A DNA stretch of 37,761 nt. Origin: a virus. Positions 1 through 37,761 of the stretch are shown piece by piece. The notes beneath the pieces were generated by a model. The model did no database searches and was not told the DNA's origin. It saw only the letters and a list, made by a program, of their open reading frames with translations. The position numbers were made by a program, and so were the translations under genes. Each line of letters opens with the position of its first letter. Positions within the stretch are counted from its first letter, which is position 1. The stretch lies in IMG/VR virus record IMGVR_UViG_3300033141_003432, positions 1 through 37,761 of that record. One strand, 5' to 3'.

Positions 1-114
1 GACTGAGTTTATTACCACTCATGAGGGCAAGAGATATTATTTACTTTTTCATAGACAACAAAAAATTTGGGTAAAATGTTGTCTTTTAACTGAAGTCTTT
101 GGGAATAACCTATA
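1..114. repeat. Terminal direct repeat, left copy
   Basis: These bases are identical to 37648-37761. The repeat lies inside the portal gene and keeps its reading frame across the junction. The simplest reading is that a circular or circularly permuted genome was assembled with a 114-base overlap, giving a unique length of 37,647 bp. A true short terminal repeat is less likely because it would fall in the middle of a coding sequence. Confidence 0.93.
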
Positions 115-1294
115 CCCTTATGTAAAATGGGCGCCGTATGATGACGGGATAAATCCGTGGCCACTAGCCCCGGCAGAAGAGATGATACCAGTTACCGACG
201 CCTTTCAAACACTTATCAATCAAGCCTATGAAAACCGGCAGAAAATTAACTGGGGCCAAAGAGCTTATGATCCGGATATTTTCCCTGACCCTTCAGAGCT
301 TGAGTACATTGAAGATGGTTTAGTTATTGCTAAAGTACCCCCGGGTAAAAATATCGCTAATGGTATCTATGAGTTTAAGACTTCAGAATTAGGCATACAG
401 GGTACGATTAACTTAGCTAATTTTTTAGATAGGTTTACTGGCAAACAGGTTGGCTCGCCTGATGTATCTAAGGGAGTAGCTGAACGGGATAAAAAAGTTG
501 GTGTGATGGAGATGGAATTAGGGGCGGTATCAGAACGCTTTGGTTTAACCAACAAAGAATTTGAGGATGCTTGGCAGATGTTAGGCCTTCACTTCTTAAA
601 TGGTATGCGAGAAAATTTGAGTCAGTCAATAATGGTTAAACTGGTTGGAGAAAAAGGTTTTGAGCATGAGGAATTAACCTCTGCTGATTTAACTCCGGCC
701 ACTACTGGCAAGGACGATAAGACAGTTGTTGATTATGATATTATAATTCAGTCCAGTAGTGCTGATGATCAAGCTGCCGCTATTTTATCTCAAAGAAAAC
801 AAGGTGCTATTGCCCGGTGGATTAAGTCAGGTCAGATTAGCCCGGGTTTAGCTTGTGAGATGGATTTAAGAGAGTCCGGCTGGTCAGAAGAGGATATTAA
901 AGCCTTGCGGGATGTAGAGAACGAAGGCAATAGAGAAATTATAGCTGAAGCTGAAGAGGAAAATGAGATATTAGGAACGGGTGAGAAGGTTGAGTCTAAC
1001 CGGGGAGCCACTGTCGCTCACATTCAGCGCCATATTGATTTTGCCAATAATACTAAGTTTTCTGATGATAAAATTGAGGACGCTAAAATTGTAGAAAATA
1101 TCTACCGGCACGCCTCTAGTGAGATTACCTTTGCTACTGAGAATAAGATGAGAGCCTTTACAAAAATGATTTCAAACATAGGTCAAACCGCCGCTACTGG
1201 TGGCCGGGAAGAATTGCCTACTTTTGCTTCGGAAACAAAAGAAGAAAAATTGCCACCCGGCCCGAAGAAAACTTTACCCCTAACTGAAGAATAA
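1..1294 (+). CDS. Portal protein, C-terminal part (joins 36893-37761)
   Basis: The frame is open from base 2, with no start codon of its own; an internal Met at 182 is not the true start. Joining 36893-37647 to 1-1294 gives 683 codons (682 residues plus TAA). The portal is the dodecameric ring at the packaging vertex through which terminase drives DNA. The call rests on position (directly after large terminase and a small helical protein, before scaffold and capsid), on length typical of podovirus portals, and on the mixed alpha/beta core followed by a long acidic helical C-terminus (the stretch around nucleotides 880-1180). I see no diagnostic short motif, so the call is mostly contextual. 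Confidence 0.82.
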   Translation, partial: TEFITTHEGKRYYLLFHRQQKIWVKCCLLTEVFGNNLYPYVKWAPYDDGINPWPLAPAEEMIPVTDAFQTLINQAYENRQKINWGQRAYDPDIFPDPSELEYIEDGLVIAKVPPGKNIANGIYEFKTSELGIQGTINLANFLDRFTGKQVGSPDVSKGVAERDKKVGVMEMELGAVSERFGLTNKEFEDAWQMLGLHFLNGMRENLSQSIMVKLVGEKGFEHEELTSADLTPATTGKDDKTVVDYDIIIQSSSADDQAAAILSQRKQGAIARWIKSGQISPGLACEMDLRESGWSEEDIKALRDVENEGNREIIAEAEEENEILGTGEKVESNRGATVAHIQRHIDFANNTKFSDDKIEDAKIVENIYRHASSEITFATENKMRAFTKMISNIGQTAATGGREELPTFASETKEEKLPPGPKKTLPLTEE

Positions 1295-1296
1295 TT

Positions 1297-1674
1297 ATGT
1301 TGTTATTAGACCAACTACAAACTCATAGAGAGCGATTAGAAGAGTTAGCTAAAGGCAAACCAGCTTTTAGGACTTGGGTTAAACAGGTTACAGAAATGGA
1401 GAGGATTGTTATTGAGGCCGGTAATATGTTAAAATTAAAAGGTGATCCGACTATAAGGAAATTACTTAATACAGCCGCGCATGCCATAGAAGAGGTTGAT
1501 AAACAGCTTTTAACCAATAGAGAGCTTACTACCACTGAACGGGAATTGCTTTTTAACCAAAAAGAGTGGAACGAATTTTTTATAGGTTTGTTTTTTGGCC
1601 AAAAGAAATTGCTAAAATCTACTGAGAGACGCCTAAAACAAGCCATAGCTAATATGAAAAAACATGGCTACTAG
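1297..1674 (+). CDS. Hypothetical helical protein after portal
   Basis: A 125-residue protein, almost entirely helical and charged, with many Lys and Glu and few aromatics before a GLFFGQKK stretch near the C-terminus. It starts two bases after the portal stop with no clear Shine-Dalgarno and overlaps the next gene by 11 bases, so it is translationally coupled within the head operon. No family is recognised. A small head-assembly or portal-associated role is plausible from position only. Confidence 0.7.
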   Translation: MLLLDQLQTHRERLEELAKGKPAFRTWVKQVTEMERIVIEAGNMLKLKGDPTIRKLLNTAAHAIEEVDKQLLTNRELTTTERELLFNQKEWNEFFIGLFFGQKKLLKSTERRLKQAIANMKKHGY

Positions 1675-1942
1675 ATTTAAGCCAATAGAAAATAAACCTA
1701 AAACCTCACCATTGAGGCGATTTAAAGATATTGCCGGGAGTGCCTTGACTTATACTAAACGACAGGATTTAGCAGTAAAAACAGAGGCCGGCTACCAAAA
1801 ATTAGTTAATGATTATAAAAGGCGCATGCCTAAGGATTTACCCCCTGAGGTCAAAGAAACGGCTGAAAAACAGCTTTTAAAGCTAATTAGACAGGGTAAA
1901 TTTAAAAAAGCACGCGAATACTTTAAAGGATTAAGTGATTAA
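1664..1942 (+). CDS. Hypothetical basic protein
   Basis: A 92-residue, strongly basic protein (many Lys and Arg) predicted to be mostly helical after a short disordered N-terminus. Its ATG lies inside the end of the upstream gene (11-base overlap). No motif is recognised. Basic charge and position between portal and scaffold would fit a DNA-contacting or minor head protein, but that is a guess. Confidence 0.68.
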   Translation: MATRFKPIENKPKTSPLRRFKDIAGSALTYTKRQDLAVKTEAGYQKLVNDYKRRMPKDLPPEVKETAEKQLLKLIRQGKFKKAREYFKGLSD

Positions 1943-1946
1943 ATTT

Positions 1947-2198
1947 ATGTCAGAAATGCGTAAAATCAAACCAAAACGCTTTCCTACCATAAAAGAAAGG
2001 TCGAAAAAAGTCTACCCCAAATTTAGAATTGACCTAGAACACTTGACCGGAGCTAAAAAGTGGGATATTGATACTAAGAAAAGACTAACTTTAGATGTTG
2101 TTGTCAAGGGCGTAAGTAATACGGAGTATGATAAATCAGTAGAATTTGCTATAATGGGTATAAAGGTTGGGGATAACTCTAAGAAAACTAATTATTAA
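1947..2198 (+). CDS. Hypothetical small basic protein
   Basis: An 83-residue protein. I chose the ATG at 1947 over a GTG at 1935 because the GTG would overlap the previous stop at 1942. The N-terminal third is basic (KIKPKRFPTIKERSKK), followed by alternating hydrophobic residues (TLDVVVKGV, VEFAIMGIKV) that suggest a small beta-rich fold. Function unknown; it belongs to the same head-region operon. Confidence 0.65.
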   Translation: MSEMRKIKPKRFPTIKERSKKVYPKFRIDLEHLTGAKKWDIDTKKRLTLDVVVKGVSNTEYDKSVEFAIMGIKVGDNSKKTNY

Positions 2199-2209
2199 CT
2201 CTAATTTTT

Positions 2210-2803
2210 ATGGCAAAAGCTAAAGCCGGAGCCAAAAAGGCTCCAACAAAACCAAAAATTAGCAAGGAAGCTAAGGAAATTGCTGCTAGTAACACTAAAG
2301 AGGAGTTGTTTAAAATTGCTGAAGAAGAAGAGGTAAAAGTTGCTAAAAGTGCTAAAGAAGAAGTTATTGCTCAAGCCCTGCTTGACGCCGGGGTAGAATT
2401 TACTGAAGATGAGGGTGATCAGGATACTGGCGCTGAAGATGAGGATACCGGAGCTGAAGAGGCCGCCGAAGGTGATGAGGAAGGCGACGAGGATGACGAA
2501 GATGAGGATGAGGACGAAGAGGAAGAAGAAGAGGAACCTGCTGACACAATCAAAGCAAAAGGATTGTTTGTGGCCAAAAAGGCTGGTAGTAGTGTTAAAG
2601 TTTATTGGCCAAATGGAGAACTCTGTCAGGTTTACACCAAAAAAAATGTTAAGAACCCGGGTGAAGCGGCTAAATTATTTGTTGATAAGAAAAACAATCA
2701 GCTAGCTAGAGGTATGACAAGAGAAGGATCAAAAGGCAAACCGGTTTATCCTAAAGGGATGACTGGTGAAGGCACAAGGCCGACTCATCATGTAATTGAA
2801 TAA
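2210..2803 (+). CDS. Acidic-linker protein with HeH/Rho-N-like helix pair
   Basis: A 197-residue protein in three parts. Residues 1-20 are Lys/Ala-rich. Residues 20-65 resemble the HeH/LEM-like or Rho-N helix-extended-loop-helix fold, with the pattern NTKEELFKIAEEE-V followed by KSAKEEVIAQALLDAG. Residues 68-110 form a nearly pure Asp/Glu tract. The C-terminal 85 residues look folded, with a GLFVAKKAGSSVKVYWPNGE stretch suggesting a beta hairpin. HeH domains commonly bind nucleic acid, but I cannot assign a role. It is one of three hyper-acidic proteins here and sits directly before the structured RNA and scaffold gene. Confidence 0.66.
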   Translation: MAKAKAGAKKAPTKPKISKEAKEIAASNTKEELFKIAEEEEVKVAKSAKEEVIAQALLDAGVEFTEDEGDQDTGAEDEDTGAEEAAEGDEEGDEDDEDEDEDEEEEEEEPADTIKAKGLFVAKKAGSSVKVYWPNGELCQVYTKKNVKNPGEAAKLFVDKKNNQLARGMTREGSKGKPVYPKGMTGEGTRPTHHVIE

Positions 2804-2829
2804 ATTTTATAAGGCTTGTTAATTCCTTA

Positions 2830-2980
2830 GAGTTGCTGGCTAACTGTTGGCAACTCAATAGGGACTATCAAGTCGGTGGCCTAGACCACTAAAAACCCTT
2901 CTAGGGTCCCGGTTGGGACAAGCGGGTGATAACCGCATTTAAATCATCTGTGGATTAGACCACGCTAAACCTTTCTATGT
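2830..2980 (+). ncRNA. Structured intergenic RNA A (hairpin array before scaffold)
   Basis: This gap holds at least seven short perfect stems: GAGTTGC/GCAACTC (2830-2836/2850-2856), GACT/AGTC (2863-2866/2871-2874), GTGG/CCAC (2876-2879/2886-2889), ACCCT/AGGGT (2895-2899/2903-2907), GTCCC/GGGAC (2906-2910/2915-2919), GCGG/CCGC (2922-2925/2933-2936) and GTGG/CCAC (2950-2953/2960-2963). The ACCCT and GTCCC stems compete for 2906-2907. A 28-base element occurs twice, at 2876-2903 and 2950-2977, with 22 identities. Parts match the RNA at 30793-31080. No coding potential is seen. It could be a separate small RNA or the leader of the scaffold mRNA; no known RNA family is recognised. Confidence 0.6.
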
Positions 2981-4066
2981 ATGTTTATTACAAACAAAGA
3001 CGGTGATGACTTCGACATTCCTTCCGCCGAAGACACACTAAAAAAAATTAAGGGGGAAGGAGACGAAGACGAAGACGAAGGTACTGAAGATACCAGCGAA
3101 GACGAGGACACTTCTACCGACGACGAAGGTGCCGAGGATGAAGGCACTGACGACGCTGAAGATGAAGAGTCCGGGGCCGACGAAAGCGAGGATGAGGATG
3201 AGTCTGACTCTGAAGACGACGAAGACGCTGACGAAGATGAGGACGAAGAGTCTGATGAGGACGAAGAGTCTGATGAGGACGAAGAGTCTGATGAGGACTC
3301 TGAAGACTCTGACGAAGGCGAGGACGCCGGCGAAGACGAAGGCGAGGACGAAGGCACCGAAGGTGCCGAAGATGATAAAGCAAAAGGTAAAACAATACCA
3401 TTGTCTAAGTTCATTAAACAAGACAAAAAGATTAAGGAGCTGAAAAGACAGTTAGTTATTGCTAACGAAAAAGCAGAGAAAGCTGGTAAAAAAGGTGAAG
3501 CGGAATTTGACGCTACCCTTGAAAAATTAGCCAAAGAGACCGGCGCAGACTCTAAGTTTGTGAAAGGCTTTGCTAAAGTCCTTAAAGACAATTTAGCAGT
3601 CCCGGAGTCTATATCTACTGGCTTAAAGATTCTTACTGATAAAGCTGAAAATGAAAACCAGCGCAAGCAAGCTGTCTCTGCTTGGCAAAAAGAAATTTTA
3701 CCCTTAGCTAAAAAGGAATATCCTGAAATGACGCCAAAGCAAAAGCGTCAAATTGAAGAGGCTTTTGTTGATATGGCACTTGATCCCGAGTATTTTGGAG
3801 TTAAAGACCTAAAAGTTTTATACAAAGGTGTAGATACTTTTAGGACTATCTTCAAGAAAAAAGGGAAAAAATCAGGTGAGAGTACGGGTGGCAAGACTGG
3901 TAAGGTTATTGCGAGTAAAGGTAAAAAAGATTTAACTGACCCGGACGCACCAAAGAAATGGGATTTAACGCCGGAGGAACATGATAAGTATACAGAGAAT
4001 ATGATTGAGCAGCAGGGCAGCTCTGACCGTCGTTTAATTCGTCATAAGGATAATGTAATTAGATAA
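2981..4066 (+). CDS. Capsid scaffolding protein
   Basis: A 361-residue protein immediately upstream of the major capsid gene, the classic scaffold position. Residues about 25-130 are an extreme Asp/Glu/Ser tract, in part a 6-residue repeat encoded by three exact 18-bp units at 3245-3298. Residues 140-300 are Lys/Glu-rich and helical, typical of scaffolding proteins that chaperone HK97-fold capsid assembly and then leave the shell. The C-terminus (DRRLIRHKDNVIR) is basic, as expected for a capsid-binding tail. The acidic N-terminus may exclude DNA from the procapsid (inference). No good Shine-Dalgarno precedes the ATG. Confidence 0.8.
   Translation: MFITNKDGDDFDIPSAEDTLKKIKGEGDEDEDEGTEDTSEDEDTSTDDEGAEDEGTDDAEDEESGADESEDEDESDSEDDEDADEDEDEESDEDEESDEDEESDEDSEDSDEGEDAGEDEGEDEGTEGAEDDKAKGKTIPLSKFIKQDKKIKELKRQLVIANEKAEKAGKKGEAEFDATLEKLAKETGADSKFVKGFAKVLKDNLAVPESISTGLKILTDKAENENQRKQAVSAWQKEILPLAKKEYPEMTPKQKRQIEEAFVDMALDPEYFGVKDLKVLYKGVDTFRTIFKKKGKKSGESTGGKTGKVIASKGKKDLTDPDAPKKWDLTPEEHDKYTENMIEQQGSSDRRLIRHKDNVIR
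3245..3298 (+). repeat. Tandem repeat, 3 x 18 bp, in scaffold gene
   Basis: Three exact copies of GAAGAGTCTGATGAGGAC at 3245-3262, 3263-3280 and 3281-3298. They encode EESDED repeats in the acidic tract and keep frame. Recent slippage or unequal exchange is likely, because no silent differences have built up. Confidence 0.95.
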
Positions 4067-4068
4067 TT

Positions 4069-4129
4069 ACCGTTATAGTTGGAGTTTTAAAATAAACACC
4101 TCCGCTATAACGGCGGGGGTGTTAATAGT
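4069..4129 (+). promoter_or_regulatory. Two-state RNA leader of the major capsid gene
   Basis: Two strong helices share this leader. Helix 1 pairs CCGTTATAG (4070-4078) with CTATAACGG (4105-4113), 9 perfect bp. Helix 2 pairs AACACCTCCG (4095-4104) with CGGGGGTGTT (4114-4123), 10 bp with one T-G wobble. The 3' arm of helix 1 is exactly the loop of helix 2, with no spacer, so both cannot form in full. Helix 2 hides GGGGG, a Shine-Dalgarno-like run 10 bases before the ATG at 4130; its other arm contains CACCTCC, the same as the 16S anti-SD. Inferred role: a translational on/off switch for capsid. Confidence 0.72.
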
Positions 4130-5383
4130 ATGGATGCTAATCCAAACACTCTTTCAGCCGCAGACTTTCCTGAATTTTGGTCTAGCCGCATGCAGGCCAA
4201 ACACTATAAGATAGATCGCTACCGCGACTTCGTAAATAGTGAGGAACACGCGGTACTTGAAAAGGGTGATAAAGTAACCCGTCCATATCGTTCAGCCTTG
4301 GTCGCAAAGGCCATGGGTGCGGACGGTTCTTATAGCCGTCAGGCTATCACAGATACAGAGGAACACTTGACTATTGATGTAGAAGAAGAGGTGTCATTCT
4401 ACATCAAGAAATTAGATGAAATTCAGAGTAATTATAAGACTGCTGATTTGTATGCCGGGGATGCCGCTAAAGCTCTTAGTAATTTAATTGATGGAAGAGT
4501 TTTTGCTGAAGTGGCTAATGCCACCAGCACTGTTGATGATGGTGATATTGACAACGGTACCGATGGCAACGGTATCACAATGGATGAGTCTAATGTCTTG
4601 AAAATTATTGCCAAAGCGGCTGAAAAACTAGACCTTCAAGAGGTTGAGCAGGATAGCCGGCGAGCCGCCATTTCTCCTCAATTTAAGAGAATTTTGAAGT
4701 TAGCCTTACAAGGCCGGGATACTAGTGTAGGTGATAAAGTTGGAGTTCGAGGTAGAATTGGCGCTTGGGATGGTTTTGATTTGAATTTGTCTACCGCATT
4801 ATATCAGACTGTCAGATTAGCTATGGCCACTAATCCGACTGACGGAGACACGATTGTTCTTAACGGAGTGACTTTAACTTTTAAAGACACTCTAGGTACT
4901 ACTGCTGGTAATGTTCACATTTGCTCATCGGCTGCTAAAACACTTGATAACCTACTTACTCTTTTAGAGACTCCGGAAACTTCTATTGATGAAGATACTG
5001 ACGCTGGTTGGGTTACAGTTTCGGCTGCTAACTTAGCCCTATTGGGTGATATTGATTGTACTGATGGTGGTACTTATCTTGATATTGCTTTTATGGGTCG
5101 CGGTCATGTAGCTGTTTCTGAGACTTTGAGTGCTGCGGCTGATGAGTTTACTCCTGAAAAACAGATTTTACATCACTTATTCTGCCGAGGTCAGGTTAAT
5201 AAGAAAGGTAAAGGTTCCGGTCCGATTGATATTGCTATTCAGGTTAAGCCGAATATGGAGACTTTTCATAGGGACGGCTATGTTGGTCGAGATGTCGTGT
5301 CTTGGACTGCGCTTGGCTTAAAGACCTTTGCTGAAGGTGCTGCTGAGATGTGTGATGTCCAAATTAAAACTTCTACTTGGTAA
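4130..5383 (+). CDS. Major capsid protein (HK97 fold)
   Basis: A 417-residue protein right after the scaffold. The N-terminal part (FPEFWSSRMQAKHYKIDRYR, then an EEEVSFYIKKLDEIQ helix near residue 90) and the C-terminal block with repeated V-W-T-A-L-G-type strands are typical of podovirus-like HK97 capsid subunits. Residues about 236-345 look like an inserted beta domain (GDTIVLNGVTLTFKDT, then AAKTLDNLLTLLE), a fold often seen as a surface insertion on capsids. It assembles into the icosahedral shell. A dedicated leader with competing hairpins precedes it, in keeping with the need for high, timed expression. The family call is by context and general pattern, not by a catalytic motif. Confidence 0.85.
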   Translation: MDANPNTLSAADFPEFWSSRMQAKHYKIDRYRDFVNSEEHAVLEKGDKVTRPYRSALVAKAMGADGSYSRQAITDTEEHLTIDVEEEVSFYIKKLDEIQSNYKTADLYAGDAAKALSNLIDGRVFAEVANATSTVDDGDIDNGTDGNGITMDESNVLKIIAKAAEKLDLQEVEQDSRRAAISPQFKRILKLALQGRDTSVGDKVGVRGRIGAWDGFDLNLSTALYQTVRLAMATNPTDGDTIVLNGVTLTFKDTLGTTAGNVHICSSAAKTLDNLLTLLETPETSIDEDTDAGWVTVSAANLALLGDIDCTDGGTYLDIAFMGRGHVAVSETLSAAADEFTPEKQILHHLFCRGQVNKKGKGSGPIDIAIQVKPNMETFHRDGYVGRDVVSWTALGLKTFAEGAAEMCDVQIKTSTW

Positions 5384-5401
5384 TAAATAACTAATATAGT
5401 G

Positions 5402-5440
5402 GGGGTTGGCAACCCCGATCCCCTCTAATTGAAAGGACTA
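5402..5440 (+). promoter_or_regulatory. Hairpin plus strong RBS before gene at 5446
   Basis: A GC-rich hairpin GGGGTT-GGC-AACCCC (5402-5416) follows the capsid stop; a second CCCC run (5420-5423) could compete for the G-run. The Shine-Dalgarno AAAGGA (5432-5437) lies 8 bases before the ATG, one of the few clear SD sites here. No T-tract follows the hairpin, so a classic terminator is unlikely; an mRNA processing or stability element between capsid and fibre genes is more plausible. Confidence 0.55.
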
Positions 5441-5445
5441 TCCGT

Positions 5446-6273
5446 ATGGGAAAAGTTACAAAAAAACAACTGGCGGAGAGAGTCGGTTTATTGTCGGTTA
5501 GAGTTAGTCTCTATCGGTTAGTTATTTTATTACTAGTAGTTACCGTGGCTGGTGTACTTGCTTATCCTGTTTTTGCTGACTACATTCAAGCCGGGGGCCA
5601 AGCTCCTAAAATTGGTAATGTAGAGGTTTATAATGAAGCTCCGGCGCAAGCCGTTGAGTCGTTAGAAGTTGTACCTGAAGGTGATATTGAAGCTGGCGGT
5701 AAACTCTACTATGTACCTCAGAATTTCTTGATGGGGATTGAAATTAAAGGTGATGAGTATATTGACCCCAATGGTTTGGCTGCTAGAAGTACAGTTGAAG
5801 TTGCCTTTGAACTTTCAGCTACCACTACTCATGCTTACGAAAAGATAGTTTGGTATGATAATGAGGAAGAAGAGGACTTAATTGTTGAAAATTGGTATTT
5901 AGATGTTATTGACGCTTTTGCTTCTATGGGAGGTGTGTTTACTTGTGGAACCACTACAAAGACTTCTGGTACTGATTATTATGTTGCTACGAATACAGCA
6001 ACAATTCTTGCCTCTCACACAATCGCGTCAACCTATAACTCAGAGACTCAGCACCCCGGTTTGATTAACTCTTATAATTCAATCGGATCATTTTTCACTC
6101 AAGGTGATAATGGTCAAATTGCGAGTAGTACAGCTTTTCTCTTGTTAAAAGATGAGAGTTTTGTTTGTGCTTTCCAACCGGAAGCAGGAGCCTCTTCAAC
6201 CGATCAATACGCGCAAGGCGGTTTTGCCGGTACTGGGAGATTACACATGGATATTAACCATCGAAATAACTAA
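5446..6273 (+). CDS. Membrane-anchored virion/adhesin protein, hypothetical
   Basis: A 275-residue protein. A basic N-terminus (KVTKKQLAERVGLLSVRVSL) is followed by a membrane helix at about residues 24-45 (RLVILLLVVTVAGVLAYPVF) ending in FA-D, which could be a signal-peptidase site. The rest is beta-rich and Thr/Ser-rich, with an EGDIEAG motif that recurs in the 1454-residue fibre protein. It sits directly after the capsid gene, where a decoration or tail protein would be expected, yet the membrane segment is unusual for a virion protein. Strong SD (AAAGGA). Function unknown; surface display on the host, or a virion protein routed through the membrane, are both open. Confidence 0.68.
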   Translation: MGKVTKKQLAERVGLLSVRVSLYRLVILLLVVTVAGVLAYPVFADYIQAGGQAPKIGNVEVYNEAPAQAVESLEVVPEGDIEAGGKLYYVPQNFLMGIEIKGDEYIDPNGLAARSTVEVAFELSATTTHAYEKIVWYDNEEEEDLIVENWYLDVIDAFASMGGVFTCGTTTKTSGTDYYVATNTATILASHTIASTYNSETQHPGLINSYNSIGSFFTQGDNGQIASSTAFLLLKDESFVCAFQPEAGASSTDQYAQGGFAGTGRLHMDINHRNN

Positions 6274-6288
6274 AGATAAGGATTACTT

Positions 6289-6321
6289 CAGCCCCTCTAA
6301 CCGGGGGGCTGGGACTAGCCC
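6289..6321 (+). promoter_or_regulatory. Mutually exclusive hairpins before gene at 6355
   Basis: CAGCCCC (6289-6295) pairs with GGGGCTG (6305-6311), and GGGCT (6306-6310) also pairs with AGCCC (6317-6321). The two hairpins share 6306-6310, so only one can form. There is no T-tract, so it does not look like a simple terminator. It repeats the overlapping-hairpin layout seen before the capsid gene. Confidence 0.55.
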
Positions 6322-6354
6322 TTATAACTTAATTAAGTAATTAACTATACGCCT

Positions 6355-7041
6355 ATGAAAAAAACTATCCTTCCAATTTTGGCAATTATAGTCTTAGTTG
6401 CCGTTGGTTATGGGATACTCCGGATTGATCAAAAGCTAGACCGCGCCTTAGAAGAAAAGGCTGAAGCAGAAGCAACGGCCCTAGAACAGCAAGAGAGGAA
6501 TAATGAGTTTGGCTTACAAACCCGAGACGCTATTGTTGTTTTAGATTTAATGGGTACATCAGCCACCTCACCTTTTACTTTTGCTAGTTCAACTGAAACT
6601 ACTTATTGGAATACAGATACCAGTAATTATCCGCATGAGTACGGGGCAACCCCGACCGCCGCTTTCCTTATAAATGGTGCTGAAGCAGTTACTTTTGAGG
6701 GTGTTTTTCAACCAAAGATTGCCGCTTCTAAAATGGATTTATATATTTTTGGTTCAAATGACACTGGTTGTAATAATTCCTCCTCAACCTTGAATTTGTC
6801 TAAGTGGTATCCGATGCCAGTTGTACCAACAACGACTGCTTATGTTGCTGGGACAATGACCTTAGGCGCTCATGCCACAACTTCTGTACTTGCCATTGAT
6901 GCTTCTTCAACAAACGAACAACCGTTTAGTCTTGCCCTTCCTAAAGAGTATTTAAACTTTAATTGTTTAATGGTTGAGGCCGGTAACTCTTCAACTACCG
7001 ACGCTAGTACTCTATGGTTAGAAGTTAGTATAGTACGATAG
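6355..7041 (+). CDS. Membrane-anchored coiled-coil/beta protein, hypothetical
   Basis: A 228-residue protein: membrane helix at residues 4-23 (TILPILAIIVLVAVGYGILR), a short coiled coil to about residue 52 (KLDRALEEKAEAEATALEQQ), then a Thr/Ser-rich beta domain. Two Cys around residues 140 and 204 could pair outside the cell. This anchor, stalk and head layout is that of a surface-displayed protein. It sits among fibre genes. No family is recognised. Confidence 0.66.
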   Translation: MKKTILPILAIIVLVAVGYGILRIDQKLDRALEEKAEAEATALEQQERNNEFGLQTRDAIVVLDLMGTSATSPFTFASSTETTYWNTDTSNYPHEYGATPTAAFLINGAEAVTFEGVFQPKIAASKMDLYIFGSNDTGCNNSSSTLNLSKWYPMPVVPTTTAYVAGTMTLGAHATTSVLAIDASSTNEQPFSLALPKEYLNFNCLMVEAGNSSTTDASTLWLEVSIVR

Positions 7042-7087
7042 CTTTCAGACCGAGGAAGGTGTACGGTTGAAAGTTAATTATTAACTT
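7042..7087 (+). promoter_or_regulatory. Overlapping hairpins before gene at 7096
   Basis: CTTTCA plus ACCG (7042-7047, 7049-7052) pair with CGGT plus TGAAAG (7064-7073) around one bulged G, exposing AGGAAGG in the loop. A second hairpin, AAGTTAA-TTA-TTAACTT (7071-7087), reuses 7071-7073. The pairings are partly exclusive. The ATG follows at 7096. Confidence 0.5.
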
Positions 7088-7095
7088 GCTATCCA

Positions 7096-7989
7096 ATGAG
7101 ACTTGAGCCTCAAAAAAGATTTCCTATAACGCGGACTTTAGACCCGCTAGATACTGACACTAATTATGTCAGGGCTTTGGTTTATCATCTAAAAACAGAT
7201 GACACCGAAACTCTTTTAGCTACCGTTGACTTAACCGATCAAACCGGTCAACGGTTTTTAAAATACTGGCGAATTAAAGCCCAACAAGCTGATGAGGGAG
7301 ACTGGATAAGAATTACTACTACCGTTTATACTGACTCGGGCTACACGACTGAAAATGAAAATTATAGAGAAGAGACTAATCTTCACTTAATTAAAAGAGA
7401 AGTTAAAAGTTATGGTGGCGGCGGAACCAGTGTTGATTATAAGAGAATTAAGCAGATGATTGATGACGCAGTTAAAAGATTTAAAGTACCCCGGCCCAAA
7501 ATTACTGTTAAACCAACGCCAGTTTCAGTAAAATTAAACCCGGTTACTGAAACTTTAAGTAAAGTAGTTGAGGCAATTAAAAATGGTAATGAAATTACCA
7601 CAAAACAAAAACAACAATTAAAAGAGTTGACTGATCAAGTTAAAGGTGATTTTGAAATTACTAAGCAAGCGATTAGAGATTTACCTACACCACCAAGTCT
7701 AAAGCCAGTTGAAGAAGCCCTAAAAGGTGATACTAAAAAAACTTCTGAGGCAATTAAAGCCCTAGAAGATTTTAATAAAACAATGCTAGAAACGCGGAGA
7801 ATACACGGACGGATAGATTTGTTATGGCAGATTTTCTCCGCCGCCAAAAAGAATTTTGAGTTTGTCAAAGTTGCCGCACTTCAGATTGAATTACAAAAAA
7901 GAGATAAGGAATTAGCCAAGACTTTAGAGCCTATTTTTGACATAGCAAAGAAATTAAATTTTTTATATGCTCAGGATCAACAACAATAG
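7096..7989 (+). CDS. Coiled-coil fibre-associated protein, hypothetical
   Basis: A 297-residue protein. Residues 1-105 are beta-rich (RALVYHLKTDDTETLLATVD and similar strands), resembling a small virion-attachment domain. A glycine hinge (YGGGGTS) follows. Residues 115-297 are Lys/Glu-rich with heptad-like spacing, predicted to be long coiled coil with a TPPSLKPVEEAL break. No membrane helix. It overlaps the giant fibre gene by 23 bases, so the two are translationally coupled; it could be the trimeric stalk or connector of that fibre (inference). Confidence 0.66.
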   Translation: MRLEPQKRFPITRTLDPLDTDTNYVRALVYHLKTDDTETLLATVDLTDQTGQRFLKYWRIKAQQADEGDWIRITTTVYTDSGYTTENENYREETNLHLIKREVKSYGGGGTSVDYKRIKQMIDDAVKRFKVPRPKITVKPTPVSVKLNPVTETLSKVVEAIKNGNEITTKQKQQLKELTDQVKGDFEITKQAIRDLPTPPSLKPVEEALKGDTKKTSEAIKALEDFNKTMLETRRIHGRIDLLWQIFSAAKKNFEFVKVAALQIELQKRDKELAKTLEPIFDIAKKLNFLYAQDQQQ

Positions 7990-10900
7990 AGGTAGCGTTA
8001 CTCTTTCATTATTGCTCGCCGTAGCAGTTTTAGGGGGATTTTGGGTATTATCACCTAAATTGGGTATAAATCAGCTAAAAACCCCTGTTGAAGAGCTAAA
8101 TGAGGGAGATATTGAGGCTGGAACCCGGGTTAGTCAGACTGCCCGGCAACAGATGAAAGCAACCACAACTCCTTTTTCCGCAGTAACTACACGGACTTGG
8201 GCTAAGGATTTATATTTACCCGGATCAAATGTAACCACGACTGGCACAATGGCCGCCGGTATTTTTTCACTTGACGGCGATCGTATTACTGATTTTACTG
8301 GGACTAATTTAAGTGTAACTAATGGGATATTAAATGCTGCCTGTGGCGGTGCTGGAGGAGGAAGCAATTGGTTGTTCGGAATAGACCAAACTTATATTAC
8401 TCCGTCTACTTCAGTGGGAATTATTGTTAATGCTTCTTCAACGATTGCCGCTGATTTGATAATAGATGGTTCAGCTACCACTACTGCTACCTCAACGGCT
8501 CAAGGCTTCAAGGGTCTTAATTTAATTAGTTGCGATACAATAGATACAGATATTAACGGTGAATTAGTTTGTGGTTCTGACGATACTGGAGTAGGCGGGA
8601 CTGGTTCTAATTGGTTATTTGGCATTGATCAGACTTTTATTACTCCTTCCACTTCAAAAGGGATAATAGTCAATTCTTCTTCAACCATTGCGGCTGATTT
8701 TAAAGTAGACGGTTCAGCTACTACTACCAGTTCTTTATATGTCGGCGGTGAGATTGAATCTGCTGGTGATATGAACGCTTCAACTAATGGTTCGTCACAG
8801 GCAATCCCAAGAATCTTTGGATATAAAGATTTAACTTCAGGGGAAGCGGCAAGATTTCAATTCGGCGATAAGCATAATGCTTTACAAAATGCCTATGCCT
8901 CTGATGTGAATTTATATTCTTATTGGGGCTTGGTTTTAACTGGCGGGAGACAAAATTACAATAGCGGATTTAATGCTATACCTTTTAGTAAAACTTTGGA
9001 TACTGGCGTGTTAGTCAAATCAGATGTTCCTGGAACAGGAAACGACCCTGGAAGTTCTGGTAACCCTATTACCACATTCGGTATTCAAGCTACAACTACT
9101 CAATGGGCTAATTTAACTGAATGGATGGATTCAAGCGGCAGTACTTTATCGTTGGTTGATTACGAGGGAAATTTTGTGTTGGGTGATACGGCAACATCTA
9201 CTGAATATAAGTTGAGAGTAGTTGGAGATACTTATCTTGATGGTAGTGCTACCACTACTGCTACCTCAACGGCTCAAGGCTTCAAAGGACTTAATTTAAT
9301 TAGTTGCGATACTATTGATACTGATGCTACAGGACATTTCGTGTGTGGCTCTGATGATACTGGAGTAGGCGGGACTGGTTCTAATTGGTTATTTGGCATT
9401 GATCAAACTTTTATTACTCCTTCTACCTCAGTTGGTATTATAGTTAATGCCAGTTCAACGATAGCGGCAAACTTTACAGTAGACAACAATGCCACCACAA
9501 CGGGTATTCATACTGTAAGTGAATCTCTACATATCACTGGCTCCTCTACTCTGCCGATAATTGAAATTCATCCCAATACTCATAGCGGAATAGCAAATAG
9601 AATGATTGATATAGTCCCTCAGTCTGCTTTGGTGAATGCCGCTCACCTGACAGGATATAGATTTTCAGGCGATAATTTAGACCCTGCTGACGCTGATTCA
9701 AGGGTTAGAGGAATGGCAATAAATCTTAGTGGAATGGATATGACCAATGTTCCTGAAAGCGTAAACGCAATAAGATTGATTATGCCTGCTGGACTTACTG
9801 GTCAAGCAAGAAATGCCGTTGATGCGATTTACATACAAGACGGGGACATAGACCATAATTATTCTGTTCCTAATACAGCATTATCTCATTTTACCGCTTA
9901 TGATTTTGTGATAGATTCACACCTTTTGGCCGCCAATTCAGAGATACACACGATAGACGTGTCAACTTCAGACGGCATACCCGCAGGAGATGTAGCTGGG
10001 TTGGCTGTTCATACTTATGTTGACCCAATCCATCAGCATATAGGGACTTATACTTCTCCTTCCCAGACAGAATACGCAGGAGAGAAACATACAAACGGAA
10101 CAGTGTGGGCTGACGGGATAGACGGATCTGAGATACTTATTAAAAATAGTGATGAGGTTTATATTGGTTCAGCAGCGAAGTTCTCTGAGATAGAAGTTAT
10201 AATGACCACTGGGGCTACCAAACATATTGGTCTTACCTTTTGGTTCAATACTGCGGCGGATGCCTGGACTCAGTTTTATCCATTAGACGGAACTGAGGGT
10301 TTTCAGCAATCAGGTCTTATTCACTGGGATGAAGATAATATACCGACTTGGACTAATGATGGCGACCCAGGCGGTGCTGAGAGTTCAGCAGGCTACTGGA
10401 TAAAAATTATCAGAACTTCAGTTCCTGACCCAGGAACTCCAACCCCAACTACGATGAAAACAGGAACTTTCACTTTTTATTCTTGGAATCATTTGGGTAA
10501 TTTGGATATTTTAAACGCTACTACCACTGGCTGGCTTAATGTCGGAGTAACTGTGCCAACTAACGAAATGGGGGTTGGCGACTTGTTTGTAGGAAGTAGC
10601 GCTACCACGACTAATACTATGTATGTTGGAAATGCTTTGTATGTGGCCACAACCACGCCATCAACAGGATATGAGTTAGCCGTGACGGGAGACGGGATAT
10701 TTAGTGGAGATTTAGAAGTTGACGGAACTATCTTTGGAGATATAACTGGTGACTTAACTGGCAATGCTGACACGGCCACGGCTTTGGCCGCTAATGGCGG
10801 TAATTGTGCGGCTGGCAGTTATCCTCTTGGCGTAGACGCAAACGGAGCAGCAGAATCTTGCACAGACGCTACTACTGAGATTGATACAGCGATAGCGACC

Positions 10901-12331
10901 CATGCTGGAGATGATGATGCTCATCAAGCCTTAGTTACTCTTGCGGGACAGGATTATTTGACTTTATCAACTCAGGAGATAACAGCAGGAGAAATAGAGC
11001 CCGACGACTTGGCTAGTTCTGACTTTGGGGATTTTACTTGTGATGGAACTAATTGTAGTTTTGATGCCGATACAGTTGCGACCAGTGAAATACTTTTATC
11101 AGATGACTATGCTTGGACAGGCTTACATACTTGGACTGACGCTAGGCCAGCTTCTCTTAACGCTACTACCACTAATGTTGATACCTTGGGAATTTATACC
11201 TACGCTTCTACTACTGGCTATATGGTAGTCGGCACAGGCAAGAACGCTTTGATCCCAACAGCAGGTGATTTATTTATCAGTAAAAATGCCACTACCACCA
11301 ATCACTTTTCGGCTGATTCTACTTTGTATGTGAAAGATAGTAAGGTAGGGATAGGTACGGATAGTCCTTCAGGAATGTTAGAAATAGAAGGAACGAATCC
11401 ATTATTAACTTTTGATGGCGACCCAACAGGTGAATCAAGAATAATTGGATTAGACCCTAATGGTTTTGTTATTTATAACGCAGATGATTCTGCTTATGAA
11501 TTAGTAATTGATAATACACATAATGTAGGAATAGGCACGGCAGCTCCACATGCCCAATTAGAAGTAGCTGGCACTCCATCTATTATGTTTAATACGGCAA
11601 GTGACACTTATTTACATAATTTAGGCGTAACAAATGCGAGCGGATTAAGGACAGGAACAAACAGCAATTTTAATATGGATATAGCTTTTACTGGTAAGAT
11701 AAACTACAACACTCGTGATATTACGGGAAATAGGGATTTATCTTTTACAACGGGAGGTGGGACGGTTGATGTAATGTATTTACACGGCGGTTCAGATGCT
11801 GCGGATGAAGGAGATGTTGAAATTGTTAACGAATTACTTATCAGCGATTATATTAAGCATAGTGGAGATACTGATACTTATTTAAAATACTCCGCAAATC
11901 AAATGAGTTTTTATGCTGGTAATACTTGGGCGTTGGATTTAACGGCAGCGACAGCCTTATTTAATCCTGCTATTGCTGATGTAGATTTTTCAATAGGTTC
12001 AACAGAGACAGCAAATTCATTTTTTCTTGAAGGGAACACTGGCAATGTAGGGATAGGTGCTGGTTCTCCTGATTACAGACTTCACATTACAGACGGGGCT
12101 AACGATTTATTCACTGTGGAGGATGGGGGAAGTACTGGCAATGTTACGACTACTGGAAACTTTGTGGCTGGTATAGATGGACAAACAGGAACGACCACTG
12201 TCCAGTTTGGCGATGTTAATGTGTCTGCTTGTTTAAAAATAAGAGATGTAGGAAATGATGCTTGGTCATATTGTATCATAGACGCCGCAACTTGGAGTTG
12301 TGATACCACGGGAGCAGTTTGTGATAATTAG
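7967..12331 (+). CDS. Giant fibre/adhesin with N-terminal membrane anchor
   Basis: A 1454-residue protein. N-terminal NNRG-SVTLSLLLAVAVLGG is a membrane helix that vaguely recalls type IV prepilin leaders but lacks the Glu at +5. Residues about 130-510 hold three copies of a module starting SNWLFGIDQT and ending CGSDDTGVG, with SATTT/ATSTAQG stretches in between. Middle residues (about 510-880) contain a unique beta-rich insert. The C-terminal third has tail-fibre 'VGIGT--P---LE' repeats (nucleotides about 11350 and 11530). There is no S74-type chaperone at the end. The role is probably receptor binding or host-surface display. Similar Thr-rich modules occur in CPR surface proteins (from memory). 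Confidence 0.75.
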   Translation: MLRINNNRGSVTLSLLLAVAVLGGFWVLSPKLGINQLKTPVEELNEGDIEAGTRVSQTARQQMKATTTPFSAVTTRTWAKDLYLPGSNVTTTGTMAAGIFSLDGDRITDFTGTNLSVTNGILNAACGGAGGGSNWLFGIDQTYITPSTSVGIIVNASSTIAADLIIDGSATTTATSTAQGFKGLNLISCDTIDTDINGELVCGSDDTGVGGTGSNWLFGIDQTFITPSTSKGIIVNSSSTIAADFKVDGSATTTSSLYVGGEIESAGDMNASTNGSSQAIPRIFGYKDLTSGEAARFQFGDKHNALQNAYASDVNLYSYWGLVLTGGRQNYNSGFNAIPFSKTLDTGVLVKSDVPGTGNDPGSSGNPITTFGIQATTTQWANLTEWMDSSGSTLSLVDYEGNFVLGDTATSTEYKLRVVGDTYLDGSATTTATSTAQGFKGLNLISCDTIDTDATGHFVCGSDDTGVGGTGSNWLFGIDQTFITPSTSVGIIVNASSTIAANFTVDNNATTTGIHTVSESLHITGSSTLPIIEIHPNTHSGIANRMIDIVPQSALVNAAHLTGYRFSGDNLDPADADSRVRGMAINLSGMDMTNVPESVNAIRLIMPAGLTGQARNAVDAIYIQDGDIDHNYSVPNTALSHFTAYDFVIDSHLLAANSEIHTIDVSTSDGIPAGDVAGLAVHTYVDPIHQHIGTYTSPSQTEYAGEKHTNGTVWADGIDGSEILIKNSDEVYIGSAAKFSEIEVIMTTGATKHIGLTFWFNTAADAWTQFYPLDGTEGFQQSGLIHWDEDNIPTWTNDGDPGGAESSAGYWIKIIRTSVPDPGTPTPTTMKTGTFTFYSWNHLGNLDILNATTTGWLNVGVTVPTNEMGVGDLFVGSSATTTNTMYVGNALYVATTTPSTGYELAVTGDGIFSGDLEVDGTIFGDITGDLTGNADTATALAANGGNCAAGSYPLGVDANGAAESCTDATTEIDTAIATHAGDDDAHQALVTLAGQDYLTLSTQEITAGEIEPDDLASSDFGDFTCDGTNCSFDADTVATSEILLSDDYAWTGLHTWTDARPASLNATTTNVDTLGIYTYASTTGYMVVGTGKNALIPTAGDLFISKNATTTNHFSADSTLYVKDSKVGIGTDSPSGMLEIEGTNPLLTFDGDPTGESRIIGLDPNGFVIYNADDSAYELVIDNTHNVGIGTAAPHAQLEVAGTPSIMFNTASDTYLHNLGVTNASGLRTGTNSNFNMDIAFTGKINYNTRDITGNRDLSFTTGGGTVDVMYLHGGSDAADEGDVEIVNELLISDYIKHSGDTDTYLKYSANQMSFYAGNTWALDLTAATALFNPAIADVDFSIGSTETANSFFLEGNTGNVGIGAGSPDYRLHITDGANDLFTVEDGGSTGNVTTTGNFVAGIDGQTGTTTVQFGDVNVSACLKIRDVGNDAWSYCIIDAATWSCDTTGAVCDN
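8474..8631 (+). repeat. Fibre module direct repeat, copy 1
   Basis: Repeated at 9248-9405 with a constant offset of 774 bp (258 codons). 8582-8631 is identical to 9356-9405 over 50 bp, and the first 38 bases are also identical; a short middle part has diverged. The repeats bracket a 616-bp segment (8632-9247), so recombination could delete, duplicate or swap that fibre module in frame. Confidence 0.9.
9248..9405 (+). repeat. Fibre module direct repeat, copy 2
   Basis: Second copy of the repeat at 8474-8631. A third, more diverged protein-level copy starts near 8365. Exact identity at both ends with divergence in the centre suggests gene conversion or recent exchange. Confidence 0.9.
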
Positions 12332-13625
12332 TATAAAAAAGATTTTAATTATATTCTTGTTATTTTTAACTGGTTGTAGCCAGCAATTTGACGGACAAAG
12401 TGGAATTTTACAAAAGGAATTTATTATCGGCGGCGAAAGAGTAACAGTCGGCGGTGAACCAGAAAAAGGATTATTCGGTGCTACTACTTCTAATTTTACT
12501 CCCGAGATCAAATTAGAAAAGTGGGGAACGGAAACTTATGTAAAAATCTGGGCTGAAGATTATTCAGGCGGTCAAGCCCAATTAGTCAGTAATGAAGTAG
12601 TCTGGGATACAGATGACAGAACTTACAAGTTTTATCCCGTTGAGATTGATGAACATACCGAGGGTTTTGAATACGAAATTGTCTTAAAGGAAAAACCGAA
12701 AAGTAATGTAATTGAATTGAAAATTGAGACCAAAGACTTGGTATTTTATTACCAGCCACCTCTTACCGAGGATAGTTTGGGAGACGGATTAACCTGTTCG
12801 GAAACCAAATGCGTTGACGGAAAAGGACATACTATCATTGAAAGGCCAGAAGAGATTGTCGGCTCTTGTGCGGTTTACCACGCTACCAAGAAAAATCATA
12901 TAATCGGCCAGACCAATTACGAAACAGGCAAAGCATTTCATATTTACCGACCGCATATAACCGATAGTGATGGTTGGAAAGTCTGGGGAGGATTGGATAT
13001 TTATAAAGAGGGAGCATTGACAATTACTATGCCGCAGGAATTTTGGGATAAAGCGGTTTATCCAGTGATAGTTGACCCGACTTTAGGATATACTTCAATG
13101 GGCGGCAGTGCTTACGGTAATCCTGACACGGCAGAAGGAATTCACGACACATCAGACGCTTCTGGCGGAACTATCAGCACTATACACGTTGGAGTTAAAG
13201 ATGGGGCAAATAGCAGCTATTACTATTCATTAGCGGCTTATGCCGCCAGTGGTTCAAATTATCCTACTGGTTCGCCTCTTGATACGCCTGTTGATATTAC
13301 TCCAGACGCAGCTGATGTTGGATCATTTCTTTCTACTTCTTATAGCGGAACGCTTTCAGCTTCAACGAAATACTGGGTTGCTTCAACTATTGATAGTGGC
13401 TGGGCCTTAAAATGGGGTATTGATGCGGCTGACGCTAACAGAAGAGTTGCTCGGACTGCCGCTTCTTTACCAGATCCCTGGCCTTCTACTGACAATGGTA
13501 ATAGTGGTCACCAAATGTCGTTTTATGTTACTTATGAAGCTGCGGCGGCAGGTGTTCAGGCCGACCATCAGTTCAAGTCAGGTGACCATTCGTTTAGATT
13601 AGGTAACCATTCATTTAAAAAATAA
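12321..13625 (+). CDS. Lipoprotein-type fibre/adhesin, hypothetical
   Basis: With the GTG at 12321 the protein has 434 residues; a GTG at 12300 is possible but gives a worse leader. GGGAG lies 7 bases before the chosen start. The leader MIISIKKILIIFLLFLTGC is a textbook lipobox with Cys19. The mature part is beta-rich; residues about 80-260 include IVDPTLGYTSMGG, a pattern seen in structural 'VDPT' repeat proteins. The end carries three short repeats (ADHQFKSGDHSFRLGNHSFK) that look like a capping beta solenoid. It overlaps the giant fibre gene by 11 bases. A lipid-anchored virion protein would be odd; display on the host envelope is the better fit. Confidence 0.68.
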   Translation: MIISIKKILIIFLLFLTGCSQQFDGQSGILQKEFIIGGERVTVGGEPEKGLFGATTSNFTPEIKLEKWGTETYVKIWAEDYSGGQAQLVSNEVVWDTDDRTYKFYPVEIDEHTEGFEYEIVLKEKPKSNVIELKIETKDLVFYYQPPLTEDSLGDGLTCSETKCVDGKGHTIIERPEEIVGSCAVYHATKKNHIIGQTNYETGKAFHIYRPHITDSDGWKVWGGLDIYKEGALTITMPQEFWDKAVYPVIVDPTLGYTSMGGSAYGNPDTAEGIHDTSDASGGTISTIHVGVKDGANSSYYYSLAAYAASGSNYPTGSPLDTPVDITPDAADVGSFLSTSYSGTLSASTKYWVASTIDSGWALKWGIDAADANRRVARTAASLPDPWPSTDNGNSGHQMSFYVTYEAAAAGVQADHQFKSGDHSFRLGNHSFKK

Positions 13626-13633
13626 TATAATTT

Positions 13634-13837
13634 ATGGAAGAAACAATTAAGTTAATGCAAGAAAGCATAAAAATTTTAAATGACCATTCAGGCGAATTGG
13701 CAATAGATGTTGCTATTCTTAAAACTCAGATGTCAACTATAATTTGGTGGGGCAGGGCGATTGTCGGGGCTTTTATCCTGATGTTGGTTACTCAATTCTG
13801 GCAAGTCTTTTTAATGCACAAAAACGGGAAAAAATAG
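13634..13837 (+). CDS. XhlA-like/holin-like small membrane protein
   Basis: 67 residues: an amphipathic N-terminal helix (EETIKLMQESIKILNDHSGE) and one C-terminal membrane helix at about residues 38-60 (IIWWGRAIVGAFILMLVTQFW), ending in a basic tail. The layout matches XhlA-type phage membrane proteins that assist holins. It lies between the fibre genes and another tiny membrane protein, a common place for lysis genes. Assignment is by topology only. Confidence 0.55.
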   Translation: MEETIKLMQESIKILNDHSGELAIDVAILKTQMSTIIWWGRAIVGAFILMLVTQFWQVFLMHKNGKK

Positions 13838-13838
13838 T

Positions 13839-13958
13839 ATGAATATAATAGACAAGTGGTTCTGGCTGATGTTGCTAGGTATAGGAATTATAGTTCTAGT
13901 TTTTTACTTAGCGGATAACTATTATATATATTTAGATATTTACAATTATTTTAGATAA
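13839..13958 (+). CDS. Tiny one-pass membrane protein
   Basis: A 39-residue frame starting at ATG 13839, one base after the upstream stop. It contains one long hydrophobic helix (WFWLMLLGIGIIVLVFYLA) and an aromatic-rich C-terminus (YYIYLDIYNYF). Tight spacing and membrane character support it as a real gene, possibly a holin partner. No family is recognised. Confidence 0.55.
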   Translation: MNIIDKWFWLMLLGIGIIVLVFYLADNYYIYLDIYNYFR

Positions 13959-13965
13959 AATAATT

Positions 13966-14073
13966 ATGGCAAAAGGAGTTCCCCGTCGTGACGGTTCGGG
14001 CAGAGGCCGAAGGGCTAACCGAAGTCGTGGCGGATGTGCTACTACCAGAAGAACTGGCAGAGGCAAAAAATAA
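13966..14073 (+). CDS. Small basic Gly/Arg-rich phage protein
   Basis: 35 residues beginning MAKGVPRRDGSGRGRRANR and containing RGGC. Short 'P-RDGSG-G-R-N-G-GGC' proteins are recurrent in phage genomes, as I recall, and this spacing matches, so I accept it despite its size. It starts 8 bases after the upstream stop. High positive charge suggests nucleic acid contact; the function is unknown. Confidence 0.6.
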   Translation: MAKGVPRRDGSGRGRRANRSRGGCATTRRTGRGKK

Positions 14074-14089
14074 CCATTTTTTAGTTATT

Positions 14090-14225
14090 TCTCGGTTCAA
14101 CCCGATAGGTTGTCACTAAATACGAACTTGACCAGTGCTTAATGGTTCAAGGGGATACACTCTTTCTAACTGGGGACGGCAGTCCTATTCGGCTTTTAAG
14201 CTGAAGCAGTTAGATTGAGCCGAGA
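14090..14225 (+). ncRNA. Structured RNA C1: closed multi-helix junction
   Basis: An 11-bp stem, TCTCGGTTCAA (14090-14100) with TTGAGCCGAGA (14215-14225, one wobble), closes the whole element. Inside lie TTGACCA/TGGTTCAA (14128-14134/14143-14150, one bulge) and a 7-bp stem CTAACTG/CAGTTAG (14166-14172/14207-14213) that itself closes a three-way junction with GGAC-GGCA-GTCC (14174-14185) and TTCGGCT-TTTA-AGCTGAA (14188-14205). TCGG/CCGA (14092-14095/14102-14105) can compete with the closing stem. No coding potential. No known family is recognised; this nested closure is unlikely by chance. Confidence 0.65.
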
Positions 14226-14250
14226 GGTAATTAAAATTTCTTTCTTGTTT

Positions 14251-14331
14251 CCAGTTAAAAATGATTATGCGGTCATTATCAATTTTATACAAAATTGATA
14301 TGTAGGGTTCAACTCCTAAGTTTTTAACTGG
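14251..14331 (+). ncRNA. Structured RNA C2: tRNA-like four-way junction
   Basis: An 11-bp closing stem CCAGTTAAAAA/TTTTTAACTGG (14251-14261/14321-14331) holds three arms in tRNA order: ATGA/TCAT (14261-14264/14273-14276; its first base would also be the last of the closing stem) with GG in the loop, a 10-bp arm TATCAATTTT/AAAATTGATA (14277-14286/14291-14300) with a 4-base loop, and TAGG/CCTA (14303-14306/14315-14318) with GTTCAA in its loop, like a T arm. The middle arm has no 7-base anticodon loop and there is no CCA, so it is not a functional tRNA. It lies just upstream of the zinc-ribbon gene at 14366. Confidence 0.55.
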
Positions 14332-14365
14332 GCACAGGAGAGAAGTAAACCGAAAGGGTGAAATG

Positions 14366-14560
14366 ATGATGCGATGCACTCGGTGCGGAAAAGAAGCCAA
14401 TGGCTTTTACAGAATAGGCAGGTCTTTACTCTGCCCTGCTTGCAAGGAGAAAGAGGATGAAACGGAAACTAAAACATCGCCTGGCGGCTTTCCAATGTCT
14501 CCTGAAGGGACACCAAACAATCGTCAAGTTCAAAGGCGACCACGAGTTTCTCGTCTGTAA
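14366..14560 (+). CDS. Small zinc-ribbon protein
   Basis: About 64 residues; three tandem ATGs (14363, 14366, 14369) could start it, and GGG at 14356-14358 best suits the second or third. Residues 3-32 form a zinc ribbon, C-x2-C then C-x2-C (CTRCGKEA, LLCPACKEKE). The C-terminal 30 residues overlap the next gene out of frame and look disordered, so the folded unit is probably just the ribbon. Function unknown; three similar ribbons occur elsewhere in the genome. Confidence 0.6.
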   Translation: MMRCTRCGKEANGFYRIGRSLLCPACKEKEDETETKTSPGGFPMSPEGTPNNRQVQRRPRVSRL

Positions 14561-14588
14561 ACGATGCCGACGAGTCAAAGAGATATAG
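14457..14588 (+). CDS. Overlapping small protein with CxxC pair
   Basis: A 43-residue frame: MKRKLKHRLAAFQCLLKGH at the start, then FKGDHEFLVCKRCRRVKE. Upstream GGAGAAAGAGG gives a good ribosome site. It overlaps the zinc-ribbon gene by 104 bases in another frame. The C-x2-C turn with a basic helix is like small phage zinc proteins of the 'HEYLVCKRCG' kind (from memory), and reads as more protein-like than the overlapping tail of the upstream frame. Confidence 0.55.
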   Translation: MKRKLKHRLAAFQCLLKGHQTIVKFKGDHEFLVCKRCRRVKEI

Positions 14589-14596
14589 TTCTTTTT

Positions 14597-14663
14597 TTGG
14601 GGAGAGGACTGAACACAGGTCGCTATATGCGACACACGCTAACAGCGTATTACCTCTCCCCAA
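14597..14663 (+). ncRNA. Structured RNA D: small closed junction
   Basis: An 11-bp perfect stem TTGGGGAGAGG/CCTCTCCCCAA (14597-14607/14653-14663) closes GTCGC-TATAT-GCGAC (14619-14633) and ACGCT-AAC-AGCGT (14636-14648), with a weak CTG-AACA-CAG arm at 14609-14618. Compact and GC-rich. It follows the stop at 14588 and precedes a terminator-like hairpin, so it may be the 3' end of the upstream transcript. Confidence 0.55.
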
Positions 14664-14670
14664 TTTCTTC

Positions 14671-14733
14671 GGAGAGACAGCCTTCCTACCAACCCCCCCC
14701 AACCCGCCCAAGCTGTCTCTCCCCTATTTTTCT
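14671..14733 (+). terminator. Probable intrinsic terminator
   Basis: GGAGAGACAGC (14671-14681) pairs perfectly with GCTGTCTCTCC (14712-14722), followed by CTATTTTTCT (14724-14733). The 30-base loop is C-rich and unstructured, longer than usual. It would end transcription before the lipoprotein gene at 14752. Confidence 0.6.
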
Positions 14734-14751
14734 AACAAATAATCTATAAAT

Positions 14752-14937
14752 ATGAGAAAACTATTTATCTTAACAATTTTAGCTTTACTTTTAAGTAGTT
14801 GTATAACGGTTGAAAGACCGCAAGTAAAAGCAATAAATCAATTAAATGAAATAGCAGATTATGTTAGCCAAAAAAGTATGGGCATTAAACGTCCGTCCCC
14901 CTGTGACAGGCGAACCCTCCTTTCCATTCTTAATTAA
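14752..14937 (+). CDS. Small lipoprotein
   Basis: 61 residues. The leader MRKLFILTILALLLSSC has a lipobox with Cys17. The rest is short and helical (INQLNEIADYVSQKS) with a Pro/Cys/Arg-rich end. Small phage lipoproteins next to lysis genes can act as spanin-like envelope factors; here that is only a suggestion, and whether the host envelope would need one is unknown. Confidence 0.55.
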   Translation: MRKLFILTILALLLSSCITVERPQVKAINQLNEIADYVSQKSMGIKRPSPCDRRTLLSILN

Positions 14938-14950
14938 AATATGATATAAT
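14921..14950 (+). promoter_or_regulatory. Extended -10 promoter for peptidase gene
   Basis: TGATATAAT (14942-14950) is a perfect extended -10 (TGnTATAAT). TTTCCA at 14921-14926 is a weak -35 with an 18-base spacer. Transcription would start near 14957, giving a leader of about 15 bases before the ATG at 14972. It lies just after the lipoprotein stop. Confidence 0.6.
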
Positions 14951-14971
14951 TAACTTAGTAACCCTATATTT

Positions 14972-16075
14972 ATGGATATAAAAGCCACAATTAAGCAGAT
15001 AAAAGGGGATTATAGGTCAGGAGGTTTAGACCTTGAAAGGCCTGAAGACCCTAGAGATTACTCATTATTGGAGTTTAGCGGGCGAAGAAAATTAGGTAAA
15101 GCCCCGGATAAAGAGTTTTTTACACCCAATGTACCACCGGTAAAAAATCAATTTTATACTGATTTTTGTGTTTCGTTTGAGAGTTCTTACACGGCTGAGC
15201 AAGATTATCAACCTAAGTTAGAGAATTGGAAGCGTAGACTATCGGCGGCTTTTAATTTTGCCGCAACCAAAAAGCGATATTACGGGGGTAATTATAGTGG
15301 GTTTGGTCTAAGTATTCCTTGTGGTTTAGGTTCTTTACAACATGACGGGATTTGCCTAGAGTATCTTTGGCCAATGCTTAAAAGTTCTAGGAAACGGAAT
15401 TTTATGGCTAACTGGCGCAATATCCCGGCCGAGGCTTGGGCGGACGCCAAAAATCGCAAGATGGATAGAGGTTATTTTAAAGTTGACACTTTCAGAGATA
15501 GGTTTGAAAATTTTGCCGCCGGACTATACTATTGGCAAGAGATGGTTATTACTGGGCTTTATTGGTTTAATGGTTTCTATGTTGGCTCTGATGACCATTT
15601 AATTTTAAACAAAACTGGGAGTTATAATGGCCATTGTATTGGAGCCATAGGTTATGATAGGCACCCAAAGAATAAGCGCCGGCGCATGTGGTTTACTAAT
15701 AGCTATCCAAACGAAGGTAGATTTTGGCTTTATGAAGAAGAGGTTAGAGCAGTTATGTACAACGGCTATGTTGTTTTACCTAAGAAGTTTACTTTAGACG
15801 CAATTAAAATAATTAAAAAGTACGCTGGTAAATTAGTTAAGTCTGAAGATAAGCAAGACCCAAGAGTATTTTTAATTATTGATGGTGAGAAGCGTTGGCT
15901 GAAAAATGAAGAGGCTTTTTGGTCTCATGGCTATACCTTTGACCCGGATAAAATTACTAGGATACCGCAAGAAGAAATTGCTATTATCCCAACCGGTAAA
16001 GACCTTGAGCCTAGACACGGTGAGTATTACCCAATCCTTAAAGAGTTTGCTACTAAACATAAAATAAAATTATGA
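14972..16075 (+). CDS. Papain-like (C1-type) cysteine peptidase with surface repeat
   Basis: 367 residues. The catalytic set fits papain: Gln60 (VKNQF) for the oxyanion hole, Cys66 (DFCVSFESSY), His221 (NGHCIGAIGYD) and Asn243 (WFTNSYPNEGRFWL). Residues about 283-340 form a separate domain with the pattern I-dG-KRWLKNEEAFWSHGY and IPTGKDL, like a repeat common in CPR surface and wall proteins (from memory). No signal peptide, so export would need holin or lysis. Its own extended -10 promoter precedes it. Possible roles are cleavage of host surface protein or peptide crosslinks during lysis, or processing of virion proteins. Papain-type enzymes are unusual in phages. Confidence 0.75.
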   Translation: MDIKATIKQIKGDYRSGGLDLERPEDPRDYSLLEFSGRRKLGKAPDKEFFTPNVPPVKNQFYTDFCVSFESSYTAEQDYQPKLENWKRRLSAAFNFAATKKRYYGGNYSGFGLSIPCGLGSLQHDGICLEYLWPMLKSSRKRNFMANWRNIPAEAWADAKNRKMDRGYFKVDTFRDRFENFAAGLYYWQEMVITGLYWFNGFYVGSDDHLILNKTGSYNGHCIGAIGYDRHPKNKRRRMWFTNSYPNEGRFWLYEEEVRAVMYNGYVVLPKKFTLDAIKIIKKYAGKLVKSEDKQDPRVFLIIDGEKRWLKNEEAFWSHGYTFDPDKITRIPQEEIAIIPTGKDLEPRHGEYYPILKEFATKHKIKL

Positions 16076-16419
16076 CGACTAACGGAGCCGAGCCAACTAT
16101 CTATTATAAATTAAAAAAGCCTTACAAGGGAGTAACTTATAGTGGTTATTTTTTCAAGAGACAGGGCGGAGAGGTTATGGAGTTAGTTGCCATTTTACCA
16201 TTTTCCGGGGAGGTAATTTTTCCGCTTCCTGACGGCGAGGTTGACTTAGATTATTTTGAAGTCTTTGACGAATTAAAAGAACATGAGAGAAACGAGATTA
16301 AAGAGATAGTCAATAATCACATTGTTAATCAAAATTCCTTTATAGACCAGCATGGACATAACTTATTACCACTAATGATTGATAAAATTTTAGAGTGGTA
16401 TCGTAAACCCCGAGGATAA
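16072..16419 (+). CDS. Hypothetical protein coupled to the peptidase
   Basis: 115 residues; the ATG overlaps the peptidase stop by 4 bases, so the two are co-translated. The N-terminal half has short strands (YYKLKKPYKGVTYSGYFFKR, EVIFPLPDGEVDLDYF) and the C-terminal half is helical (DELKEHERNEIKEIVNNHI). No motif recognised. Tight coupling suggests a partner or inhibitor of the peptidase, but nothing in the sequence shows this. Confidence 0.62.
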   Translation: MTTNGAEPTIYYKLKKPYKGVTYSGYFFKRQGGEVMELVAILPFSGEVIFPLPDGEVDLDYFEVFDELKEHERNEIKEIVNNHIVNQNSFIDQHGHNLLPLMIDKILEWYRKPRG

Positions 16420-16445
16420 ATTTACTAATTATTAACTATAATTCT

Positions 16446-16721
16446 ATGGAAGAACTAACCATTTTCAAAGTGTCAAAGGAAGAAATGCTAAAACGCACTA
16501 AGTCTTTACTTTGGCGAGCCGGTATGATGGTACTTGCTTTGGTGATTGATTTTCTAATTGTTAATCTTTCAGACATCAATATCCCAGCTCAAGTAGTTGT
16601 TATTGTCGGTTTAGTTTTGGGTGAAATTTCAAAACAGATACACAAGAATTTGGACTCAATCAAAGAGTTTGCCGCTATGGGTATGGGTAAGGCTATGGGG
16701 AAAAAGCCGATAAATAATTAA
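16446..16721 (+). CDS. Holin-like protein with two membrane helices
   Basis: 91 residues. A charged N-terminus, then helices at about 22-41 (RAGMMVLALVIDFLIVNLSD) and 47-65 (AQVVVIVGLVLGEISKQI), then a positively charged amphipathic C-terminus with KAMGKKPINN. Two closely spaced helices and a basic tail match class II holins that make membrane holes for endolysin exit. It follows the peptidase pair. The assignment is by topology and context. Confidence 0.6.
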   Translation: MEELTIFKVSKEEMLKRTKSLLWRAGMMVLALVIDFLIVNLSDINIPAQVVVIVGLVLGEISKQIHKNLDSIKEFAAMGMGKAMGKKPINN

Positions 16722-16730
16722 AATAAAAAA

Positions 16731-17402
16731 ATGACCGACGAAGAGATAAAAGATTTTTTGGTAGATACTTTATTAGATGGTGAAGACCCCGGGGACGGCG
16801 CCTATGATTTATTAACTCTCGCTAAAGATTTAATTGAGGGGGAGTTGGAATTACATATAACAAAAGTAGTCAATTCTGAAAATATCACTACCGGTCAAGA
16901 GACATACACCACTAATCCCGTCTCACTTCCTACTGGTTTTTTACAACCATTAACTAGGAAAGCGCTTTTTGTTGGTGAGATTGAACTTTACCAAGTACCA
17001 ATAGAGCAAAGAGAATTATATAAAAATGACTCCTCAAAGTTTTACATTGATTATTCTACCAGTCCTTATGGTCTTTATTTCTGTGGTAAACAAGTTGCTG
17101 GTCAGACTATTACAATCCCTTATATCAAGACTACGGCTGATATTGATGGCTCGGGTACAAATTGTATTTGGCCCGCTAAATTTCATAAACTCATAGCAAT
17201 TTTAGCTTCAGTTATGTACTTATCAGGTATTGACGCTGATGATGTAAATGTTGTCTTAGCAGTTGGTCAAAATGCGCTTGGCGCTCGGTTATACAAGGCC
17301 TTTCAATACTGGGATCAAAAATTAAAGGCGGCGGCTATGGGTGGGAAAGCTGGGGCTAGAAGAGACACCCGTCGTCGCGGCCCTAATCGCTTTCAACCAT
17401 AA
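16731..17402 (+). CDS. Head-tail adaptor (connector) protein
   Basis: 223 residues. An acidic helical start (DEEIKDFLVDTLLDGED) is followed by helix and strand blocks and a basic C-terminus (RRDTRRRGPNRFQP). This pattern, DEEI- -L-L- -L- -GE at the start and a helical YWDQKLKAAA region near the end, is typical of podovirus adaptor proteins that bind below the portal. The stop overlaps the next start by one base (TAATG), so it is coupled to the nozzle gene, the usual order. Confidence 0.7.
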   Translation: MTDEEIKDFLVDTLLDGEDPGDGAYDLLTLAKDLIEGELELHITKVVNSENITTGQETYTTNPVSLPTGFLQPLTRKALFVGEIELYQVPIEQRELYKNDSSKFYIDYSTSPYGLYFCGKQVAGQTITIPYIKTTADIDGSGTNCIWPAKFHKLIAILASVMYLSGIDADDVNVVLAVGQNALGARLYKAFQYWDQKLKAAAMGGKAGARRDTRRRGPNRFQP

Positions 17403-19291
17403 TGTCATTAAAAGAACTTAAAATTGAGAATTTTAGATACGGTGTAGTTGACGCTATTGAAGTTAAAGCTATTCCTAGAGGTGCCTTCAGAGCGGCTTTG
17501 AACTTTATAACTAAAGGAGATAAAACAGAGCTTAGAGGCGGCGAATTACTTTTAGGTACGGAAGTTACTGGGAGTGGTGCCGTTACAGGGATAGGAGTAG
17601 CTGAAGGGGTAACTGGTACTCAACTTCTTTATTGGAGCCACGGCCGAAAAGTTAAGTATTATGATGAGACAACCGAAGACCATATTGAGATTGGTACCAA
17701 TATTTTACCGGCGGTGGCTGATGGTGAGGATGTAACCTTTTCACCTTTTAATCCTTTGGCCGGCGCGCAAATGTGGTTTTCAAGCCCTAATAGTGGTCTT
17801 TATAAAAGCATGGTAGCCAACCCGGGGGATATTACTAATGTTTATACCAGTGCTAAAAATTACAAGGGTAAGTTAAAAATTCAGGAAAATCGGATTTACA
17901 TGTGGGGATTAAAAAAAGATATTTCAGCTTATTATCTATCGTACATTGATGCTCAAAATTATACCACTGAGACTGATGAGGATATTGGTAACGCTGATGA
18001 CTCAACCAAGACCTTTATTGGCACTTTGAGTTTTAAAGCTGGCGAGGCAAAAGAAACCTGCTTTAATATAGTAATCACAGATACCTCAGAAAGCGAAACC
18101 TTTACTGATAATTATGATGGTACTTTGACTGGTGACGCCGGCGGTACCGGTACTATAAATTACACAACCGGGGCTTTCTCAGTAACTTTTAATACCGCTC
18201 CGTCTGCGCCTGATGATATTTTAGCAACCTATCAAACTGAGGACTCAACTGATACCGGTATTGCTGACTTTACTTATTCAGCCACAAGAGTAGCTGGTGA
18301 AGGTGATGTTTTCAGACAAGATGATGGCGGTGCGGCTCAAGGCCTTTTTCCTTATAAGGACATTAACTATTGCCCGCATAAATATAAAACATGGTTGCTT
18401 CAGTTGACGGCTGATGATACTGACGCAATAAACATTATTTACCGTAACAATGTTGGTATTCCTAATCACCGGGCAGCGGTCGCAAGTGGAGATGGTATTT
18501 ACTTAGTCAATGATATTGATGAGGATGAGCCAAAATTTCAAAAAATCAGGTATGTTCGGGGATCAGTCGAGACTGAACCAATACCAATCTCAGACAATAT
18601 TAAACTAGCTAATTACCGTTTTGATCAAGGTGCTTGTATAAAATATGGGGAGTTAATTTTGTTTGCTTGTCGGACTTCAGACTCAAGTTATAATAACCGG
18701 ATATTGATTTATAATACTACTTGGAAGTCCTTTGACCCGGTTGAGTATTGGATTTCCTGTTTCACAATTTACAATGGAGATTTGATTGGTGGTAGCAGTA
18801 TTTCAAATAATCTTTACAAACTTTTTAGTGGCTATGATGACGACGATAGTTTAATTACTGGTTATATTGAAGGCAACCTAGACAACCTAGACCTTGACCG
18901 GTTAAAAAAGGATAAAAAGATTGATTTAGAGGGTGAAATTCAGACTAATCAAGCCTATAAACTTTACCTCGCAGTAGACAATGGGGCCTTTGTAGAATAT
19001 AAAAATAGCGGGGATACCCACGCTATTGAAGGAACCGGGGACTATGTTGATATTGGCCAGTCAGTAGCAGTCGGCTCGCCAACCTGCGGTACCACCGAGC
19101 TTGGTGGTGGGAGTGCGGTAACTGATATTATTGCTCACCCGTACTACCGGACTATTAAGGTAAATCTTGACAAATTTGAAAAAGTGATGTATAGAATTGT
19201 GCCTCAAGGTATTGGCTATATGTCGCTTTCAATGCTTAAATACAAGGATATTCGGATTAAAGGGCAGAAGATACCTTTGAAATATCGTTAA
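17402..19291 (+). CDS. Tail nozzle-like (tubular B type) protein
   Basis: 629 residues, almost entirely beta. The N-terminus (IENFRYGVVDAIEVKAIPRGAFRAALNFITKG) has the 'IP-GA-----N' signature of podovirus nozzle or stabilisation proteins with a beta-propeller body. Residues about 190-300 contain an inserted beta domain with repeated G/T/D strands (DNYDGTLTGDAGGTGTINYT). It would form the hexameric tail tip below the adaptor. Directly downstream a strong promoter starts the tail-collar gene. Confidence 0.7.
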   Translation: MSLKELKIENFRYGVVDAIEVKAIPRGAFRAALNFITKGDKTELRGGELLLGTEVTGSGAVTGIGVAEGVTGTQLLYWSHGRKVKYYDETTEDHIEIGTNILPAVADGEDVTFSPFNPLAGAQMWFSSPNSGLYKSMVANPGDITNVYTSAKNYKGKLKIQENRIYMWGLKKDISAYYLSYIDAQNYTTETDEDIGNADDSTKTFIGTLSFKAGEAKETCFNIVITDTSESETFTDNYDGTLTGDAGGTGTINYTTGAFSVTFNTAPSAPDDILATYQTEDSTDTGIADFTYSATRVAGEGDVFRQDDGGAAQGLFPYKDINYCPHKYKTWLLQLTADDTDAINIIYRNNVGIPNHRAAVASGDGIYLVNDIDEDEPKFQKIRYVRGSVETEPIPISDNIKLANYRFDQGACIKYGELILFACRTSDSSYNNRILIYNTTWKSFDPVEYWISCFTIYNGDLIGGSSISNNLYKLFSGYDDDDSLITGYIEGNLDNLDLDRLKKDKKIDLEGEIQTNQAYKLYLAVDNGAFVEYKNSGDTHAIEGTGDYVDIGQSVAVGSPTCGTTELGGGSAVTDIIAHPYYRTIKVNLDKFEKVMYRIVPQGIGYMSLSMLKYKDIRIKGQKIPLKYR

Positions 19292-19304
19292 TTTAAGCTA
19301 TAAT
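19277..19304 (+). promoter_or_regulatory. Strong sigma-70-type promoter, near-leaderless start
   Basis: TTGAAA (19277-19282) and TATAAT (19299-19304) are 16 bases apart. The expected start site, about 7 bases past the -10, is 19311, only 3 bases before the ATG at 19314. The mRNA would be leaderless or nearly so. The -35 lies inside the end of the nozzle gene. Confidence 0.66.
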
Positions 19305-19313
19305 AATAATAGT

Positions 19314-20648
19314 ATGAAAAATCAAACTTTAAAACTAATTATAATCGCGGCCTTAATTGGTGGGGGTTTTTATTTATTATCCGGCCCCAGTGAAGCACAA
19401 TACGGTATAACCATTCCTAAGGTAAAAGCACTTTACGAAGATAATTTACAGGCAAAAATCACTAGCTCGGCTACTACTATGACTCTGGTCCGGGGTACTG
19501 ATAAACAAGATAGAGACCTGAGCGGCACTTATGGTTTTGTGATTGATGAAGGATCACCAGTCGAAGAGTTTGTTATTTGTACTTCCACCGCAACTGCTTT
19601 GAGCGGTTGTCTTAGAGGTATTGATGTTGAAAATGGGAAAACCGAAGTAGCTACTTTAAAACAACCCCATAGAAGGGGTGCCTCTGTCAAGATAACTAAT
19701 TATCCTCAATTAGCAATTATCAGCCGGGTTCTAAATGGTGATGAAGGAGTACCTAATTTACTTTACTATGATAGTCAGATTGCTTTTGGCAGTGCTACTA
19801 CCACCGCTTTAGCTTATAAACAATGGGTTATTGATTTAACTAATCAAGGTGCGGCAACTTCTTCTACGCTTTATGGTGGTATTCTTGAGCAAGCCACGGC
19901 AAAAGAGACAGCTTCAAGTACCGCTTCTGATGGAGACTTAGCTTATGCTATCCCACCTAATTTAGCTACTTCCACCCCGGGGACTACTTGTGATGACTCG
20001 GGGGACTCTACTGGTGTTGGTGCGCTTTGTATCCCGGTAGCTGAAAATGATGGTAAACTTAATCAGATTTGGTTAGACTGGACAGAAAATTTTGCGGCTG
20101 TAAGTGGTGATTGGACTCTTACTGGTGATTGGAATTTTAATCAAACAGCCGGGTCAGCGACCACTACTCTTGGGGCTACCACTACGGCTATGTTTGGTGA
20201 AAGGGGAGCTTTAGTACCAGTTGGAACAATTTTAATATATACAGCCACTACCTCTCCTGATGGTTGGATAATTTGTGATGGTACAGCAATATCAAGGACT
20301 ACCTTTTCTGATTTGTATAATGTTATTGGCACGGCGTTTGGTGACGGTGATGGATCAACAACTTTCAACTTACCTAATTTAACTCAAAGATTGCCAATGG
20401 GTTTAGATACCGACGCGGCTGATGGTATTGGCGTAACAATCGGTGAGACTGGCGGAGCGACTTCTACTAATCAAACTATAGCTCAAATGCCAGCCCATAC
20501 TCATTATTTTTCGGGTGGGACAGGTTCAGGTGGAGCTACAACTGGATCAACAGCAAAGGAGGAAACAGCAACATCAGTTACTGGTGGTGCACACGATACG
20601 CCAACTTTAGACCCTTATTTAGTGGTTAACTATATTATTAAATACTAA
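19314..20648 (+). CDS. Tail-collar fibre with N-terminal signal/anchor
   Basis: 444 residues. The start (LKLIIIAALIGGGFYLL, then PSEAQ) is a signal peptide or anchor, with an A-Q cleavage possibility near residue 29. Residues 30-140 are beta-rich. Residues about 300-444 are a phage tail-collar domain: GWIICDGTAISRTTFSDLY, FNLPNLTQRLPMG, then AHTH and a C-terminal DPYLVVNYIIKY. The collar domain forms trimeric fibre tips and receptor contacts. SATTT stretches link it to the other fibre genes. The hydrophobic N-terminus is odd for a tail protein. It is driven by its own near-leaderless promoter. Confidence 0.78.
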   Translation: MKNQTLKLIIIAALIGGGFYLLSGPSEAQYGITIPKVKALYEDNLQAKITSSATTMTLVRGTDKQDRDLSGTYGFVIDEGSPVEEFVICTSTATALSGCLRGIDVENGKTEVATLKQPHRRGASVKITNYPQLAIISRVLNGDEGVPNLLYYDSQIAFGSATTTALAYKQWVIDLTNQGAATSSTLYGGILEQATAKETASSTASDGDLAYAIPPNLATSTPGTTCDDSGDSTGVGALCIPVAENDGKLNQIWLDWTENFAAVSGDWTLTGDWNFNQTAGSATTTLGATTTAMFGERGALVPVGTILIYTATTSPDGWIICDGTAISRTTFSDLYNVIGTAFGDGDGSTTFNLPNLTQRLPMGLDTDAADGIGVTIGETGGATSTNQTIAQMPAHTHYFSGGTGSGGATTGSTAKEETATSVTGGAHDTPTLDPYLVVNYIIKY

Positions 20649-20649
20649 A

Positions 20650-21960
20650 ATGGCTAAGAAAACTCTACAACCTAATCCTGACAATCCGTGGTTTGGTATC
20701 CCGGCGTCAATCAGTAGTAAAATGGAAACTACTGAAGAAGCACAGGCTTATTGGGCTAATCTAGCTCCACCAGCCGAGGAGCCAGTTGCTGAAGAACCGG
20801 AAGTAGAGGAACCAGCGTTAACTACTCGCTTTCCTACCCTAGTTGATAAAAGAAAAGAAACTGAAACCGAACGGTATTATAGGGAGCTTGATATTACCAA
20901 ACCAACCGCCGCAGAAGAAGAGGATATTAGAGAACGCTATCGCAGACAAGTCCAGCCTCTTTTAGATGAGATTGAAAAAACTTTTGGTTTTCGTTTAGCT
21001 GAAGAGGCTTTAACCGGTAAAGGTTATGTTGGTAGAGCGAGGGCTATGGCTGGCCGGGGGCCGGGCTTAGGTTCGCCCAGAGGTCAGGCTCAGATAGCCG
21101 GAGCTGAAACAAGAGTGGCTGGTATAAGAGCGGCTACCTTAGCCGAGAAGCGTTTAGAAATTGCCAAAGTTTTAGATTTAGCCACTACCCGGGCTGATGA
21201 AAGGCTTAAAGCTGAGACTGAATTAGCTAAGACTAATACAGAGGCTTGGCTTGAATTTCAAAAAGGCCAGCAAGAGGAAGCGCGGGCTAACATTATTGGC
21301 TTAGCTTCAATGGGAGTTACTACTGATGAGTTAGAAGCTGAAGGTACTTTATTAAAAGATTTACAAGAGCAGTCCGGCTTAGAGCCATTACTCTTTGAAG
21401 TTTTATACAATGCCAACTTACCTGAAAGTGAAAAGATTGACTGGAAGCCTCAAAAGATTAGTGATGAGAAGATATTATTTTATGGCGTTGACTCTATGGG
21501 GAATTTAAAAACTAAAGAATTTGATTATAGTTTACCTGAAGGCGAGGAGTTAAAAATAATTGATGATATTGCCTATGGTTATAAAGAAGACGCGGCGGGG
21601 AATTTGATATTAAGGCCTTTACCCGGGCAAAAAGAAAAAAAAGAAGAAGAGAAAGCCCCTGAAACTAGAACGGTTAGCGGTAACTTATATCAATACAATA
21701 CTGAAACTAAAAATTGGGATTTAGTTATTAAGAAAGTTCCTACTGGCAAAACCGACGAGGAGGCTAAATTTTTTAGTGAGGTTAAAAAATCTCAAGAGGC
21801 TTTTAGGAAGGGAGCTAATTGGGCCGAAGAATGGAATCGTTTATATTATAAATGGGGAGGTGGAGATGAGCTGGGGAAACTTCTGGATGATTTATTGAAT
21901 AAAGAATTTTGGGGCCAAGAGGGAGCTTTCGCAAAATTTCAGGGTTCAGGTGGCGGTTAA
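20650..21960 (+). CDS. Internal virion protein, hypothetical
   Basis: 436 residues. Proline/Glu-rich start (PPAEEPVAEEPEVEEP), then a long helical region at about 70-230 (RYRRQVQPLLDEIEKTF and many Ala/Glu/Arg heptads, with a Gly-rich GRGPGLGSPRGQAQ turn), then a mixed C-terminal domain. It starts two bases after the collar stop and precedes the polyvalent protein. The place and the long helices fit an ejected internal core protein. No catalytic motif seen. Confidence 0.6.
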   Translation: MAKKTLQPNPDNPWFGIPASISSKMETTEEAQAYWANLAPPAEEPVAEEPEVEEPALTTRFPTLVDKRKETETERYYRELDITKPTAAEEEDIRERYRRQVQPLLDEIEKTFGFRLAEEALTGKGYVGRARAMAGRGPGLGSPRGQAQIAGAETRVAGIRAATLAEKRLEIAKVLDLATTRADERLKAETELAKTNTEAWLEFQKGQQEEARANIIGLASMGVTTDELEAEGTLLKDLQEQSGLEPLLFEVLYNANLPESEKIDWKPQKISDEKILFYGVDSMGNLKTKEFDYSLPEGEELKIIDDIAYGYKEDAAGNLILRPLPGQKEKKEEEKAPETRTVSGNLYQYNTETKNWDLVIKKVPTGKTDEEAKFFSEVKKSQEAFRKGANWAEEWNRLYYKWGGGDELGKLLDDLLNKEFWGQEGAFAKFQGSGGG

Positions 21961-21976
21961 TTAAATAGTTTAAACT

Positions 21977-24900
21977 ATGGCACTTGACTTTGGCAAAATT
22001 CGGCAACGCATGACTGGCGAAGCCCCGGCAACAAAAATCAAGCCGAGGCTTGATTTTTCTGCTATAAGAGAGAGATTACCAAAACTAGCCATACCACCTG
22101 CCCCGACGGAACCTGAGCCAGTAGCAAAACGATTACCTGCTTGGGCCGGCGGCGGCGAGTATTTAGTAGTCCCGGGTATGCCCGGTGAGTTAGCTAGAGA
22201 GGAGCGTGGTTATGGTACTTTTAAAGTTAAAGCTGGTAAAGAGCGAGACCATATTATACCGGTGGCTTTAGGTGGTACTTCTCAAGACCCTAACATCCAA
22301 TATCTCAATGACGCTAATTGGTTTGATAAAACTTTTAGAAAAAATCCTTTTGACAGGAAAAGTCGGCAACAGGGTAAAATGGTTGTTGAGCTTAAAGCTA
22401 TTGAAGATTATGAGGCGGGTGATATTAGTTTGGCCGAAGCCCGGTTGAGAGTTGCTAACTGGGATAATGTACCACCAAGTAAAGTTAAAATTTGGTTTGA
22501 CGCTATTACTGAGACGGCCGCCCCGGTTATAAAAGAGCTTAGAGGTTTACCGGCCGACGAGCCATTGTTTCAGTTACCTACCAGTGAACAAAAAAGAATT
22601 TGGCGGGAGGCCACAAAAGAAGCGGTGGTAAAAGTCAGTCAAGATGTTGGTAGATTTTTCTTTGGCTTGCCATTTGAGTTTGGCTTAGATGTTGTTTCAG
22701 GTATTAAAGAGTTGGCTGGGGGAGAGCCAATTAAAGAGGTTCAGATACCAGTAGTCTCAACAGTTACCGGAAAGCTAAAGCCTCACTCTGAAGTAAAAAA
22801 AGAACAGCAAGCTCAAGGCCGAGAGATAGCTAAATCTATGGGGGTTACTGACCCTGCCGCTCAGGGAGCGCTAGGGGCGGTGATTCCTTTTATAACTGAA
22901 GACTTATTAAGAGCAGTGGCGACTGCGGGTATAGCCGTTCGCTTGGGAGCCACGGGTGGGGAGATTGCTAATTTAAGAAATTATAATAAGGTCGCTGATT
23001 TTAAAGTTAAGTCGGGTGAGATTATCCAACCACCGGCTAATCAAACACCTTTTGAAAAATTTGTTGTTGGTAAAGCCCCTCGGGTAAAAAATTTTGAAAT
23101 TCCCCTAACTGATACTAAAGGTAATACTGGATTTGTAAAATTTAATGAAGTACCGGCCGGAGTTAGGGTTAGAGTATATGCTCCAGCTAATTTAAAAGGC
23201 GCGCAGAGTATAGTACCAACTACACCAGCCGGAGTAAAAGCAATAGTCCCGGGTATTACTCCACCGCCCGCCCCGGCGCCAGCCGTCAAGCCACCAGTTG
23301 TCCCACCAGTAGTTAAACCAGTACCACCAATTAGTAGACCTGATTTTGCTAAAATCCGAGCAGAAGTTAAGATTGCCCCTCCTGCGCCGGTAGCCCCTGA
23401 AATACCTAAAGTTACCCCACCAACCCCAAAACCCGCTAAAATCGTGCCTGAGGTGGCTAAAAAGGTGGTTCCTGAGCCAATTACACCTGATTTTTCACAG
23501 TATAGTGAAGCATCTAAAAAGACAGCTTTGGCATTTGAGCAATCAAAAAATCAGGTTCCAATCGCCAAACTTGGTGAAATCCAATTTGAAATGGGAGATT
23601 TCGGGAAAAATAAAATTGTTAGTAAAGTGAAACAAGTTGATCGTTTTTCAGCTAAAGAATTGCCAGAGACTATAAAAAATATAAAAAGTAACTATCGGGC
23701 CAGTGATGACCCAAAAAATTATCGAGTTGATAATAAAGTCTGGGTAGCTGAAATGCCAGACGGAGAATTAAGAGCGATTTATACTAGGGTTAATAAAAGT
23801 GGATTAGAAGAAATAATAAATTGGCACAAAATTAATAAACAAAAAGCTCCAGAGTATCTATCCACTCTGAAGTCTTTTGGCAGTCCCACTGGGATTCGAA
23901 CCCAGAAAATTCCCTTAGAAGGGGAGCGGTTTGTCCGGTTAGCCTATGGGACCAAGCCTAGTATACCACAACCTAAAAAGCCTGTCAAGTCTTTTATTGA
24001 AGAACAAAAAAATAAAGTTGATCAACTTGATACTGAAATATTTGAACAAGTTGAACAATTTAGAAAAGATTTAGGTTATAAAGTAGATAAGACAGGTAAA
24101 GGTAGGGTTACTTATAAAATAGCTGGGGAAGAATATACAGCTTTTAGTTTAAAGAAATTAAAGAGGGGTATGGCTAAAGAAGCTAACGCCATGAGAGCGG
24201 AAGCTAAGCGTATTTTGTATGAAAATGATCCCGAGTTCAGAAAATTAGTAGACAAATACGACGAGTTATGGAGAGAAACATCAGGTAAAGATATTAACGT
24301 TGATAAAATATTTAATGAATTGACAAAGGAAATTGAAATTTATGAGCCTAAGACAAAACTTCCCGAAGTGGGACGCCCGGCTCCGAAGGTTGAAAAACCT
24401 AAGAGAGCAGTTGAGGCAGAGGTTAAGCCAAAAGTTGAACCTAAAAAAGAAATAAAAAAACTACCTAAGTCTGTAAAGGAAAAATTTAACAATGCGATCA
24501 AGGGGATAAGAGAAGATATTAAAGAAGACCCGGATGGGCACCCCGCCGCTATAATTCACGGCCGAGGGTTTACTTTTGTAGACGACCTTGAGGCTTTGTA
24601 TGATTATGTTGTTTCAAAAGGTGATACCGGGTTTGCGAAAATAATGGAGGAAGCTGGTGTAGTAAAAAAGAAACCACCAATACCTAAAGCTAAACCAAAA
24701 GAGTTTAAGGTTGGTGATGTTATAGAAACATCAGAAGGATTAAAACAAACAATCAGAGAAATAAAAGGTAATAGTGTATATTTTACTGATGAAAAAGGTG
24801 TTGATTATTTTGGGTTTGCTCGCTCAACCTTACGAACCCTTATTAAAGAAGGTGCTTGGAAAAAACTTGAAGTAGAAAAACCACCGATACCACCAGCTAA

Positions 24901-27511
24901 ACTACCTGACCTTAAAAAACCATCAGAAAAGGAAGTAAGATTAATGGCTGGTCTTGATCCGGGCTTGGATAAATTCCTTGCTGAAGATGCTAAACCTATA
25001 ATTGATAAAGCCAAAGAGGCTGGGAGATTTTTATATAGCTTTACTAGGGCTATCCCTGAGATAATTTTACGGGCGTTGGAGCCAGCTAAAATAGTTGAGA
25101 AGAGACTCGGCCATGAGCCTTATACTACGGTAATGCGGGCTATTCACCGGCCTGAGCGGAAATTGTTGGAGTTTGATGAGATGCGCCTCAAAATTTTTGA
25201 CAGCAATTATAAAGAGATGGAAAAATGGTTTAATAATTTTTCTGAAAAAGAATTAGAAAACTTAATGTTTTCAAGAGGTGATCCAAACTCAGGAGAGGCC
25301 TTAATGATTCAAGATGAGGCTAGAAAAGCATTACCGACGGCACTAAAAGAACCTAGTATTATTAATGCAATCCAAGAAATAGCTAACTTTAACTATGAGT
25401 ATTTACAGACAGTAGTTGGGGATGATATTACTAAGGTTGAGGATTATTTCTATGGTCTTTACAAAAACCCAGGGATGGTAACAAAGTTTTTAGATTTTTG
25501 GAGAACGACAGAGAGATTTATTAAAGAGAAAAAATTGCCGACAGTAGCCGATGCTGAAGCTTTCGGTTTAAAATTAGTTGATGTAAACCCGGTAACTAAC
25601 CTTAGAAAAGAGTTTAGGGCTATTGCTAGACTAGAATCTTTACGTTGGATGGCTGAAGAGTTGTTGCGAATAGGGGATAGTAAATATATTGCTCTCTCTA
25701 CTGAGGCCCCAACTGTCAGTTATATGGCTGGAAAAATGTGGGAGAGTGTCCCGGACCCAACTTTCAAAGGTTTAGTAATGGAACCGTCGTTAGCTAATTT
25801 GATCAATAAGATGATAGCTACTAATAAGATTACTAGGCAACCATTACTTAATGCGTGGCGGCGGCTCAATAATACTTTAAGGCAGATCAAGTTCTTAGGG
25901 TCAGCTTTTCATTTGGGAGTTGAGGCCAAACAATCCGTTGCTGATGCTGGCTATTTAGGTTTTTATAAACCAACCGCAATCAGGGGTATTACCACCGGAT
26001 TTAAAAAAGATGATCCAATATTTAAAACTGAAGAGTACCGGGATTATATTGAACTTGGCGGTGGTCATCATTATAGTATTGAAGCTGAAGCCCAAAGAGA
26101 ATTAATTGAAATGTTTGATAAAATTTCGAGAGGCAACTATCTTGGCGGCATGATAAAGATGGGACTTGTACCATTTAAAGTTCCGGTTGGTTTCGTGGAG
26201 TGGATGTTTAATGATTACATTCCAAAATTAAAATATTCTAAATATTTGGATTTTCAGGCTAGCCAAGAGAAAAAACTTAACAGACCACTTACTGATAACG
26301 AAAAAATAAATATCATCAAAGAGGGGCAGAATTTCTATGGCGAAATGAATGAGCGCTTATTTGGCCGGAGTGGTACAGTTACCACGGCCTTGCGTTTTGT
26401 ATTTATGGCACCAGGTTTTGCTGAAGGTAACTACCGGACTATTCTTAAAGGGCTATTTCAATGGGGAGCCACTGCGAAGCTGGTTAAAAAACCTACCGGA
26501 AAGTTTGGGATTAAAGTTGAGAAAGGTAAAAACTTTAATGCCAACCGCTCAAGAGCAAATATGTTTAGCTCTCTTATTCTAACTGCTATTCTTGCAACAG
26601 TGGGGACTTTAATTCTTACTAGAAAGTGGCCCAAGAAACCTGAGGCACTAGAGGATGTTAGAGATATTTTTAAAATTGATACCGGAGTGGTTGATGATAA
26701 AGGTCGAAGAGTGTTGATTGACTTGCTTACTTATGATAAAGATTATTGGAATGTGATGTTTAATGTTTTACAAGGTCGGCCGGATAAAGCAATCTCGGAA
26801 AGTATTATTAGAATTGGTGGCATGAAAGCTACTACTCTTGGTGTTTTTTCTGACCTCACCAAGCTGATGATGGGTGAGGCCTTGTATGATTGGAAGGGAG
26901 ACAGGGTGCTTGAGATTACTGATACCTTTACTGAGCAGATGTTAAAGTTGGTAATTTATGAACTCAACCGGGCGCAGCCTATTTCTTTAAGCGTTTATCA
27001 ACAATCACGCCGAAGAGAAGCTGGTGTTATTATTTCAATTTTACAAATGGTAGTTGGGGTGCGGCCAACTAAAACAGAAGCAGATAAAGAAAAGCAAAAA
27101 GTAATGTCTCGGATTTATTCTCTCAAGGGCCAACAAGAAGAGCTTTACCAATACCTCGGTACTATTCGGAACCCCCGGGCAGCCATTGATGAGTATAATA
27201 CTTTAGTCATGCGGATTTTAAATAGTGAGATGGTAGAGAAGGAAATTAAAGAAGAGTGGGAGCCAAAGTTGATAGTTGATGTTGAACGGCTGCTGAGTAA
27301 TAAAGTTTATAGTTTGGCTGATCCGAAAGTTAGTCAAGAAGAGATTGACAAAAAAGTGAAGTGGCTCAAGAATTTTGACATTGATTTAGACGAGGCCTTA
27401 AAACTACTTCAGATTTATTGGGAAAGGCACCCGGTTAAAAATAGATTAAGCTCAACTCACTTAAAAAATGTTCGGGCTAGAGATCAACGACTCCGAGAAA
27501 GATTTGAGTAG
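21977..27511 (+). CDS. Large polyvalent virion protein with HNH-like domain
   Basis: 1844 residues. Residues 78-170 hold an HNH-like nuclease motif, DHIIPVALGG (His92) then NIQYL and a basic KNPFDRKSRQQGK stretch. A Pro-rich linker (about 415-485) follows. Residues about 510-660 form a mixed alpha/beta module, part of which is encoded by DNA that on the other strand is a tRNA gene (about residues 635-659). Residues 1010-1844 are mainly helical, with a membrane-like helix near 1530 (SLILTAILATVGTLIL). A short motif, DFxxIRxx, occurs at about residues 4, 26 and 456. Proteins of this size and mix in podoviruses are packaged and ejected with the DNA as early effectors. Confidence 0.72.
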   Translation: MALDFGKIRQRMTGEAPATKIKPRLDFSAIRERLPKLAIPPAPTEPEPVAKRLPAWAGGGEYLVVPGMPGELAREERGYGTFKVKAGKERDHIIPVALGGTSQDPNIQYLNDANWFDKTFRKNPFDRKSRQQGKMVVELKAIEDYEAGDISLAEARLRVANWDNVPPSKVKIWFDAITETAAPVIKELRGLPADEPLFQLPTSEQKRIWREATKEAVVKVSQDVGRFFFGLPFEFGLDVVSGIKELAGGEPIKEVQIPVVSTVTGKLKPHSEVKKEQQAQGREIAKSMGVTDPAAQGALGAVIPFITEDLLRAVATAGIAVRLGATGGEIANLRNYNKVADFKVKSGEIIQPPANQTPFEKFVVGKAPRVKNFEIPLTDTKGNTGFVKFNEVPAGVRVRVYAPANLKGAQSIVPTTPAGVKAIVPGITPPPAPAPAVKPPVVPPVVKPVPPISRPDFAKIRAEVKIAPPAPVAPEIPKVTPPTPKPAKIVPEVAKKVVPEPITPDFSQYSEASKKTALAFEQSKNQVPIAKLGEIQFEMGDFGKNKIVSKVKQVDRFSAKELPETIKNIKSNYRASDDPKNYRVDNKVWVAEMPDGELRAIYTRVNKSGLEEIINWHKINKQKAPEYLSTLKSFGSPTGIRTQKIPLEGERFVRLAYGTKPSIPQPKKPVKSFIEEQKNKVDQLDTEIFEQVEQFRKDLGYKVDKTGKGRVTYKIAGEEYTAFSLKKLKRGMAKEANAMRAEAKRILYENDPEFRKLVDKYDELWRETSGKDINVDKIFNELTKEIEIYEPKTKLPEVGRPAPKVEKPKRAVEAEVKPKVEPKKEIKKLPKSVKEKFNNAIKGIREDIKEDPDGHPAAIIHGRGFTFVDDLEALYDYVVSKGDTGFAKIMEEAGVVKKKPPIPKAKPKEFKVGDVIETSEGLKQTIREIKGNSVYFTDEKGVDYFGFARSTLRTLIKEGAWKKLEVEKPPIPPAKLPDLKKPSEKEVRLMAGLDPGLDKFLAEDAKPIIDKAKEAGRFLYSFTRAIPEIILRALEPAKIVEKRLGHEPYTTVMRAIHRPERKLLEFDEMRLKIFDSNYKEMEKWFNNFSEKELENLMFSRGDPNSGEALMIQDEARKALPTALKEPSIINAIQEIANFNYEYLQTVVGDDITKVEDYFYGLYKNPGMVTKFLDFWRTTERFIKEKKLPTVADAEAFGLKLVDVNPVTNLRKEFRAIARLESLRWMAEELLRIGDSKYIALSTEAPTVSYMAGKMWESVPDPTFKGLVMEPSLANLINKMIATNKITRQPLLNAWRRLNNTLRQIKFLGSAFHLGVEAKQSVADAGYLGFYKPTAIRGITTGFKKDDPIFKTEEYRDYIELGGGHHYSIEAEAQRELIEMFDKISRGNYLGGMIKMGLVPFKVPVGFVEWMFNDYIPKLKYSKYLDFQASQEKKLNRPLTDNEKINIIKEGQNFYGEMNERLFGRSGTVTTALRFVFMAPGFAEGNYRTILKGLFQWGATAKLVKKPTGKFGIKVEKGKNFNANRSRANMFSSLILTAILATVGTLILTRKWPKKPEALEDVRDIFKIDTGVVDDKGRRVLIDLLTYDKDYWNVMFNVLQGRPDKAISESIIRIGGMKATTLGVFSDLTKLMMGEALYDWKGDRVLEITDTFTEQMLKLVIYELNRAQPISLSVYQQSRRREAGVIISILQMVVGVRPTKTEADKEKQKVMSRIYSLKGQQEELYQYLGTIRNPRAAIDEYNTLVMRILNSEMVEKEIKEEWEPKLIVDVERLLSNKVYSLADPKVSQEEIDKKVKWLKNFDIDLDEALKLLQIYWERHPVKNRLSSTHLKNVRARDQRLRERFE
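23878..23953 (-). tRNA. tRNA-Arg(TCT), antisense inside polyvalent gene
   Basis: Read on the minus strand, 76 bases form a full cloverleaf: 7-bp acceptor GGTCCCA/TGGGACT (first pair G-T), T8 A9, D arm GGCT/AACC with GG in the loop and one C-A mismatch, anticodon arm CTCCC/GGGAA with loop CTTCTAA (anticodon TCT, one C-A mismatch), a 4-base variable loop, a perfect T arm CTGGG-TTCGAAT-CCCAG, discriminator G and an encoded CCA. It would read AGA codons, which this phage uses freely for Arg. On the + strand the same DNA is translated as the familiar antisense-tRNA peptide SPTGIRTQ within the 1844-residue protein, with no frame break. Confidence 0.88.
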
Positions 27512-27555
27512 TGGATAACTTGGGTATTGACATAGTTTTCGGGATATGATAAGAT
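27511..27555 (+). promoter_or_regulatory. Early promoter with overlapping DnaA-type box
   Basis: TTGACA (27527-27532), a 17-base spacer and TGATAAGAT (27547-27555, extended -10) form a strong promoter. GTGGATAACT (27511-27520), matching the DnaA box core TTATCCAC on the other strand, ends 6 bases before the -35. Start site about 27562, ATG at 27577. It probably drives the small-gene operon to 30772. Confidence 0.7.
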
Positions 27556-27576
27556 GTGTATAACTAATACAAAACT

Positions 27577-27750
27577 ATGTCGGAAAATACTAAAATTGGG
27601 TTAATTATTGTCACCATTATAATCTTTGTACAGGCCTTGGGTTATTTTTTTAGTTATTCGGATCAGGTTAAAAATAACTGTGCTGAAGGGACTAGTAATT
27701 ATAATGATTGGAAATGGTGTGTAATACATCATGGGGTCTCACCTTCATAA
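27577..27750 (+). CDS. Small one-pass membrane protein, first early gene
   Basis: 57 residues. A short polar N-terminus, one membrane helix at about 7-28 (IGLIIVTIIIFVQALGYFFS), then a polar, Cys-containing tail with Trp residues (NCAEGTSNYNDWKWCVIHHG). It is the first gene after the 27527 promoter. The two Cys could pair outside the cell. First early genes of phages often act against superinfection or host defence, but nothing here proves that. Confidence 0.58.
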   Translation: MSENTKIGLIIVTIIIFVQALGYFFSYSDQVKNNCAEGTSNYNDWKWCVIHHGVSPS

Positions 27751-27755
27751 AAACT

Positions 27756-27932
27756 ATGTTAATTACTAAAAAAGAAGTTAAGAAACAATACGGGGGGCTA
27801 GAAGATTTACAGAAAAAAGTAGTTTCAAGGATTGCCGTAGATATTATTGAAGATCCCCTGATGACTCGAGGGATGAAAGCCGTAATTGCTGGCCTTATTT
27901 TATTTACTGATTTATCAAAATATGATGGCTAA
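27756..27932 (+). CDS. Hypothetical early protein
   Basis: 58 residues from ATG 27756; an ATG at 27708 in the same frame overlaps the upstream gene and is less likely. Helical, with KKEVKKQYGGLEDLQKKVVS at the start and a hydrophobic AVIAGLILFTDL at the end. It overlaps the next gene by 11 bases. No family recognised. Confidence 0.58.
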   Translation: MLITKKEVKKQYGGLEDLQKKVVSRIAVDIIEDPLMTRGMKAVIAGLILFTDLSKYDG

Positions 27933-28107
27933 GTATAAAGATTTACCCTTTATTGTTAGGAACAAAGAAGTATGGCGGAAAGACCCGGCTAATTTACATA
28001 ATAAAGATCTTAACCCAATTTGCGATATTTATAACCTAAATGAGGATAAAGTGAGACTAGCTATCCTAAAAGCTAATCAAAGAGTCAATAGTTATTATGA
28101 TATATAA
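27922..28107 (+). CDS. Hypothetical early protein
   Basis: About 61 residues, with two tandem ATGs at 27922 and 27925 inside the upstream gene's end. A far-upstream start at 27886 would overlap more. The sequence is charged, with a helical end (NEDKVRLAILKANQRVNSYY). It overlaps the next ATG (28097), so the genes form a chained operon. Function unknown. Confidence 0.58.
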   Translation: MMAKYKDLPFIVRNKEVWRKDPANLHNKDLNPICDIYNLNEDKVRLAILKANQRVNSYYDI

Positions 28108-28384
28108 AAAAGTAAAAAGAAAACCAAAATTTGAAACAGGTACTATTATTGGTGCCGAGGTAATAAAAGTTGATGGAGATTTTATTTTATTTAAAAAACC
28201 TAGAGTCGATTTATTTAGAGGTAAGAAGTATAATGGCCATTATATTATTCTAATTAATTTTAAAGAAAATAAAGAGTGTTCTTTTTGGATTAGAGATATA
28301 ACTGAATTAGATAAGCCAGAAATATTTAATCTTTACTACGAAGAGTTGGTAAATGCAATTAATAAAATAATTAAAAAGAAATGA
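28097..28384 (+). CDS. Hypothetical small basic protein
   Basis: 95 residues: strand-rich N-terminal two thirds (GTIIGAEVIKVDGDFILFKK, HYIILINFKENKECSFWIRD) then a helix (LYYEELVNAINKIIKKK). It looks like a compact alpha/beta fold. The stop TGA overlaps the next ATG, proof that TGA is a stop in this genome. No motif recognised. Confidence 0.6.
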   Translation: MIYKKVKRKPKFETGTIIGAEVIKVDGDFILFKKPRVDLFRGKKYNGHYIILINFKENKECSFWIRDITELDKPEIFNLYYEELVNAINKIIKKK

Positions 28385-28878
28385 CAAAGGAGAGACTAAA
28401 TAATTTAATTGAATCCGTAAAGGCTGTAAAATCCCAGAGAGGCTACAATGCCCGGGAAGAACTTATCTATGAGAAATGGGAGATTGGTGAATGTATTATT
28501 AAAGAACCAGAATATATTAAATCTGCAAAAGGTAGTGGAGAGATTATTGATGCTATTGCTGAAGCCTTAGAAATGTCAACAACTGATATTCATTATTGTA
28601 TTCAATTTTTTACTGAGTACCCTGATGGAGTTTCCACGGCCATGGAAAAGCTAGGAATGGACGCAAGCTGGACCAAAATTAAAGAAGAGTGTTTAGGCGC
28701 GGAAAAAGAAGAAAAGATAAAAGAACCCCGGTATAAACTATCAGAAGTTGAGAAGGCTTTTAGGAATTGGATTATAAAATTTAATAGATCGGGTAATGGT
28801 GTAGGACAAGAGAATTTTGATTTAGCAGAAACAGATATAGACATTGAGTGGAAAAAATTTAGTAATTTACTTAAATAA
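28381..28878 (+). CDS. Putative helical DNA-associated protein
   Basis: 165 residues, mostly helix. Residues 25-75 have a W-IG--I---E start and a later AIAEALEMSTTDIHYCIQFF stretch that recalls the N-terminal winged-helix region of DUF1016/DUF3102-type proteins. The match is weak and from memory. The C-terminal third is charged and ends within an acidic helix. It directly precedes the nuclease gene, so a DNA transaction role is plausible. Confidence 0.5.
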   Translation: MTKERLNNLIESVKAVKSQRGYNAREELIYEKWEIGECIIKEPEYIKSAKGSGEIIDAIAEALEMSTTDIHYCIQFFTEYPDGVSTAMEKLGMDASWTKIKEECLGAEKEEKIKEPRYKLSEVEKAFRNWIIKFNRSGNGVGQENFDLAETDIDIEWKKFSNLLK

Positions 28879-28909
28879 AGAAGATTTCACCGGTGGTGGA
28901 AAGAACTAT

Positions 28910-29350
28910 ATGACCATTAATAGTAAAATTATAGGCAACAACGCCGAGAACGACTGGGCTACCTTTCTAAAAAATAGAGGTATAGATAAACTGGCCCGGA
29001 GAGATAAGCAATCCGGCGGTGGCAATAAAGAAAAGTCTGATATTGGCAACAGTTTAAATATCAACTTTGAAGTCAAGGCCGGCAATCAGGTCCCAAAGAA
29101 ACTAGAGGATTTTTATGCGCAATCTCTTAATGCCGCTTGTAAAACCCACACTATCCCCTATGTAATTCTAAAACGCCGTTTTAAGCGTCAAGACGAGTTT
29201 TTAGTGGTAATGAATGGTTTTGACTGGGCTGACCTCTATAAACGCGCTAGAGAGCCAAAGAAGGTAGACTCAGCAGACAGGGAGATAGGCTGGGCGTTGA
29301 AGGGAGTTATCATGGCTTGTAAAAAGTTATTAAAATTAGTTGATGTATGA
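28910..29350 (+). CDS. PD-(D/E)XK nuclease, Holliday-junction-resolvase-like
   Basis: I start it at ATG 28910 (146 residues), after GGTGGTGG and just before the first conserved helix; an upstream start at 28844 overlaps the previous gene. Key residues: Glu13 in NNAEND, Asp44 (KSDIG), Glu54-x-Lys56 (FEVKAG), then a QSLNAA helix and PYVILKR strand. This order, E-xn-D-x9-ExK with SGGG before the Asp, matches phage resolvases of the archaeal Hjc/VRR-like fold. It would resolve branched DNA before packaging. It is one of only two recognisable DNA-metabolism proteins here. It ends in an ATGA overlap. Confidence 0.76.
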   Translation: MTINSKIIGNNAENDWATFLKNRGIDKLARRDKQSGGGNKEKSDIGNSLNINFEVKAGNQVPKKLEDFYAQSLNAACKTHTIPYVILKRRFKRQDEFLVVMNGFDWADLYKRAREPKKVDSADREIGWALKGVIMACKKLLKLVDV

Positions 29351-29559
29351 AGTGGAAAAATTTGGCTGAAAATAAATGCCCTAGTTGTAATGCTGATTTT
29401 TCTAAAGCAACCTCTTGGCAGGGTGGTAAAATTTATTGTGGTTGTGGATTTAAAATATCAGAAAAGCGTATGACTGAAATAGTTTGTAGTATGAATACTA
29501 AATTAGCACAAAAGATGAATAACCCACCAGTTGATTATTCAATATATGAAATTCTATAA
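29347..29559 (+). CDS. Zinc-ribbon protein
   Basis: 70 residues starting in an ATGA overlap with the nuclease. Zinc ligands are likely CPSC (residues 11-14) and CGC (about 32-34), an unequal ribbon. The C-terminal part is helical (KRMTEIVCSMNTKLAQKM). It overlaps the next gene by 14 bases. Its coupling to the nuclease suggests a nucleic-acid role, not shown directly. Confidence 0.6.
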   Translation: MKWKNLAENKCPSCNADFSKATSWQGGKIYCGCGFKISEKRMTEIVCSMNTKLAQKMNNPPVDYSIYEIL

Positions 29560-30235
29560 ACTGGCAAAAATACAGCGTCCTGGTTGGCTCGGTTGGAAGG
29601 AGTCAAACCGCCGCCGTTTATTTACCCGACTGGGAGTAGCTATATTAAAATCCGGGATCACGAAGTATAAACCGAAATGGAAAAAAAAGAAGCGCCGGAT
29701 TTTACGCTCTATTTGCCTATTGGCTGGTTGCCTAATTATATTTTTGTTAATTGAAAGGTCGAGCTGGGCTACTGCTGATAGTGGTATACCGGCGCCTGAG
29801 GTGGTTGCGGAGAGGGAGCAACCCGAAACAGCCACCTCAACTGGTGTACTTAATCACTTGCCGGTTTCAAGAAATGTTATAACTAAAACTAATCAAATTG
29901 TTTATGGCTACTCATCAACAGAAGATCAAACTGATGGAGACCCTTTTACCACTGCTAACGGAGAGACAGTCACGGATGGTGGTATTGCTAATAATTGCTA
30001 CCCATACTCCACAACAGTTCAAATTGATAGTAAAGTATTCAGGGTCAATGACAGACTAAATACTCGTTATGGCCACTGGGAAAACGGGCAATACTGTTTG
30101 AGTGGTAATACCGGGATCAAGAGATGTTATGATGATTGTACTCAGTCCCCGGGTTATTGGGATATTTGGTTTCCGACCTATGAGCAAGCTGATAGCTGGG
30201 GAGCTAGATATAAATTAGTAAAAATTCTACTATGA
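29546..30235 (+). CDS. Membrane-anchored 3D-domain wall hydrolase
   Basis: 229 residues from ATG 29546 (a TTG at 29531 is an alternative). A very basic N-terminus (KWKKKKRRILRS) leads into a membrane helix at about 56-71 (CLLAGCLIIFLLI). Residues about 118-229 form a 3D (Asp-Asp-Asp) domain, the double-psi beta-barrel of MltA-type lytic transglycosylases: YGYSST, then KVFRVNDRLNTRYG and DIWFPTYEQADSWGARY. The Asp residues in VNDR and DIWF match catalytic-type positions of that family. It would cut peptidoglycan at the membrane. Being early-side and anchored, it may act in lysis or in wall remodelling. Confidence 0.72.
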   Translation: MKFYKLAKIQRPGWLGWKESNRRRLFTRLGVAILKSGITKYKPKWKKKKRRILRSICLLAGCLIIFLLIERSSWATADSGIPAPEVVAEREQPETATSTGVLNHLPVSRNVITKTNQIVYGYSSTEDQTDGDPFTTANGETVTDGGIANNCYPYSTTVQIDSKVFRVNDRLNTRYGHWENGQYCLSGNTGIKRCYDDCTQSPGYWDIWFPTYEQADSWGARYKLVKILL

Positions 30236-30444
30236 AAAATAGTATTTGTGTTACGCCTTATAATATCCGACAGTGGGAGACCACTATTGAAGTAGCTAAA
30301 GGAGTTTATATCACGGCCTCAGACGCTTTCAATGCCGAACTGAAAGCCGCCCGGGAGGAAGTGGAACAGTGGCGAGACTGGTATTATAGTTTAAAAAGAC
30401 AAGTAGACGCAACTAAAGCAGAGGTAACTAATAAAGAAGAATAA
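30232..30444 (+). CDS. Hypothetical coiled-coil protein
   Basis: 70 residues in an ATGA overlap with the hydrolase. N-terminal strand-like part (ICVTPYNIRQWETTIEVAKG) and a long helix (FNAELKAAREEVEQWRDWYYSLKRQV). No motif recognised. Co-translation with the hydrolase could mean a lysis accessory protein. Confidence 0.58.
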   Translation: MKNSICVTPYNIRQWETTIEVAKGVYITASDAFNAELKAAREEVEQWRDWYYSLKRQVDATKAEVTNKEE

Positions 30445-30463
30445 TAATTAACTAAAAAAATTT

Positions 30464-30772
30464 ATGAGTGAAGAAGTACGCGAGGGAGTTACTGATACTC
30501 AGCCAACTCCACCACCGCCACTACCATTAGTGCCGGATCAAAAATCATTAAAATTAGAGAGAATTGTAAATGCTTTTCTAATTGCCGTTCTTGCCTTTAT
30601 AGTCGGAGCTATGATGATGGCGTTTAAGGATACTCCTAGTGCCTCTGACGCGGCCGAGGAAGCTATCAGTAGAGTAATAAGGCGAGACTATGAGCAAGTC
30701 GCAAATGAGACCCTTTTAAAAGTCATTAAAGAAAAAGGGCTTTGTAACACCTTAGAGGCGACAGAAGAGTAA
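30464..30772 (+). CDS. One-pass membrane protein, hypothetical
   Basis: 102 residues. A Pro-rich cytoplasmic start (DTQPTPPPPLPLVPDQ), one membrane helix at about 37-58 (VNAFLIAVLAFIVGAMMMAF), then an acidic helical tail. This is the topology of bitopic holin or spanin-like proteins. It ends the operon that holds the 3D hydrolase, just before the structured RNA at 30793. Confidence 0.6.
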   Translation: MSEEVREGVTDTQPTPPPPLPLVPDQKSLKLERIVNAFLIAVLAFIVGAMMMAFKDTPSASDAAEEAISRVIRRDYEQVANETLLKVIKEKGLCNTLEATEE

Positions 30773-30786
30773 ATTTATAATATAAT
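30758..30786 (+). promoter_or_regulatory. Promoter for structured RNA B
   Basis: GCGACA (30758-30763, 4 of 6 matches) with a 17-base spacer and TATAAT (30781-30786); a second overlapping TATAAT lies at 30776-30781. The start site would be near 30793, exactly where the non-coding structured region begins. Confidence 0.55.
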
Positions 30787-30792
30787 AAGAAA

Positions 30793-31080
30793 ACGGTGCG
30801 CCGGACTCATTACTCTAGCGTATGCGCAGGTGCTAAGGTGATTACCTGAATTGACAGGGAAGGGACAACTGGGTGGAGTTTAAATCATCCTAGCTTTAGC
30901 ACTCATCTTTTGATGGCGATTGGTAAGTTCGACCTACCAGCCAAAAGTTAGTTTTACTGATAAACCTTTCTAACTTATCGCCATCAGAGGTTGGGGATAA
31001 AAAAATCCCGGGGCCGAAATTGGATATACCCGGGAACAAAAACTCACTAGCAGTTTTTAGTTTATAAACAGGTTGTCTAC
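30793..31080 (+). ncRNA. Structured intergenic RNA B
   Basis: A 350-base gap with a promoter in front and no convincing gene. Core: a 10-bp perfect stem TGATGGCGAT/ATCGCCATCA (30911-30920/30977-30986) closing a three-way junction with TGGTA/TACCA (30921-30925/30935-30939) and AAGTTAG/CTAACTT (30945-30951/30970-30976), the latter stacked directly on the closing stem. Downstream GGGAT/ATCCC (30994-30998/31005-31009) competes with CCCGGG/CCCGGG (31007-31012/31029-31034). 30862-30889 matches 2915-2948 in RNA A (GGGACAA, GGGTG and TTTAAATCATC), and AAACCTTTCTA is also shared. Likely a phage small RNA of a family present twice. Confidence 0.65.
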
Positions 31081-31122
31081 TTGTTAAGACGCAGTTTAAC
31101 ACATTTTATTACACTTGTCAAT

Positions 31123-31332
31123 ATGACGCCGCTACAAACAACTTGCCGTAAGTGTTCAAAACCAATTTTCTTTATAAAGACTAAAAAGGGAAAACACATG
31201 CCGGTTGATCCGAAACCGATAAAGGTAATTACTGAGGAAGGTGAGGTGGTTACTGGTTATTTTCCTCACTGGGCTATTTGTACTGACCCGGACGCCTTTA
31301 GGAAAGGTGGGAAGTTTTTTGAGGGTGGATAA
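31123..31332 (+). CDS. Zinc-ribbon protein of a common phage type
   Basis: 69 residues from ATG 31123; a TTG at 31081 is poorer. Zinc ligands: CRKC (residues 8-11), later HW-IC (about 56-59). The pattern CRKC-KPIFFIKT-KGK-MPVDP and PHWAIC is a small ribbon family common in phages. Function unknown. A weak promoter (TTGTTA 31081-31086, TTTTAT 31104-31109) with a TGTTAA/TTAACA inverted repeat precedes it. Confidence 0.66.
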   Translation: MTPLQTTCRKCSKPIFFIKTKKGKHMPVDPKPIKVITEEGEVVTGYFPHWAICTDPDAFRKGGKFFEGG

Positions 31333-31357
31333 CTCTTTTATAAAGTCGTGGTATAAT
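31325..31357 (+). promoter_or_regulatory. Extended -10 promoter with DnaA-type box, dnaA-IV gene
   Basis: TGGTATAAT (31349-31357) is a perfect extended -10; no good -35. GTGGATAACT (31325-31334) sits just where the -35 would be. Start about 31364, so the leader before ATG 31368 is about 4 bases, near-leaderless. The box placement suggests that the protein regulates its own gene. Confidence 0.65.
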
Positions 31358-31367
31358 GTAGATAAGT

Positions 31368-31733
31368 ATGACTCAAGACCAAAAAATACAATTAAAAAAG
31401 AAGTTGATTGAAATTTCAACCCCTGAAGAGTTTATCAAGTTTGTAGCTGAATTTCACGGTTTTGACCTAGAAGCCATGTGCGGTCCCGCCCGACACCGAG
31501 AGCTAGTTGATGTCCGCGCAAAGATAGTACGGGCGTTGAAAGATAAGTGGAATATGACCTATGTTAGTATTGGACGGCTTCTAAATCGCGATCATACCAG
31601 TATTTTATACCTATACCGACGGCCTGTTACTAACTTGTGGAAGGTACCTGAAAATCCTCTTGATGGAGTGTGTACAGTTGAGGGTGAAAAATCAGAAGAG
31701 AAAAAAGAGTATAATTTACCAACAAGTCAGTAA
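31368..31733 (+). CDS. Stand-alone DnaA domain IV-like DNA-binding protein
   Basis: 121 residues. Residues 10-85 match DnaA domain IV: an R-R-L-VDVRAKIVRALKD helix and the signature IGRLLNRDHTSILYLY (RDHT at 74-77), which in DnaA reads the box TTATCCACA. The AAA+ ATPase, domain I and domain III are all absent, so it cannot open DNA itself. The C-terminus is a short acidic/basic tail. It lies between two copies of the matching box (31325 and 31753) and next to an AT-rich gap. Inferred role: recruits host DnaA or helicase to the phage origin, and regulates early promoters; it could also act as a decoy that blocks host initiation. Confidence 0.85.
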   Translation: MTQDQKIQLKKKLIEISTPEEFIKFVAEFHGFDLEAMCGPARHRELVDVRAKIVRALKDKWNMTYVSIGRLLNRDHTSILYLYRRPVTNLWKVPENPLDGVCTVEGEKSEEKKEYNLPTSQ

Positions 31734-31890
31734 TAGTTTGTCTACAGGTGAGGTGGATAAGTCAAAATAATTATTCGCTTATTTTAACCAAAATTTAGAG
31801 TTATCCCTATTATCCACTTTCTTATTATTATTATTAAATATATATATAAAGATTATAATAATAACAGTTAATTCTTAAAGAAAAAAACTT
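31734..31890 (+). other. Candidate replication origin
   Basis: A non-coding gap with two DnaA-type boxes in opposite orientation: GTGGATAAGT (31753-31762) and TTATCCAC (31810-31817), plus a degenerate AGTTATCCC (31799-31807). They are followed by a highly AT-rich stretch (31820-31868, runs of TTA, TATATATA and TAATAATAA) that would serve as an unwinding element. It lies immediately after the DnaA domain IV gene, as origins often do. Confidence 0.66.
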
Positions 31891-32076
31891 ATGATGTCTG
31901 AAGAAGACCAAACTCAAGATGAAGGCCAAGATGAAGGTCAAGACACTGGTGATGAAAACACCGGTGATGATAGCGCAAAAGATGAAGGTGCTGAAGGTGG
32001 CGAAGAAGCCGCCGGGGACGAGTCTACCGAAGACTCGAGTGGTGACTCTGATGAGTCGGATGACGACGATAAGTAA
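31891..32076 (+). CDS. Small hyper-acidic protein
   Basis: 61 residues, nearly all Asp, Glu, Gly, Ser and Thr (DEGQDEGQDTGDENTGDDS and similar), with no hydrophobic core, so it is disordered. It resembles the acidic tracts of the scaffold (2981) and 2210 proteins. Such a polyanion can mimic DNA and bind nucleoid or restriction proteins; that is a known trick of phage DNA mimics, only inferred here. Confidence 0.58.
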   Translation: MMSEEDQTQDEGQDEGQDTGDENTGDDSAKDEGAEGGEEAAGDESTEDSSGDSDESDDDDK

Positions 32077-32079
32077 TTG

Positions 32080-32133
32080 AGTTCTGATAACTGGTCTGTC
32101 GGCTATATGCTTGTCAGGCCAGTAACTAGAATT
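32080..32133 (+). promoter_or_regulatory. Long intergenic hairpin
   Basis: ACTGGTCTG (32090-32098) pairs with CAGGCCAGT (32115-32123, one wobble); beyond a 4x4 internal loop, AGTTCT (32080-32085) pairs with AGAATT (32128-32133, one wobble). It fills the gap between the acidic protein and zinc-ribbon genes. There is no T-tract. A TATAAT follows at 32151-32156, ahead of the ATG at 32170. Confidence 0.5.
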
Positions 32134-32169
32134 TAATCAAAAAACGCTTTTATAATTAACTTTAAAACT

Positions 32170-32373
32170 ATGCCAGCAAAAAAACCAAAGAACCCAGAAG
32201 ACATAAAGGTCGCCAAAGCTAGAATGACGATAGTCTACTCTTTTACTTATAAGTGTCCTTATTGTGGCCACGGAGTTCAGGAGAGAAGTTTAGGTAATAA
32301 ACCTCAAGCCGGCCTAAAGACTTGCCCTAATACAAAATGTGGGGAGCAGTATAAAGTTGAGGTGAAGAAGTAG
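32170..32373 (+). CDS. Zinc-ribbon protein
   Basis: 67 residues. A Lys-rich start (MPAKKPKNPEDIKVAKARM), then CPYC (about residues 34-37) and CPNTKC (about 52-57), a treble-clef-like zinc ribbon. The stop is one base before the GroES-like gene. Function unknown; likely nucleic-acid or protein binding. Confidence 0.62.
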   Translation: MPAKKPKNPEDIKVAKARMTIVYSFTYKCPYCGHGVQERSLGNKPQAGLKTCPNTKCGEQYKVEVKK

Positions 32374-32374
32374 T

Positions 32375-32680
32375 ATGGTTAAAGACAATGATATTAAATA
32401 TACTCCGGTTGGTAAAAGGATTTTAATTGAGTTGCCGGACCCAACAAGAAAGACTAAGCATGGGATTTTATTACCGGAAGTCAGTAAAAAAAAGGAAAAA
32501 GAGAATAAAGCCACAATAGTTATGTTTGGCCTAGGTTATTCTGAAGAGAAAATAGCCGAGACGGGTTTACACTTAGCCGATGAAATTCTTTTTAATGAAG
32601 TATCAGGGGAGCTTGTTAAACAGGGCAAAAGACGCCTTAAGATTATAGAGTTAGGGGATATTTACGCAGTAATAAAATGA
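32375..32680 (+). CDS. GroES-like co-chaperonin
   Basis: 101 residues with the Cpn10 layout: YTPVGKRILIELPDP (strand 1, as in 'PL-DRV-V---'), mobile loop TKHGILLPE (residues 27-35, the G-IVL contact to GroEL replaced by G-ILL), roof segment, then ADEILFNEVSG and KIIELGDIYAVIK at the end, matching the C-terminal 'ESDILAIVE' strand. Like T4 gp31, it would cap host GroEL and enlarge or adapt the cage for the capsid protein. It overlaps the next gene by 4 bases (ATGA). Confidence 0.84.
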   Translation: MVKDNDIKYTPVGKRILIELPDPTRKTKHGILLPEVSKKKEKENKATIVMFGLGYSEEKIAETGLHLADEILFNEVSGELVKQGKRRLKIIELGDIYAVIK

Positions 32681-32847
32681 AAAAACTAATTACAATTTTA
32701 CTCTTAGGTTTTTTTCTAACTGGTTGTACTATTACTGATTTTATTGATGAGCATAAAGCGTCTGAAGTTGATCAGATAGCTTACGAAGCAATTATCAAAG
32801 AGTGTGTTGATGAGCTTAAAGAGTGCCGGGCCGATAGGGATTTATAG
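32677..32847 (+). CDS. Small lipoprotein with in-frame TAG followed by open frame
   Basis: 56 residues to the TAG at 32845-32847. Leader MKKLITILLLGFFLTGC is a lipobox with Cys17; the mature part is a Cys-containing helix (IIKECVDELKECRADRDL). After the TAG the same frame continues for 22 more codons to TAA at 32914-32916, and the peptide (LESFEIVSDDLRECERYC and 4 more residues) keeps the same helical, CxxxC-like character. That suggests a recent nonsense change or TAG read-through. TAG ends other genes here, so it is not reassigned genome-wide. A spanin-like role is possible. Confidence 0.62.
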   Translation: MKKLITILLLGFFLTGCTITDFIDEHKASEVDQIAYEAIIKECVDELKECRADRDL

Positions 32848-32927
32848 CTTGAAAGTTTTGAGATTGTTTCAGATGACCTAAGAGAGTGTGAGAGATATTG
32901 TAGCCAATATAAGTAATTGTTGACTTC

Positions 32928-32981
32928 TTACCCGCTCACCGTGATCCGACCAACGGTACTGGTAAAAGTCGGGGCGGGTAA
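32928..32981 (+). promoter_or_regulatory. H-type pseudoknot enclosed by a stem, leader of gene at 32997
   Basis: Outer stem TTACCCGC/GCGGGTAA (32928-32935/32974-32981), 8 bp. Inside, ACCGT/ACGGT (32938-32942/32953-32957) forms a hairpin whose loop carries CCGAC (32946-32950), which pairs with GTCGG (32968-32972). Loops of 3, 2 and 10 bases, the last A-rich, are ideal for an H-type pseudoknot. It ends 15 bases before the ATG. No known riboswitch class recognised. Confidence 0.62.
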
Positions 32982-32996
32982 AAAATCCGTAATTGT

Positions 32997-33467
32997 ATGG
33001 TGAAAACATTTTTAATTGTCTTCTTTTTTGCGATTACTATGATAGCAGTGGGGGGTAATTTTTATTGGTTTGATAGGTGGTCTGAAGATAGAGGGTGTGT
33101 ATTAGACTGCCCGGCCCAAGAGGTTATTATTGAAGACAAGGAGTGTGAGGCTATGGATTGTGATTGTCCTGAAGTTGACCTTGAATTTTTAGAGTGGTGT
33201 GAGTCATTACCTATCAATCAACCGGCCAAGTATAAAGAAGACCCGAATACCAGTTACCTCCGCTATAACGAAGAACACGATATTTATATTTATGATCCCC
33301 ACCCGGCTGATGAGCCACCGTCTACACCACAAAAAGAAGAAGTTGTCAATGTTTCACAGGAAACAATTACTGAGCCGGAGCCAGTACCGTTTGGTTGTCC
33401 GTGGGGCGGCACTACTATACCAATAGAGGGGGGACTTTTTATAGACCCTTGCTGGTATGAAAAATAA
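32997..33467 (+). CDS. Cys-rich exported protein with N-terminal anchor
   Basis: 156 residues. Membrane helix or signal at about 3-22 (KTFLIVFFFAITMIAVGG). The rest is acidic, with many Cys in pairs (GCVLDCPAQE, CEAMDCDCPEVD, EWCESL, GCPWG, DPCWYE), suggesting disulfide bonds outside the membrane or metal binding, and a Pro-rich linker near residues 100-130. It follows the pseudoknot leader. No family recognised; surface exclusion or lysis-accessory roles are both possible. Confidence 0.62.
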   Translation: MVKTFLIVFFFAITMIAVGGNFYWFDRWSEDRGCVLDCPAQEVIIEDKECEAMDCDCPEVDLEFLEWCESLPINQPAKYKEDPNTSYLRYNEEHDIYIYDPHPADEPPSTPQKEEVVNVSQETITEPEPVPFGCPWGGTTIPIEGGLFIDPCWYEK

Positions 33468-33522
33468 CTAAAAGTTATTAACACCGACAAAAAACCGACT
33501 ACATAAAATTTTGATTCCATCT

Positions 33523-33717
33523 ATGGGGATATTTCAGAAATTAGTTTATGTTTATTTAATTATTGGGGTTTATTTATGGTTGGGAGCTGAAGTAGACGCC
33601 CGGCGACACAAGAAACCGGATTGTACTACCCCGGAAATGCTTGCCATATTTCTAATTTGGCCGTTCGTAACATTTATAGTGGTTAAGCAGAGGTATAAAA
33701 AATATCTAAAAAAATAA
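33523..33717 (+). CDS. Small two-helix membrane protein
   Basis: 64 residues from ATG 33523; a TTG at 33511 is less likely. Membrane helices at about 5-23 (QKLVYVYLIIGVYLWLGAE) and 43-59 (MLAIFLIWPFVTFIVV), with a basic loop (DARRHKKPDC) and basic tail (KQRYKKYLKK). Another holin-like candidate, but not near lysis enzymes. Confidence 0.58.
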   Translation: MGIFQKLVYVYLIIGVYLWLGAEVDARRHKKPDCTTPEMLAIFLIWPFVTFIVVKQRYKKYLKK

Positions 33718-33790
33718 CTTATACTTAGTTAGGTTTAGGACAAAGTACTATTTATTGGTATTTATTTGAGGCCTAGAGGAGTTTAAATAT

Positions 33791-34003
33791 ATTCCTTATT
33801 TAGAACCAAGAAAAACCAATAAAGGCTGGGTTTTACCCAAAAAGAGTGGTGGTCTACATAAAAGCAGAGGTGGTAAAGTAGTTTATTTTGACTCTAAGCA
33901 AGACGCAGCCGCCGCCGGATCAGCTATTATGGCTGGTGAGCATGGTTGGAGGGGGACGGGTAAACCGGCCCGAAAGTATCGTTTTAAAAAGATGGGTAAA
34001 TAG
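33791..34003 (+). CDS. Basic protein with probable ATT start codon
   Basis: A 70-residue frame with no ATG, GTG or TTG in its first part. AGAGGAG (33775-33781), a strong Shine-Dalgarno, ends 9 bases before ATT 33791. The product (PYLEPRKTNKGWVLPKKSGG at the start; later GGKVVYFDSKQDAAAAGSAI and KPARKYRFKKMGK) is protein-like, basic and well composed, and no other frame here is. The upstream in-frame stop TGA is at 33767-33769. ATT initiation is known from infC. Alternatives are a sequencing error or frameshift from upstream. Function unknown. Confidence 0.6.
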   Translation: MPYLEPRKTNKGWVLPKKSGGLHKSRGGKVVYFDSKQDAAAAGSAIMAGEHGWRGTGKPARKYRFKKMGK

Positions 34004-34006
34004 TTG

Positions 34007-34141
34007 TTTATTCTACCCCCGGTCGCGCAAGCCGCAAAAGTTAAGGTTTTTTCATACCCCCTTAACAAACGGTTCCGGGGAGAAGGGGTACAAACTTCCT
34101 TTCCCCCTGCCATTTAATTCCTCGGCGGGGGGTAGAGTAAA
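34007..34141 (+). ncRNA. Structured RNA E near terminase: closed junction
   Basis: A 14-15-bp stem closes the gap: TATTCTACCCCC (34009-34020) with GGGGGTAGAGTA (34128-34139), plus T34007-T34008 with A34140-A34141. Inside: GTTAAGG/CCTTAAC (34040-34046/34060-34066) and GGGGA-g-AAGG/CCTTTCCCC (34077-34086/34098-34106, one bulge). It ends 5 bases before the ATG of 34147. Because it lies just upstream of the terminase genes, a DNA packaging (pac) role must be considered as well as an RNA role. Confidence 0.6.
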
Positions 34142-34146
34142 TAATT

Positions 34147-34395
34147 ATGTTAAAGATCATTTTTACAATTTTGGTCCGGGTACTTTGTTTGTTTGGTCAT
34201 CATAACTGGTACCGGCTTCACGAATTACAAACCTTTGATTTTTTTTGTTGTACGAGTTGTATAAAAATTAAAGCAAAGGGATTAAAAAATTTAGAGAGGA
34301 TAGCCGGTGGTTGGGAAACTCAACATACGCCGGGCGAGCCTTTTAAATACGGGGTACAAATATGGCTACCAAAAAGAAAAGAAAATTTGTTGTAA
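34147..34395 (+). CDS. Small Cys/His protein before terminase (DUF1660-like)
   Basis: 82 residues. A hydrophobic start (LKIIFTILVRVLCLFGHHNW) with HxxH/Cys, then FFCCTSC, resembling small phage proteins of the 'LC-FGHKW---FC--C' kind (DUF1660-like, from memory), which bind zinc. The C-terminal 11 residues overlap the small terminase gene in another frame. Function unknown. Confidence 0.55.
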   Translation: MLKIIFTILVRVLCLFGHHNWYRLHELQTFDFFCCTSCIKIKAKGLKNLERIAGGWETQHTPGEPFKYGVQIWLPKRKENLL

Positions 34396-34988
34396 AAAAA
34401 AAGCCTAAAGTTTATAAAGTTAAGCCGACAAAGCGGGCAAAAAAGGCTTTTCAAATTCTGACCGAAAATGAACGAATGTCACAGCGAGAAGCGCTAAAAC
34501 AAGCAGGCTTTTCAGATGAGGTAGCAGACCACCCTAAGAAGGTAACAGAGTCAAAAGGTTGGAAGCAACTTTGTAAGGAGTATTTACCGGACGAAGATAT
34601 TGTGGCCGCTCATAAAAAGTTAATGTTAACTGGGAAGCTAAGCCGACAATCATTTCCTTTAAACCTTTCTAATAAAGAAATTAAAGAGATGATTACAAAA
34701 ATCAGGTGTGAGTTTATTGATATAAAACTTGAGTTTGAGGAGTACACTGATAAAAAAGGTAACTTGAAAAAAAGGAAAAGAAAATTTTGTTACTACTTAA
34801 TTCCCGACCCTATAGCTTTGAAGTCTGCGATTGATATGGCTTATAAAGTTAAGAATAAATACCCGGCCACTTCACATAAGATTGGTGGCACCGTAAAAGT
34901 TAAAGATTACCCTTATGCCCTTGTCAAACAACTTATCCAACTTGAAATCGAAAGACAAGCACGAGATAGTCGTTCAGGGTCTCGTTAG
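34362..34988 (+). CDS. Terminase small subunit
   Basis: 208 residues. Basic start (KKKRKFVVKKKPKVYKVKPT), then a helix-turn-helix at about 30-60 (LTENERMSQREALKQAGFSD, with the classical Q-EAL--AG turn) for binding the packaging site, a central helical region and a beta insert with a charged hairpin (YTDKKGNLKKRKRKFCYY). It overlaps the large subunit gene by 74 bases and the upstream gene by 34. The gene order small-large-portal is normal. It would recognise pac/cos and load the motor. Confidence 0.75.
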   Translation: MATKKKRKFVVKKKPKVYKVKPTKRAKKAFQILTENERMSQREALKQAGFSDEVADHPKKVTESKGWKQLCKEYLPDEDIVAAHKKLMLTGKLSRQSFPLNLSNKEIKEMITKIRCEFIDIKLEFEEYTDKKGNLKKRKRKFCYYLIPDPIALKSAIDMAYKVKNKYPATSHKIGGTVKVKDYPYALVKQLIQLEIERQARDSRSGSR

Positions 34989-36531
34989 GGGTAGACATGG
35001 ATTTTTACCTTATTGTCTAACCATTGAAGATGACCCGGATTATGAAATTAGTTGGCACCATAAGTTAATTGGTTGGAGACTAGAGAAGGCTTTAAGTCAA
35101 GTATTGAAAGGTGAGAAGGTACGATTGATAATAACAGTACCCCCGCGACACGGTAAGTCAGACGAAGTAACTGTTAAATTTCCAACTTGGGCTTTAGGGG
35201 TTGATCCGAACCTAGAGATTATTACCTCTAGTTATAATTCTGAATTAGCTACTGATTTTGGCCAAAAAGCTAGAGATGTCGTTTCAAACGAAGAATATCA
35301 ACGGCTCTTTAATACAAGGTTACGGCCTGATACCACTGCTAAAAGCAAGTGGTTGACTATGACTACTAACGAAGAGGGCAAATTAGTCCCAGCCCGGGGT
35401 GGCTATACTTCAGTTGGTATTGGTGGTTCAATTACTGGTAGAGGTTTTAATATAGGAATTATTGACGATCCAATTAAAAATAGAGAAGAGGCCGAGAGTG
35501 AAGTGTTTAGAGAAAAGATTTGGAATTGGTACCGTTCAACATTTTATACCCGGCAGACTAAAGGCTACGGTGCTATTATTATCATCATTACTCGGTGGCA
35601 CGAAGACGATTTAGTTGGCCGCTTGCTAGAAAAACAAGAGGCAGATAAGAAGGCTGGTAAAGAAGACTATGATAAGTGGGAAGTGATTAACTTTCCAGCT
35701 ATTGCCGAGAAAAATGAGGAGTTTCGTAATAAGGGTGAAGCATTATGGCCTAGCTTTTATCCCCTTGGTATTTTAAAAAACATTGAAAATACTTTAGGAA
35801 TTTATGAGTGGTCAGCTTTATATCAGCAGACCCCAATATCAAGCGAATTTATGGAGTTTAAAAAATCCTACTTTAGATACTGGGAGTACACAAACATCAG
35901 GCGAAAACGCTTTCAAATTGATATTACTATTGATCCGGCTATTAGTAAGAAAAAAGAGGCTTGTGATACTGCCATTGTTGCCAAGGGTAAAACCGAAGAC
36001 GAGCCGGAGTGGTATATTTTAGATTATATTGTTGGCAAACTAGACCCCGGGGCCATATTTAAAGCAACGGCTAAAATGTACAATGAACTTGAGCGTAATT
36101 ATCCGAACGTCAGTATCAATGTTTGGATTGAGACTATAGGATACCAAGAAGCACTGCGCTATATTTTTGATGAGGAAATGAAGAAAATTAACCAATATTT
36201 TAATGTTTATGAGTATAGGGACTCGGCTGATAAGCAGACTAGGATTAGAGGTTTAATTCCGCTTTATAAAATGGGATTGGTTTATCACCGGCCGGGTATG
36301 CCTGAGCTTGAAAAAGAATTGATGGCTTTTCCTAAGGGCAAGACAGTTGACCTTCCTGACGCTTTAGCCTTTCACTTAAAACTTACTAAACCAACTGACA
36401 GAAAAGAGAGACGCTATAAACCACCACCACCTAAACCAGTCTCAAGATATGCCGGGACCCAACCACGAAGTCCTCAAGCTGGTCGATCAGCTAAAGCTAG
36501 ACCTAGACGGGACTTATATGCTAGACAATAA
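34915..36531 (+). CDS. terL: Terminase large subunit (packaging ATPase/nuclease)
   Basis: 538 residues. ATPase: Walker A VPPRHGKS (75-82), Walker B NIGIIDDP (179-186), coupling motif ITRWHEDDL (225-233). Nuclease (RNase H fold): Asp340 in ITIDPAIS, Asp351 (ACDTAIV) and the C-terminal VDLPDALAFHL (about 473-483) with the last metal-binding Asp. This is the complete set for a functional motor that cuts concatemers and fills heads. The C-terminal tail is Pro/Arg-rich and disordered. The ATG at 34915 overlaps the small subunit; later starts are possible. Confidence 0.93.
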   Translation: MPLSNNLSNLKSKDKHEIVVQGLVRGRHGFLPYCLTIEDDPDYEISWHHKLIGWRLEKALSQVLKGEKVRLIITVPPRHGKSDEVTVKFPTWALGVDPNLEIITSSYNSELATDFGQKARDVVSNEEYQRLFNTRLRPDTTAKSKWLTMTTNEEGKLVPARGGYTSVGIGGSITGRGFNIGIIDDPIKNREEAESEVFREKIWNWYRSTFYTRQTKGYGAIIIIITRWHEDDLVGRLLEKQEADKKAGKEDYDKWEVINFPAIAEKNEEFRNKGEALWPSFYPLGILKNIENTLGIYEWSALYQQTPISSEFMEFKKSYFRYWEYTNIRRKRFQIDITIDPAISKKKEACDTAIVAKGKTEDEPEWYILDYIVGKLDPGAIFKATAKMYNELERNYPNVSINVWIETIGYQEALRYIFDEEMKKINQYFNVYEYRDSADKQTRIRGLIPLYKMGLVYHRPGMPELEKELMAFPKGKTVDLPDALAFHLKLTKPTDRKERRYKPPPPKPVSRYAGTQPRSPQAGRSAKARPRRDLYARQ

Positions 36532-36555
36532 CTAATGACTTATTTTTATAATTTT

Positions 36556-36900
36556 ATGTCTTTTAGTGAAATTGCCAAAGAAGCTAAAAAGGTTTTTCAA
36601 AAAAGATACCGGGAGCATAATAAGCTAACCAAAGAGATAGAAGGTCTTTACAGGGTAGTTTTTCCCAGGATTGACCGAAAGAAAAAAGACAGAGTGAAGG
36701 CTTTACATGAGGAAGTACAGGCTAAAATCCACGAGACTAGACTAAGACTTGAAAAGGAAATGAACGAGAAATTTACTACTGAAGTAGACGCTCTTGAGCT
36801 TTCCTATATGAAAAAAGAGCTAACTATGCTACAATTATGGAAGGATAGCATTGATGGCGGTGACGCCTTAATTCAATCAAAACTCAAAAAACATGGCTAA
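36556..36900 (+). CDS. Helical protein between terminase and portal
   Basis: 114 residues from ATG 36556; an in-frame ATG at 36535 adds seven residues. Strongly helical, basic and coiled-coil-like (EIAKEAKKVFQKRYREHNKL, later EVQAKIHETRLRLEKEMNEK). It overlaps the portal start by 8 bases. Such small helical proteins between terminase and portal are common in phages; role unknown. Confidence 0.64.
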   Translation: MSFSEIAKEAKKVFQKRYREHNKLTKEIEGLYRVVFPRIDRKKKDRVKALHEEVQAKIHETRLRLEKEMNEKFTTEVDALELSYMKKELTMLQLWKDSIDGGDALIQSKLKKHG

Positions 36901-37761
36901 AAGATGGCTTAAAAAGAAAAAAACCGACAAAATTGATAAAAGAACCCTTAATAACATAGCTGCTCAGGCTTTTGAGGAGTATGATGTTGGTGTAGAATTT
37001 AGAAAACCCCGGGAGAAACAGTGGGCGGTTATTGAGGATTTATACTCAATGAAAGTAGAACCCGCATTATACGGGAGATTTAACATCCCCCTACCAGTAA
37101 TGTCGGGTTTTGTTCATCACTTAAAATCAAGAATAGATAACAGACCGGTAATTAAATTTACTCACGACGAAGAAGCTGATTATAAAAAGGCTAGAAAAAT
37201 TACTGCGGCTTTTAATAAATTAACAGGTCATCCCCTTAAAAATTGGAGTAGAATTGATCGGATAGTCAAAGGTTTATCTATTGTTCAAGGAATTGGTACT
37301 TATGCTATTGGGACTTCAAGTGATGATGAAGGTAATTTTGACCACTATTTTGAGCCGGTTGATGGCTATGATTTTATTCAAGATCCGGCTAACGGCTCTA
37401 TTTTAGAGAACCAAAATTTTTGTGGCCGGGATAACATTATAAAATCTGAGTGGGATTTAAAACAAGGAATTAAAGAGAGAGGATACAATAAAGAAAATGT
37501 AGAGAAATTGATAGCAACCGCTAAAGATAGTGGTACTGGTAAATCAGCAGAGGAAATTCAAAAGGCTAGAGAAAACCGCTTTAGGTCGTTTGGTATGGAG
37601 TATAAGACGGCTAAATATGTTATGCCTTCTCAGGTGCCTTATGTGATGACTGAGTTTATTACCACTCATGAGGGCAAGAGATATTATTTACTTTTTCATA
37701 GACAACAAAAAATTTGGGTAAAATGTTGTCTTTTAACTGAAGTCTTTGGGAATAACCTATA
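36893..37761 (+). CDS. Portal protein, N-terminal part (joins 1-1294)
   Basis: Starts at ATG 36893 inside the end of the previous gene. The N-terminus (MAKRWLKKKKTDKIDKR) is basic; residues 30-60 form the first portal helix pair (FRKPREKQWAVIEDLYSMKV), then RFNIPLPVMSGFVHHLKSRI, matching the 'N--P----------R' pattern of podovirus portals at the wing. The frame runs off the window end and continues at base 1 through the 114-base overlap. Full product 682 residues. Confidence 0.82.
   Translation, partial: MAKRWLKKKKTDKIDKRTLNNIAAQAFEEYDVGVEFRKPREKQWAVIEDLYSMKVEPALYGRFNIPLPVMSGFVHHLKSRIDNRPVIKFTHDEEADYKKARKITAAFNKLTGHPLKNWSRIDRIVKGLSIVQGIGTYAIGTSSDDEGNFDHYFEPVDGYDFIQDPANGSILENQNFCGRDNIIKSEWDLKQGIKERGYNKENVEKLIATAKDSGTGKSAEEIQKARENRFRSFGMEYKTAKYVMPSQVPYVMTEFITTHEGKRYYLLFHRQQKIWVKCCLLTEVFGNNL
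37648..37761. repeat. Terminal direct repeat, right copy
   Basis: Exact copy of 1-114; see the left copy. The portal frame phase is the same in both. Confidence 0.93.

Follow-up and report, generated by a model that had tools for sequence, protein, structure and literature searches.

DnaA is the protein that opens bacterial chromosome origins, and many well-studied tailed phages supply their own initiator or an entire replisome. The virus record IMGVR_UViG_3300033141_003432 raises the question of how a phage genome is copied when it encodes the DNA-binding domain of DnaA beside an AT-rich gap and no recognisable replication enzymes, and of what such a domain does there. The window, i.e. the whole stretch of DNA analysed here, is the whole virus record (37,761 bp); both of its ends share a 114-bp direct repeat, so the genome is effectively circular with a size of 37.65 kb. 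The majority of its ORFs have no family match, and those identified with Pfam, PHROGs and NCBIfam encode TerL, the major capsid protein, a tail collar protein and GroES, together with a weak match to a portal protein. A tRNA-Arg(tct) gene (23878–23953, minus strand; Rfam, 52 bits) lies antisense within the 1844-aa ORF 21977–27511.

An earlier note on this DNA had recognised no replication proteins and proposed a profile search for replication folds. The search agrees with it: Pfam, PHROG and NCBIfam profiles revealed no polymerase, primase, helicase or SSB in the 37.8-kb genome, and a RusA-like resolvase is the sole nucleic-acid enzyme found apart from packaging. ORF 21977–27511 was covered by PHROGs and NCBIfam and ORF 20650–21960 by PHROGs, neither of them by Pfam, and the fibre-type repeat protein of ORF 7967–12331 lay outside the coverage of all three. 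No ORF in the non-structural module (27.6–34.4 kb) exceeds 234 aa, which makes it implausible that a polymerase or a DnaB-type helicase is hidden there; a small SSB or loader among the window ORFs is possible. Scanning the window for Walker A motifs gave only scattered, chance-like matches, and the structure model of 28381–28878 is all helical and of low confidence, with no evident replication fold. The genes of most concern here are:

28844–29350, plus strand: RusA-like Holliday junction resolvase / PDDEXK nuclease (phrog_244, E 2.8e-11)
31368–31733, plus strand: stand-alone DnaA domain IV protein (DnaA-IV), 121 aa (Pfam PF08299, residue alignment, structure model and Foldseek)

A stand-alone DnaA domain IV

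The ORF at 31368–31733 is confirmed as a stand-alone DnaA domain IV and not a full-length initiator, in keeping with the domain IV without an ATPase that had been claimed before. PF08299 matches residues 20–84 with 36.3 bits (cutoff 31.5) and scores 37.1 bits at the DNA level in a frame without a stop, and the matches of NCBIfam full-length DnaA models are confined to their C-terminal 70 positions. The AAA+ domain III, with its Walker motifs and ssDNA-binding motif, is absent from this ORF, whose open frame spans 123 codons. The protein consists of a short N-terminal helix, a helix-turn-helix domain IV (aa 20–84) and a disordered C-terminal tail. Its AlphaFold model has a mean pLDDT of 69, with domain IV mostly at 74–89, and the first PDB matches in Foldseek are DnaA DNA-binding domains (3pvp, rmsd 1.4 Å; 1j1v, 1.5 Å), the cryo-EM complex 8btg of a BUS (defined below) being also among them. 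In an alignment with E. coli DnaA and 19 Patescibacteria DnaAs, DnaA-IV keeps the equivalents of E. coli R399, R407, D433, H434 and T435, with T436 replaced by S and Q408 by A; from the E. coli structure, we take the equivalents of R399, R407, Q408, D433, H434, T435 and T436 to be DnaA-box contact residues.

Stand-alone DnaA domain IV is already known in phages, being annotated in pelagiphages, DB virus 2 and PHROG 27829. Pelagiphages HTVC204P, HTVC203P and HTVC100P, Octadecabacter DB virus 2 (DB2), Rhizobium phage RHph_N3_2 and PHROG 27829 likewise have small proteins in which DnaA domain IV is the sole recognised part. The window protein shares 25–28% identity over the alignment with those of the pelagiphages, DB2 and RHph_N3_2, and its loop before the DHT motif lacks one residue, a feature also of the HTVC204P and DB2 proteins. 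The profile of PHROG 27829, annotated as 'DnaA-like replication initiation protein', matches it weakly (E 0.0055, 17.7 bits). Genes for annealing proteins are present at the pelagiphage and DB2 loci, joined in DB2 by those for an SSB and a polymerase subunit; no convincing BUS was found beside DnaA-IV in the pelagiphages, DB2 or RHph_N3_2.

Anatomy of the adjacent gap and of two promoters

Immediately 3' of the gene lies a 157-bp gap (31734–31890) with 21% GC, in which both the genome-wide minimum of GC (50–150-bp windows) and the minimum of duplex stability (60 and 100 bp) fall. The earlier note had described it as AT-rich and box-bearing, which holds good, as this is the least stable stretch of the genome and carries DnaA boxes; the tandem boxes, spacer and trios had been missed. 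Its features are:

31752–31760, minus strand: DnaA box TTATCCACC, left flank of the putative origin
31801–31809, plus strand: DnaA box TTATCCCTA, 2 mismatches, upstream member of a tandem pair
31810–31818, plus strand: DnaA box TTATCCACT, 1 mismatch, abutting the preceding box and co-oriented with it
31822–31836, plus strand: five DnaA-trios, TTA five times on the plus strand (3'-AAT-5' on the minus strand), 3 nt past the box
31818–31890, no strand: putative DNA unwinding element, lowest duplex stability genome-wide (stability scan)

A BUS is defined by a DnaA box (≤2 mismatches), a spacer of 0–16 bp and at least three DnaA-trios, and a further box in the same orientation is frequent (PMC8287927); co-orientation of the boxes is also described in PMC10721633. 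The trio criterion is a middle adenine, 3'-[GA]A[TA]-5' (PMC8287927), and in C. difficile oriC2 the trios read CTA/TTA on the box strand, as 5'-CACCTACTACTATTACTACTATGA-3' downstream of the boxes (PMC7561715). Read from 31801, the order in the phage is TTATCCCTA-TTATCCACT-TTC-(TTA)5-AATATATATATAAAG, i.e. the sequence features of a BUS with boxes at 31801–31809 and 31810–31818, a spacer of 3 and five 3'-AAT-5' trios. No perfect TTATCCACA box occurs anywhere in the phage genome. With BUS thresholds that were set after the site had been seen, a box with ≤1 mismatch followed by five trios was reproduced in none of 200 dinucleotide shuffles of the whole window and none of 5000 shuffles of the 157-bp gap, and the box plus five-trio arrangement did not occur across 902 kb of other viral DNA. 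By its anatomy, the gap is thus a canonical BUS and a putative DnaA origin, at which strand separation and the start of replication would be expected.

The gap resembles bacterial oriC BUS (B. subtilis; PMC8287927, PMC10721633) in its co-oriented tandem boxes, short spacer, three or more trios and AT-rich element. It differs in being phage-borne, in having boxes 1–2 mismatches off consensus and a 3-nt spacer, and in having a neighbouring 'dnaA' without domains I–III. The locus as a whole resembles a bipartite dnaA-oriC, with boxes 5' of the gene (31324 and 31357) and with further boxes, the trios and the putative unwinding element on its 3' side. GC skew is about equal on either side of the putative origin (0.144 versus 0.149), so the origin is neither placed nor confirmed by skew. 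A strongly acidic, low-complexity protein (31891–32076) starts directly after the putative origin, and others of this kind are encoded at 2210–2803 and 2981–4066.

DnaA boxes are also found at two predicted promoters, that of the DnaA-IV gene and that of the early module:

31324–31332, minus strand: DnaA box TTATCCACC, upstream box of the DnaA-IV promoter, overlapping the stop codon of the preceding gene
31352–31357, plus strand: predicted -10 TATAAT (extended TGg) of the DnaA-IV gene
31357–31365, minus strand: DnaA box TTATCTACA, fused to the DnaA-IV -10, over the predicted start site
27510–27518, minus strand: DnaA box TTATCCACT, upstream of the early promoter
27527–27555, plus strand: predicted early-module promoter, TTGACA-17-TAAGAT
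27555–27563, minus strand: DnaA box TTATACACA, fused to the -10 of the early promoter

At both promoters, one box thus lies upstream and another, in the same orientation, starts on the last base of the -10. Such a pair with a -10 fusion occurs twice in the window, whereas one pair was found in 2 of 300 shuffles and two pairs in 0 of 300. The fused register by itself, lacking a second box, often turns up in shuffles (54 of 200 reach two), and promoter-box fusion alone was dropped as a signal, the box-pair version alone being significant. The box pairs have the expected look of autorepression by a box-binding protein, from which we infer repression; DnaA-IV could equally activate.

Upstream of the DnaA-IV locus, the non-coding stretch 30785–31085 folds better than shuffles (z -2.2), as does 2805–2985 (z -3.8). 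By eye, the two have GGGACAA...TTTAAATCATC...AAACCTTTCTA in common and are possible structured RNAs of the phage; Rfam gave no match on 30700–31150.

Recurrence in other phages and hints of a host

Searches of IMG/VR with DnaA-IV and TerL found no close relatives of the genome. A TerL profile scan yielded 80 distant phages, three of which carry DnaA-IV; these have just TerL in common with the window and a GC-rich (60–64%) DnaA-IV locus, and were set aside as another lineage for these two reasons. IMG/VR was also scanned with the motif TTATCCAC-N(1-13)-(YTA)4, which matched 78 contigs, compared with 47 for a scrambled box and 53 for a reversed box. At least three further boxes within 400 bp were present at 27 of the 78 true-motif loci versus 0/47 and 0/53 of the controls. 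Fifty of the 78 BUS records were searched whole: domain IV was matched in five (four over cutoff), and no full-length DnaA was found, the longest frame being 193 codons, which makes these contigs unlike chromosomal dnaA-oriC fragments. The 27 contigs with a BUS and at least three extra boxes (among L175–L252) are probable host-DnaA-driven phage origins, judging by these motifs. DnaA-IV was lacking in 21 of the 23 whole-searched records among them, so it appears dispensable as an initiator. Absence of DnaB or PolA did not discriminate BUS records from controls (2/21 versus 7/28 and 0/21 versus 1/28, respectively), and many of the records are fragments. MT837747 (L165), with many perfect boxes around its DnaA match, may be chromosomal and was left out.

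A stand-alone DnaA-IV beside a BUS is present in three unrelated phages, namely the window, G466 (L232) and G431 (L179). In G466, a fragment carrying tail and baseplate genes, an 84-aa DnaA-IV is followed about 130 bp downstream by TTATCCACTTCC(TTA)6 in the lowest-GC stretch of the record. In G431, which has portal, capsid and terminase genes, DnaA-IV is followed by a face-to-face double BUS. Both encode a PDDEXK nuclease like the window, and no polymerase or DnaB was found in the G466 fragment or among the matches listed for G431; unlike the window, G431 also has RecT and ParB. The arrangement at 677–748 of L179 (box-GGCTC-trios ... trios-GAGCC-box) could be a symmetrical bidirectional origin. 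The virion genes of G466 and G431 differ from those of the window, indicating that the combination of DnaA-IV and BUS arose or spread independently of virion genes. A study that looked for asymmetry in the positions of DnaA sites in alphaproteobacterial phages detected none (PMC9437464), and no description of a DnaA-trio or BUS origin in a phage was found in the open-access literature searched. Two things appear new: that a phage with no recognised replication enzymes pairs DnaA-IV with a canonical BUS, and the signs that origins of the BUS type recur among phages.

The box-spacer-trio layout also occurs on the dnaA strand, just 3' of dnaA, at 4 of 20 Patescibacteria dnaA loci (L145, L151, L157 and L162), the same strand and downstream position relative to a dnaA-type gene as in the window; the other loci, most of the 20, fell short of the BUS criteria used. 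The 1454-aa repeat protein (7967–12331) carries the motif LISCDTIDTD, and proteins matching its repeat occur in 6 of 240 Patescibacteria genomes, including a Woesebacteria MAG, which is a hint of the host or of surface proteins in common. This repeat match suggests Patescibacteria as a tentative host. The GroES co-chaperonin gene (Pfam Cpn10, 32375–32680), which sits in the non-structural module, was rejected as a host marker, as the sampled Patescibacteria GroES proteins are not close (best matches 32–44% identity). Extra DnaA-IV copies in Patescibacteria genomes were not used either, the 117-aa L029 running off its contig end.

Possible roles of DnaA-IV and their meaning

The reading we lean towards, with some confidence, is that host DnaA opens the phage origin, and that DnaA-IV acts on the same boxes to regulate copy number and transcription. 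The region 31300–31890 would then be a compact dnaA-oriC-like replication and control locus. Full-length host DnaA would bind the tandem boxes at 31801–31818, load on the five adjacent trios and melt the AT-rich element, after which the phage circle would be copied by host DnaB, primase and polymerase III. DnaA-IV would recognise the same boxes as host DnaA and repress two promoters, its own and the early one at 27.5 kb; its competition with host DnaA at the phage origin would set copy number or replication timing, as a brake or a switch. The oligomerisation and ssDNA-binding residues of DnaA domain III are required at BUS, and domains III–IV together are sufficient (PMC8287927, PMC10721633). 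Having no AAA+ domain, DnaA-IV cannot melt an origin or form the trio-gripping oligomer, and should therefore compete with DnaA there. Because most BUS phages are without DnaA-IV, initiation is probably the task of host DnaA, with DnaA-IV in an accessory role. The earlier note had read the locus as hijacking host DnaA or blocking host initiation. The hijacking part is now strongly supported, the gap being a canonical BUS and more than AT-rich DNA with boxes, whereas the blocking part is only possible; since two promoters of the phage itself, and its origin, carry box pairs, self-regulation is our first reading of DnaA-IV.

Such blocking would make DnaA-IV a host take-over protein that, in excess, fills the boxes of host oriC and halts host initiation during phage replication. 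Competition for boxes is what one would expect of a domain IV that lacks AAA+, the DNA-contact residues are largely kept, and the idea, already suggested in the earlier note, has a precedent in the E. coli prophage protein YfdR, which inhibits DnaA initiation via DnaA Phe46, a DiaA/DnaB-contact residue (PMC4776307). YfdR is likewise phage-derived and linked to DnaA initiation, although it binds the DnaA protein in a Phe46-dependent manner and is not known to act through boxes. We consider take-over unlikely, since blocking would also hit the phage's own origin, whose boxes are of the same kind, and since the DnaA-IV gene lies between its own boxes and appears autoregulated.

DnaA-IV might instead be a positive origin factor or phage initiator that marks the boxes of the phage and brings in host DnaA or helicase, as its position next to a BUS in three unrelated phages and the annotation of PHROG 27829 would suggest. 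That role is quite improbable given the 21 of 23 BUS and box-cluster records that do without DnaA-IV, and given that the missing AAA+ domain is the seat of ssDNA binding and oligomerisation, the residues for which are required where domains III–IV suffice (PMC10721633, PMC8287927).

We hold it to be very improbable that the boxes serve only as operators for DnaA-IV as a transcription factor, that the AT-rich run belongs to a promoter, and that replication starts elsewhere, for example by recombination-dependent replication with the RusA-like resolvase. The box pairs at two promoters, the resolvase gene and the unchanged GC skew agree with this, but tandem boxes, spacer and five trios at the least stable DNA are unneeded for transcription, and the BUS arrangement is absent from shuffles and viral background. 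That the phage has replication proteins of its own that escaped recognition, and that the DnaA-IV/BUS locus is a relic from a host, is scarcely credible: most ORFs lack a family match and the collections searched hold no close relatives, but the non-structural ORFs (≤234 aa) are below polymerase or DnaB size, Walker A matches are chance-like, and the DnaA-IV and BUS module recurs in other phages.

Beyond this one genome, regulation by DnaA-IV at an origin opened by host DnaA leads to a tentative proposal, whose chance we put slightly below even: a class of dsDNA phages may replicate as host-DnaA-driven 'minichromosomes', starting from captured BUS-type oriC elements and lacking replication enzymes, with a subset of them, this phage among them, using an ATPase-less DnaA-IV as governor of origin and promoters. 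If this is true, a BUS module and a DnaA DNA-binding fragment would constitute a minimal replication strategy, in which phage copy number is tied to the host's own initiation signal. The locus is a compact natural system for the role of an ATPase-less DnaA domain IV at origins, and the recurrence of BUS origins suggests that the origins of metagenomic phages could be called from sequence alone.
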